This document shows positions 1 through 64,000 of a stretch of 64,000 nucleotides of DNA, piece after piece. A model generated the notes under the pieces. That model ran no database searches. It was not told the DNA's origin and saw nothing but the letters and a program-made list of their open reading frames with translations. Source of the DNA: Eucommia ulmoides (lineage: Eukaryota; Streptophyta; Magnoliopsida; Garryales; Eucommiaceae); the NCBI GenBank assembly GCA_016647705.1, contig CM028335.1, positions 5,534,579 through 5,598,578 of the forward strand, given 5' to 3'. The position numbers were made by a program, and so were the translations under genes. How positions within the stretch are numbered: the stretch's first letter is position 1; every line of letters starts with the position of its first letter.

Positions 1-369
1 GAAAAGCTTCTATAGCAGATTATACAGAGGTTGGTCTGAGAGCGATAAAAAGCATGCAGATGCATGTCAACGCAACTTATTTAAGCTCTCATGCACAGCT
101 TACTTTAGGCATCTCATGTAATATGTAATAAAATAAAACTAGATTTCTAGTTGAAATTGTAATTAGATGGATGGTCAACAAGGTTTCATAAAAGAATAAC
201 AGAAAAATGCCCATATGCGAAGAAAAAACAGCAGAAAATGCATATTTATGTTTGATTGCAAGCTTGTCAATCAAAGAACCAACAGAGAGACAAGGAACAA
301 AGGAGAATAAATTTTTCAAAGCTAAACCACTTCAATTACACATTTTAACAAATAAAAGAGAGAATCTAC

Positions 370-3300
370 CGGTGCTGCGCCTGGGTGTGAGCATTTCAAA
401 CAGGAGAGAAAGGAATTCTTTAGAGAATGATGCACCCCAGAAACATTCATCCCTTTGCCAACAGAACTTGTAGGATCCAGGCCAAGTAGAACAGGCAGAA
501 TGCGGCCATAAAAAGCGGGCCTTTTATTTGCAATTGCTGAAAGACTGGTTTAAAAGAAAAGAATGAAATGCATCAGATAAAGAATAAAAGATACAGCAAC
601 TGAATGATCACAAGTTACAAGCAATGAAATCCTACCAAGTATAAAGAACAAAAAGATATCGTGATTCAAACACACAGATGCAGAGAAAGGTAGAGAGAGA
701 AAACATACCCATTGATAAGAACAATTATCATTGAGTTGCTAAGCGATTTCACAGCCGGAAACCTTAGCTTATCAAGCAGTAGACCCAAGCTTTGACTTGC
801 TTCAATCGATAAATCTCGAACATTTAGCAGTGGATGCCCTCCGCGAAGCCATGATATGTTGAATTCCTCAACCTTCCCTAGAAAACAGGTGAACACATAA
901 ATATGTTGTGAATAGTCTTGGCACAATAAGTGAAATCATATGCTCCAATATACCATGCATATTCTGCCAAAAAAAACATGGGGTTACCTTCGGCAGAATG
1001 ACCAGGAGGTGGCTCTGAAGAGCCATTAGGATCGTGGGTATAAAGAAGAATATTTGCTTCAACAAACTTCAGAGCGAGTAACCTTCTCCCATCACTTCCC
1101 AACTTGCAAATACATTACAAATTGTTGAGATACTGCATAAAATATAAAGGAGTGCACCTCAATACTGAAATAACTGCATACCTGAAAGGCAATTGAATAT
1201 ATTTCATCCCGAAGCCTTAGTACCCATGCCCATGATGATTCAAGTGAACTTTCTAACTCACTAGAAAACAAACCCTGAAAATAAACAGCAAACAGTATGC
1301 ACAAAAAGTGATATTCGAAATGTATAGACATGGAGCAGGTAATACAAAGACCATATCTGTTCTAATTCAACCTTTTTACGCAAGTATTTATTTTCAGCGT
1401 GCATTCACGGATATCACTGCACATGATTTGCACAATTCCTCCTTTTTAGCATTTCCAATACTAGGAATGATCTATTAATAAATCTGGGACTTGGATAGAA
1501 AAATAAGTATGTGAAAACTAGGATATGTCAAATGTAAGTATTAGCAAAATGCGTATAGACATGGAGCAGGTAATTCAAAGACTAAATCTGTTCTAATTCA
1601 ACATTTTCACACAAGTATTTCTTTTCACAGTGTGTGTGTTGATGGATATCGCAGCAACATGTTTTGAAAGATTCCTACTTTTTGGCATTTCCAATAGTAG
1701 GAATGATCTATTAATAAATCTGGGACTCGGATAGAAAAATAGCAAGCAAAAACTAAGATATGTAAAATGCAAGAATTGGCAAGATGAACTCTCTAGTCTC
1801 TATGCTAGTTTTAAACCATTTTAATAGTTGGTACCTGCCATTTTTTTTTAACAACTAGCCAAAAGTAATAGAGAGATCCCCTATTATTCAAACGTAAACA
1901 AAAAGGTTAATCTGAGCAGAATCCCCAAATCCGTGGACATTAAGTATGAAAAAATCAACAGAGGCCTGATTAGTGATTAGTGACTGATTAATCTGAATAA
2001 TTTGGGCTAATTAGTGAGAATTAGGGAATAAATTGATGTCACAAACTAATCCCGCGGTGGCCCATCCATAACACTTTCATTAGTCAGAGGAGGCCAGATT
2101 TATCAACAATAGTACTTCAAAATAAATTTCCCTGTTTTTAGTACTTAAAACAGTAGCAGTTATTAGAGTTATGTTTCTTTGTTATTCTGGGTAGGAGACA
2201 TTGGTGTATGCTTTAATAGCAAGTATAAAGACCTAACAAAGAGATTACAACACCACATATATATATACACTATCAGCATTGAGGAGAGAGAGCTATAGTT
2301 GACACTATTGATTCTTGATCAATCTAATCTTGTACCTAACTCAAACAACCATAGCCTAGTCTATTGGGATTTACCATTATTTAAATGTTCTAGTAAAATT
2401 ATTTCACTTTTTAAGAATTCTCCCTGTATGGTGCTTGCTTTACTTGCTGCTAACCCGCTTATGGTATATGGGATTGGATATGTTTGTTGTTTGCTAGGCT
2501 TGGCCTAGTTGTTTGCTTGTTTCCCTATTTAGAGCCCATAAAAAATTATCACCAAAACAGAAAATGTTCTGTAACTTCTGTTCATTTAAATTATCGTCAA
2601 ATTACTTTTTGTGTTAAAACATATTGAATTAGATATGTGGAAACATCTTGAGGCATTATCATGTGAATCACTCTCCCTCCACTACCTGCAGGAACATGTG
2701 ATGCAGTAGTCTGGTGAACCTGGAAAAAAGGTGGAAAATCAACCTGATTATATGGCTAGATGGAGAGAGAAACTGTGGGCTGAGGTAAGTTTGCTATTGT
2801 GTTTCAGCAGATATAGGCTGAGGTACTGACACAATGTCCTTACCATAAAAGGAGCAAACATGATGCTTGATCAATGGATTTGCAAAAGGCAATATTTCTG
2901 AGAAAGATAACAAATGGTCAATAGCATTTTCAATTTTTCTGACAATTTGGAATTCACTAATCAAGTAATCGTTGTATACTTTTAGTATTTCATCAAGTAT
3001 TTGGTCATATTTTTACTACTTTAAAGGCATAAATCAAAACCTGATTTGTGACATTTGTGATTTTACTTTTGTGATTTACCCCATTTCAATAGGTTGTGAA
3101 TTTCATCCTCATTCCCCGTTGAGCTCAACCTTCAAGTGTTCTTTTTCTCAATTGTGGACTCAAATAAGAGTTGAGACATAACTCCATTATCTCTGTAAAT
3201 TATATTTTTTATGAATTGTTAGCATCGGATCATAATTGGTGACCATACGGACTAAGAGAAACTGGTTTGCGTCTTCTTGGCGGTTGGAGTATTTTAGTGT

Positions 3301-4597
3301 TGAGAAATTGCAATATAGAAGAAGAATTTGTCACATGACTCGCACCATAAACTATTTCATTGCTCAGTCAGATTCCTAATATGCCTCAAATCATATTTGA
3401 TTTCCTGCTGAACTTATTACACTTTGGAATAAGGCATCCTTTTTACAAAAGAATAATCGTTTCCTGATTTCACAACAAATCATAGAAGACACATAAGTAT
3501 ATGGTTGTCTGATGCAAAAAAATCTTTTGAGCAAAGATGCAGTTTCTAATCATAAATATTACAAACCGTAAGTCAAGGATCCCAGTACTTGAGATAATTG
3601 TGCATTTCTCATGACCCATTGATGCTTTAGTTTGACATGCCTAAACATTTTTTTTTTCATAAGGAACGTACATGAAGAAGTGTAGTCTCTAGTCTTTATA
3701 ATAAGAGATGCCGAATATAAAATCATCATACACTAAGATGCATGATATCCCCAATTCATATAGAATTTTTGAGTTATTAACTTACTTGAATTGCCACTTT
3801 TGTGAGAGTGCGGCAAAATATATCAATTCCACAAGTGATGGCTTGGCGAGCAACAGCTGGCGTGTCATCTTTTAAAACAGTAATCAACACAGGTACAATC
3901 TCAGGTAAAAACTCAATATGCTCCAACCCAATATCACCAGCCATCCTACAATAAATATATGGAGAATCAAACAGAGAACATGGCAGACACATTTTGTTTC
4001 TTTTGTTGTCTCAACAAATTCAATCCCACCGGACATTCAAGATGATGAACAAAAACCAAAGCAATGTCATAGACAGAAGAAAATGATTTCAAACAATCAC
4101 TAAGTGCAAAAACAATAGTAATTTGGCTATAAACTGAAGGGATGCACTTGGAATCATGAACAAGTTACATATATAGGCAAAGTGTTGAGAGGGGATTGAA
4201 CTTTGAATTGGTATAGGAAAAAAAAATCCACCATTGAACTGCATTGTTCTGCTTCTCTCCACAACAAATTGAATCACTTCAGCAATCAATTGGATAAAAA
4301 ACACAGCAATCCACTATTTTTGCAATTGCAACAAAAAAAGAACAATTACATAAACACGCGCATATGCATCGACAGTCCTTACCTTGTCACGAACTTCCGA
4401 ACAGGGCTGAAGCGGTCGGCGTGGAGGTCGAGAAGGAAAGGGAGGAACTCGGATATCAAAGCAGGATCCGCCCCGTTGAGCTCGTCTTTCAGCTGCTGCA
4501 AGTCGTTGAGCTTCGAATGTATGTCCCTTCCGAACTTGGCGGAGTCAATGAGACCAGCCACCTTTTCCCTCGAATTTGTCACCATCATTCCGACCAT
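370..4597 (-). CDS. ESP4: Symplekin/ESP4-like mRNA 3'-end processing factor, N-terminal part (six exons, continues past left edge)
   Basis: Symplekin is the scaffold of the nuclear cleavage and polyadenylation machinery; Arabidopsis ESP4 is the plant version. Exons on the minus strand are 4383-4597, 3786-3945, 1182-1274, 988-1102, 709-877 and 370-544. All visible junctions are GT-AG and the phases join without a break for 309 codons. The start ATG at 4597 opens MVGMMVTNSREKVAGLID, like the start of plant ESP4 proteins. The helical-repeat segment FLPEIVPVLITVL follows in exon 2 (about residues 80-92), and exons 3-6 continue the N-terminal helical domain. The family is usually over 1,000 residues, so most of the C-terminus lies left of base 1. 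Exon 6 ends in phase 0 at 370; the next exon is not clearly visible in 1-369. Intron 2 is unusually long (2.5 kb). This is the only ordinary host gene in the window. The family call rests on my reading of conserved motifs. Confidence 0.87.
1275..3785 (-). other. Long intron 2 of the ESP4-like gene
   Basis: This is 2,511 bp of AT-rich non-coding sequence between exon 2 (GTAAGT donor) and exon 3 (TTTTCAG acceptor). It holds an internal tandem duplication near its 3' end (separate entry). Short open frames such as 2299-2508 and 2972-3181 have no recognisable domain and lack support. No transposon ends were identified with confidence, although size alone suggests old insertions. Confidence 0.75.
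1322..1783. repeat. Two-copy tandem duplication of about 231 bp in the intron
   Basis: The segment starting gtatagacatggagcaggt at 1322 recurs at 1553, a spacing of 231 bp. Both copies share the order gtatagacatgg, ctgttctaattcaac, aggaatgatctattaataaatctg and gatagaaaaata, with scattered substitutions and small indels. The duplication begins about 50 bp upstream of exon 3 and lies wholly in the intron, so it does not change the protein. Confidence 0.85.
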
Positions 4598-4680
4598 TGC
4601 AACAAAAAAACCCTAGATTCTGAACTTCGAAACAGTGTATCGAACCGTTCGTTATGAGTTATGGCTAGCAGGACGCGCGG

Positions 4681-4715
<35 letters not shown>

Positions 4716-4725
4716 TTGAGGGCTC
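4598..4725 (-). promoter_or_regulatory. ESP4-like 5' leader and core promoter with a (GA)15/(TC)15 tract
   Basis: Directly upstream of the ATG lies a short leader, then an uninterrupted 30-base GA tract at 4683-4712, which reads as a pyrimidine (TC) tract on the coding strand. TC microsatellites and Y-patches are common in plant core promoters and 5' leaders. No TATA box is obvious. LINE sequence starts only a few hundred bases further upstream. Confidence 0.5.
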
Positions 4726-5040
4726 AGCTAATTTCTGTTAAAATCGGTATTCGTCGAGGAAGAGACGGATTCCGCCGGACAACGGGCAATCTCCGGTGAG
4801 TGTAAAGTTCTGCATTTAGTATTGGGTGAATGTTTAAATCAAACTTGAGATTTTTAGAAATGACATATTTGATTTCATATTTTAATTTCGTTTTGATTAG
4901 GCCCAATTCAAAAAAAAATAAATTATTATCATAGCTCAAATAGTAAAGATTTTTTAATATTCCTATTTTTTATTTCTTAGTGTCATTTTCAACGCCTTAA
5001 TTTCAACTTTCAAATATCATTTTCATTCTTACAATTTTGT
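4726..5040. other. AT-rich spacer between the ESP4 promoter and recognisable LINE sequence
   Basis: Nothing coding is visible here. It could hold the distal promoter of the ESP4-like gene and the 5' end of the LINE, whose exact start and target-site duplication I could not place. Confidence 0.5.
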
Positions 5041-5077
5041 CCATAAAAACTCTATGACCGACCCATAGTATTCAGAT

Positions 5078-6175
5078 ATCCATTTGGAAGATGACTCTTC
5101 TATCCAAAGCGATTTTTGTGCCCCCATACTCACAGGGAAGATCTTCTCACCAAAACCCCTCAACAAGCAAGGTTTAACCAACATCCTCAATATAATCAGG
5201 AAGACCAAGAAACTATTCAAAATCGAAACAGGAGGACCCAATATCTTTATTGTTTCGTTTGAAGAAGAACAAGACCATAATAGAATTCTATCTCAAAGCC
5301 AGTGGATAATGGAAAAGAAATTGTTTGTTCTCAAGCTCTGGAACTCTAACCAAAAAGTTGAAATAGATTTCTCCCATAGCCCCTTTTAGATTCAGGCAAG
5401 GAACATTCTAGTTCTAAAAAAAATAGAGGCAAACATCCGAAAGATTTGCTTCAGTTCTAGGAGGATTATAGAGATTGACGTGCCTATACATTCAAAGTTT
5501 CATCTTCTTCAAGTTGTTAGGTTCAGGGTTAACCTAAATCTCACAAAGCCTCTCATTAGGGGATTCTACATTGGCAAGGTAAAAAGCTCAAACTCCTGGG
5601 TTTCTTTTCAATTTGAGAGGTTCCCCAACTTCTGCTATCTTTATGGAGTGATCGGACACGACAAAGAAACGTGCCCAACATTTGCTCCAGAAGATACTAG
5701 TCTCACCTGTTTTGGTCCTCATGTCAAAGCCTCATCACCGAGATCACAAAGCTCACAAAGCTTTAATCAACCTTGGTCAGGCGATTTATAGAGGGCAACG
5801 ATTGATAGTCCGCCGAGCTACACTCCGGAAATGGCGGTGCGTGGACATCACCAAACAACAGCTCAAAATTCTCAATCAGGTACAATCCAACACAACCTCC
5901 CTGATTCTTTGTGCGCTGGATCCACTAGCAATGAGTGGAGGCAAAATCATTCCGCACCTCTTTTGTCGGTTCTACCAAGTTAGATTCTAGATTCTATACA
6001 CAAGCCAGAGGAACCGACCAACCCCCTTGGTGACAAAGGCCCTCATGCCCTGAGTGTCATTTACTAAGTAGAAGAACCCCCTGAAGGTGATTAACAAACA
6101 CAACAAATCATACAAGGCCTTAACCTATCTGACCCAAATCAAAATTCACTAAATCCAAGCCCACACCCTAACTAG
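5078..6175 (+). pseudogene. LINE ORF1 (DUF4283-like domain plus CCHC zinc knuckle), degraded
   Basis: The frame from about 5078 to 5389 reads LTGKIFSPKPLNKQGL and continues to QWIMEKKLFVLKLW, the pattern of the DUF4283 N-terminal domain of plant L1 ORF1 proteins. A second frame, 5480-5791, has RFPNFCYLYGVIGHDKETC, a zinc knuckle (CX2CX4HX4C) whose second cysteine is replaced by tyrosine. Such proteins bind the element RNA. A stop and frame changes separate the two parts. The tail is cut at 6175 by a solo LTR and resumes at 7565. Confidence 0.75.
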
Positions 6176-7564
6176 TAGTGCTTAGATACGTCGCTACTTT
6201 TACCGTAAGTGTACGGGTCAAGTTTTAGTATAATTTAGAAGAGTTAGGGTTGTCGTATCCACAGGAATTGGTTGAGATTATCGTTGAGTACCGCAATTAT
6301 CATAACCTAATTTTATTTAGGCGATAAAAAAGGAGTTTATAATTAATAAATACTAAACTAAAATATTAATTTATTTAATTATACTATATTACTATATTGA
6401 GATGTTTAGGGGAATAGATTATTTAGGGATTAACTTCGTTTACAAAAACATGTTTGGTTTCGTTTAGTTATCAATAACGGTATTCGACTTATCCGACAAT
6501 CTATGTATCATAAACTCATTCACTCCCTCTCTCAAGTGACAAGTGAATGAATATGTGACTTTGCGTGGATGTCGAAGTCTCTCTCAAACATTTTTTAGAA
6601 CACATAGTCACATGAGTCTTGCCCCAACATCATGGATTGCACACTTTCTAACACCCTCCCGGGTCGTTAGATCGTCGCGTTGTGTTTAACCCTAGTCCGA
6701 ATTCGGGGTTACCTCTCCCAAGTGTCAAACCTCATATTCTCAGTTTATCTAAACAAGGATATAAATATGACAAAACGGTAAACAAAATCGAATTAGTGAA
6801 GAACAACCGTTAAAGAAACACAACTCAAATAAATGACATTTTCATAAACTATATTAATCTCATAGATAATCGAAGTTTAGTTCATGGCCATAACCGTTTA
6901 TACAACATTAAACGAGTTAAACATGCTCAAACCAACTACCAAAGTTAAGAAAATAAAGAAAGAAACGAAGGAACTTAGCCGTATTCTGAAGATCTGCCGC
7001 TAAAATCGCTCCGAGATCATTTCTCCTTTTTCGCTTTGTGTTCTTTTCCTTTAGATTTGATTGAGCACTCCCCAAAAACCTCTTAAATCTATTCTAATAC
7101 TATATGAGCTCCTATATGGCCGAATTGGAGAGGAGAAATGAAGATAAAGGGAACAAAATATCTAAAAATCTACTTTACAGTTGCAGAGGTCACCACCACG
7201 GCGGTGGATATGTCGGTAGTATCACCGCTGCGGCGGTGGATGCAGCGGTGGAAGTAAAGAGTTTTCTGTTGTTTCACCGTTGCGGCGATGGATGCCACCT
7301 CCACGATGGTGAGCAATAAGAAGATTTAGACCCCTCTTTGTATTTTGACCACCGCGGTGGTAGGCTACAGGTTCTGAATTTTGCCATTTTTGCTCATTTT
7401 CCACCATTCTTGATCCGATTTAATTGTTTATAATCCGTTTTCATCAATTTTCACCCCAAACACCTGATTTATTATAAAATAAATTAAAACGTATTAAAAT
7501 ACTATAATAACACTCGAAAACTAACAAGTTCAGTTTGGAAATAGATAGGTAAATCACACCTCTT
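6176..7564 (+). mobile_element. Solo LTR, family shared with 25339-26735
   Basis: The segment shares the string tacgtcgctacttttacc and the downstream order of motifs with the insertion at 25339-26735 in Copia-2. It lies in LINE ORF1 and is flanked by imperfect 5-bp repeats (actag at 6171-6175, actaa at 7565-7569). No internal retroelement genes are present, so it is read as a solo LTR left by LTR-LTR recombination. Its 3' third holds GC-rich palindromic repeats of the cacc(gc)n-ggtg type. Edges are good to a few bases. Confidence 0.65.
7185..7365. repeat. GC-rich palindromic repeats in solo LTR (ACCGC...GCGGT type)
   Basis: Several near-copies of caccgctgcggcggtg, ccaccacggcggtgg and ccaccgcggtgg lie within 180 bp. 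Each is close to a perfect palindrome and they stand out against AT-rich flanks. The related solo LTR at 25339-26735 has ACCGCTGCAGCGGT copies at the same relative place. Confidence 0.7.
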
Positions 7565-8035
7565 ACTAACCCTTTACTACAACCAAACAAGCCCAGCCAA
7601 ATTAAAACCTCTCTTCCTAAGCCTGTTGAACTCGCCATGGCCCATCTTCTTAACAAAAATTTCTTTTTAAAAAGGAATGGAGATACCCAGATTTGCGTTA
7701 CCAAGGCCTGTTAAGCTGCTGAAATATTCCCCTAAAGATTCAGCAACTAGTGATCTCTTAGCCACCCCCTAATTGCTGCAAACAATACTCCTTCTAAAAA
7801 CAAAACACAACAAACCAGGAAGACCCGCAAGCGAAAATTGAACCTGAAACCAAGACCCTCTCCTTCCACTACACCCCCAAAACAACCTAACAGCTCCATC
7901 ACCGACTCTGCCATGGGAGGACCCATCCATCTCCAACAAAACCATTTCCACCATTGATAAAGAGACTGAAGAGTTCCTAGAAAGGTTTACAGTCACAACA
8001 GCTTCAGGTACTAAAGTCTGTCTGTATTCCCAATC
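7565..8035 (+). pseudogene. LINE ORF1 C-terminal remnant and ORF1-ORF2 spacer
   Basis: Broken reading frames continue ORF1 after the solo LTR. No domain is recognisable here, but the stretch leads directly into the ORF2 start at 8036. Stops and frame changes are frequent. Assignment rests on position between the two LINE ORFs. Confidence 0.5.
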
Positions 8036-9881
8036 ATGAAAATTTTGGTGTAGAACTGTCAAGGACTGGGGAGTCCTTTAACCAGTCGAGCTTTAAAGGA
8101 CCTAGATAGAGGTCACTCCCCTACCATTTTGTGTCTGCTCGAAACAAAAGCAAAAATAAAATCCATCATTCGTTTAAAAAAATCTCTTTAGTTTGATTGT
8201 GTGAAATGTCTAGAACCCGAAGAAATGTCATAATGTATTGCTATTTTGTGGCAAAAATAGGTTGTTTTAGATTTTATGGAGCTAACCCAAAATGTGATGG
8301 ATGTTAGAGTCTTGGATGATAAATGGTCTTTCTTCTCTTGTATTTGCTTTGTATATGGAAATTTGGATTTCGATCTCCGCAAAATCCAGTGGAATCATCT
8401 AGTCTCTAAGAGCACATCAATTTCTGATCCATGGTTATGTCTTGGTGACTTCAATGATATCTTTGACCCAAAGGAGAATGAGGAAGTTCGAGTTAAGAGT
8501 TCGAGAAAGATCAAAACTTTCATCGATTTTATTGACGGATGTAATCTAATTAACTTGGAATCAAAGAGATGTCGTTTAACTTGGTTTAATCAGGGACTTG
8601 GTAGTGCAAATATTAGACAAAGGCTTGATAGAGCTCTTACTAATGCCGATTGGAGACTAAAATTTCCTAATGCTATTGTCTTGGCCCTTCCTCTTGTTGG
8701 CTTTGATCATTACCCTATCTTGGGCGACAGTGATTTTGCATAAAAACCGAAAAAGAAACGTTTTAAATTTGAAGCTTTCTAGTTGGACAAACCCTTTTGC
8801 ATAACAATATCCTGAATTCTTGGTTGCATCCATATCACAGGCTAGCGATACTCAAGATGCTTACAAAACTTGATAAAGTAATGATCGCATTAAAATAATG
8901 GAGTCGCAAAACTTTCGATAATGCAAGAATTCAGATAGATGCTCTAAAAAGAAATTTCACCAATCTTCAAAACGCCAACCATGCCCAATTCTCCTTACAT
9001 GATTTTCAATTGGCAACAGAACAACTTTCAGGCCTATGAGAGGAGAAAGGAAAAATATTGGGGAATGAGTTCTCGAATCAAGTGGTTAAGATGGGGTGAC
9101 AACAACTCCAAGTTTTTTCATGCAACTACAATTCAGAGGAGGCAACGAAATAAGATTGTTCTTCTACAAGACAATGAAGGAGCTTGGATTTCTGAAAAAG
9201 AAGGCATTTACAATCATATAAATGATTATTTTTAGAAATTGTTTCAAACAACGGGAGCTAGAAATTTTGAGCCTATCTTAGCCTCCTTCACTCCAATGAG
9301 TTCTGAATCCATAAATCGTGATTTGATGAAGCATGTGACCATTGATGAAGTAAAGACAACTACTTTCAGTCCGGGCTTCATCAAAGCCACAAGCCCTGAC
9401 GACTTTTCGGGCCAGTTATTTCAATCTAACTGGGAGGTGGTTGGGAAAGATATTGTTGAATAACTATTGGATTCTTTCAAACGGGGATTATGCCAAGGAA
9501 ACTTAACAAGACTCATATTGCTTCCAAAAGTGAAAAATCCTGAGTCCATCTCGCAATTTAGGCCTATCAGTCTATGCAACTTCGCCTACAAAGTTATAAT
9601 CAAAGTAATGGTTCTTAGACTGAAACCCCATCTCAACTCCATCATTTCCCATAATCAGAGAGCCTTTATCTTTAGAAGGGAGATCCAGGATAATATTCTT
9701 GTTGCACAAAAGCATTTTCCTTCCTCAAAAGGCACTGCCATGGAAAAAATCTTTTTCTCGCGCTCAAGTTAAACATAAAAAAGGCTTATGATTAAATGGA
9801 ATAGGATTTTTTGGAAGCTCTTCTCCTCAGGTTTCGTTTCAATAATGCCTGGGTGGCCTATGCTATGCAATGTGTGTCTAG
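8036..9881 (+). pseudogene. LINE ORF2, 5' part: endonuclease and N-terminal reverse transcriptase
   Basis: An ATG at 8036 opens MKILV followed by a stop where L1 endonucleases have tryptophan (WNCQGLG motif; TGG read as TAG here), then CQGLGSP and LCLLETK. The endonuclease continues in 8276-8743 with CLGDFND, RLDRAL and FDHYPIL, the last matching the SDH catalytic region. Downstream frames contain the region before the reverse transcriptase (8981-9463) and its start, FRPISLCNFAYKVI (about 9560). At least four frame breaks are present. The solo LTR at 9882-11835 interrupts the palm domain. The family acts by nicking target DNA and priming cDNA there. Confidence 0.82.
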
Positions 9882-10550
9882 TGTCACACCCCTCCTCGGG
9901 TCCCCCGTCACCCGAGGTCGGGCGTGACGTCGACCTGATATTACCTGACCGATCAACAAACATACAGACATATATATGTATGTGTGTGTGTGTGTGCGCG
10001 CGCGCGCGCACTACTATAATAAATTTTTTTTTCAAAAATACATTTTTCCATTTCAAAATTCGGGAATACACCTATTCCGAATATTCACAACAAAACCACA
10101 AAAAGAAAACTGAACCTTTCACAGTTCACACCAGTCCAACCAACCATTCCAAAACGACACTACCTCTGAACTTTACCTAGTGGTAGTAGTGAACCCACTC
10201 CTAGCTGCGGCACCTGAAACCAAATATTTTATCAATGTACTGTCTTCATAATAAAATGATTTATGGATCAATCACAATTATCAAATACCATTTTTTCAAA
10301 TATAATATACTATAACCGTATACCATGCTAAAATAAAATTCCATTGTTATCATTGCAATAAGATAATATATTTAAATCAACCAATCCAAATATTTTGACA
10401 TTTAGTAAAATATCGCACTCATATTTTTCTACTAGCTAAAGGATAGTTTCACCTCACGATCGAGAGTTACAATGGTACCATAACCTGTACAACTGTGCTA
10501 TCCAAAGTGACTATCAGTACTAGGGCCATTTAATATCCTCAATGGTAGGG

Positions 10551-10735
10551 GCAGCCACCCGCAGGATTTACACTCCTGACAGGTCCACATATGTCCACCT
10601 TGCAGGACTTGCCTGACAGATAACAACAAATATTCACCCTGCAGGACTTGCCTGACAGGTAACAACATATCCATCATGCAGGATTTGCTTGACAGGTAAT
10701 CCACATCTCGCAGGACATGCCCTCCTGACGAAAAG
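10551..10735. repeat. Minisatellite with gcaggacttgcctgacaggt core
   Basis: About five units of roughly 35-55 bp share a core close to gcaggacttgcctgacaggt followed by a variable acaacatat-like spacer. On the LTR sense strand the array lies just before the cctgtcagga/ggtaccattg landmark, the same position as unrelated minisatellites in the two sister LTRs. Confidence 0.85.
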
Positions 10736-11264
10736 ACAACTATGGCATAGTCGGATAATAAAAATCACTTTCCACCTTTAAAAATTTACTTGATCTACAT
10801 AAGTTATAAAATCGCTCATTTTAATAAATATATTTTTTTGACAATTTATACAAAAATATAATTTGCCAATTTACATAGAAGATAATACACTCACCTCGAT
10901 TTTTGCGCTACTAAAAATACTGTCCCCAAATACTACGTGGGCGCCGCCGCCTGTGAACCTAACAACAATAGGGCCTAAATTAATAATTTATTTAAAATAA
11001 TTTTAATATGCAATGCGTGACCCTAAAATGCATCATTTTCTATTTTTCAAATATTTTATTATACAAAATTACTACACGCCCAACTTTTTATGTCAATATT
11101 AACTGTACGAACGAAAATACCATTACTACAATTATAAATTTATCAATTAATAGTTTAGTTTGCAGAAAAATATTAACTATTAATAAAATCTACTAGTCAA
11201 AATACTAAAATATCATTCTAACCAATTTGACAATATTTTACTTTAAATTAGATTCTTCACAAAT

Positions 11265-11267
<3 letters not shown>

Positions 11268-11323
<56 letters not shown>
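11268..11323. repeat. (TA)n microsatellite
   Basis: An uninterrupted run of alternating T and A of more than 50 bases inside the solo LTR. Open frames encoding poly-Ile/Tyr over it are artefacts. Confidence 0.95.
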
Positions 11324-11327
<4 letters not shown>

Positions 11328-11835
11328 GAACCCAACATATTTTTTCAGACCTACATATATGTATATATATAATAAAAAGGTAATGAAAAATTACCTTAAG
11401 TTCAATGGTCAATATCCAAAAGAAGAAAGAGAGAAAGTTTGAAAAGTAAAAAAAAAAAAAAAAATAGAATAATAAATTTCCATCAAGAAGAGAGAATCGG
11501 TTCATTTTAGTGCCCTAATCATGAAAATATCATTTCTTACTTTGCCAAGTATTGTCATGTGTCACTCCTAAGATTCTTTTGGGCAACTAATCAAACATAT
11601 TTTACATACACCCCTTAATCTTTACTTTAAATATCAATGTAATCCCAATTGTTACACTTAACACTTAAAAAAAATCACACTTGCCCCCCTAAATTTCTTA
11701 AAATATATTTTTAAATATCATAATAACCCCTTAAAATTTTAAAATAAATTTTAAACGACACAATAGACCCCATTATTTTCAAAATATTCTAAAATGCAAC
11801 TAAAAATTATGCACTTGCAAAAGTCAGGTCTTACA

Positions 11836-11937
11836 TCTAGTGTTGAGTAGAACATTTTAGTCAATGATGATCTCTTCCCTGCTTTTCGGCCTCAAAAGGG
11901 CCTTCGTCAAGGAGACCCACTTTCTCCTTATCTTTTC
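11836..11937 (+). pseudogene. LINE reverse transcriptase fragment (RQGDPLSPYLF motif)
   Basis: About 100 bp of LINE ORF2 lies between two insertions. It encodes FRPQKGLRQGDPLSPYLF, the highly conserved motif just before the catalytic (F/Y)ADD box in non-LTR reverse transcriptases. The frame resumes at 61929 after Copia-1, with ttttc duplicated at both junctions (11933-11937 and 61924-61928). Confidence 0.9.
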
Positions 11938-13325
11938 TGATGGCCCAATAATTATCCAAGAGGGAGTGAATTGGGTTTGACAAATTTTTGTTAATCATAT
12001 CTACTCAATTTTAGCTAAGTATTTATGTGATGGTGTTAAGTGTATAGCGAATATTCAATCAAACAAACAACCACAAACACAAATATAAACAGAAAAGTAA
12101 AGAGTAGAATTAGAGAGATTGACACTAGTATTTATAATAATTCGACAAAACCCATTTACCTACTCTACTCCCTCGAGCTCCTTCGGAGATTTCACTATCT
12201 TTGATCTTCTTTTGGGTGAAGATCAAACTGTCTAAATTCACCACTTGAGAAGTTCATATATCAAGACTTTACAATCTAAAGTGAATATGTTTCACTCACA
12301 AATATCTCCTCTTGAGTAAAACCCTTACTCAAGATTTACAATCAAATTCTCACTGTCTCACAAAATGAAGTTTCAACACTCACAAGATAAAGAACTCAAT
12401 AATCTATGTGTATAAAGCTATAATACAACAATCACTCAAGAATATGAATCAAGAAAGAAAGAAAGTGGTGTTACACAAAATTTTGCTTGAAAACTTTGGT
12501 AGTATATCTCTTTGAAGCATTTTGTGTGATTTATCTTTGTAGCTCAATTGGTTAGTTGATATTTCCAACAATCTTTCCACATTTTATATATGTAGAGAAG
12601 TGTTTGGAGGATTTCACAATTAAAGTGTAGAGTAGATATTACCATTGGGTGTGATCTCTTCAAGTGTCAAGACATAGGCTCCTTCTTACTTTCAATTCTC
12701 TACAAATTTGTCAAGAGTCTAACCACTTTTTCCAACACTATAAATGCAAGACATATCTTATTAATTGTATAGGAACCATTATCCATTTTGTCATGATGAC
12801 AGCAAAAAAATACAACAAAGTTTTCAGATATTCAAAATGTATGTAGAGAGTATGGTTGGTCATTATTACATTTAGACAAATCTTGGTGGAGGTCTTCAAA
12901 GGTAGGGATAGATCATTAAAGACATGGCTCCTCCAATTTGAAATTTAATCAAGATAATAAAGAGTATGGTTGGTATGAGACAAAGTATTGTATACCATAA
13001 CTTAGTCAACCCTACCATAAAATAGGTATGCATTTAATACTCCATTCACTTGCACATGTTGGTCAAATTCATCTATTTCATGAGTATAATATGAGGACCA
13101 CAATACATGATGTACAATGACATTTATACATCAAATACATGATGTACAATGACATTTATACATGAATACCACATACTCGATCATTTAGAAATATTCAAAA
13201 CAAGATTCAACAGTTAATCACATTTTACATGAAAAACAGAATTTTCAGAGCAGTTTAGCCAATTTGTCAATTAATCATGGATATAATGTTGAACATATCA
13301 ATTGATCATACATATATCATGTAGA
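11938..13325 (-). repeat. Copia-1 3' LTR, outer segment
   Basis: This aligns along its length with 59678-61055, for example gtgaattgggttt...caaattt and attcaatcaaacaaacaa. It ends at the gtaga duplication where Copia-2 inserted, and the rest of the LTR resumes at 36623. The small open frame 12664-12846 lies in the LTR and has no support as a gene. Confidence 0.9.
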
Positions 13326-15368
13326 TGTTAGGATTAGAGCCCTACAAGCATATGATCTTGTATTCATTGTTAAATAATAATTAAATATATAAAGATACAT
13401 GTTTCGTTTGGCATATGTTATTAGTAATATTTTAAATATCATTGAAAATTTCTTGATTATTTCGTCACCTTAAACTTAGTATGTAATTGTTACATCCATG
13501 AGGATTAAGTTTAAAAGTAAAAGTCTATATTGTCCGTAATTGATAATTAAAATTTGGAATCTTTGATTAATTAAAATTACTAGTATGGTTCGTGACCATT
13601 GAGAATAAAACGGTTTTATTCGAACTATCAATGTAGAGACATTGGAAATGGAGGCACTTTATATAATGTGATTAAATAGGACTAGGATAGATGAATTTGA
13701 AATCTTTGATAATTTCCTTTAATAAAAGAGAATGCAAATTTATCATTATGATGATCATGTATTGAACTATGTTAATCATGAGTGATTAATAGACTCTTAT
13801 TTGTAATATTGTATCTTTTGACTAATTCGGTAAAGATTCATTGTTTGAATTAAATTCTTATTATGTTGTAGACATGGTGAAATAAATGGTTGAGAATATT
13901 AGTCATAGATACGGAATCCATTTCTTCCAATCGGAAGTTATAAAATAATTTTCTTGCGTAATAATTCGGGTCTTGAACAAAGAGTGCTCGATTTATGATT
14001 AGATCATAAATAAATTATTCATTAGAAGATCATGGGTACACAAGGTTAAAGATGTAATTGGAGAGGACAACGAATTTTTAACCTAACTCTAATTATGAAC
14101 TATTTTTTGAGGATTGATCTGTATGTAATGATTTTATCAAATGAGTTATTCTTTGAGTAATTAATTGTATAATTTCAAAAGTGCAATTTCAGATTTTTAG
14201 TAGAGTAATCTTGAAATTAATAAATTAGATTTATTAATTAAAGAGTTTGATTTATGGTCAAATTTATTGGAGCTTCAATTATTGATCCATGAGTCCCCAA
14301 GTTTGCTCCATAAACATTGAATTGAACAAAGGGTATTTTGAGTTTTATAATTAATTTGGAATTAATAATATTACATGGAAAAATATTTCCTACTTGACAC
14401 ATTATATTATGACAAATGTTATCTAAATAAATCTATTACTTAATTTAAAATTAATTAAATATTAAATACTTAGATTATTTAATTTAAAGAAATGGTTTTG
14501 TTTACAAAATTTAAAGATATCACATGGGTTGGTTTTCTACTTTTGGTGATAAGAAATAAAAACAAATACTAAACAAACAAAAGAAATATGTTGTGATATT
14601 TTTATTGTTTTGTTTTGCTTTTGTCAAAAGGAAAATAATTGTTATTTTATTTTATTTTATTTTTGTTAAAAGACAAATAATTGTTATTTTGTTTTATTTT
14701 GTTTTTTGTCAAAAAGAAAATAATAATTATTTTATTTTGTTTTGTTTTTGTCTAAAGGCAAATAATATTTTTTTTGTTACCCATGTGACTTGTCGTAATT
14801 AGAGGAAGAAAAGAAAGAAAGAAAGTAATTTCTTTATATATACATACAAAGACTAAAGAAAGAGTTTCTTAAGAGAGTTTTTTGTAAGAGCTTCATTTTC
14901 CTTTTGATGAATAAGTTTTCCTTTTGAGTTGTATTCTTAATTCTTGAATTCTTCACAAAACTAAAATATTTCTAATGTATGATTCCTCTCATGTGTTGAG
15001 AAAATCCAAAGAAAATATTGTCTCTAATTCTTAAGGAGATGTCACTCGTCTCGCTTCAATCGGTGTGGAGTCAAGGTTTGAAAGTGTAATATATCTGAAA
15101 ATTTATATTTTTGAAAATATTATTTTATATAAATTTAATATTTTTTAGGACGGTTTTGTGAATTGGTCGTATAAATAATATTTGACAATTTTGGGGTTAA
15201 ATATTAATTTTAAAATAATTTTTAAAAGTTTTGGGATTACTGTGTTATTTAAAAATATATTTTTAAGAGTTTTAGGGTATAATTAATATTTTCTTTATTT
15301 TAGGAAATATTGTGTAAATAACAAGAATATGTTCATGCCTGTGTACAAGTGGATGTTTGTTGATCACA

Positions 15369-15402
<34 letters not shown>

Positions 15403-16819
15403 TAATTACAATTACAATTCCTTAAATATTAAGGAAGTGCATTACATGTGTAATGGTGTTATGTTTTCAATTAAATAATAAAATAATAATGATAAATGAA
15501 TTATCCTGATCTCATGATAATATATATGCTAATGAATAAGTTCATATATACATACATATCTACCTACACACACACACACACATATTTATAATATGACATT
15601 CTAAACGAAAAAGAGAGAAAAATGATAAATCAGAAAGAAAAATAAAATTTATATCGTAAATATTTTGGTTCGAGTTCCGGTTTCGGATTTCAAGTAGAAT
15701 TTCTAACTCTTCGAAAATTTGTATTTAATCTGTCTATTGGGTGATTTAAGCTATTATTATTAGCGAACTATAGTTGTTAGTTCGCATGAAATAATTATGA
15801 TTATGTGAAAATCATGTCAATGTACTTTATTCGTTGTATTAATTAAATTCATGTATTAGAGGGGTTGAAATTCTACTGAGCGTTGGTGTAAGACCCCGAT
15901 CGTTGATATATGCATAGTCTAAGTCGTGTTTTAAAATATTTCGGAAATAACAGGGTGAATGGCGATACTAATTAAGTGATTTAAAAGTTGAGGGGGTTAA
16001 TTCGTAATTTTAAAAACATTAAAAATTATAAGTTGGTTTAATTAATATCCTATCAAAAAATAAAGGGAAGCTTGATGTAAAATGAAATATTATATATATA
16101 GAGAGAACGAGACAGTAGAAACACATAGAGGAGAAATGGCCACTTGGCCGGCCGTTTGATCACACATTCACATCAATATATATATATATATATATATATA
16201 GATAAACGAAGAAGAGTCTAGAAGAGGGGTCCGACGGTGTGGGTTGTTCTGTTGCCGATTGTGTAGGGTCACCGGCGGTGGCTTTGCATGTTCTATCTGT
16301 GTGTGTATGTCTCGTCGCCCGTAAGTGAAGATGTGTGTGTTCCCTGTTTGTTTTTCTGTTAATCTGTCGTGGGTGTGCCGTTCGGCTGTTTTGTTTGTGA
16401 CAGTGTGTGCGTGTGTTCATCACTACGTATGCGTGTATGCTGTTTGTCGGATTTGTCGTCGGTGATCATATGGGTATGAGTATGGGTTGTTGGCGTGGGT
16501 GTGTTTCTTCGGCGGGTGTATGCATATATGTGCATTTTTCATTGTGTGTAGGTGGTCGTTAGTGTATGTGTGCGTTTGTGGGTCTGTGATGGGTGTTGAT
16601 TGTTCATCGTCGGCGTTGTGGGAGTGGATTTTTTTTATGCATGTGTGTGTGTTGTTCCTGTTGTGTGTTTTGTGTGTGTATGTGTCCAATTGTTGAGGTG
16701 AGCATGTGGGTGTGTTGTGTATGTATGGACATTCATGGGTGATGGTGGCCATAGTTGGCGAGAAGAGAGAGAGAGAGATGGTTGAGCTTCAAAACAGAGT
16801 AGAGAGAAAGAGCAACAAG

Positions 16820-17005
16820 TTCGCCTAAGGGGGAAGACGTTCGCCTCAGCGGAAAAGGGTCAGTGTGCAGATAAGAAAGTAAGGGAAGCGGTTCGCCTAG
16901 GCAATGGTTATTTCGCCTAGGCGGAAGAGTGTCAGCAAGTGAACTAAAGCAGAAAAGGAGCGTGTTCGCCGCGGTGGTGGATTTTGCGCCTAGGCGGTGA
17001 GAGTA
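16820..17005. repeat. Dispersed TTCGCCTAGGCGG-type palindromic repeats
   Basis: At least six copies related to ttcgcctaggcgg occur (ttcgcctaaggg, ttcgcctcagcgg, ttcgcctaggc, tttcgcctaggcgg, ttcgccgcggtgg, gcgcctaggcggtg). The core CGCCTAGGCG is a perfect palindrome. They cluster in the TG-rich part of the solo LTR. Confidence 0.7.
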
Positions 17006-17586
17006 TGAGTATAAATTGAGAAATTTTAAGGAGATCGACAACCGTTTCGGAACGAGTAACGTTTCTCGTTATATCTTATGAATGTTAACTTTAATTATTA
17101 ACATAAAAAATATCGAAATGACTATAATAAATATCGAGATTGTTCCCATAAATAAATTTGAGCAATACTAGTTGAATAGTTATGTTTTATAATAAAATGC
17201 GAGGAATAGAAAATTAAGACCTGCATTTCATGGTTAGGTTATTTTTACATAAAATATTAATTTAGACCCAGTCACTATTAGGTTCGCAGACATCGGACTA
17301 CCGGTAGAGAATAGTTGGTAAAAGCCTTCGGAGCGAATAACCAGGTGAGTGTAGTGTCTTCTAGTAAATATATTTTCATATATATATATATGATGAAAAA
17401 ATGTGTTTATTTATAGTTGAACAAATTTATAACTTATATGGATCAAGCGTATTTGGGTGTTTCTGAAATTGTAGATTTCATTATTTTTCTAAAAGGGTAG
17501 AAGTTGATTGTGGACAGAGTTGTGGTTGTTGAGGTGGAAATGAGTTGTTGTTGTTGAGGTGAGGTGGAAATTGGTGTTTGGGGATT

Positions 17587-17722
17587 CACCTGCTTGGCAT
17601 AGTCCAGTAGAGCGTTATTCACCTGTATAGCATAGTCCAGCAGAACGTTGTTCACCTGCTTGGCGTAGTTCAGCAGAGCGTTGTTCACCTGCTTGGCATA
17701 GTCCAGCAGAGCGTTATTATGT
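17587..17722. repeat. Minisatellite, about 36-bp unit, four copies
   Basis: Units of the form ttcacctgcttggcatagtc plus cagcagagcgttg repeat four times with few changes. The array lies immediately before the cccgttaggaaggcatatcc landmark of this LTR family. Confidence 0.92.
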
Positions 17723-18893
17723 CCCGTTAGGAAGGCATATCCTACGGGTGGTACGGTACCGTTACAAATCCCGATCGTGAGGTGAAAACGATCACATGGC
17801 TAGCTGGGATGTGGTGTGGTGTCATATGTGGTGTTTTGTTGTATATGGTAATTGGGATGAGTACATCTATACATATTCTTTTATACTGGATTGATATGTT
17901 CTGATTTCATTATACTATATGGTTAGTTAAATTATTTTGGTTGATTTTCACTGTTTAGTTGGGGTGCTATATATATTGTATATGTATATGTATATGTATA
18001 TGGATATTGATTCTGTGGTGACAGGAAAAAAGTGTTTTCCTTATGGTATCAGATATTTACATATTATGAGATTTTTATTTAATATGTGATGTTTATATGT
18101 TTTATGATTGATACATCTAAAATATTTTTATTAAGAAGACAGTACACTCACAGGTGCAGCAGTTAGAAGTCGGTCCCCTACGGGCACTAGGTGGAGTTAT
18201 GTGAGAGTTTTGAGATGAGCTATTTGAGGTAAACCTGTGAGAGGTTCCTGGTTATTATATGATGTTATTATTGTTAGGGATGGGTGTGTCCCCCATATGA
18301 GAGGATGTATATGGCCTGTATATGCGATTATATATATATGTATGCATAGTGTCGTTTTCGAGTTGGTTGGATGTTCAGGTGATGTAGTGTCCACGTCACG
18401 CCGGCCCCAGGGTGATGGGTGTCCGGGGTGGGGTATGACAGTTGGCTCACAACCCTACAGTTTTAATTGCAGGGCCGGTGAGAACGAAAAAGGCAACATG
18501 AATTTTAGTTGAATTTCTATTTGTAATAATTACATTTATTATTTACTGTTGAAAAATTGAATCGATGTATTCGATAAATATAAGTGGTCGTTGTAGCGTT
18601 GTAAAATTTATCGGATTTTATAGAATGAAATATTGGTCATTCGGTGTTAGTGTGGATTTTCCAAAGGGAGAAACCGCGTGGTGGCTTGGGAAAACCAGGC
18701 CGTTACAGGAAGGTCCATGGTCTCATGGCATTTTCTTCGAGTCTGCACTACAAGAAGTATTCTATGGTACCTCTAATTTTGTTGTATTATTTAAATAATA
18801 TTCCTATAAAGGTTTTAGCTTTCATCTCGGTAATGTTTTTTTGAAATCCACCGAGATAAACTTTCGCTGTGTACCGATCGATTTTCCAACGAT

Positions 18894-18906
18894 TGGTATC
18901 AGAGCT
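18894..18906 (+). promoter_or_regulatory. Copia-2 primer binding site
   Basis: TGGTATCAGAGC directly follows the 5' LTR. It is the standard site in plant Copia elements complementary to the 3' end of initiator methionine tRNA, and marks the start of minus-strand cDNA synthesis. Confidence 0.92.
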
Positions 18907-19349
18907 AGGTTATAGGCAATATTATTTTAATAAGATTTATATATGAATGTTTGAGTATGGCACAAAAGCATATGATGCAATTTTATGGATGTTTTAATGT
19001 TCATGTGATAAATGTGATTAATATATGGTTTTTGTGTTTTGGTCGTTAATTATATGGTTTCTTTGGATTATGATTAGTTTTTGTGATCCCATAGGGAATA
19101 TATTTTGGTTTTGTAATTTTTTGTAAATTTTAATTTTACAAAATTTTTAAATTCCAACCGGACCACCTAAGATGAACAAACTGAGCATATCTGTTTAGAT
19201 GCGAGCGATCGGGTTTTTTAAGGCGCGCAGTCAGACGGTGAAGATTATGAGGATTGAAGAATTGGACATGTGCAATCAAAATCTTGTAATTTTTATTTTT
19301 AATCCAAAAGAACCCGGCCAAAATATCTTATTTTTTATTTTGTGTTATT

Positions 19350-19381
<32 letters not shown>

Positions 19382-19883
19382 TGTGACAATCATATAAAAT
19401 GCTCATGCAAATAACATGCCATATAAGTTAGAAAGTGCCCACTCAAAATATTTTTAAAACATGACATACTACATAGAAGATAGGGTATTCAAATTTTTGT
19501 TTAAAATTGACATCTCCTACTAATGCAAATTTGAATTAAGTTTTGAGTTTCGGAATAGTGGGTTACACTCATAAAGATATAATTAAATCATTAATTATAT
19601 CTTGACCAAAATAAAACGGTTATAAATAAATATTTAGAATTATGAGATATTTAGCGGAAACATTTATTAATTTGAGAAAGTCTTGGTTCAATTAGATATG
19701 AATTGACCTACCCTACAACAACATTTTATTTCAGGAAATTGAATAATCGTGGTATATGTAAATAGTTTATTTTTGTATTTTAATAAATTATTGATCATGC
19801 ATCATATTTACAATGCCTAATATTTTATGATATTTATTGCAAAAATTAAATGTTATTTTTTTTTTTATTTATTTTTCAACAAT
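18907..19883 (+). other. Copia-2 leader between primer site and gag
   Basis: About 980 bp of AT-rich untranslated sequence with no recognisable gene. Small open frames at 19199-19414 lack similarity to retroelement proteins. It includes a TA run followed by poly-T at 19351-19382. Confidence 0.6.
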
Positions 19884-20441
19884 ATGTCTAATCCAATCAT
19901 CGCCATACTTGCTAATGAACAATTAACCGAAGAAAATTTTGTCATGTGGAAAAGTAACATGAACATTGTACTATTTTGTAAAAATTATAAGTTTGTCCTC
20001 ACGGAGAAATGTCCTCCAGAATCTACCACCAACGCAACTCGAAACGTTCAGGATGTATGTGATCATTGGATTTTAGCAGACATGTCTGAAGTGTTGAGAA
20101 CCAAACATAAAAAAATAGAAACTGCATATGAGATAATGAAGTCTCTACTGAAAATGTTTGGGTGACCCTCTGATCAACTGTACCATAAGGTCATTAAGAC
20201 TATAAATGGGGCGATGATTGACGAGGCTACCCAAGTAGGGATGATTGTAGAAACTCTATCCTCAAGTTTTCTCCAGTTCAAGAGCAACTATTTTATGAAT
20301 AAGTTGAAGTATAATATGACTAAGCTGCTAAATGAGCTTCAAACTTTCAAATCGATTTAAAAAAAAAAAAAAACATGTTGAAACAAAAGTTGTTGAAGGG
20401 AATGTTGTTGAAGCCCAACCTTCCTCTAGCAAGAATAATAC
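19884..20441 (+). pseudogene. Copia-2 gag, N-terminal and central part
   Basis: An ATG at 19884 opens MSNPIIAILANEQLTEENF followed by WKSNMNIVL, the conserved start of plant Copia gag proteins that form the virus-like particle. Further gag motifs (LRTKHKK, IETAYEIMKSL) follow. A stop after 20165 and frame changes then break it, although similarity continues through LSSSFLQFKSNYFMNKLKYN-like sequence to about 20350. A solo LTR interrupts it at 20442. Confidence 0.82.
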
Positions 20442-22845
20442 TATTGATCCTAAGATTTTGATGGATAATTAAATGTTGATATTTTTTGTGAAACTAACAA
20501 GTTTATTAAGTATTTCAGTGTAAGAGTTTCATTGAGGATAGTATCATGAAGAAATGGTTAAAGATGCTAAGGATGCAAAGAGACTGACAAAGAGACGAGC
20601 ATTAAGAGACGGAAGACTTTGAAGAATTTAGGAGAAAACAACTCAGGTTAATTTTTACTGTTAATATATCCCAATTAGGATTACACACGGCACAAAATAA
20701 ATTTATGTTTATGTGTATTTTTATTGGGATCCTTATTAGTTAATATATTTGCTCCAATGTGAAATTAAAGAAGAAATATTGATCTAAGAAATATTAGTGC
20801 TTAAAATTGATTAATATGTTTCAATTCAGTTAACCAAGAAAATAAATCAGTTAAATGAGCAAAAACGTCGAATATTGGAGTGGAAATGAACTAAGGAAAA
20901 GTTGTTCCAGTGTTGATCGGTCAACCGATAGGTGTAGGCTGGAAATCAGTGTAGTCTCTGGATCGATTGGTCGACCTATGACCGATACATGAACTCTCTG
21001 AATCGATCAATCGATAGATCATGGAGGATCAGTCCACCTATGGCCTATACATGAAATCTCTTAATTAATCAATCGACAGATCATGGAGGATCGGTCGACC
21101 GACTATGACCGAGAAATAGCCTGGAGAGTATTCTGAATTGATCAGTTAACCAATACATGGGGGATCGGTCGACCGACTGGCGAGTATTTTTGGCTTGGGC
21201 TACAACCTGAATCAATCGATCGACTTATGGAATTTGGTCGGTCAAACGATGGGTTTATTTCAGGTTTAGAGGATTTCGTGGATTTGATCAAAAAGTAACT
21301 GTTACAAGCCGTTTTATGATTTAAATCTGAGAGATATCTTAGGGATTTGATATTATTTAAGATATATGGTTGCTATTTTGATGTTCCTAAAGATATGGTT
21401 CATATATTTTGAATATTTCTCAAATTGGTACATTTAATTCTTTCTATCCTATCTATTTGAGACTGAGAAATATTTGAGGGATTAAATTGAATGATTTAAA
21501 AGCTATAAATTAAGTGAATTGAATCAGGATTGAGTCATATCAATATAAAGGGTCTACAAGAGCAATTAAGTGTTATGATATGTGAAAACTAGCCGTTGGA
21601 GGGTTTGTTTCAAATTCTTATATATAGACCTGCGTTTTTTCATTTGAAAAGATCCCAATCAATTGTTTTTCAAGAGCTATTTAGTTCCTGAACTTTCTGA
21701 GGGTTTTTATTCTAAAGTTATACTGAGAGTATTGTGAGATTATCTTTAAAAAAAGTTATTGAAGAAGTGTGCGAAAATTATTGTTGTCACTGATCTAAAG
21801 TTTCATTGCATTCATTCGGTGGTATCCTGGCAAGATCATTCCAAGCTTGAGCTTTTTATTGATATTTGAGATTACTATTTATTGCTTGGAATCTAGATCT
21901 TTGAAATTGTTTTTTTGAACTTAAATTGCTTGAAAATATTTTTGAAACGATTTTTTTTTTTTGTGAAAATCTAATTATGTGTTAAATTGTGTACTACCCG
22001 TTATTTATTAAAAATCAAAATTTGAAATTCTCACTTTTTTTCTATCACTAGTATTTATCTGGACATTAATTGAGTTTAAATTAATCTGAGGTGGTAAAAG
22101 TTCCGAGTGGGAAAAACTTATCAATTTCTTGTAATTATTGAGTTGTGTGCGGATTAGATATTATTGGGAATATCTAATCAGGGGTAATTGGGTTTCAATC
22201 TCTTCTGGTAACGAGATTAAAGTTTGATCTTTACCTGGTGCATAAAAAGATTAAGTTACTATTTTCCCGTGAAAAGAGTTAGATGTTAATTCTTCCTGAA
22301 TAGAATTAGATTTTGAGTGAATTTATAACGGTTCCATCCTTATCAGGCAAAAGGATACTTAGAGTGATTTTGTGAGATTTAATTCTTAATCCTAAGGTAT
22401 AAAAATAATTAGGTCGTGATTTTTGGTAATAGAATTAGGTTACTCTTTAACTTGATAAAAGATAGAGATTCTTCCTTAACTTGTGAAAAGAAAAATTGTA
22501 AAAGTTGATTTTGAGTCTGTGAAAAGAACCATTGTGTAAAGATTTGGTTTCTACCTGGGAAAGAAATCTTGAGTTTCGTGGGTGCGACTCTCCGTAGGGC
22601 TCGGAGAACTGGATTAGTCAAAAGTAACTTGGTGAACCAGTTTAAATTTTGGAGTGATGTTATTTTACTTTATTTATTTTTAGTTGTTTGCGTGTGCACC
22701 TACTTTACATAACACTTATCCACTATTATAAAGATGATAATTAATTTAGAATAAAATTAATTATTTAAATTTTCAAGTGTTATAATTTGATTTATTTTTA
22801 TAACTACCCAATTCACCCCCTCTTGGGTAGATCACTGGGCCAACA
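20442..22845 (+). mobile_element. Solo LTR inside Copia-2 gag
   Basis: Flanked by perfect 5-bp duplications aatac (20437-20441 and 22846-22850); removing it rejoins gag at the Lys/Asn-rich segment before the zinc knuckle. The first bases are tattgatcc (TA instead of TG) and the last are ccaaca. There is no coding capacity. It contains palindromic repeats around GGTCGACC and, at 22180-22560, degenerate repeats of gtgaaaag/agattaagtt. Confidence 0.78.
20915..21260. repeat. Degenerate tandem repeats with ATCGATCGATCGACC and GGTCGACCG palindromes
   Basis: Units of roughly 60-110 bp contain pairs such as ggatcggtcgaccgacta and aatcgatcaatcgatagatc separated by tatgaccgatacatgaa-like spacers. About four units are visible. 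The cores are self-complementary. Confidence 0.75.
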
Positions 22846-22850
22846 AATAC

Positions 22851-23060
22851 TAAGAGGAAAAAGTAGACTGGAGGAAATGTCAAGTTAATTGGAAGAGGCA
22901 AGTCCAGAAAGAACAAGAGCAACAACAACTCAAAAGACAAGAAGCCGAAAGAAAATTGTTTCCATTGCAGTATAGATGGGCACTGGAAGAAACATTGTAA
23001 AAAGTATCTTGAAGAGCTCAAACAAAATAAGGAAGATAAATTTGATTTACTTGTCTTAGA
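22851..23060 (+). pseudogene. Copia-2 gag C-terminus with CCHC zinc knuckle
   Basis: After the solo LTR the frame reads a Lys/Asn-rich basic stretch and then CFHCSIDGHWKKHC, a complete CX2CX4HX4C nucleocapsid zinc knuckle that packages element RNA, followed by KKYLEELKQNK. The frame runs on to the protease region. Confidence 0.85.
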
Positions 23061-23069
23061 AGACTGTCT

Positions 23070-24580
23070 AGATGAAAATGATTTGTCACCCTGGATAGTG
23101 GATTCAAGAGCAACTGACCATGTTTGTTTTTCTTTACAGATGATTAGTTTACCAGTGGAACTAACTGATGGAGGCTTCACAATGAGAGTTGGAACATGGG
23201 CTCTAGTTTCAGCTAAAGCAGTGGGAGAAGTTCGACTGCAGTTTAATAATAATAAATTTCTTGTTTTGAACAATGTTTATTATATTCCCGGTTTCCGTAG
23301 AAACTTGATTTATGTTTCTAGAGTTAATGAACAATGTTTTAATGTTTCTTTTAATAATAAATCAGTTGCTATTTCTAGAAATTGTTTGAATATTTGTTCT
23401 GGATACTTAGATAATGGTCTTTATATGATAAAGCCAAAATTAAACTCTCTGCTTAATATTGAAATGTTTACAATTGAACAACCTAAGCCTAAAAAATAAA
23501 AGATTTCTCATGACAATGAAACATACCTTTGGCATCTTAGATTAGGTCATATTAACCTAAACAAGATTGAAAGACTGGTAAAGGATGGTCTTTTAAAAGA
23601 GCTAAAAATTAGCACATTACCAATTTATGAATCTTGTCTAAAATGCAAAATGACTAAGAAACCTTTCTATGCAAAAGGTTTTAGAGCCAACGAACTTCTC
23701 GAGTTAGTACATTCAGACGTTTGCAGACCAATGAATATGCATGCTAGAGGAGGTTATGAATATTTCATCACTTTCATTGATGATTATTCAAGGTATGGTT
23801 ATGCTTACCTAATGCAAAAGAAATCTGAAACTTTTGGAAAGTTTAAAGACTTCAAAGCTGAAGCTGAAAAGTAAATAGGTAAATCATTAAAAATCCTACG
23901 ATTAAATCAAGGGGGTGAATACCTTGATACTGAGTTCAAGGATTACCTGCTAGAGTATGGTATTTTTTCCCAGCTCACAGCACCTGGAACACCACAACAG
24001 AATGGTGTTGCAGAACAAATAAATAGAACTTTGCTGGAAATAGTGAGATATATGCTAACCTACTCATCATTACCGATCTTGTTTTGGGGAAATGCGTTAC
24101 AAACTGCATCATACGTTTTGAATGTAGTTCCTTCTAAGTCCATACCGAAGACACCCTTAGATTTATGGAGAGATCGTAAACCTAGTTTGTACTATATTCA
24201 TATATGGCGGTATCTGGCCCATGTGTCGAAAGGAAAAACTGAGAAGATGGAACCACGTTCTGAAGTGTGTATTTTTGTAGGATATCCAAGAGAAACTAGA
24301 GGAGATTTGTTTAATAATCCTCAAGAGAAAAGAGTATTTGTATCAACAAATGCCACTTTCCTTGAACACAATTATATGACAGACTTCAAACCTCGTAGTA
24401 AAATAGTACTAGAGAGTTACTTTCTGATCAGATCAGACTAAAATCAACAACCGTTGTTGAACAACAAAATAAAGAAACCACATCTCAAAATCAGAATCAT
24501 TTACCAACTCGTCGTAGTGAGAGTAGTAAGACTACCTATAAGCTACGAAAGTATCGGATAAGCACAAGTTGCAATTTCTG
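23070..24580 (+). pseudogene. Copia-2 protease and integrase, degraded
   Basis: The protease motif reads SPWIVDSRATDHVC; the catalytic triplet normally DSG is DSR here. The integrase follows with the HHCC-type start WHLRLGHINLNK, the CLKCKM pair (about 23640), core acidic residues in HSDVC and FIDDYSRYG, and the PQQNGVAE glutamate. Stops after 23499 and 23874 split the polyprotein and one lies in the catalytic core. The C-terminal part (24031-24441) reads WRDRKPSL and FVGYPRETRG. Sequence 24442-24580 is a degraded linker. Confidence 0.85.
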
Positions 24581-25338
24581 ATGATAGTAAAGATGATCCA
24601 TTGACATATCAAGATACAGTGGATGATTCTGATAAAGAAAAATGGAAAGAGGCTATGAAACTTGAAATGAAATCTATGTACTCAAATTCAGTTTGGGAAC
24701 TTGTAGATAAACCCCAAGATGTTAGACCTATAGGGTGAAAATGGATCTACAAGAGAAACAAAGAAGCTGATAGGAAAATAGAGACTTTTAATGCTAGGGT
24801 AGTGGCAAAGGGTTATCCCCAAAAAGAGGGAATTGATTATGAAAAGACTTTCTCGCTTGTAGCCATGCTTAAGTCTATTCTCATTCTTTTGTCTATTATT
24901 GCATGTCTTGATTACGAGATATGGCAAATGGATGTCAAGACAGTTTTTCTGAATGGCTATCTTGAAGAAAGTATCTATATGGTGCAAACAGGAGGTTTTG
25001 TTATCAAACGAAATGAGTAAAAGGTTTGCAAGTTGCAAAAGTCTATTTATGGACTTAAGCGAGCCTCGAGGTCATGGAATTTAAGATTTGATGAAGCTAT
25101 CAAATCTTATGGCTTTGATCAAAATGTTGATAAACCTTGTCTACAATTACATCAAAGAAAAGAAAGTGGTCTTCTTAGTTCTTTATGTTGATGATATATT
25201 ACTCATTGGGAATGATGAATGAATATTATCAAATGTAAAGAAATGGCTAGCTAACCAATTTCAAATGAAATATTTGGGAGAGGCAAGTTATGTTCTTGAA
25301 ATTCAAATTATTAGAGATCGCAAGAACAAGCTGTTAGC
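24581..25338 (+). pseudogene. Copia-2 reverse transcriptase, degraded
   Basis: Motifs in order are WKWIYKRN-like sequence with an internal stop (about 24737), AKGYPQKEGIDYEKTFS, WQMDVKTVFLNGYLEE, QKSIYGLKRASRSWN and, after a frameshift near 25160, YVDDILLIGND, so the catalytic aspartate pair is still readable. At least three stops or shifts inactivate it. A solo LTR cuts it at 25339; the rest resumes at 26741. Confidence 0.87.
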
Positions 25339-26735
25339 TGGTAGCGCAAAATTACGTCGCTACTTTTACCATAAGTGTACGAGTCAAGTTTTAGTACAGA
25401 TTGGGAAGAGTAGGGGTTGTCGTATCAATAGGGATTGGATTAGGTTATCATTGAGTACCTCGATTGTCATAACAGGATTTTATCTAGGCGACTTAAATTT
25501 AGGTTTTTATAATAATTATAAACTAAACTAATTATACTAATATACTAGTATGATGTTTATGGAAAAATATTGCCTAGGGATTAACTTCGTTCACTTAAAT
25601 GTGTTAATTTCAATCTAATTTACAGTAACGGCATTCCAATCTATTCGACAATCTAGGTATCGAAAACGCATTCACTACCTTTCCCGAGTGTAGAATGAAT
25701 ATGTGACTTCGCGTCAATGCTGAAGTCCCCTTCGAGCTTCTATACGACACTTAGTCACGTGAGTCTCGTTCCAACCTCACGGATTGCACACTTTCTAATG
25801 CCCTCCCTAGTCATTAGATCGTCGCATTGTGTTTAAACCCTAATCCGAATTCGGGATTACCTCTTCCGAGTGTCAAATCCTGTATTCTCAATATATTATA
25901 ACAAGCATATAAACGTGGAAGAACGGTAAATACAATCGAATAGACAAGAACAACCATTAACAAAACATCGATTTTATACAAACAACATTTCATGAAGTCA
26001 ATCAAGCTCTAGACAATATGTGTTTAGCTATATATGGTCATAGCCCTATATTAAACTAGAAATAAGCTAAACATATTCAAATACCAAAAAGGGTTCAAGA
26101 AATAAAGAAGAAAAGTCGTTATCTGAAGAATGGACAGATCCACGTTCACTAAAACCGCTTTGATCTTGTTCTCTCTTCTTGAATTTGTGATCTCCTCCTT
26201 TGGTATGTCTTGGAGCTCTTAAGAACACTTCCAAAAATGTTACGCAAGTGTTTGGGGAGAAGAGAAAATATTTATAGGATCCAAAATATCAACAAAATAT
26301 CCTAAAATATCTAAATTGTCTAGCACCTGACCGCTGCAGTGGTGGGGAAGTCAGTAGGGTTACTGCCGGATGACCGCTGCAGCAGTGGTTTCATCACTGC
26401 AGCGGTGGATCTCTCTGTATTTTGACCGTTGCAGTTTTGGTTTCACCGCTGCAGCGGTAAAAATATAACAACTTTCTGTACTTTGACCGCTGCAGCAATG
26501 ATTTCACCGCTACAGCAGTGGACTGCAAGTTCTGTACTTTTATCGTTTTGCTCATTTTTCTATTGTTCTTCCATCGACTTGATCGTTTATAAATCGTTTT
26601 TGTCTCTTTTCGTCCCAAACACCTAATTTATACATAAACAAATAAAAATATATTAAAACATATTAAAACGCTATAATAATACTCGAAAACTATCAAAATC
26701 GGCTTGAAAATAAATAGATAAATTACACCTTATCA
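25339..26735 (+). mobile_element. Solo LTR, family shared with 6176-7564
   Basis: Starts tggtagcgc, ends ttatca, with TSD ttagc at 25334-25338 and 26736-26740; excision restores the LLALSQASYID stretch of reverse transcriptase. It shares the string cgtcgctacttttacc, the gtcgtatc and ttaacttcgtt landmarks and the terminal order with the solo LTR at 6176. No coding sequence. Palindromic ACCGCTGCAGCGGT repeats lie at 26325-26525. Confidence 0.82.
26325..26525. repeat. Palindromic ACCGCTGCAGCGGT repeats
   Basis: Six or more near-copies of accgctgcagcggt (with variants such as atcactgcagcggtgg and accgctacagcagtgg) occur within 200 bp, separated by ttgatttc or ctgtactttg spacers. The core is a perfect 14-bp palindrome. 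Confidence 0.85.
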
Positions 26736-26740
26736 TTAGC

Positions 26741-27487
26741 TTTGTCTCAGGCATCATACATTGACGAAGTGTTGATCATATTTGTGATGCAGAACTCCAA
26801 GAAAGGTAATTTACCTTCACGCCATGAAGTTGGTCTTTCTAAGGAGCAATGTCCTAAGACACCTCAAGAGGAAGAAGATATGAGACAGATACTTTATGCA
26901 CCTGCGATAGGAAGTCTAATGTATGTCATGTTGTGTACTAGACCTGACATCTGCTATGATGTGGGTATAGTCAGCTGGTATCAGTCAAATCCAAGTTTTG
27001 AACACTAGGTGGTTGTGAAACACATTCTCAAGTATCTTAAGAGAACGAGAAACTATATGCTTGTACATTCCAGGGGATATTTGATCCCTGTTGGATATAT
27101 TGATTTTTATTTTCAATCAGACATAGATACACGAAAAACCACTTCAGGATCCGTGTTTGTTCTTGGTAGTAGAGTTATAGTGTAGAGAAGTATAAAACAA
27201 GGTTGTATAGCTGATTCCACTATGGAAGTCGAATACGTAACGGCTTGTGAAACTGCAAAGGAAGATATTTGGCTCCGAAAGTTCTCGAAGGATTTGGAAA
27301 TTGTTCCAAATATGGATAAATCGCTCACACTTTAATAAGAGAGATAGTGCATCGAGGAGATGTAGTTGTTTTAAAGATTGTATTAAAAAACAACCTTACT
27401 GACCTATTTACCAAGACTTTACCAGCCAAGAGTTTTGAGGGTCACTTAGAAGGTCTTGGATTGCAAGATATGTCTCATCTACTTTCA
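26741..27487 (+). pseudogene. Copia-2 RNase H and pol C-terminus, degraded
   Basis: Readable segments are YAPAIGSLMYVMLCTRPDICYD, HILKYLKRTRNY, DTRKTTSGSVFVLG, TMEVEYVTACETAKE and KNNLTDLFTKTL, the last being the conserved C-terminus. Stops near 27006 and 27184 and a frameshift near 27335 break it. RNase H removes the RNA strand during cDNA synthesis. Confidence 0.88.
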
Positions 27488-27500
27488 GATAGTGGGATAT
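27488..27500 (+). promoter_or_regulatory. Copia-2 polypurine tract region
   Basis: The purine-rich gatagtgggata lies immediately before the 3' LTR start TGTTAGG, where the plus-strand primer for cDNA synthesis is expected. It is imperfect, with two interrupting T residues. Confidence 0.6.
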
Positions 27501-30334
27501 TGTTAGGATTAGAGCCCTACAAGCATATGATCTTGTATTTATTGTTGAATAATAATTAAATATATAAAGACACATTTTTCGTTTGCATATGTTTTTAGTA
27601 ATATTTTAAATATCGTTGAAAACTCCTTGATTATTTCGCCATCTTAAACTTAATATGTAATTGTTACATACGTGAGAATTAATTTTAAGAGTAATAATCT
27701 AAATTGTCCGTAATTGATAATTAAAGTTTGGAATTTTTGATTAATTGAAATTATTAGTGTGGTCCATGACCATTGAGGATGGAACGATCTTATCCGAACT
27801 GTTAATATAGAGACATTAGAAATAGAGGTACTTTATATAATATGATTATATAGGACTAGGACAGATGAATTTGAAATCTCTAATAATCTCCTTTAATAAA
27901 AGAGAATGCAAATTTATCATTATGATAATCATATATTGAACTGTCTTAATCATGAACAATTAATAGACTCTTATTTGTGACGTTGTGTCTTTTGACTAAT
28001 TCGATAAAGATTCACAGTTTGAATTGAATTCCTATTATATTGGAGACATGGTGAAACAAGTGGTTGGGAGTATTAATCATAGATACGGAATCCATTTATT
28101 CTAATCGGAGGTTATAAAATAGTTCTCTTGCGTAATGATTTGGGTCTTTAACAAAGAGCGCTCGATTTATGATTAGATCATAAATAAATTATTCATTATA
28201 GGATCATAGGTAAACAAGGTTAAAGATGTAATTGGAGAAGACAATGAATTTTAAACCTAACTTTAATTATAAACTATTTTTTGAGAATTGATCTACATGT
28301 AATGATTATATCAAATGAGTTATTCTTTGAGTAATTAATTGTATAATTTCAAGAGTGCAATTTGAGATTTTTAGTAGAGAATCTTGAAATTAATAAATTA
28401 GATTTATTAATTAAAGAGTTTGATTTATGGTCAAATTTATTGGAGCTTGAATTATGGATCCATGGGTCCCCAAATTTGCTTCATAAATACTAAATTGACC
28501 AAAGAGTATTTTGAGTTTTATAATTAATTTAGAATTAATTATATTACATGGAAAAATATTTCATACTTGACATTTAATATTATGACAAGTGTTGTCTAGA
28601 TAAATCCATTAATTAATTTGAAATTAATTAAACATTAAATAATTAGATTATTTAATTTAAAGAATTGGATTTGATTTGGTTTTGTTTACAAAATTTAAAG
28701 ATATCACATGGGTTGGTTTTTTACTTTCGGTGGAAAGAAATCAAAACAAGTACTAAACAAACAAAAGAAACATGTTGTGATGTTTTTTTTTTTTTGTTTT
28801 TGTCAAAAGACAAATAATTGTTATTTTGTTTTGTTTTGTTTTTTTATCAAAAAGCAAATAGTAGTTATTTTGTTTTGTTTTATTTTTATCAAAAGACAAA
28901 TAATATGTAAGATCCCGATTTCGAACGTACATCAATTTAGTTGCATATAGAGCATTTAGAAAAATTAGGGATAAAAATGTGCAAATTAAATATTCAAATT
29001 AAAAATTTAGGGGTCAATTTGCAAATTTAGAAACATTCAATCAAAACTTTGGGAGGTAAATTGACATTTAACTTCTTACTTAAAAAGTTTAAGGGGTGAA
29101 ATTACAAATGAAGAAAATCATAAATGATGAATTTGGATTAAAATAAAGATTTAAAGAATTAGGGGGAGAAAAGAGCAATTTAATAAAAAGATTTTTAAAA
29201 CACATATAGATATGCACATATGTTCGTGCGTGTGTGCCTTGAGAACCGGAGACAGAGCAGAGAGAGATCGGTGACGTGGCAATCAAACGATCAAGCTCAA
29301 TCCACTAATTACATGCATATATATGCATCAAGGTAGTTGTGATTAGGAATTGCAAGAGAACAATCGAGAAAAAAGCTCAGAAAATCATAGAGAGAGAGGA
29401 GAAGGTTCGGGATGGTGGATTCAGTTTGTCGCTGTTTCTTCGGCGTGGGTGTGTGAGCGTCGTCGTCATTGTCTTTCCGATGACTGTGTGTGGATGTGTG
29501 TCACTGTGGGTGGGTGTGTAGATGATCGGATGAGTATGTGTGTGTGTGTTGGTGGAATCCAAACGAAAAACAGAAAAGAGAGAGAGGAGTCGGTTGTCGT
29601 GGGGGGTGTCGCCGGTGAGATGGTGTGGGAGTCGTCAACGGTGATCGACGTGCGTGTATGTGTGTGTTGTCGGTTGGTCGTGGACGATGTGTGTGTGATT
29701 GTAGACTGCGTGTGTATGTCATCGTCGGCAAAGGTCGTTCAGTCCGGTGGTGCATGGGGTGTCGATCGCCGGCGCTGGGGGTATGATCGGTGATAGTATG
29801 GGAGTGTGTATTCTATCAATGGTAACTGTGCATGCGCGCGCGCGCGCGTGTGTGTGTATGTTAGTTCAGACGTGTGTGTGTTCGTTGATTTTGCGTGTGT
29901 GTAGGTTGACGGGAGCTAGCAGGGTCGTGTCGTGTGATCGTTGTGGGTGTGTGTTTGTGTGTAATCGTTGCCGCTTGGCTCGATTGTGCATGTGTGGTTT
30001 CTGTTCGATCTGACGGTGGTGGTCGGTCGTGGGTGTGTGTGTGTGTGTCGTCACTGCTGTGTGTGTATGTGTGTGTGATTAGTATGTGGTCGCCGACGGT
30101 CGGTAAGGGTGTGGGAGCGTATGTACAGACGGTTGCAGTGGGGAGAAGTGGTTGGTGTCGATCGGTTGGCCGAGGTGAGTGGGAAATAGTGAGGGAGAAG
30201 TGTCGACGGTTGAAATAAAACAGAGACCAAAACAGAAACGGCTGACGGTGTAAACATGGGGCATCGGCTGAACTCAAACCGAAGCAGGAGCAGAAGAGAA
30301 AGTGTGTGTGGGTGGGTGTCGGCTGAAAACCCAG

Positions 30335-30367
<33 letters not shown>

Positions 30368-30904
30368 AATACACACAAACAACCCCAACAAAAATCCATC
30401 TCGCAGCCGACGGACAATTCGGAACAGGTAAAAATCTAATCTAAATTGATTATTTTTGTCCTTAAATTAAATTATTAGCATTAACGGTTTTGCAAACGTA
30501 ATAGTAATCATCGTAATCGTAATAATACGTTATGAATCACAAATTTAAATAAATGGGTACAGTAATTTTAAACGGAGCGAAATTAACCAAATAATAATTT
30601 TACATAAAATATTAATTTAGACTCTGTCACTATTAGGTTCGCAGGCTCCGGAGTAACGCTAGAGTGTAGTCGGTAAAAACTGTTCGGAGCGGGTAGCCTG
30701 GTGAGTGTACTGTCTTCTAGTAAATCTATTTTCGTATATATATATATGATGAAAAATGTGTTTATTTAAAAATGGACGACTTTATAACTTATATGGATCA
30801 AGCGATTTTGGTTGGTTGTGGAATTGTGGAAATTTGGATTTCGTTGGTTTTAAAAGAAGATGAAAAAAATCATATTTAAATTAAATCAGTTTTGGAAGAT
30901 AGAG

Positions 30905-31090
30905 GTTGATGTTATTAATTTGACGATGTTGTTGATTAGACGACGCTATTGATTCGTAATTTAACGATGATGTTATTGATTTGACGATGTTATTGACTTC
31001 ACGATACTATAATATTTATCTGTTTCGGTAGAGTGATGATTATCTACTTTGACAGAGTGATGGATTATCTGTTTCGGCAGAGTAATGGGT
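30905..31090. repeat. Minisatellite with ttgacgatgttattga and tttcggcagagtgatg units
   Basis: A first set of about four units of ttgacgatgttattga is followed by about three units of gattatctgtttcggcagagtgatg. It directly precedes the gtccgttaggaaggc landmark, the same slot occupied by unrelated repeats in the sister LTRs. Confidence 0.8.
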
Positions 31091-31440
31091 GTCCGTTAGG
31101 AAGGCAAATCCTACGGGTAGTACTGTACCATTGCAACTCCCGATCGTGAGATTAAAACGATCACATGGCTAGCCAGGGTGTAATGTGGTGTGGTGTGATA
31201 TGGTATGATTTGATGTGGTGTAGTGTAGTGTCGTATATGGTGATTGGGATGAGTATATTTATACATATTCTTTTATACTGGATTGGTATGTTATGATTTC
31301 ATTATACTGTACGGTTAATTGAATTATTCTGATTGATTTTCATTGTTTAGTTGGGATACTATACATATATATATATATATATATGCATCAATTTTGTGGT
31401 GACAAGAAAAAAGTGTTTTCCTTGTGGTATAAGACATTTA

Positions 31441-31480
31441 CGGCATGTTTGGTTGGATGGAATCGAGGGCGGAATGGAAT
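31441..31480. repeat. Harbinger left terminal inverted repeat
   Basis: CGGCATGTTTGGTTGGATGG pairs with the right end (35716-35756), reading CGGCATGTTTGGTTGGACGG on the other strand. The outer 17 bases are identical and the following GGAATGG-rich part is similar but interrupted. Confidence 0.9.
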
Positions 31481-31859
31481 CGCATTCCGCCCTCGATTCC
31501 TATTCCGTTGTTTGGTTGCCCAATGGAATCATTTATGTGATTCCGTTGGAATGAAATGGGCTGGAATGGCATTCCGTTTCAGACAGGCCGGAATGAAGTT
31601 TAGCACATTGGAATCAATATTTGAAATTACACATTTGCCCCTGCAGTAATCCTTCGGCACTTTAAACAGCCCGATCAGTCGAGAGAGCTAGGGCATCCAT
31701 CCATCGCGCATCGTCTTCTCCGCAGAGCAGCCCATGGCGTTGCGTGGTTTATCTTGTAGCAGAGCAGCCGCGTGATCCATCTTCTCTCATCGCAGCTTCT
31801 CGCAACGCATCTTCCAGATTCGATCGGCCTCAGATCAAAATCAATCGAAAACCCTAGCT

Positions 31860-32438
31860 CAGCCACTCGTCAGATTTCAAAGCTGCAACTCTCGGATCGT
31901 CTTTTGGATCGGCCATAGGTACGCGTATTTATGTTTGATTTCGTTTACAGTTTGCTCGTGATCTATTTAGCTCAGCCGCTCCTCAGATTGTTTACAGTTC
32001 TTGATTTCGTTCATGTTTGCTCGTGATCGATTTAGTGATAAATCGTTTCGTTCGTATTTGGACCTGAGATTCGTCATAATGTTTCGATTTTATGCTTCTT
32101 TTGATCGATTGGCTTGAATAGATCCATGTAGTGCACCATTTTTCTGTTTCTACTTCAATCGATTCGTCAGGTTGTTTCGTTCTTCAATCGCACCTTTGAT
32201 CTTTCCCCATTTTTCTGTTTCTACTTCTAATTCTGTTTCTGTTAATGGCGTTTTTCAAAAATGAAAACATGTTTGGTAGCAAAGAGTCTAGCTACATTGG
32301 TGTTCATCACTGGTGTTCATCACTGCTGTGTACATATGCATATGTTATATTTCTGATGTGTTTGTATTTCTGATTCAACAAACAGATTATTGAAGGGTTC
32401 ATTTGTTTTATTTGTTTTGTTAATTTTCATATGCAGTA
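31860..32438 (+). promoter_or_regulatory. Harbinger transposase leader with probable 5' UTR intron
   Basis: A possible donor at 31918 (catag|gtacgcg) and a clear acceptor tttcatatgcag just before the transposase ATG suggest a 5' UTR intron of about 520 bp. Pyrimidine-rich sequence with repeated tgatcgattt motifs fills it. No TATA box is certain. Confidence 0.4.
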
Positions 32439-33822
32439 ATGGCCAACACAAATTTGGTAGCTATATACATGCATTGGTTACACACAATGCATATTGCTTA
32501 TTGGTTTCTACAAATGATGATGATTACTGTTATACAAATACAACGACGAAAAATTACTTTATCAAGACGAAGATATGTTCTTGATTTTCAAAAAAATAGA
32601 AAGAATTTGTTGGAACGTGTCTATGAAAGCGATGGTAATTGTATGAGTTTACTTAGAATGGATCGACGTGCTTTTACCATTTTATGTAATAGACTTGTAG
32701 AAGTAGGTTTAAGATCGAGTAAACATTTATTAGTGGATGAACAAGTAGCAATGTTTCTGGAAATTCTAGCGCATCATGTAAAGAATCGAGTCATACAAAG
32801 GGACTTTAAAAGGTCTGCTGAGACAATTAGTAGATATTTTCATGATGTGCTCCATGCGGTAATACGATTGCAACAAGAATTACTGAAAACGCCTGAGCCT
32901 GTACCTCAAGACTCGACTGATTGGAGATGGAAGTGGTTCAAGGTATAATATTTTTTCTTATTTAAATATAACTAAGATAAAAGATAATTTATCGATATTT
33001 TTTTTAAATATAGTATTTTGATGAAATTCACTTTACTTGTCCATAGAATTGTGTCGGTGCTTTAGATGGGACATACATCAAGGTACGAGTACCTTTAGTA
33101 GATAGACCTAGATACCGCAATCGAAAGGGGGAACTTGCCACAAACGTATTAGCCGTCTGCTCTCAAGATGAGCAATTTATATATGTTCTACCGGGATGGG
33201 AAGGATCTGCTGCTGATGGTAGAGTTCTTAGAGATGCATTGAGTAGGAGGAATGGTTTGAGAGTCCCAAATGGTAAGTGAGGATAATAGACAATATATAT
33301 GCAAATTAATTTGATATAACTTATTAAATTTAGTTTAATATTTTTATTTTATACCATATAGGTTGCTATTATCTTGTTGATGCTGGGTACACAAATTGTG
33401 AAGGGTTTCTTGCTCCCTATCGTGGCCAACGTTACCATCTTAATGAGTGGAGAGAAGGACACCAACCACGCACCCCAGAAGAGTTTTTTAATATGAAACA
33501 TGCAAGTGCTAGGAATGTCATTGAACGATGTTTTGGTTTTCTCAAAATGAGATGGGGAATACTTAGAAGTCCTTCTTTCTATCCAGTGAAGACCCAAAAC
33601 CGAATAATCATAGCATGTTGTTTGCTCCACAATTTTATTAGACAAGTTATGGAAACAGATCCGATTGAGTATTTAATTAACCAATCTCAAGGACAAGGGC
33701 AAGGACATACAGAAGGTGAATCAACTCAAGTCATCGAGACATCTAGTGAATGGAATACTTGGCGAACAAACCTTGCTAATGAAATGTATAATGAATGGAG
33801 AGAAAGTAGACGAGTTGTGTAG
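32439..33822 (+). CDS. PIF/Harbinger DDE transposase (396 aa, three exons, open)
   Basis: The transposase cuts and joins the element ends. Exons 32439-32942, 33047-33272 and 33362-33822 have GT-AG junctions and total 1,191 bp including the TAG stop, in one frame. The catalytic triad is visible: D175 in GALDGTYIKV, D225 in GSAADGRVL and E298 in RNVIERCFGFLK. The family signature YYLVDAGY lies at 246-253. The N-terminus (about residues 50-150) has the helical LLRMDRRAF and LRSSKHLLVDEQVAMFL segments usual for the family. Length is normal for PIF/Harbinger. The ATG is three bases past a splice acceptor, which supports this start. The Myb-like partner is encoded 238 bp downstream on the same strand. 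No inactivating change is seen. Confidence 0.92.
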
Positions 33823-34059
33823 GAATTGTTTTCAAGTTTTCGAAGTTGTAGTTCTATATTTTAAATGTTAGACGATTTTCATTATGTCTTGGATCTAAAA
33901 ATGTTGGACATTGCATTCTTGTTGTGGTTCATGTTTTAAATATCAAATATTTTCATTATGACTTGTATCTAAAAATGTTGAACATTGCATTTTTGTTGTG
34001 GTTCATGTTTTAAATATCAAATATTTTTATATTGCTATAACTTTTTAATGTATATTAGG

Positions 34060-35049
34060 ATGTCGTCTTTGCCACAAGCCAGAGGTCCTGGTAGAAATAA
34101 GAGAAAGTGGAGTCTTGAAGAAGATGATAAGCTTGTTGAGTGCTTGCTTGAGTTGCATAACAGTGGATCTTTTCAAGCCGATAATGGTTTTAAATCCGGT
34201 GCATTCACTGAGATAGAAGCAAAACTTCAGTCTAAGTTGCCTGGATGTGGTCTAAAGGCAAGGCCACATATTGAATCAAGGATAAAGACATTGAAAGCCA
34301 GGTTTGCTGTTGTATACGATTTGTTGTCTGGGCAAAATACAAGTGGTTTCGGATGGGATCCTATTAAAAAGTGTGTTACAGCAGAAAAAACCAGTTTGGG
34401 ATGCCTATTGTGCGGTAAACTAATTTTAATATCGCATTTCTTATTTTATTTAAAAAGTATGATGCCTATTATGTGCAAATTTACATAAAATTGTCTTAGT
34501 TAATTAAATGAATTTCTAAAATTGTAGGTTCACAAAGATGCTGAAAAGGTTAGGGATACGCCATTTCCATTATATGAAGATTTGAGCATTATTTTTGGAA
34601 AAGATAGAGCCACTGGAAGAGATGTTGAGGCTCCGGCAGATGTGGTAGAGGAGCTTGAAAGAGATGGACCTCATGGATTTGGTAATTACGAAGGTTCAGA
34701 ATCTTTTTCTTTGGAAGAAGGTTCAAGTGGTACCTCTAAATCGAAAAAGAGAAAGAGTGGATTTTCTGAGGATGCACTAATAGATGGGATGAAAGAGGCG
34801 TCCCAAGTTGTCGCTGCACAAATTAAAGAGTCTACAAATCTTTTGAGCCAAGCTGTGGGATTTGATTTGATTGAGAAGCAAACAAAGATTAATGGGGAGC
34901 TACAGAAGCTTGTTGGGCTCACAGATGTTGATAAGTACAAAGCCGGTTATATAATATGTGGTAGTCCTTTCACAACCAATCTTTTCCTCTCCCTTGGTGA
35001 CGATGAAAAGGAAAAGTGGGTGAAGTTACTTCTAAATGGAAGCTTATGA
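34060..35049 (+). pseudogene. Harbinger Myb/SANT-like partner protein with a 1-bp frameshift
   Basis: In Harbinger systems this protein binds the element ends and brings the transposase to them. Exon 1 (34060-34414) starts at ATG 34060 and has a Myb/SANT-like domain (KRKWSLEEDDKLVECLLEL, then GWDPIKKCVTAEK). Exon 2 (34528-35049) continues with FGKDRATG, a Ser/Lys-rich linker SKSKKRKSG and a C-terminal helical part, ending at TGA 35049. In exon 1 the A-run at 34385-34390 has six A residues where the family frame needs five, so the last 24 bases of the exon are out of frame. This could be a real mutation or a homopolymer error in the assembly. No other break is seen. Confidence 0.85.
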
Positions 35050-35439
35050 TATGTTTTTCTTGGTTGATTGTTTGGTTAAGGAAATGTTAATGCTTTTTGT
35101 ATGGTTGAAATATTTTGGAGACAATATGGTGAACTTAAAATAGGTGGTTTTAGTATTTGTTTAATATTTTGGAGACTATGATGACAACATTGGTGATTGG
35201 AATGAATTTGTTTAGTATTTGGTTCATCTCTTTTATTTATTTTACAAGTTTTTATGCAGATTAAAAAGTAGCAATTGTGTATTATTTATTTATTTGTTTG
35301 TTTGGCTTGAATGGTAATTTTTAGTTGATAATTTTTTTTTTCAAAAAATTGTAATTGTGTATGTTAAAAAATAGTACATATTGAATATTTTTCATATATG
35401 ATATTACTAATATTTTATAATTATTATTTTAAAGTAATT

Positions 35440-35475
<36 letters not shown>

Positions 35476-36622
35476 ATTGAAATCTAAAAGAGCATTATGG
35501 GAATTTTATTATATTTCATTCCATTCTTTCATTCATTTCATACCAACCAAACAAGATAATGGAATAATAATTTCATAAGGACATAATGGTAATTTTACTA
35601 TATTTCACTATTCTATTCCTTCTCTCATTCCATACCAACCAAACAAGAGAATGGAATAGTGATTCCATTGACAATTCCATTCCATTCCTTCTCTCATTCC
35701 ATTCCTTCTCTCATTCCATTCCACCCTCATTCCATTCCGTCCAACCAAACATGCCGTTATATATTATGAGATTTTTGTTTGATATGTGATATTTATATAT
35801 TTTATGCTTGATCCATCTAAAATGTTTTTATTAAGAAGACAGTACACTCGCAGGTACAGCAGCCAGGAGTTGGTCATCTACTGGCATTAGGTAGAGTCCG
35901 GCGATGGTGTAGTATGGTAGTATTTTGGGAGGAACTGTTTGAGGGGAACCTGTGAGAGCTTCATTGTTATTATACTTTTGTTATTATTATAATTCAGGGA
36001 CGGGTGTGTCCCCTGTTAGAGAGGATGTATATGATCAGAAATTATGGTTGTATATTTATGTATGCACTTTGTCATTTACTAGTTGGTTTGACATTCAAAT
36101 GATGTCATGTCGATATCACGCCGACCCCAGGGTGATGGGTGTCCGGGGTGGGGTGTGACATAATATTTGTTTTGTTACCCATGTGACTTGCCGTAATTAG
36201 AGGAATACACAAAGGCTAAAGAAAGAATTTCTTAAGGAAGTTTTTTTTAAGAGCTTCATTTTCCTTTTGATGAAAAAGTATTCCTTTTGAGTTGAGTTCT
36301 TAATTCTTGAGCTCTTCACAAAACTAAAACACTTCTAGTTTGTGATTCCTCTCATGTGTTAAGAAAACCCAAAGAAAATATTGTCTCTAGTTCTTGAGAA
36401 GAAGCTCACTCGTCTTGTTTCAATCGGTGTGAAGTCAAAGTTCGGAAGGTCCACGGTCTCAACGCATTTTCTTCAAATCTGCACTACAAGATGTATTCTA
36501 TGATACTTCTAATTTTGTTGTATTATTAAATAATATTCCTATAAACGTTTTGACTTTGATCTCTTCTTGAAATCCACCAAGATAAACTTCCACTGCGTAC
36601 CGATCGATTTTCCAATAGTAGA

Positions 36623-37473
36623 CACATTAAACTAACATATCATAACATGATTTGAACATTCCAAACTAGATTTGATATGTAAATCTAATTTTTGGTTCAT
36701 GACAAAAACTGTAAAATGAGTTTTTAAGAGTTTCAAAAATATTTTGATAAATTCTCTTCAATTTAATATTGTTTTGATCAAGTTGAATTATGATAAGATG
36801 TTAAACATTCAATATAATGTATAGGAATCATCATACAACACTTAAAACAAGTAAAAATTGCCAAAATGTCAAGCCAAAAACAGAGCAAGAGAGAGAAAAC
36901 CTTATGCTCTAAAGTAGTCGACTACTTGTGCAGCAACTTCTGCTAACTTTTCATTTTCATCCACTTTGGGTTTTTGGTCTCAGTTCATGACTGTATATCA
37001 TTTTAAACACTTTACAAATATGTGACAATGATATTTATGATATTTTGATGATCCAAAAATACAATGCACTTTATGATCATGTTAATAACGTGATTTTCCA
37101 ATTTTGCTTATTTATGATCAAACGGTAATTTTTTCGATTTTGCATGTAATGAGCAAACACATAATTCATATTGTGATATTTAGGCATATTAGACATGTCA
37201 AGATCAATATATCACAATTTTATATACTCTCGGTGTATGTAAACGTCCTATAGAGTTTTGAATTCAATAGCTTGCGAAATGTTGTCGAAATAAAAAATTA
37301 TATTATTTAAATCATACCTTTCAACTTGAATTCATCTCCATAAAATATTTCAGTGATATTCGAATGATATATACTCAAAAACATTGTTAGTACATTTAAA
37401 ACGTCAAATACAGTATTATCGTCAAAATCACATTTATTTGGGGATCCTATGATTGAAATTTCTTAGACTAACA
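36623..37473 (-). repeat. Copia-1 3' LTR, inner segment
   Basis: Continues the LTR after Copia-2 and aligns with 61046-61923, ending gactaaca at 37473. It contains one copy of the palindrome AAGTAGTCGACTACTT (36912-36927), where the 5' LTR has two. Confidence 0.9.
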
Positions 37474-37826
37474 ATCTCTCCTTTTTTTATGATAACAACC
37501 CATTTGATATTTTAATAAAGATAATCACTTTACTGGCTCCCCCTGAGAATGAGACCAGTTTTTGAAATATTTTTATCCAATAAAGTTCAAATTTTCATTC
37601 TTTTTAGGTTAGTAAAGTTTTTATCATTTTCAAAATATGACAAACTTAATAATTAAGATCATATTTAACAACTACATAATATCACATAGATCAATGATCT
37701 TACAATAGTTAAAGTACATATCAGCATAAATAACACACCATAATAAAATGCAAATATAAGCATACTAAAGTGAGTGTCTAATATCAAATCTAGGTCTTTC
37801 TCTCCCCTCGTCACATAAAGAAAGAG
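37474..37826 (-). other. Copia-1 polypurine tract and 3' untranslated region
   Basis: On the minus strand AAAAAAAGGAGAGAT directly precedes the 3' LTR and is a good polypurine tract (37474-37488). The rest, to 37826, is AT-rich and shows no gene. Confidence 0.7.
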
Positions 37827-39076
37827 TTAGACGTAGTTTTGAGGTGGTGGTGGTGGTGGAAAATGTGTGTAAAAGTTATCGGTGAATTGATTGAAAAATC
37901 CTATGAGAGTTTGAAACCGCTTGTCTATGTTATGAGCGTGAGCATCGAAACGGTCTGAAAGATTGTCCATTATTCCTTCACATCGTGTACTCATTTCGTC
38001 CATTCGTCCTTTAAAGCACCTGCTCATGTTATCCATTCTAGACACAAGATCATTATAGTTATAGTTTGGAGCATTTGAACCTTCCCTAACTTCGTAAGTA
38101 GAGGTTCCACCGGTTTGAGGTGGTATGTCTTCCATCTCATCGTCACCATCCTATTCTTCTTTTTCATCTTCTTCAATATTTTCAGTGGCTACTTGGTAGG
38201 CATTCGCGCGCCTTAATTCTACTGACTCATTTGTAAGCGCAAATGCGACAACTTGGTGAATGTTGTCTTGTCTTTCCCGTTTTCTCCAACAACCGTTTAC
38301 AAAACTATATCCCATTTTCAAAACGGTAGACAAATCAATGATCTCATGCATAGTAATGATAGAATATATATTTTCATTATTGAGAGGAAGTTGGAAGTGA
38401 TTAAAAATTGAGGTAAGTGCAATACCAGAAGGCAAAGAACCTTTTATTTTGTTCTTTTGAGCAAGCATATGTTTCCCAATCACAAATGCAAGATCAATAC
38501 GAGTACTATAAAGAAAGCTCTTAAGGATGAAAAGATCAAAGAAACTTATATGAGCTCGACTTCCTAATCTTGGTACAAGAGAGTAGTTTATGATTGAATG
38601 AATCAACCGGCACAAAAAGACGGCCCAACAAGAGTAGCCAACACATCCCATTCATTAAAGTTCAAATTGTTAGTCAACTAATTGTTATTGAATTTTGGTT
38701 GAATATTACCTCTAGGAAGATGAAACATATTTGCAAGCGTGCGGTAATCAAATGAAATCTCAACACCGTTGACATAAGAGGTATAAACTCCATGTTCATA
38801 TACAATATTAACATTGAACATTTGAACAAGAATGATATATAAAGGTGGAGACATATCAACAAAATAATCCCAACTAGCATGATTTAGATAAGCACAAATA
38901 TGAAGATTATGATTCGAAAGAGAATATAAATCAACCGGACGATCGGGAATCACCTTGCGGTGAGAGAAATCTACCTGAAATGTTTCTTCATTTTTAGGAT
39001 AGGAGAAGTGATGGTGATCAAACTAAGGAACCAGAGCTTCCTCTTTTTGATTTCTCCTTGATCTCCTTGGTGCCAT
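37827..39076 (-). pseudogene. Copia-1 3' extra ORF (Sirevirus-type, plant transposon protein domain), degraded
   Basis: An ATG at 39076 opens MAPRRSRRNQKEEALVP and then a stop. The frame goes on with HRKVIPDRPVDLYSL, FVDMSPPLYIIL and VNGVEISFDYRTLANMFHLPRG. After a stop and frameshift near 38670 it continues as SLVPRLGSRAHISFFDLFILKS-like, LAFVIGKHMLAQKNK and LPSGIALTSIFNHF. This order resembles the putative plant transposon protein domain in ORFs that follow pol in Sirevirus-like Copia elements. The C-terminal 100 residues are charged, with SRMDNM/RMDEM/IMDNLSDRF repeats (coiled-coil like) and a PPPPPP tail. Function is unknown; an envelope-like role has been suggested for the class. The breaks make it non-functional. 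Confidence 0.68.
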
Positions 39077-39775
39077 GACTCTCCTTCAAGAATCTCACAA
39101 GAACAAAAGCTAGGGTTTGGTATTTTCTCAAGATCTCTTAAGGTAAGCCTCATCTCAAAGTTGTAAATGAAATATGGTGAGAATATGAGATTATATAGGC
39201 AAAGAAATCGTGTAAATCAACCCTAAAAACATTAAGAAGGCATTCAATTCCATAACCACCCGAATACTCAACCACCAGGATAAGTGGTCGACTACTTGTC
39301 CCAAAAGTAGTCGTCTACTTTCGTTGTAACATTTCTAGCAGTCAGTCAGCTTGATCCGTTTCTCGTTTCACGCCCCATTTTGATTGTTTTACTTAATTTT
39401 TATTCTTTGTATGGTTTGATGGTATATATATCAATTCTATATAACTTAGAATTGATCTATATTACCCATAACCAAATTTCGTTGTTGCCTCAAGGATTCA
39501 AGTTATCAAAATTAGATTTTTTATCACTTTGAATAACATGATTTTGAAACCCTTTTAAAAATATTTAAAACATAATATATATAAATAAATATCAGTGAAA
39601 CTTACTTTCAGAATTATAAATCAAAATTAAAGTGAATTTTGATAATTAAGACAACTTTTACAAATTATATCATATTTACTCTCAAAGTAAGAATTTTGAA
39701 AATTTTATTTGTAAAATAATTTCAAAGTAATATTTTTTTCTCATCATACCTAAACCATGTAATATTTTTTAAAAT
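39077..39775 (-). other. Copia-1 spacer between pol and the 3' ORF, with two AAGTAGTCGACTACTT-like palindromes
   Basis: AT-rich non-coding stretch. At 39282-39297 and 39305-39320 lie aagtggtcgactactt and aagtagtcgtctactt, each one base from the palindrome found in the LTRs. Such repeated palindromes near the 3' end may be cis-acting sites. Confidence 0.55.
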
Positions 39776-41061
39776 TATTCTTCTGCAAGAGGCTTAGTGA
39801 AGATATCGGCTAGTTGATTATTAATGTCAATGAATTCCAATGTGATATCGCCCTTTTGAATATAGTCACGAATAAAATGATGTCTAATTTCAATGTGCTT
39901 TGTTTGTGAATGTTGAGTAAGATTCTTACTCAACATATGACGCTAGTGTTATCACATAAGATCGGAACACAACTAACATCAATACTGAAATCTCCCAATT
40001 GTTGTTTCATATAAAGAACTTATGCATAACAATTTTCAGCTGCGATATATTCGACTTCGGCAGTAGATAATGCAACAGAATTTTGTTTTTTGCTTGACCA
40101 AGAAACCAATGCGTGTCCTAGAAAATGACAAATACCACTAGTGCTTTTACACTCGACTTTGCAACCGGCAAAATCCGCATCAAAATAACTAAGCATGTCA
40201 AGACATTTATTTTTAGGATACCATAATCATAAATCATATGTACCAAGTAAATATCAAAAAATATATTTAACGGCGGTTAAATGTGATTCTTTAGGACGTG
40301 ATTGAAAACGAGCATGTAAACACATATTATACATGATATCAGATCTACTTGTCGTAAGATAAAGAAGACTACCAATCATACTTCGGTATTCCTTCTCATT
40401 CACTTTCTTACTGTTTTCATCGGTGTCCAACTTGGTTAAAATACTCATTGGTGTATTGTGTACCTTTGAGTTTTTTATGCCGTATTTTTTAATTAAGTCC
40501 TTGGTATATTTTGCTTGATTGATGAATATTTTGTCTTTTGTTTGCTTAATTTGCAGCCTAAGGAAAAAAGTTAATTCTTCTATCATATTCATCTCAAATG
40601 CTTCCTGCATAAGCTTAGCAAACTCTTAGCACAAGATCTCATTAGTAGCACCGAAAATGATATCGTCAACAAATATTTGCACTAATAAGATATTATTTTT
40701 AGATTCTTTAATGAAAAAGGTTATATCGCTTAAACCACATTTGAAACTTTTTTCTAGGAGAAATCTCTCATACCAAGCTCTAGGTGCTTGTTTGAGACCG
40801 TAAAATGCTTTAGATAGTTTAAAAACATGATTTGAAAACTTTTCATCTTTAAAACTGAGAGGTTGTTCAACATATACTTCTTTGGATATAAAACCATTTA
40901 AAAATGCACTTTTAACATCAATTTGAAAAAGTTTGAAATCATTAGCACAAGTAAAAACAAGTGATATACGTATAACTTCTAGTCTAACTACCAGAGCATA
41001 CGTTTCATTATAATCTATTCTTTCTTCTTGATTAAAATCTTGTGCTACCAATCTTGCTTTA
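39776..41061 (-). pseudogene. Copia-1 reverse transcriptase (C-terminal part) and RNase H, degraded
   Basis: On the minus strand the reading runs AQDFNQEERIDYNETYALV, FQIDVKSAFLNGFISKEVYV, KAFYGLKQAPRAWYERF, FVDDIIFGATNE, KYTKDLIKKYGI, YRSMIGSLLYLTTSRSDI and, past 40254, an RNase H with the TEVEYIAA-like and LADIFTKPLAE-like C-terminus. The FVDD box keeps the aspartate pair. A stop (TAA) at about 40624 and frame changes in RNase H inactivate it. Its 5' continuation lies beyond the MITE at 41735-42029. Confidence 0.87.
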
Positions 41062-41070
41062 TTTCTCTAA

Positions 41071-41734
41071 GGGAAAAATACATTTTAAACCCACTAGGTA
41101 TTGACACTTTTCTAAATGGTCCCTCTCAATTTGACCGTTTCATTTTAAACTCTCTAGGTATAAGCAAGTTTTTATTTGGTCATTCCATCAGAAATTCCAT
41201 TCAAACCAACAGAATATAGGGGTAAAACAGTCTTTTTACTTATTTCTAATTTTTTAATGATTTTTTTCTTTTTTTTTTTATCTTCATCTCTCCCTCTTTT
41301 TTTCTCATTCCTCCATCTCCTTTCCTCTCTCCTTCATTTCATAGGGGGTGTTTACCCCCTGTTACACCCCCTGTTGAAGGGGGTGTTAGGGGGTGGCACC
41401 CCCAGTTACGGGGGTGATTTCACCCCCCGTAACAGGGGCTGGCGGGGGAGGGAAGGAGAGAAGAGAGAGAGAAGGAGAAGGGGGAGTAAGAAATCAAAAC
41501 AAAGGAAAATATATATATATATATATATTAAAAATGATTAAAAAATAATTTAAAATTGAAAAATATAAAATGATGAATTTTCCCTCAACATTTGGTTAGT
41601 TTTGACAGAATTTTTAACAGAATGACTGAATAAAAATGTGTTGATACTTAGAAGATTTAAAATAAAACGCTTAAAAGGAGAGAGACCATTTAGAAAAATG
41701 TCAATACCTAGAGGGTTTAAAATGTATTTTTTCC
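41071..41734. mobile_element. MITE, 664 bp, long TIRs and 9-bp TSD (Mutator-like)
   Basis: Ends GGGAAAAATACATTTTAAAC and its complement; the inverted repeat extends about 160 bp with mismatches (e.g. ctaggtattgacacttttct against agaaaaatgtcaataccta). Flanks are tttctctaa and tgtttctaa, derived from one tatttctaa in the Copia-1 reverse transcriptase, so the duplication was about 9 bp, as for Mutator-like elements. It has no coding capacity. The centre has C/G-rich inverted repeats (41340-41450: ttacaccccctgttgaaggggg, cagttacgggggtgatttcac and partners) beside a CT-rich stretch. Confidence 0.8.
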
Positions 41735-42029
41735 TGTTTCTAATAGCAACACCCGACTCATCATTTTTATTTTGAAAAACCCATTTTGTTCCAATTACGG
41801 GATGGTCATTAAGTCTTAATACTAGAGTCCAAACTTTATTTCTCTCAAATTGATTTAACTCTTCTTGCATCGCTAGGATCCAAGATTCATCGTCAATAGT
41901 TTCATTTATATTTTTAGGTTCAATTTAAGATAAAAAAGCAGAAGTGTTAATATAGTTTCTCAAAGAAGATCTAGTACTTACACTACGTTCAATGTCACCA
42001 ATGATTTGATTGGTAGGATGAATGTAAAC
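41735..42029 (-). pseudogene. Copia-1 reverse transcriptase N-terminal fragment
   Basis: The minus strand reads FERNKVWTLV, HPVIGTKWVFQNKNDESG and VAIRN, the start of Copia reverse transcriptase, cut from the rest by the MITE. Upstream, toward 42029, an acidic linker is just readable before the MULE boundary. Confidence 0.85.
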
Positions 42030-42120
42030 ATTTTTCCAAGAGTTGTTTACCTATTAAATATTAAAAAAAAAAAAAATTACTGAATGAGAATAGTTTTTAA
42101 CTTATTTACGTGAATAATGC

Positions 42121-42463
42121 ATTTCGCCCTTGTGAAGGGCGAAATCGAAATTTTATTTATTTTTTTTTTTTTTTGATCCCGCGCTTGTGAACAGCGGGAT
42201 CAAAAAAAATTAATTTAATTTGATCCCGCCCTTGCGAAGGGCGGGATCAATAATTTTTTTTTTTTTTTTATTTGATCCCGCCCTTCACAAGGGCGGGATC
42301 AAATGGATTTTTTTTTTTTTTTTTAAAAATGTGATCCCGCCCTTATGAAGGGCGGGATCACCAAACGGCGACCAGCCGTTTACACGGCTGGTCGCCGTTT
42401 GCTTTGGCCGGTCAAACGACCGGCCAAAGCTGCATAGAAGGCAGCATAAAAAGGCTGCCTTCT
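42121..42463. repeat. Ordered array of eight hairpins, left TIR
   Basis: Eight self-complementary units stand in a row. H1 42121-42145 (ATTTCGCCCTT stem, GTG loop); H2 42175-42201 (GATCCCGC stem, two conserved mismatches); H3 42222-42248, H4 42274-42300 and H5 42333-42359 (GATCCCGCCCTT stems with loops GCG, CAC and ATG counted inside the 27-bp units); H6 42363-42400 (AAACGGCGACCAGCCGT, loop TTAC); H7 42401-42430 (GCTTTGGCCGGTC, loop AAAC); H8 42436-42463 (AGAAGGCAGC, 8-base loop). Poly-T/A tracts separate H1-H5. They may be transposase binding sites, hairpin RNA sources or structural elements; none of this is shown by the sequence alone. Confidence 0.95.
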
Positions 42464-42570
42464 CCCCTTTTTTTTTTTCGCAGGCTATTTTTTGTTTTTT
42501 TATAGGTATAGGTATAGGTTTAGCTTTAATTTGAAATTTTAAAATCTCGATATATGTGCACAATTTCGCC

Positions 42571-42705
42571 TATAAATATCACTTACCGGATTTCATTAAA
42601 ATTCACATTTCTTCATTTACTCCTTCTCTCATTTGTTCTTCATTTTGATATTTTTTTGTTCTAGTTACACTTCTTCTATTCAGACTTCTACTCCTCTATT
42701 CACAG
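42571..42705 (+). promoter_or_regulatory. Left TIR promoter and non-coding first exon of the transposase gene
   Basis: TATAAATA at 42571-42578 is followed by a pyrimidine-rich, ATG-free leader ending ctctattcacag|gttagt, a 5' splice site at 42705/42706. The matching acceptor is aatgatag at 45268, nine bases before the transposase ATG. The right TIR has the mirror copy with TATA at 55485-55492. This gives a TIR-driven gene whose first intron is the tandem array. Confidence 0.65.
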
Positions 42706-42829
42706 GTTAGTATATTTTTAACGTTTTTTTAATTTATTTGTTAATTTAATTAGTATATTTTTTATCTTTATTTGTTAGTTAGTTGGATTTGTTAATTTAA
42801 TTGTTGAATTAAAAATTATACTTTGGTCA

Positions 42830-44999
42830 TTTTTACATGTTTAAGAAAATATAAAATAATATATTATTTCAAAAAAAATGTTAGTTAGTTAGTTTAATTT
42901 TTTACTCTAGCTATTTAATTAAAAAAATATACACTTTGACCCCTAAAAGTATAACAACTAGAAAAATATAAATTTTTAATATATTATTTTAAAATAAATT
43001 ATTAGTTAGTTTGTTTGTTTTGTTAATTTAATTTGTTTAATTAGTTGGTTAGTTTAATTTGTTAATTTAGTTGTTAAATTAAAAATTACACTTTGTCTCC
43101 TTTCACATGTGTAGAAAAATATACACTTTGGCCCCTAAAATTTTTTCAATTACAAAAATATAAAATTTTCAACCTAACGTTTTAAAATAAATTGTTAGTT
43201 AGTTTCATTTTTGAATTTTGTTATTTAATTTAAAATGTATTTATTTAATTTGTTAATTTAGTTGTTAAATTAAAAATTACACTTTCGCCCCATGTGTACG
43301 AAAATATAAATCAACATATTACATTTTTAGTTAGTTTAATTTTTTAATTTAGCTATTTAATTAAAAATACACTTTGGCCACTGAAATTTTGATAATTAGA
43401 AAAATATAAAATTAAAATACCTATTATTTTGTTTAATTTGTTAATTTAGTTGTTAAATTAAAAATTACACTTTCGCCCCATGTGTACGAAAATATAAATC
43501 AACATATTACATTTTTAGTTAGTTTAATTTTCTAATTTAGCTATTTAATTAAAAATACACTTTGGCCACTGAAATTTTGATAATTAGAAAAATATAAAAT
43601 TAAAATACCTATTATTTTGTTTAATTTGTTAATTTAGTTGTTAAATTAAAAATTACACTTTCGCCCCGTTCACATGTGTAGGAAAATATAAATCAACATA
43701 TTACATTTTTAGTTAGTTTAATTTTGTAATTTAGCTATTTAATTAAAAATATACACTTTGGCCCCTTAAATTTTGATAATTAGAAAAATATAAAATTAAA
43801 ATACCTATTATTTGTTTAATTTAGTTGTTAAATTAAAAATTACACTTTGTCTCCTTTCACATGTGTAGAAAAATATACACTTTGGCCCCTGAAATTTTTT
43901 CAATTACAAAAATATAAAATTTTCAACCTAACGTTTTAAAATAAATTGTTAGTTAGTTTCATTTTTGAATTTTGTTATTTAATTTAAAATGTATTTATTT
44001 AATTTGTTAATTTAGTTGTTAAATTAAAAATTACACTTTCGCCCCATGTGTACGAAAATATAAATCAACATATTACATTTTTAGTTAGTTTAATTTTCTA
44101 ATTTAGCTATTTAATTAAAAATACACTTTGGCCCCTGAAATTTTGATAATTAGAAAAATATAAAATTAAAATACCTATTATTTTGTTTAATTTGTTAATT
44201 TAGTTGTTAAATTAAAAATTACACTTTCGCCCCGTTCACATGTATAGGAAAATATAAATCAACATATTACATTTTTAGTTAGTTTAATTTTCTAATTTAG
44301 CTATTTAATTAAAAATATACACTTTGGCCCCTTAAATTTTGATAATTAGAAAAATATAAAATTAAAATACCTATTATTTGTTTAATTTAGTTGTTAAATT
44401 AAAAATTACACTTTCGCCCCTTTCACATGTGTACGAAAATATACACTTTGGCCCTTGAAATTTTTTCAATTACAAAAATATTAAATATCAACCTATTGTT
44501 TTAAAATAAATTGTTAGTTAGTTTCATTTTTTAATTTCGTTATTTAATTTAAAATGTATTTATTTAATTTGTTAATTTAGTTGTTAAATTAAAAATTACA
44601 CTTTCGCCCCTTTCACATGTGTACGAAAATATACACTTTGGCTCTTGAAATTTTTTCAATTAGAAAAATATTAAATATTCAACCTATTGTTTTAAAATAA
44701 ATTGTTAGTTAGTTTCATTTTTTAATTTCGTTATTTAATTTAAAATGTATTTATTTAATTTGTTAATTTAGTTGTTAAATTAAAAATTACACTTTCGCCC
44801 CTTTCACATGTGTACGAAAATATACACTTTGGCTCTTGAAATTTTTTCAATTAGAAAAATATTAAATATTCAACCTATTGTTTTAAAATAAATTGTTAGT
44901 TAGTTTCATTTTTTAATTTCGTTATTTAATTTAAAATGTATTTATTTAATTTGTTAATTTAGTTATTAAATTAAAAATTACACTTTCGCCTCTTTCACA
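42830..44999. repeat. Left TIR tandem array, about 189-bp period
   Basis: The string gttgttaaattaaaaattac recurs at about 43261, 43449, 43638, 43824 and 44015 (spacings 186-191 bp) and on to 44970. Each unit holds an acactttcgccccttt-cacatgtgta block and an acactttggcccctgaaatt block. Two unit types alternate: one with acctattattttgtttaa, one with ttgttagttagtttcat. About eleven copies are present. Confidence 0.9.
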
Positions 45000-45277
45000 T
45001 TGGAATATGATGTACAAATTGTGCACTTTCATTCCTCAAATTAATTGAATCTATTTAGTTGATATTAGCTTGACGTGGAATTTATATTCGATTTAGAGTT
45101 AAAGTTAAAATAATTATTGAATAAATTCAAAATAAGTAAAATATTAAGGATTGAAAATAAATTACTCTAACCCATAAAAAATGAACACTATAAACCAACA
45201 TACTTTTGTGATTGAGTTTTAGTTAACGATATTTTTTTCTTGTTTTGTTTTGCCTTGTCAAATGATAGCCGCTTGAA

Positions 45278-48078
45278 ATGGATCACGTTCGATTGTTATT
45301 GTATTGGGGTGGTAGAATATTGGAAGGTACGGAGTTCGGGGTTTGTTATAGTACATCAGTTGTAAAATCTTTGGTTGTCCGTAGGGAAACAAGCTTAAAT
45401 GAATTAATTGAGACGCTAAAATCATGTGTTCTTGAAGATGGGGTTACTGGAATTTTGAAACTAAAGTGTAGGATGCCGATGGCTCTTTTCGGGTCGAACT
45501 ATAAATATACCTTGTTTTCTATCGAGGATGACTCAGCATTAAACCAAGTGCTTGAGTTACCTCTTTATATACCCTCCCTTCTTGCTGTTGAAGTATATGT
45601 AGAGATAGAACGGGCATTTGATGATGGTCCAAATTTTTTTCCCCCAAGTGGTCATTTTACCAACTTAATGACCCAGAGTTTAAATCCGTACAGTACCCAA
45701 TCTGACGGACAATTTTTCGGCATCGTTCCCCAAGCAGTCCAATCTAATTACACCATCCCACCCCCTTACAGTCTAGAACAATATCATTCCCACAATACTC
45801 CTATGCTGCACCCCCAATTACTTGAGTCTAATTACACCGTCCCACTCCCCTATATTCCAGAGCAAGATCATTCTCATAGTATGATTGACCGTGGTCATGG
45901 CACCAGCTCTGCTCTTCCACATCCCCATTATTCACCGAGTAGTCCGCCGCAAGATAACATAAGTAATTATGGTGGTGACTTTGATACAATTGATAGTCGC
46001 GACGATGTGTCAGAAGAAGAGTTCGATGCGGATTTAGCGTTTCAGCCAGACGAAGATGTAGATACTGGGCCTAGCGGGCAAGGGGGTGAAAATCAGCAAT
46101 TGGAGTTAGACAATGTAATTTCATTTTTCAATAACTTGGAATGGGGTGACGACGATGACTTGGCGAAATATGAGCCGAAGTTGCGGAAGAATTTTTGGAC
46201 ACCGGAGATGGACGAATTCCGTACTGGTATGGTCTTTAAGGACAAGGAACATCTCCAGCAGGCCGTCAAATTTTACCACTTGAAAAAGAACAAAGAGTTT
46301 TATGTCTCGCAAACGAACAAGAAGCTCTGGTCGATTAATTGTTCGCATGGATGCGATTGGAGGTTGCGGGCGGGGAGGAAAAAAAGTCACGGTATGTTTG
46401 AGATTACACAGTATGAGGGGCAACACACATGTTTCTATAATCATACTGCTGTAGATCATAAAAATTTGGATTCTGCACTCATTTCGAACCTAATACTTGG
46501 ACAAGTAGAACAGGATCCAGAATTGAAGATTGGCGTCATTGTGGCTTACGTGAAGGAGGCTCATGGATACACTATCTCCTATAGAAAAGCTTGGTTGGCT
46601 AGATCTAAAGCCATTGAGACCTTGTTCGGAGATTGGGATGAATCATACCGGAAGTTACCGAAATTTATGGTCGCGTTGCAGCACTACAATGCAGGTACGA
46701 TTGTCGAGTGGCGCACTGTGTCGACTGATATGCCTGACTATAGGATGTTCGACATGGTATTTTGGGCATTCAAAGCTTCAGTCGACGGATGGCGTTATTG
46801 TCGCCCTGTAATCACCATTGACGGGACCCATTTGTATGGTAAATATGATGGAAATATTTTAATCGCCATAGGAATGACGTCGTCCAACAAGTGCTACCCA
46901 ATGGCTTTTGCAGTCGTACCGACGGAGGATTACCGATGTTGGCGCTGGTTCATCTACATGCTTAAGCGTCATATTATCGGTGATCGTCCTGAGGTTACAT
47001 TGATATCTGATAGACACGCCGGCATTATTAGTGCAGTTGACAATATTTGGCTTAATCAACATAACGAGTCCCTCCGATATCATCGATTTTGTTTGCGGCA
47101 CCTTTGTAGCAATTTCAATAAGATTGCTAAAAATCAGCATCTCAAAGATCTTGCTTGGAATGCAGGTGCTGCAACACAAATTCGAAAATACGATGCTATC
47201 ATGGAAGAGATCAAAAAGATTGATGTTCAGGCGCATGCATGGTTGAGCAATCATGCACCTTACAAATGGACCAGAGCACACGACAATGGTAAGCGTTGGG
47301 GAGTCATGACGACCAATTATGCAGAGGTATTTAACAATTGTTTAAAGGGTGCAAGAAATGTTCCAATAACTGCAGCCGTCAAGATTACGTTCTACAGGAT
47401 GGTTAAATACTTTGATATTGGTCGACAACAAGCTTTAAAGGACTCAGCTGACGGTTACGTATATGCTAAACACGTCGTTGATAAAATACAGAAATCTCAA
47501 GCCAAGTCTAAAACATACGAGATTCAAATATTCAATCGGTAATTTAGTATTCATTATTATTTTTTCACGTTACATATAATTGTTACGACATAATTTAACA
47601 ACTAAATATTTTTTTTTCTAGAGAGAATATGATCTTCCATGTGAAAACTAGGAAGACCCTTACTGGGGGCTTGATTCCTCATGAAGTCACACTAGGAGAT
47701 AACCCTGATTGCACATGTGGGAAGTTTAAAATTTGGCGATATCCGTGCTCCCATATGCTTGCGGCCACGGAGTATAGTGGAGTTAATGCATTCCGCTATA
47801 TTGCTGCTGAGTATACAATGACAAACCAATTGATGGCATGGGAGTCTTCGTTTAGGCCGATTCTTCATGAGGACTACTGGCCAGAGACCAATTTTCCGAA
47901 CCTCATTCCAGACCATGATAGACTTCGAGTTGTGCATCGTGGTCGACCCAATTCCACTCGCATTCAAAACGAGATGGATCAGTCGCGCAGAACAATGACA
48001 AATCGTTGCGGTTTATGTTCCCAAACTGGACATGATAGGCGAAAATGTCCATCCCGACCCCGCCATACACCCAATTGA
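45278..48078 (+). CDS. MULE transposase (mudrA-like), 905 aa, two exons, open
   Basis: The enzyme binds the TIRs and excises/inserts the element. Exons 45278-47538 and 47622-48078 join across a GT-AG intron (codon CG|A) into 906 codons with the stop. Domains: N-terminal PB1-like region (1-112); acidic/proline-rich linker (113-300); MuDR-type DNA-binding domain with zinc ligands in CSHGC and HTC (about 305-480); MULE DDE domain with D515 (ITIDGTHLYG), D578 (LISDRHAG), the CLRH motif (605-608) and E683 (NYAEVFNN); SWIM finger C784, C786, C796, H798; C-terminal zinc knuckle CGLCSQTGHDRRKC. All catalytic and zinc residues are present and the length is normal for autonomous MULEs. A splice acceptor just before the ATG fits the TIR leader exon. 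Confidence 0.94.
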
Positions 48079-48233
48079 TCTTATCGGTTTATTGTAATGA
48101 ATGTTTATGCTATTTTTTTTTGTTATGTCAACTGTTATGTATTATAAATTCTATGCACTTGTTGCGCATATTGCCTTTATAATGAATCTTATATTTTGTT
48201 TATAAATATGATTAAATTTTAATTTCGTACTAA
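48033..48233 (+). repeat. Inverted duplication, left copy (transposase 3' end plus downstream)
   Basis: This segment, from the zinc-knuckle codons through the 3' flank to tttcgtactaa, is repeated in reverse at 52355-52557. It carries TATAAATA at 48201-48208, placed 43 bp before the ATG of the next ORF. Confidence 0.92.
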
Positions 48234-48250
48234 AATTAAAAGGATTGAAA

Positions 48251-48685
48251 ATGTACACGGTGAGAGATTTGTATCGTTCAATGGGACGTAACTGGCTTTT
48301 GGAAGACGAATTCTCATACTCTTTAGATCCAAGAGTTCGTTACTCTTCACGGTCGGTTGCAAGGATGCGGGAGGAATACACTTATCGTGTCAACCAATCA
48401 GAGGTTATGGTGGACGGATGCAGGCAATATAATATTCCAATAGTGCATCAATTGGCCAGAACAATGCCAACAGACACGCCGCATAATCTTCAAATGGCGT
48501 TGCATCGCTACCGTGAAGAAAATAACCGAATGCAAATTCGAATTTTTCGACATGAGCTTAAAACGACGGCACGTGAGCGTCTTGAACAAGGTTTGTTCGC
48601 CGAATCGCGTACTTACATGAGACATGCAAAGAGTCCTCAATATCAGTCAGATATTGAAATGTCTGATGATGAGAGTAATGTTTAA
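48251..48685 (+). CDS. MULE accessory ORF C, 144 aa, unknown function, paralogue of ORF D
   Basis: I do not recognise this protein. It starts at ATG 48251 (MYTVRDLYRSMG), 173 bp after the transposase stop and on the same strand, with TATAAATA 43 bp upstream. It is hydrophilic and Arg-rich, with no signal peptide or membrane segment. A central motif REEYTYRVNQSE is followed by a helical, heptad-like region HRYREENNRMQIRIFRHEL and an acidic tail (SDIEMSDDESNV). ORF D has the same arrangement (RQEWEYRVNESN, RLENNRMLLRRN, acidic end), so the two are diverged duplicates. Lack of stops in both suggests they are kept. They might be DNA- or protein-binding helpers of the transposase; that is a guess. 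Confidence 0.68.
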   Translation: MYTVRDLYRSMGRNWLLEDEFSYSLDPRVRYSSRSVARMREEYTYRVNQSEVMVDGCRQYNIPIVHQLARTMPTDTPHNLQMALHRYREENNRMQIRIFRHELKTTARERLEQGLFAESRTYMRHAKSPQYQSDIEMSDDESNV

Positions 48686-48972
48686 TGAAGTAACGTTGGT
48701 GAATTGTAGTTTAATTATGTATTTCCTTTGAAATCTAATGTATCATTTCTACGTTAAATTATAATAACGTTACTTCTCCCAAACAACTGACTTTTTCTCT
48801 TTCAATTGATAGGTGATGTTGGGTTAGTTTTTTTTTTAATTTAAGGCTCGTATACATAAGTTATAAAACATAATTTTTCATTAATTATCTTTTTAAAAAA
48901 CTAATTTTTTTGTGAACTCTTAATTTGCAGTATAATATTTGTAAAGAAACTGTTCAGCCTATAATTTTCGTA

Positions 48973-49479
48973 ATGTCTTCACATATTAATTCAAGTGAAG
49001 AAAGTTCATATGGTTTTTCAAGTGAGGAGAACTCATATGGTGTTTGGGGTTGGCATGGACCGTGGGATCACCAAAGATGTTGGGTTTTAAAACCATATTA
49101 TGATGATTACTGGAGTGATCAAGAGACCAACCCGATAGAGTATCGCGTCGGTCTACGCCAAGAATGGGAATACAGGGTGAATGAGTCTAACAACCTTGTA
49201 TTTTGTTTGAGAAATCTTAATGCACCAGTTCCGCATCGTCGAAGTCTTCAGATGCCTCGACGATGTATAATTGATGACACAACCGAGATTGAAGATGCTA
49301 TTACACGAATTCGCCTGGAGAATAATCGAATGTTGTTGCGCAGAAATAGATATTATCTACTACAACTAGCCAATGAAATGGCTGCCGCAAGCAACAGAGC
49401 ACTCTCTCCAAACGAATACCATAACGTGATAAATAACAATGAATATTTGTCTGAGGGGTACATGTCGAATGAAGAATAA
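48973..49479 (+). CDS. MULE accessory ORF D, 168 aa, unknown function, paralogue of ORF C
   Basis: The first ATG is at 48973 (MSSHINSSEESSYGF). A splice-acceptor-like tttgcag ends at 48930, so a 5' UTR exon upstream is possible. The protein has a Ser/Glu-rich start, an aromatic stretch YGVWGWHGPWDHQRCW, then RQEWEYRVNESNNL, a helical RIRLENNRMLLRRNRYYLLQL segment and an acidic end. The order of motifs matches ORF C. No known domain is recognised. It lies 287 bp downstream of ORF C and ends 439 bp before the convergent PMD stop. Confidence 0.68.
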   Translation: MSSHINSSEESSYGFSSEENSYGVWGWHGPWDHQRCWVLKPYYDDYWSDQETNPIEYRVGLRQEWEYRVNESNNLVFCLRNLNAPVPHRRSLQMPRRCIIDDTTEIEDAITRIRLENNRMLLRRNRYYLLQLANEMAAASNRALSPNEYHNVINNNEYLSEGYMSNEE

Positions 49480-49917
49480 TTAATTTTTTGCTCTGGTATT
49501 TTATTTTGGAGTGTTTTTATTGTCACTATTTTTATGATATTATGTACTGTATTTCTTATATACTGTCTTTGTTATGAGTTTTGTAACAAATATCGTTAAA
49601 TTTGTTTCCGTCTATGTAATATTTTTTTAATATAATATTTATGATTATTTTAACTTTAATCGCCTTTAATATTATACCGTTACGAGTTGTTTTGCCTTTT
49701 TAAGAATCTTTCCGGAATGTTAGACACATTGCTCGATCTCTCATTCAAATTCTGTATCTATTTGCGAAGCAATATATACGGTACATCAACAACTTTCTAA
49801 ATCTCCAGACGTTACAAAAAAATGTATTTACTAACTACATAAATTACTATATAACTATATATTTACAAAAAAAATGTATTTACATTTCTATAACTAAACT
49901 ATCAACTACATAACTAA
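49480..49917. other. Convergent intergenic region of the MULE
   Basis: AT-rich sequence between the ends of ORF D (plus) and the PMD gene (minus). It should hold the poly(A) regions of both transcription units; no gene is seen. Confidence 0.6.
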
Positions 49918-52316
49918 TTATGTACCGCAAGGCCTCCGACGGACGTTCCTCCGCCCTCGTCGTTGTGCAACAGGAGGTTCCTCAGCCTCCTCATGAACTT
50001 GTGTAACTTGTCCGAAGTTCGTGAACGCCTGATGCATACTCCCCGGGATAGCATCGACGTCGTCCTCGAACCACGGCACCGGCGACACTTGTCTTTGCAA
50101 TCTTGTGGGTTCGGCAAATGCCACCGGAGGAATGACGCCTGAAGTTGAAATAAATTCATCCATCTCCGGAGTGACGAATGACGATGACGGGTGTGTACCT
50201 AGCTGCGATGCGTAATGCGAATAAGGGTCATGCATCTGGTACACGTTGGATGGCCCAGCATCGTCACCCATGCCGTACGAACTAGATGATACGGCATGAG
50301 CGCCCATGCCGTACGTACTAGATGATCCGGCATAAGCGCCCATGCCGTACGATGTAGAAGGTTCGGCATCGCCCACACTACCTGGACGATAGGCATCAGA
50401 AGTCCATGGCTGAGGAGAAGGCTGAGGAGCAGCCTGAGGAGATGAAGGAACGTCAGCTGCCACATGGCGTGGTACTCCTCGATACATCCTCCCAATGGTG
50501 CCATCATTGATGGCATGAGCCAGCTCGATACCCGATTCTGCAGTACCGGACCGTAGGGTTAGATCACTCAAGCGTATCAAGTTTGATACCTCCGTATCCT
50601 ACGAAACACATAAATTGGTTTAATTAATACATGAATAATAACAACATAATCTAACTCATATAACTAAACAGATGGTACAGTCAATGTGATCATACATCTA
50701 ATCCCAGTCGTCCTCCTATTGGTAGATACCCAAATTGAGGTTGATACGCCGGGTTGACCAAAAATCTTCGTGTGATTCGCCAATACCAATCTATGTATTC
50801 TTGGTCAACCCCTATCCCTTGCTCAAAATTGGCGACATCTGGTGCTTGCCGATTATTCCACGCAACTATATGTGCATGGTGATGGTCAGCCCAGTTTGCA
50901 CGGAAGTATCCTCGCCGAGTAATTTTGTGCAAGTTCCTGTCCCACATTACCGGTTCAGGAACCCCTTGGCGATAACCAAACTGTCGTAGCACGCGGAGGG
51001 GATACGTGTACTCGACAATCTCATAGCATATTAGGGGCAACTTTGCCATCCAAATATCTTCTCCATCTTTAGTATATGGAGGCAAAGTCGGCAAGGTATA
51101 GGGCATCCAAATGACCTGTAAAATAAAATATAAACAAACAAATAAAAAAATTAAAATTTCGATATAAGTAAATAAATAACCTCGTCATTCTTCAAACGAT
51201 CTAACTGATCGCGATACACCACCAAAATATGCATCGGCAAATTATCCAAATTAAATTGAAGAGTCCACCTGTACACCAAAAATATAAATCATAAGTTTAA
51301 TATCCATAAATAAATATCTATTACATGATAAATGAAATTAAAAATAAAATACTAATTACTTACCAATAACCCCTCGGAGCAGCTGGGAACTTCAAGTCGC
51401 CGCCGTAGTCGAGCTCTCCGAATGATATATTATAGTCGGGGAGAGGGACTACTTCAGGCCGAAGCCTTGGAAATCGCTCCCAAGCCCAACACTCCAACAA
51501 AAATAGGCACCCGGCAATGTGTTTCGTGTTGGGCTTCGTCGCCTTACAGAGCTCGCGGTAGAGGATCGCTAGGGTCGCACTGCCCCAGCTATACTTGACG
51601 AAAGGTGCCAAGTCACGCAGCAGTAGGAGGTAGGCTAACTTAACTCTGTTGTGTGATTTATCAGAAAACAACATCTCACCAAGCATAAGCAAGCAATATG
51701 CACGTGCGTAGCAATGCATAACCTCCTCGTCGGCCTCGTCAGGAACTATAGCAAAGGTATCCCGTAACCACTTCAGCGTCAAAGACCCATTCCTAATCTT
51801 ATCCACTGGTGGTTGCACTCCGAGTAGCTCACCGCAGAGTCTCTGCCAGACGGTATCCTCATGCGAGTCATCATTCTGGATAACTGGCAACCCATGCACG
51901 GGTAACCCCAATAAGACGGTCACGTCCTGCAATGTGACAGTCATCTCCCCGACGGGTAGATGGAAAGTGTGCGTCTCCGGACGCCATCTCTCTACCAACG
52001 CGGTTATGAGGGCCCTATCTAACCGCTTCGGCCACAACCTAAATGGGCCGTACAAACCAACTGATTCTATTAACTGTATAACTCTAGGGGGGACATTTTC
52101 TCTCCATTCCCCTACATCGTGTCCAACACAGTCAAAAGTATTGATATCCTGAAACATTTAATAAGACATAATAAATAACATTAAAAAATTAAAAAACTTA
52201 AATAAAAAAAAAACAAATGCAATAACCTAAATGTTTACCTGCGCTAACCAAACTAGTTCGGACCTGTGCTGTCCCTGTTGGTGTAGAACTGAAGTATCTT
52301 CAGGCCCAGGATGCAT
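49918..52316 (-). CDS. Plant mobile domain (PMD) protein encoded by the MULE, 683 aa, five exons, open
   Basis: Exons on the minus strand are 52239-52316, 51364-52148, 51181-51268, 50696-51115 and 49918-50598; all junctions are GT-AG and the sum (2,052 bp) is one frame to TAA. It begins MHPGPEDTSVLHQQ and HRSELVW, then ERWRPETHTFHLPVGEMTV (79-97) and LLGLPVHGLPV, the PMD hallmark of the MAIN/MAIL and 'phosphatase 7 long form homolog' proteins. The domain goes on through RVLRQFGYRQGVPEP and WYWRITRRF. The last exon adds three YGMGAxAxSSS-like repeats and a basic RRGRRNVRRRP end. PMD proteins act in nuclear gene silencing and meristem upkeep in Arabidopsis, and many are borne by transposons. 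Here it lies opposite the transposase, as mudrB does in MuDR. A splice acceptor (TTTCAG) two bases before the ATG fits a TIR leader exon. Confidence 0.92.
50270..50370 (-). repeat. Triplicated 42-51 bp coding repeat in the PMD last exon
   Basis: Three copies of a unit like gcccatgccgtacgaactagatgat encode YGMGAYAGSSS, YGMGAHAVSSS and YGMGDDAGPS in frame. Such repeats can expand and contract by replication slippage. Confidence 0.85.
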
Positions 52317-52354
52317 AGCTGAAATTTTTTCCCACAACACTCGTGGTAAATTTG

Positions 52355-52557
52355 TTAGTACGAAATTAAAATTTAATCATATTTATAAACAAAATATAAG
52401 ATTCATTATAAAGAAATGTGCGCGACAAGTGCATAAAATTTATAATACATAAAAGTTGACATAACAAAAAAATAAAGTAGCATAAACATTCATTACAATA
52501 AACCGACAAGATCAATTGGGTGCAAGGCAGGGTCGGGATGGACATTTTCGCCTATCA
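52355..52557 (-). repeat. Inverted duplication, right copy, upstream of the PMD gene
   Basis: Reverse complement of 48033-48233 with few differences. On the minus strand it joins the TIR array directly to the codons after the zinc-knuckle histidine of the transposase, then runs 3' to tttcgtactaa, 39 bp before the PMD ATG. TATAAATA lies at 52380-52387, 64 bp upstream of that ATG. Confidence 0.92.
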
Positions 52558-55330
52558 AAATTTAATAACTAAATTAACAAATTAAACAAATAATAGGTAT
52601 TTAAATTTTATATTTTTCTAATTGTCAAATTTTCAGGGGCCAAAGTGTATATTTTTAATTAAATAGCTAAATTAGAAAATTAAACTAACTAAAAATGTAA
52701 TATGTTGATTTATATTTTCCTACACATGTGAAAGGGGCGAAAGTGTAATTTTTAATTTAACAACTAAATTAAACAAATAATAGGTATTTTAATTTTATAT
52801 TTTTCTAATTATCAAAATTTAAGGGGCCAAAGTGTATATTTTTAATTAAATAGCTAAATTAAAAAATAAAACTAACTAAAAGTGTAATTTTTAATTTAAC
52901 AACTAAATTAACAAATTAAATAAATACATTTTAAATTAAATAACAAAATTCAAAAATGAAACTAACTAACAATTTATTTTAAAATAATAGGTTGAAATTT
53001 TATATTTTTGTAATTGAAAAAATTTCAGGGGCCAAAGTGTATATTTTTCTACACATGTGAAAAGGGCGAAAGTGTAATTTTTAATTTAACAACTAAATTA
53101 ACAAATTAAATAAATACATTTTAAATTAAATAACGAAATTAAAAAATGAAACTAACTAATAATTTATTTTAAAACAATAGGTTGATATTTAATATTTTTC
53201 TAATTGAAAAAATTTCAAGGGCCAAAGTGTATATTTTCGTATACATGTGAAAGGGGCGAAAGTGTAATTTTTAATTTAACAACTAAATTAACAAATTAAA
53301 TAAATACATTTTAAATTAAATAACGAAATTAAAAAATGAAACTAACTAATAATTTATTTTAAAACAATAGGTTGATATTTAATATTTTTCTAATTGAAAA
53401 AATTTCAAGGGCCAAAGTGTATATTTTCGTACACATGTGAAAGGGGCGAAAGTGTAATTTTTAATTTAACAACTAAATTAACAAATTAAATAAATACATT
53501 TTAAATTAAATAACAAAATTAAAAAATGAAACTAACTAACAATTTATTTTAAAACAATAGGTTGAATATTTAATATTTTTCTAATTGAAAAAATTTCAAG
53601 GGCCAAAGTATATATTTTCGTACACATGTGAAAGGGGCGAAAGTGTAATTTTTAATTTAACAACTAAATTAAACAAATAATAGGTATTTTAATTTTATAT
53701 TTTTCTAATTATCAAAATTTAAGGGGCCAAAGTGTATATTTTTAATTAAATAGCTAAATTAAAAAATTAAACTAACTAAAAATGTAATATGTTGATTTAT
53801 ATTTTCGTACACATGTGAACGGGGTGAAAGTGTAATTTTTAATTTAACAACTAAATTAACAAATTAAATAAATACATTTTAAATTAAATAACGAAATTAA
53901 AAAATGAAATTAACTAATAATTTATTTTAAAACAATAGGTTGAATATTTAATATTTTTCTAATTGAAAAAATTTCAAGGGCCAAAGTGTATATTTTTCTA
54001 CACATGTGAACGGGACGAAAGTATAATTTTTAATTTAACAACTAAATTAAACAAATAATAGGTATTTTAATTTTATATTTTTTTAATTATCAAAATTTAA
54101 GGGGCCAAAGTGTATATTTTTAATTAAATAGCTAAATTAAAAAATTAAACTAACTAAAAATGTAATATGTTGATTTATATTTTCGTACACATGTGAAAGG
54201 GGCGAAAGTGTAATTTTTAATTTAACAACTAAATTAACAAATTAAATAAATACATTTTAAATTAAATAACAAAATTAAAAAATGAAACTAACTAACAATT
54301 TATTTTAAAACAATAGGTTGAATATTTAATATTTTTCTAATTGAAAAAATTTTAAGGGCCAAAGTATATATTTTCGTACACATGTGAAAGGGGCGAAAGT
54401 GTAATTTTTAATTTAACAACTAAATTAAACAAATAATAGGTATTTTAATTTTATATTTTTTTAATTATCAAAATTTAAGGGGCCAAAGTGTATATTTTTA
54501 ATTAAATAGCTAAATTAAAAAATTAAACTAACTAAAAATGTAATATGTTGATTTATATTTTCGTACACATGTGAAAGGGGCGAAAGTGTAATTTTTAATT
54601 TAACAACTAAATTAACAAATTAAACAAAATAATAGGTATTTTAATTTTATATTTTTCTAATTATCAAAATTTCAGGGGCCAAAGTGTATTTTTAATAAAA
54701 TAGCTAAATTAGAAAATTAAACTGACTAAAAATGTAATATGTTGATTTATATTTTCGTACACATGGGGCGAAAGTGTAATTTTTAATTTAACAACTAAAT
54801 TAATAAATTAAATAAATACATTTTAAATTAAATAACAAAATTCAAAAATGAAACTAACTAACAATTTATTTTAAAACGTTAGGTTGAAAATTTTATATTT
54901 TTGTAATTGAAAAAATTTCAGGGGTCAAAGTGTATATTTTTCTACATATGTGAAAGGAGACAAAGTGTAATTTTTAATTTAACAACTAAATTAACAAATT
55001 AAACTAACCAACTAATTAAACAACTAAACCAACAAATTAAATTAACAAAACAAACAAACTAACTAATAATTTATTTTAAAATAATATATTAAAAATTTAT
55101 ATTTTTCTAGTTGTTAAACTTTTAGGGGTCAAAGTGCATATTTTTTTTAATTAAATAGCTAGAGTAAAAAATTAAACTAACTAACTAACATTTTTTTTAA
55201 AATAATATATTATTTTATATTTTCTTAAACATGTGAAAATGGTCAAAGTATAATTTTTACTTCAACAATTAAATTAACCAACTAACTAATAAATAAAGGT
55301 AAAAAATATACTAATTAAATTAACAAATAA
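52558..55330. repeat. Right TIR tandem array, about 189-bp period
   Basis: Inverted relatives of the left array units (ggggccaaagtgtatattttt and cacatgtgaaaggggcgaaag blocks) repeat about fourteen times. The order of the two unit types differs from the left side, so the arrays have been rearranged since the TIRs were last identical. Confidence 0.88.
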
Positions 55331-55358
55331 ATTAAAAAAACGTTAAAAATATACTAAC

Positions 55359-55492
55359 TTGTGAATAGAGGAGTAGAAGTCTGAATAGAAGTAGTATAAC
55401 TAGAACAAAAAATATCAAAATGAAGAACAAATGAGAGAAGGAGGAAATGAAGAAATGTGAATTTTAATGAAATCCGGCAAGTGATATTTATA
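55359..55492 (-). promoter_or_regulatory. Right TIR promoter and non-coding first exon of the PMD gene
   Basis: TATAAATA at 55485-55492 (minus strand), a leader nearly identical to the left one, and a donor cacaa|gttagt at 55359/55358. The last exon base is A here and G in the left TIR, so this donor may be weaker. Acceptor candidate: TTTCAG just before the PMD ATG (52319). The resulting intron would be about 3.0 kb. Confidence 0.6.
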
Positions 55493-55580
55493 GGCGAAGT
55501 TGTGCACATATACCGAGATTTCAAAAATTCAAAAATTCAAATTCAAATTCAAAAGGGAGAGGGGAAAGGGAGGGGGGAAA

Positions 55581-55922
55581 GAAGGCAGCCTAAAGGCTGC
55601 CTTCTTTGCAGCTTTGGCCGGTCAAACGACCGGCCAAAGCAAACGGCGACCAGCCGTGGTAACGGCTGGTCGCCGTTTGTTGATCCCGCCCTTCACAAGG
55701 GCGGGATCATATTTTTAATAAAAAAAAAAATTTCATTTGATCCCGCCCTTGTGAAGGGCGGGATCAAATAAAAAAAAAAAAAAAAATTTATTGATCCCGC
55801 CCTTCGTAAGGGCGGGATCAAATTAAATTAATTTTTTTTGATCCCGCTGTTCACAAGCGCGGGATCAAAAAAAAAAAAAAAAAAAAAAAAAAAATTCGAT
55901 TTCGCCCTTCACAAGGGCGAAA
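55581..55922. repeat. Ordered array of eight hairpins, right TIR
   Basis: Mirror set: H8' 55581-55604, H7' 55611-55640, H6' 55641-55678, H5' 55682-55708, H4' 55739-55765, H3' near 55793-55819, H2' 55839-55865, H1' 55898-55922. Stems H1-H7 are identical to those on the left, including the two mismatches of H2. Differences fall in the loops of H3, H5, H6 and H8 and in the poly-A/T spacers. Confidence 0.95.
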
Positions 55923-56013
55923 TGCATTACTACGGTAAATAAGTTAAAAACTATTTTCATTCAATAATTTTTTTTTTTTTAATATTTAATAGGTAAACAA
56001 CTCATTTTTCCAA

Positions 56014-57463
56014 GCCTTTGGTAACTTGTTCTAGGATGGTTGTACTTCCATTGAATCTTCATCAATAGGCCTCAATCCAACATTTTCAACTTGCTTTGTT
56101 GATTTTTTCTTCAAATCTAGATTTTCTTAATCTAAATCCTTACTTGATGAAAAATGGGTTAGATTCCTCAAAAACAACATGCACCGATTCTTCAACTACA
56201 AGTGTATATTTGTTATATACTCTATAAGCTTTGCTAGTAGTTGAATAACCAAGAAAAATACCTTCATCGAATTTAACATCGAACTTTTAAAATTTTTATT
56301 TATCATTAAGAATAAAACATTTGCAATTGAAAACCTTAAAATAAGAGATAATAGGGGTTTTACCATTCCATAACTCGTTTGGAGTTTTATTTAAACCTCG
56401 ACGGATTGAAACACGGTTCAATACGCAATAAGTCGTACTTATGGCTTCTGCCCAAAAGTATTGCGGTGAGGAATACTCGTTTAGCGTAGTTAGAGCCATT
56501 TGTTGCAAATAGTGATTTTTCCTCTCTATAACGCCATTTTGTTGAGGTATTCTAAGGGCTGAAAAATTATGTTCGTAACTTTGTTCATCACAGAATTTTT
56601 CAATTTCATCATTTCAGAACTCTCTTCTCTTATTGCTTCGGATATTCTTAATACCAGTACCTTTCTCGTTTTCAACATGTTTACTAAACTTAACAAACAC
56701 GTAAGCGATGTCACTTTTCTTAGCAAGAAATAGAACCCATGTATATCTAAAATAATCATCAACAATAACAAATGCATAATACTTTCCACCTAAACTAGCA
56801 ACGGGATTAGGACCGAATAAGTCTAGATGCAAAAGTTCTAACGGTTTAATAGCAGAAATACATTTTTTCTTCTTAAATGAACTTTTGACTTATTTACCAA
56901 ATTAGCATGCATCACATATCTTATCCGTAACAAATTTAGCATTTGGTAAACCATATAAGATTATTCTTAGATAAGTTTGAAATAAATTCTATGCTAGCAT
57001 ATCCTAACCGTCTATGCCATAACCAACTATTTTCGATAAATGTATTACGGCATGAAACATTTTGAGAAGATAGGTAATCAAAAGAACATGTGTAAATATT
57101 TTCAAAACGTGATGCAACAAATAAAACTTTGTGATCATCATTTTCTTTGATGACACATTGATTTTCGAAAAATATTACTTTAAAACCGTTGTCACATAAT
57201 TAACTTATGCTTAAAAGATTATATTTAAACCTTCAACAAGTAAAACATTTTCAATGATAAATGCATCTTTACCAACACTACCAATTTCGATTATTTTACC
57301 ATTAGAGTTGTCTTCGAACGTCACATGTTTGTCATCTTTAGGTGTCAAAGATGTGAATTTATTTTTATCGTTCGTCATGTGCCGTAAGCAACCGCTATTT
57401 AGGAGCCATTTATTCTTTCTTATATTTGCTTTAAAACTAACTTGCAAGGAGCACCTCAAATGA
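56014..57463 (-). pseudogene. Copia-1 integrase and protease, degraded
   Basis: The minus strand from 57459 reads WLLNSGCLRHMTNDKNKF (protease; D of DSG replaced by N), NVLLVEGLNIIF, then after a degraded GAG-pre-integrase region LDLFGPNPVASLGGKYY, VIVDDYFRYTWVLFLAKKSD (integrase D residues), a frameshift, RIPQQNGVIE-like sequence with the glutamate, and QMALTTLNEYSSPQYFWAEA to NELWNGKTPIISYFKVFNCKC. Several shifts and stops are present. The MULE separates it from the reverse transcriptase. Confidence 0.83.
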
Positions 57464-57962
57464 TTCCTAAACGGTATCCATTTTACTTGTGTTCGGGAGG
57501 GTCAGATTTCGGAACCAAGGTTCCTTTTGGTACCCAAAATTTTCTTACCTTGACATTAGCATTTTTTTAGCTTTCTTTCATTGCAAACATCAATAGAGTG
57601 ACCTACTTTGTTACAATAAATATATATTTTTTAAACCTTTTGGTCTTTGAGAAAAAAATCTGAATTTTTTTTTATTTCTTATATTGATGAAAACCCAAAT
57701 TGGCTTTGCCGAAAACACCATTTTGACTTTCCAAAAGAAGTTTGAAGTTATTTTCACATTTAATAAACTTGTGGACTATTTTGGTTAAATCATCAATTTG
57801 ATTTTTTAAAGAAGTATTTTATTTTTCAAGATTTTGTTTCTTTAAAGAATCATTTTATCTTTTTAAAGAAATATTTTTAGATTTTAATTTTTTCAAATCA
57901 TTTGAAAGAGTAGTTATTATTTTGTTAAAAGTTATTATTTTTATAAAAATAATTTTTAAGTT
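57464..57962 (-). pseudogene. Copia-1 gag-protease linker, heavily degraded
   Basis: AT-rich sequence with no long frame. On the minus strand it holds Lys/Asn-rich coiled-coil-like remnants expected between the zinc knuckle and protease. It ends at the insertion at 57963. Confidence 0.45.
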
Positions 57963-58503
57963 TGTCGGTGCGTAAAACTGGCACACACTTCAAGTATGGT
58001 CCGGTCGGATGACAAAGGAGGGGACCTCTTGTTGAGGTGGAGTCGGCGGTTGAAAAGTCCTTACATGAGCTGTCTTGGGTCAACCTGAAGGGCTGACTTG
58101 CTGAAGTCCGCAGTCCCTACTGTGCCCGTAGTCCTGCTCTCGAGTGACCTATATCTTCACACGTAACCTGGCCAGGGGTTTCCCAGAAAGCCCATCCAGC
58201 GTGAGAGTAAGATCTCATGGGGAGAAGAATACAATATGTTGGTATTTAGAGAAATAAGCATTAAGGATTTTACTCAAGTATTGAACAGTAAGACTCGCAT
58301 CAATTTATAGCGTTGATTTCTTCCCATATTTATAAAAATAGAGATTGCATAGTGAAATCGCATAGTAATGGGCTTGGACTTTTGGGCCTATTTAGAGAAG
58401 CTCGCGGGCCTTTATCAGGCCTATGGAGAAAATGTAGGTGATAGTGGACACGGGGCTGAGGCCCAAGTGTTGACTCGGTGAAGCCCAAAAAATACCCTCA
58501 TCA
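57963..58503. mobile_element. 541-bp solo LTR or TRIM-like insertion
   Basis: Starts tgtcggtgcg, ends ctcatca, with perfect TSD aagtt at 57958-57962 and 58504-58508. GC content is clearly higher than the Copia-1 sequence around it. No coding sequence, no 5S rRNA-like part (so not Cassandra) and no inverted ends. Orientation and family are unknown. Confidence 0.72.
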
Positions 58504-59627
58504 AAGTTCTTTCAAATTCTCTTAAGCATCAAGTAAGTCATCATATTCATCAATTGAACAAATTTTAGAAATAGGAGTTACCTCATCTTCTTTTACTATG
58601 AGTGCAAGTAGATTGGCTTCTTCGCCACTACTTTCACTTTCTCATCCCAAGTGGCCTTGAAAGCTTTCTTCTTGTACTTGCGATAATTTTTCTTTGACTT
58701 TCTATGATCCTCCTTGAGTTTAGGACAATCGGTTTTGAAGTGATCAAACTTGTGACATTTGTAACATTTAACTTTACTTATGTCGATTTTGTTGAATCTC
58801 TTCTTTTTGAAGATTCTTCGATTGAGCCGATCCATTCATCTTGCCATGAGAGCTGTTTCGCTTTCGTTAACACTTCTGATGCTTTCATCATCATCATCAT
58901 CATCATCATCTTGAATAGCTTTTAAGGTTACTCATTTCTTTCGGTTTATTCTACTTTTTTCTTCAAAACTTTTGAGTGAAGACTCATGTGTGGTCAAGTT
59001 ACTAATGAATTCATCAATGGTGTACTTGTTTAGATCTTTAGATTTCGAGATGGTCGTCACTTTTGGTTCCCACGCCTTGGGAAGAGCTTTAAGGATCTTT
59101 CGCACTCAGTCGGGCATTGAGTATGGCTTTCTGAGTGCATTCAAGCTATTACAAATATTTGTAAAGCGAGTATACATCTCCATGATCGATTCTCCATCTT
59201 CCATCTTGAAAAGTTTGTATTGGTGGACGAGGATGTTGATCTTGGATTCCTTGACTTGGTTTGTACCCTCATAAGTAATCATAGAAGTATCCCAAATCGC
59301 CTTAGCCGATGATCATCCAAAAATCCTATTATATTTATGAACATCTAAACCATAATAAAGAAGATTAATAGCTTGGGCAATTATAGAAATTAACTTGGTG
59401 TCCCTATCATCAAATTCCGATTCTATCTTAAGAATTGTAGATCCATCAAGATTAGTTGTTATAGGAATATGTGGACCATTTTTAATAACTTTCCAAACTT
59501 CATAATTTGTAACTTGTAAAAATGCAATCATTCTAGCCTTCCAAAACACACAATTATTACCATTAAATAACGGAGGTCTATGCATGGATTGACCGTCTAA
59601 AAGAGTAGTTACAACGAAATTTTTCAT
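58504..59627 (-). pseudogene. Copia-1 gag with CCHC zinc knuckle, degraded
   Basis: From ATG 59627 the minus strand reads MKNFVVTTLLDG, HRPPLFNGNNCVFWKARM and IAFLQVTNYEVWKVI, the start of Sirevirus/Tork-like gag. After a frameshift near 59310 a second part (to about 58970) has IRKILRALPKAW-like sequence and LTTHE-like ends. The zinc knuckle CYKCHKFDHFKTDC sits in 58596-58835. A (CAT)n run at 58885-58910 encodes poly-Asp. The protein would build the particle and bind RNA; it is broken. Confidence 0.83.
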
Positions 59628-59654
59628 GATTAATTTGCTAGGATTTTAAGCATA

Positions 59655-59677
59655 TTAAGTATAGCTCTGATGCTAAT
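59655..59677 (-). promoter_or_regulatory. Copia-1 primer binding site
   Basis: On the minus strand TTAGCATCAGAGC follows the 5' LTR end (...gctatca, at 59678). It is a slightly mutated form of TGGTATCAGAGC, the initiator Met-tRNA site. Confidence 0.8.
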
Positions 59678-61923
59678 TGATAGCTCAAGAATTACCCAAG
59701 ATGGGGTGAATTGGGTTTGGCAAATTTTCATTAATCGTTTCTACTCAATTTTAACTAAGTGTTTATGTAATAGTGTTAAGTGCAAAACGAATATTCAATC
59801 AAACAAACAATCACAAACACAAATATAAACAAAAAAATAAATAGTAGAGTTAGAGAGATTGACACTGGTATTTATAGTAGTTCAACAAAAACCCTTTGCC
59901 TACCCTACTCCTCCGAGCTCCTTCAGAGATTTCACTATCTTTGATCTTCTTTTGAGTGAAGATCAAACCGTCTAAAGTCAACGCTTAAGAAGTTCATATC
60001 TCAAGACTTTACAATCTAGAGTGAATAAGTTTCATTCTCAATTCTCTCTTTTTGAGCAAAACCCTTACTCAAGATTTACAATCAAATTTTCACTATCTCA
60101 CAAAATGAAGTTTCAACACTCACAAGATAAAGAACTCAATAATATATGTGTGAAGTTATAATACAACAATCACTCAAAAATATGAATTAAGAAAAAACGA
60201 AAGTGATGTTGCACAAAATTTTGCTTAGAAATTTTGGTAGTATACCTCTTTGAATCTCTTTGTGTGATTGATCTTTGTAGCTCAATTAGTCAGTTGATAC
60301 TTCCAACAATATTTCGTCTTTTTAAATATGTACAGAAGTGTTGGGAGTATTTGACAATTGAAGTGTATAAAGGATATGACCATTGGGTATGATCTCTTCA
60401 AGTGTAAAGACATAGGCTCTTTCCTACTTTCAATTCTCTACAGATTTGTCAAGAATTCAATCACTTTTTCCAACACCATAAATACAAGACATATCTTATT
60501 AATTATATAGGACCCATTGTCCATTTTGTCATAATGGAAGTAGAAAAATACAATAAAGTATTTAGATATTTAAAATGTATGTAGAGAATTTGGTTGGTCA
60601 TTATTGCATTTAGACAAATCTTAATGGAGATTTTCAAAGGTAGGTATGGATCATTAAAGGCATGGCTCCTCTAATTTGAAATTTGATCAAGATAATAAAG
60701 AGTATAGTTGGCATGGGACAAAGTATTGTTAACCATAATTTAGCCAACCCTACCATAATTTAGGTATGCATTTAATACTCTATTCACTTGTACATGTTAG
60801 TCAAATTCATATATCTCATGAGTATAATGCTAGGACCACGAATTTATACATCAAATACACGATGTATAATGACATTTATACATGAATACAACATACTTGA
60901 TTATTTAGAAGTATTCAAAACAAGATTCAACACTTAATCACATTTTGCATGAAAAATAGAATTTTCAGAGCAGTTTAGCCAATTTGTCAATTAATCAAGG
61001 ATATAATATTGAACATATCCATTGATCATGCATATATCATGCAGACACATTAAACTAACATATTATAACATGAATTGAACATTCCGAATAAGATTTTATA
61101 TGTAAAGCCAATTTCAGTACATTACATAAAGTTGCAAAATGAGTTCATAAGAGTTTCAAAAATATTTTGATCAATACATTCAATTCAGTATGGTTTTGAT
61201 CAAATTGAATGATGATAAGATGTTAAACATTCAATATAATGTATAGGAATCATCATACAAGACTTTAAACAAGCAAAGATCGCCAAAACGTCAAGCCAAA
61301 AATAGAGCAGGAGAGAGAAAACCTTATGCTCTGAAGTAGTCGACTACATTTGGAACAAGTAGTCGACTACTTGTGCTGTAACTTCTGTCGATTTTCTGTT
61401 TTCGTCCGTTTTAGATTTTTTGTCTCAGTTCATGATCGTTTATCATTCTAAACACTTTTAAAATATGTGATAATGATATTTATGATGTTTTGAAGATTCA
61501 AAACCACAATGCACCTTATGATCATTTTAAGAACGTGGTTTTCTAATTTCGCATATTTATGATCAAACGGTGATTTTTCCGATTTTGAATGTAATAAGCA
61601 AACACATAATTCACATTGTGATATTTAGGCATATTGGACATGTTAAGATGAATATATCACAATTTTATATATTCTCGGTGTGTGTGTGTGCACGCGTTCT
61701 ATAGAGTTCCGAGTTCAATATCTTGCAAAATGTTGTTGAAATAAAAAATTACATTATTTAAATCATAAATTTTGACTTGAATTCATCTCCACGAAATGTT
61801 TCAGTAATATTCAGACGATCTATACTAAAAACATTGCTAGTATATTTAAAGTGTCAAATGTTGTGTTATCGTCAAAATCACATTTATTCAGGAATCCTAT
61901 GATTGAAACTGCTTAAGCTAACA
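59678..61923 (-). repeat. Copia-1 5' LTR, 2,246 bp, uninterrupted
   Basis: Matches the split LTR at 11938-13325 and 36623-37473 over its whole length. It contains AAGTAGTCGACTACTT at 61357-61372 and a truncated copy (aagtagtcgactac) at 61334-61347. No ORF. Together with its partner it fixes both ends of Copia-1. Confidence 0.93.
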
Positions 61924-61928
61924 TTTTC

Positions 61929-63405
61929 ATCATTCTAACCCAAGTGCTTTCTTCTCCTATCAAGATATCTCTGGATCAAGGATCTTTATCCGACATCAAA
62001 ATTACCCGTAATTGTCCTTTTCTCTCCCATTTATTTTTTGCGGATGATACATTGTTTTTCTCAAAAGCCACTGTTCTCAACTGTCTCTCTGTCCTAAACA
62101 CCCTCAACCTCTATTGCTTCGCCTTTGTGCAATCCATAAACCTTAACAAGTCTGGGGTCATGTTTGGCTCAAATACTCCAAACAACCTCAAATCTTCGAT
62201 TGCAAATCTCCTTCTTGTTCCCATCCTTGGGGAAAATTAGCTCCTATCTTGGTCTTTTTGCTGACTGGGGAGGATAAAAAAGACAAGTTTTGAGATGGGT
62301 TTGGAGCGTGTATCTACCAAAATGGAAGGGTGGAAAGAGGACTTTCTAAATCAAGCAGGTAAAGAAGTGCTCATCGTATCAGTTTTTCAAACAATTCCTT
62401 CTTATGTCATGTCAATCTTTCTCTTCCCGACCACGATATGCAAAGAGTTAAATTCAAAAACTGCAAAATTCTAGTAGGGAAAAAGTAATGGTGAGCGAGG
62501 AATACACTGAAAATTGGCATACTATATCGCTCCCAAAATCTCAAGGTGCAATGGGTTTTAAGGGTCTACAATGTTTCAACAATGCCTTTTTAGCAAAGCA
62601 AGTGTGGCGTCACTTAAACAACCTAGAAGCTTTATGGAGCAAGATTCTAAAAGGAATCTACTTTCATAATTCCACTCTTTGGAATGCAAGGAAGACAGCT
62701 AGGGCATCGTGGTGTTGATTTAGCGTACTCAAGGGCCTCCAAATCACAAAAAATCACTCTCTTTGGCCCATAGGTAATGGAATAGATGTTAACATTTGGC
62801 AAGATCAGTGGAACCCCGATACCTTTTATCCTATTACCCTTACTCCCTCTAGTAACATTTCCCAACCTCCTTTGGTTTTGGTGGTGGATCTCATCAATGC
62901 CGATTCGGGCTGCTAGAACTTTAACCTCAACAAAAGCTGCTTTGATTTCTCTGCCACCTCAAAAATTCTCTCCATACCCCTCAGTACCAAAAGCTCTTCA
63001 GACAGACTCATATGGCCTCACTCAAAATTGGGATCCTTCACAGTCAAATCGGTATACCACTTATCCCACTCCTTAGCCATTACCCTCAGATAAACCCTTC
63101 ATCCTCCTACTCCCCTCCACTAAATCTATGGAAGCTCATTTGGAAACTTCGAGTGCCTCCCAAGATCAAGCATTTCTTGTGGAAAGTTTCAAACAATGCT
63201 TTTGCGTCTGCTTCAAATCTATAGAAGAAATTCCTCAAGCCATCTCTGTTTTGTTCAAAAACTTGGTTAGTCGTTCTACTATCACACGGTTTGAAAAATG
63301 ACTCTTTTCTACTCTTGATTCTTTAAGCCATTCTAATTATCTATCATCTTTGGTAGCATATATATTGTGGTTTATATGGATCAATCACAACTCGTTTGTC
63401 TTCAA
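61929..63405 (+). pseudogene. LINE ORF2, central part: reverse transcriptase after the FADD box and zinc-binding region
   Basis: Directly continues 11836-11937: VLSSPIKISLDQG, LSHLFFADDTLFF (catalytic aspartates present), INLNKSGVMFG, then after frame breaks KMEGWKEDFLNQAGKEVL, NWHTISLPKSQGAMGFKGL and FNNAFLAKQVWR. Further on lies the zf-RVT region with LWKLIWKLRVPPKIKHFLWK (63130-63190). Stops and shifts are frequent. Confidence 0.87.
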
Positions 63406-63508
63406 GGTGGTAGCCTAGTGGTAGGCTTACCATCTCCCCCAAAGTTGGTGTGGTGTTCGAATCCCACCGGGTGCGTGAGTGGGTATATGTAAAAAAAAAT
63501 AAAAAAAA
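63405..63508 (+). mobile_element. tRNA-derived SINE (about 105 bp)
   Basis: ggtggtagcctagtggtagg contains a good RNA polymerase III A box (TAGCCTAGTGG, 63411-63421). GTTCGAATCCC at 63454-63464 is a B box. The spacing and an A-rich tail (63490-63508) fit a SINE. It interrupts LINE ORF2 between VFIDQSQLVCLQ-like and RNase H-proximal sequence. I could not define its target-site duplication. Confidence 0.72.
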
Positions 63509-64000
63509 GAACCCCCAGAGGAGAAGTTCCACTTCTGTTGGCCAAGAAAGTTGTCGATGAATACTTTTCCAGTTCCACTTTAACCCCCCATCCATGCAAA
63601 CCACTTTGGCTCAATCACCTTCTTGGTCCCCTCCTCTTAGTTCTTGGGTAAAATTCAATACAGATGAAACTTTTTTTGTCAAATGCTAAACAAGGTGCTT
63701 TTGAAATTGTGGCTCGGGATCACAATGGGAGTGTTTTATTGTCAAGACAAGAGATCTTTCGGTGCTATACAACCTCTTTAGCTGAAGCTTGGGCTCTTTG
63801 AATTGCAGTCATTATTGCTATGGATCTTGGATTCCCAAGAGTTTTATTTCAGTCCGATTGTGTTCCTTTTATCCAAGATATCAATTGTGGGAATGCCTTA
63901 GTTTGGGAATACTGAGTCATTGTTGAAGACCTCATTTCTTCTTCCTTGTCGAAAGAGTTCTTCAAGTTCGTAGCGGTAAAAAGTAATGGCAACAAACCAG
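63509..64000 (+). pseudogene. LINE ORF2 C-terminal RNase H region, continues past the edge
   Basis: Frames read WVKFNTDETFF, a degraded GAFEIVARDHNGSVLL, SLAEAWAL and a VLFQSDCVPFIQDINCGN segment, the order of plant L1 RNase H (KxNxDGA, RDxxG, AE, SD motifs). Frame changes show it is inactive. The end is outside the window. Confidence 0.8.

Follow-up and report, generated by a model that had tools for sequence, protein, structure and literature searches.

A four-gene Mutator-like element of Eucommia ulmoides with a PMD gene set opposite its transposase by internal inversion

The window analysed here, a 64,000-nt stretch of the Eucommia ulmoides genome within which all coordinates are numbered, contains a young, multicopy, four-gene Mutator-like element (MULE) that is probably autonomous. 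Its transposase and its plant mobile domain (PMD) gene converge from opposite arms, with two further genes, ORF2 and ORF3, between them. By sequence comparison with older copies, we show that this convergent order is derived, having been made by a single internal inversion with a 201-bp breakpoint duplication, and that transposase and PMD have been inherited together and both maintained by selection. We lean towards a reading in which PMD is a VANC-type DNA-binding anti-silencing factor that would act via motifs in the arms of this four-gene element.

The element and its genes

The MULE ends at positions 42040 and 56003 (termini GAGTTGTTTACC/GGTAAACAACTC), as originally predicted, and is flanked by the target site duplication (TSD) ATTTTTCCAA; its left and right arms are 89% identical over 1879 alignment columns. 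Perfect 10-bp TSDs were found at two further copies (TGATGAAGTA and TAATCCTAAC); among the four copies for which both expected ends were fetched, both ends were located in two and neither in the other two. The features of a MULE are present, namely the MULE DDE domain with SWIM, a 10-bp TSD (within the 8–11 bp range) and long terminal inverted repeats.

An intact 905-aa transposase faces an intact five-exon, 683-aa PMD gene, and both predicted frames proved to be open (Table 1). The transposase matches three Pfam families over their cut-offs: MULE PF10551 (6.8e-16), DBD_Tnp_Mut PF03108 (1.1e-7), and SWIM PF04434 (3.8e-7). The PMD gene has GT-AG introns and a frame without internal stop, and matches PF10536 with an E-value of 1.1e-60 (206 bits in exon 2 and 57 bits in exon 4; curated cut-off 34.9). 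The surrounding Copia is represented by one 141-aa fragment among the ORFs of at least 120 aa between positions 40000 and 58000. The original prediction described a two-gene plan; it had overlooked ORF2 and ORF3 between transposase and PMD, and an element with four genes departs from the MuDR arrangement of a transposase and a single opposing gene only. As in MuDR of maize, the young form has two transcription units that converge, one from each arm; unlike in MuDR, the second unit is a PMD gene by Pfam, and ORF2/ORF3 take that place in the older form (PMC3310237, PMC6446971).

Table 1. Features of the element, numbered within the window
Feature	Position	Strand	Remarks
Left TSD ATTTTTCCAA	42030..42039		identical 10 bp at 56004-56013
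Left inverted arm	42040..45090	+	outer 42040-42700 GC-rich, hairpin-rich; remainder AT-rich repeats with CACTTTSGCCCC, CACATGTG
MULE transposase, 905 aa	45278..48078	+	exons 45278-47538, 47622-48078; ATG to stop, open frame
Breakpoint repeat, left copy	48033..48233	+	3′ end of transposase and spacer
Inverted internal segment, ∼4.4 kb	48231..52557		reversed relative to older copy L041+L043
ORF2, 144 aa, family without assignment	48251..48685	+	dN/dS against L045; paralogue of ORF3
ORF3, 168 aa, family without assignment	48973..49479	+	dN/dS against L045-L050; mostly helical model
PMD gene, 683 aa	49918..52316	-	exons 52316-52239, 52148-51364, 51268-51181, 51115-50696, 50598-49918
Breakpoint repeat, right copy	52355..52557	-	transposase 3′ stub and spacer, now upstream of PMD
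Right inverted arm	52558..56003	-	pairs with left arm; carries the same repeated words
Right TSD ATTTTTCCAA	56004..56013		perfect 10-bp direct repeat with left TSD

Origin of the convergent gene order

In the window, the transposase, ORF2 and ORF3 run in one direction and meet PMD running in the other. In an older copy that was read through (L041+L043), the transposase is followed by PMD in the same direction, and then by ORF3 and ORF2 in the opposite one. Its positions 7404–5955 and 5733–2954, both on the minus strand, correspond to window positions 48231–49699 and 49759–52557. The ends of the inversion are marked by two inverted copies of a ∼203-bp breakpoint repeat that are 94% identical. 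L041 holds this repeat in single copy, continuous with PMD, and the right copy in the window aligns collinearly with 557 bp of L041 (92% identity), reaching PMD exon 2. The breakpoint inverted repeat had escaped the earlier reading of the window.

The two orders divide by age. PMD lies behind the transposase on the same strand in all six scored pairs with a PMD identity of at most 91%, and the convergent order of the window is seen in 40 of 40 scored pairs at 93% or above (there are at least 40 such pairs; the transposase position of the window copy was entered manually). ORF2/ORF3 oppose the transposase in the older copy read through and in two more judged by match positions. The original prediction put PMD in the mudrB position. 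The older copies do not support this as its first place: they have it behind the transposase, with ORF2/ORF3 opposing in the three just named.

Our first hypothesis was a head-to-head joining of two elements, an inverted dimer in which each partner lost one half, as the very long arms and the transposase 3′ stub upstream of PMD would suggest. We dropped it on finding that L041+L043 already has ORF3 and ORF2 at its right end, on the minus strand; moreover, the entire PMD–ORF3–ORF2 block of this copy maps reversed onto the window. We therefore disfavour the dimer as very unlikely. Through the internal inversion, PMD, formerly the second gene after the transposase, would have gained an arm promoter of its own, and the duplicated breakpoint piece would have kept intact both the end of the transposase and the leader of PMD. 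The family shows how a MULE can swap and reorder genes and leave them unbroken, by way of an inversion duplicating the piece that both neighbours need. The rise of the inverted order may reflect chance hitchhiking with a successful lineage.

Copies in the genome and selection on the genes

Three genome searches scored 150 of 2936, 146 of 1762, and 150 of 1487 candidates, so that all genome counts are lower bounds. Twenty further copies were chosen by long transposase frame (all 18 listed at 757 aa, plus those at 740 and 718 aa), a choice that ignored PMD and biases transposase intactness upwards in this set. PMD lies opposite the transposase in every one of the 20, and 18 have all five PMD exons. 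The missing parts are some PMD exons in L009 and L018, ORF2 and ORF3 in L010 and L020, and ORF3 with part of ORF2 in L009. PMD is broken or truncated in 10 of 21 copies. In some (e.g., L011 and L017), a broken PMD lies beside an unbroken transposase, and in L041, which has the old tandem order, both frames are broken; thus either PMD can work in trans or some copies do not require it. Near distant transposases (L037–L039, 24–26%), no PMD or ORF2/3 match was found within the 5.5 kb fetched, nor within the 3.3 kb fetched for each of L001–L008.

Compared with the older subfamily, dN/dS is 0.33 for PMD (CI 0.25–0.42) and 0.17 for the transposase, at a shared dS of 0.42. The divergences of the two genes are correlated across 19 copies (Mantel r 0.915, p 0.0001; two of the 21 copies were left out owing to gaps). 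The original prediction held that neutral evolution of PMD would mark a one-off capture, and proposed asking whether transposase and PMD histories agree. The presence of PMD in all further copies, its constrained evolution and its divergence in step with the transposase point instead to a standing partner.

ORF2 and ORF3 are relatives, 33% identical over 108 aa (E 6e-13, calculated on just these two sequences). ORF2 has a dN/dS of 0.25 (CI 0.13–0.51) against the PMD-less element L045, and ORF3 has values of 0.14–0.17 against six copies (L045–L050). The value for ORF3 against the close tandem copy L041+L043 (1.26, CI 0.17–2.16) comes from too few changes to judge. The 21 near-identical copies gave no selection signal for either gene, with too few shared variants: for ORF2, one nonsynonymous, one stop and one synonymous (single variants, 24 plus three stops to seven), and for ORF3, one to none (single variants, 20 plus two to nine), taking the commoner base as older without an outgroup. 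From the dN/dS values against L045 and against L045–L050, respectively, ORF2 and ORF3 are shown to be conserved genes under purifying selection. ORF3 has relatives in Rhododendron, Vaccinium and Camellia; it found no match in Pfam or, at E ≤ 0.001, in the PDB, and its predicted model is mostly helical (pLDDT 65, low-confidence N-terminus).

ORF2/ORF3 were probably exchanged between this MULE and a PMD-less sister MULE, and would be helper genes shared through that exchange. Four elements are termed PMD-less: L045, which carries ORF2/ORF3 and was read far enough to establish the absence of PMD, and L051–L053, which have no PMD match in the scored list. The arms of L051–L053 align with those of L045, and no ORF2 was found within the 1 kb fetched from them. 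At least 55 of 150 scored ORF3 matches have no scored PMD match within 9 kb.

MULEs frequently carry gene fragments. PMD and ORF2/ORF3 might accordingly be passengers of a successful transposase, as the broken or truncated PMD copies would suggest, but dN/dS is far under 1 for all three genes, and PMD has accumulated as much dS as the transposase, a long shared span that argues against recent capture; we disfavour this reading as highly improbable.

Predicted fold, arm motifs and possible function

The predicted fold of the main PMD exon (exon 2) matches VANC21, at a sequence identity of 8–10%; by itself, this modelled likeness shows no function. A PMD profile search against PDB sequences retrieved nothing at E ≤ 0.001, VANC21 included, and gave two chance-like matches (E 0.047 and 0.53). 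The DUF1985 match of the window PMD scores 17.3 bits, below the Pfam cut-off of 35.1, and matches at E ≤ 0.1 occur in 16 of 49 PMD proteins, every one shown being below that cut-off. A quick tree of 117 rows (the query and 116 of 120 listed matches, the best 120 of 483, after exclusion of four short alignments, with no named Arabidopsis MAIN or MAIL1 in the set) left the placement of PMD, on a long branch, unresolved.

The left arm (42700–45090) contains 13 CACTTTSGCCCC and six CACATGTG sites (12 counted over both strands), where base shuffling expects 0.00, and the right arm (52558–55360) contains 15 and nine (18 over both strands); the motifs were picked after inspecting the arms, and long repeats enrich every repeat-unit word, making the counts non-independent. 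The exact 12-letter motif was not found in the L040 and L042 stretches of the 75% subfamily. A variant, CACTTTGNCCC, occurs before the transposase four times in L042 and once in 240 bp of L040, and the stretches after PMD, 1.9 kb of L040 and 1.05 kb of L042, showed none in the motif count. By these counts, the motif link appears weaker in the oldest subfamily.

On the reading we favour, PMD would bind the short motifs repeated in the arms and relieve host silencing of all copies, letting the arm promoters drive the genes. The earlier suggestion of an anti-silencing PMD gains a structural basis from the predicted VANC21 fold; the function itself is what we infer. Such a fold would give PMD, whose function is described as unknown (PMC8616336), a concrete, testable role in binding a short DNA motif. 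For such a test the family provides the PMD protein, motifs as binding candidates, sister elements with and without PMD, and both gene orders within one genome.

Two other roles are weighed against this one. PMD shares an element with the transposase, diverges in step with it, and in the young form runs inward from the opposite arm, so it could have a MURB-like role in helping the element to integrate or transpose; mudrB of MuDR is apparently required for integration (PMC6446971). We consider this unlikely, as the predicted PMD fold resembles a DNA-binding anti-silencing protein, and L045 and the ORF3 matches without a scored PMD suggest that near relatives may move PMD-free.

PMD is found in both host silencing factors and transposons. 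Speaking against an anti-silencing role, MAIN and MAIL1, PMD proteins of the host, work the opposite way, in silencing. The element's PMD might be a decoy that competes with MAIN/MAIL1 or binds the partner PP7L, blocking the pathway everywhere while leaving its own DNA unbound; transposon-encoded PMD has been proposed as a counter-silencing strategy (PMC8616336, PMC5418596). This too seems rather improbable, since the VANC-type fold was solved with DNA and the repeated words accompanying PMD suggest sequence-specific action. More tentatively, and with some doubt, PMD and VANC may form one transposon-encoded family of sequence-specific DNA-binding proteins, in which PMD-MULEs of many flowering plants would undo the silencing of their kin via arm motifs, and MAIN and MAIL1 would be members turned to the host side.

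VANDAL/Hiun (PMC5735166) is likewise a multi-gene MULE (VANA, VANB and VANC) with short motifs repeated in its non-coding parts, and its VANC21 matches the predicted PMD fold. The present element, known from sequence alone, differs in its PF10536 match, sub-cut-off DUF1985, other motif and long inverted arms. PMD antisense to a MULE transposase is already known: Table 1 of Dupeyron et al. (2019, PMC6446971) gives PMD in the groups MUDR, MDR, MUDRAVI2, MULE-Monocots, MuDR-9_OS, VANDAL (PMD and/or DUF in half of members) and MULE-Solanaceae_1 (an unknown ORF with antisense PMD). These groups likewise combine a MULE transposase with SWIM and PMD, antisense in most MUDR-group members, but their arms are 14–421 bp or none, unlike the ∼3 kb with internal repeats seen here. 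That table gives no account of inversion, ORF2/ORF3 sequences or selection on PMD, and our literature search did not find the internal inversion, the ORF2/ORF3 family or a VANC fold of PMD in print. Ikeda et al. (2017, PMC5418596) describe MULE-PMD fusions from grasses and from Amborella. These join PMD to the transposase, comparable to PMD following the transposase in our older copies if the fusion direction is as we assume, but they are fusion proteins, whereas the genes here are separate and PMD is reversed in the young form.

Gene content and selective constraint

The element lies on contig C11 of the 946.7 Mb genome searched. The original prediction described a two-gene MULE with a transposase driven inward from the left and a plant mobile domain (PMD) gene driven inward from the right. 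Both gene readings match and the element itself holds, but it is not a two-gene element, since ORF2 and ORF3 had been overlooked between the two. ORF2 and ORF3 are paralogues of each other, and neither gave a Pfam match. A profile search returned 20 related proteins, and the organism-named ones come from Rhododendron, Vaccinium, and Camellia, all Ericales. Each arm is ∼3 kb long, with a GC-rich outer ∼650 bp of hairpin-like units followed by 2.4–2.8 kb of AT-rich repeats, and the two arms agree at 89% over 1879 aligned columns. An apparently separate inverted-repeat element sits beside the left arm.

Features of the element and its surroundings
Feature	Window position	Description	Placement
MULE	42040–56003		perfect 10-bp duplication flanking both ends
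Transposase		905 aa, two exons	inward from left
ORF2		144 aa	transposase strand, between transposase and PMD
ORF3		168 aa	transposase strand, between transposase and PMD
PMD		683 aa, five exons	inward from right
Reversed segment 1	48231–49699	aligns to L041+L043 7404–5955	minus strand
Reversed segment 2	49759–52557	aligns to L041+L043 5733–2954	minus strand
Inverted-repeat element	41070–41735	∼660 bp, G-rich middle; ends matched by eye	in Copia remnant immediately left of the MULE

Twenty further copies, selected for long transposase frames, share 96–100% per-exon DNA identity with the window. PMD lies opposite the transposase in all of them, with all five exons in 18. ORF2 and ORF3 are both present in 17; L009 keeps part of ORF2 only, and L010 and L020 have neither. 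Counting the window and judging by frame rather than by splice sites, the PMD frame is unbroken in 11 of 21 copies and all four genes in seven. Two other copies carry their own 10-bp duplications, indicating that the family moved recently. The L017 right arm retains PMD exon 1, and the breakpoint repeat and the leader upstream of PMD are deleted; its PMD contains three stops.

Against the older copy L040, whose PMD contains one stop, dN/dS is 0.172 (CI 0.14–0.22) for the transposase and 0.326 (CI 0.25–0.42) for PMD. These ratios are conservative because neutral decay after insertion raises them. The corresponding dS values, 0.420 and 0.427, are as expected if the two genes travelled together since the L040 split. 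Among the 21 copies, nonsynonymous:synonymous ratios of single-copy variants (PMD 2.0, transposase 2.15) are near or slightly under the neutral expectation of 2.4–2.6 (transition weight 4), and those of shared variants are 0.64 and 0.83, respectively. Shared and single variants differ for PMD (Fisher p = 0.0085 with stops, 0.0185 without) and for the transposase (0.0165 and 0.0170). PMD and transposase pairwise distances also agree (Mantel r = 0.915, p = 0.0001, 19 copies). The proposal that PMD is a partner gene is thus supported by its presence in every further copy, its dN/dS, and a dS equal to that of the transposase. Relative to L045, a PMD-less sister MULE, dN/dS is 0.25 (0.13–0.51) for ORF2 and 0.14 (0.07–0.26) for ORF3, and 0.14–0.17 for ORF3 against five more copies. 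On these sequence comparisons ORF2 and ORF3 are real genes; the near-identical copies are uninformative on their selection because shared variants are too few.

Origin of the convergent gene order

The original prediction placed PMD in the mudrB position, which is a recent state, brought about by inversion. Pairing PMD hits (146 scored of 1762) with MULE hits (150 scored of 2936, plus the window's own) gave at least 46 pairs. Forty are convergent, with PMD identity of 93–100%, and six are tandem on one strand, with PMD identities of 91, 91, 88, 86, 75, and 75%; all these counts are lower bounds. L040 and L041 have transposase, spacer, and PMD in that order, with both genes in the same orientation. 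When L041 is joined to L043, which forms its right-hand end, the order is transposase and PMD on one strand, then ORF3 and ORF2 on the other, with the transposase and PMD frames of L041 both broken. Judging by hit positions, ORF3 likewise faces PMD in a further two tandem copies, located on C5 and C12.

Both segments of the window that align to L041+L043 do so on the minus strand, so the PMD-to-ORF2 block is simply reversed. Moreover, the tandem element has just one copy of the L041+L043 piece 2954–3155, which comprises the transposase end and spacer. In the window this piece flanks the block on both sides. Duplications of this sort are a signature of inversion with staggered breaks. The duplicated piece explains the absence of breakage, as the transposase retained its end and PMD its leader. 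The tandem order is the older one and the convergent order is derived, because the tandem order is common to the more distant subfamily, L041+L043 lacks the second copy of the piece, and in the Actinidia rufa gene model P0023 a transposase SWIM finger is followed by PMD in the same orientation.

Two further observations concern tandem and older copies. The tandem order also appears in a different plant family, in a Heliosperma pusillum gene model (P0117) whose single reading frame covers MULE transposase, SWIM, and PMD. In L042, an older copy (C16:1897500–1905000, reverse strand, 3239–6415), the transposase breaks off near codon 355 and PMD exons 2–5 remain readable with only two stops.

Probable exchange of the ORF2/ORF3 cassette

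The L045 transposase is 71% identical in protein to that of the window. Opposite it lie ORF2 and ORF3, and neither the intervening 1.7 kb nor the rest of the 8 kb examined gave a PMD hit. dS between L045 and the window is 0.70 (0.56–0.85) for the transposase, and 0.22 (0.12–0.34) and 0.32 (0.21–0.45) for ORF2 and ORF3. The cassette is thus younger than the transposase split, which points to exchange between MULE families, in either direction. In L040, a host PPR gene follows shortly after PMD, and the joined 9.9 kb gave no match to ORF2 or ORF3. The likely order is that the PMD line split from that of L045 (dS 0.70) and then from L040 (dS 0.42, CI 0.35–0.51), gained ORF2/ORF3, underwent the inversion between 91 and 93% PMD identity, and amplified. 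Alternatively, ORF2/ORF3 may have been lost in the L040 line, since the dS intervals of ORF3 and of the L040 split overlap. ORF3 faces PMD in all 95 ORF3 hits (150 scored of 1487) lying no more than 9 kb from a scored PMD hit, as both the tandem and the convergent orders predict.

Arm repeats and PMD proteins

The AT-rich arms of the window contain 13 (left) and 15 (right) copies of CACTTTSGCCCC, with none in the genes. CACATGTG occurs at 6 sites in the left arm and 9 in the right, with one in the genes; it is palindromic and scored twice in raw counts, so the arm figures are sites. Neither occurs in 50 kb of flank, where a looser form appears three times. The exact 12-letter word recurs in the L041/L043 right arm (3) and the left arms of L054 (2) and L055 (1). 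The 75% subfamily has variants only, with CACTTTGNCCC four times before the L042 transposase and once in 240 bp of L040, and no repeated words after PMD in either. The repeated words are absent from the arm of PMD-less L045 and from the related arms L051–L053, whose elements have no scored PMD hit. Two of these arms, L052 and L053, have the same terminal GAGTTGTTTAC, so the ends are common to these elements and the repeats accompany PMD. The arms are candidate targets. This association is a lead, not proof, as it involves few elements and words picked afterwards from long repeats.

According to PMC5418596 and PMC8616336, PMD was originally described from a rice MULE, forms fusions with MULE transposases in Amborella and the grasses, and has already been proposed to have an anti-silencing role. 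Table 1 of PMC6446971 lists antisense PMD in most MUDR-group members and some of other groups; MULE-Solanaceae_1 has an unknown ORF alongside its antisense PMD, and half of the VANDAL members are entered with PMD and/or DUF. PMC10673657 gives 175 siRNA-producing loci at PMD genes in tea, which fit host attack on such elements. In the literature seen, mostly without subscription papers or the publication of 9lnj (the structure compared with the predicted fold of PMD exon 2), we found no homology link from PMD to VANC or DUF1985, and publications mentioning both VANC and the plant mobile domain handle them separately. The predicted VANC-like fold of PMD is the most important result here and brings its function within reach of testing.

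Among other PMD proteins, P0004–P0022, P0025, and P0115 form a 21-row group with short branches and many members of ∼1000 aa. The named members include sequences of Olea, Salvia, Sesamum, and Striga, all Lamiales. This group resembles a conserved single gene more than one carried by transposons. PMD proteins also gave weak matches to DUF7745 (4/49), P0098 and P0107 among them, a hint that DUF7745 and PMD may share a superfamily.
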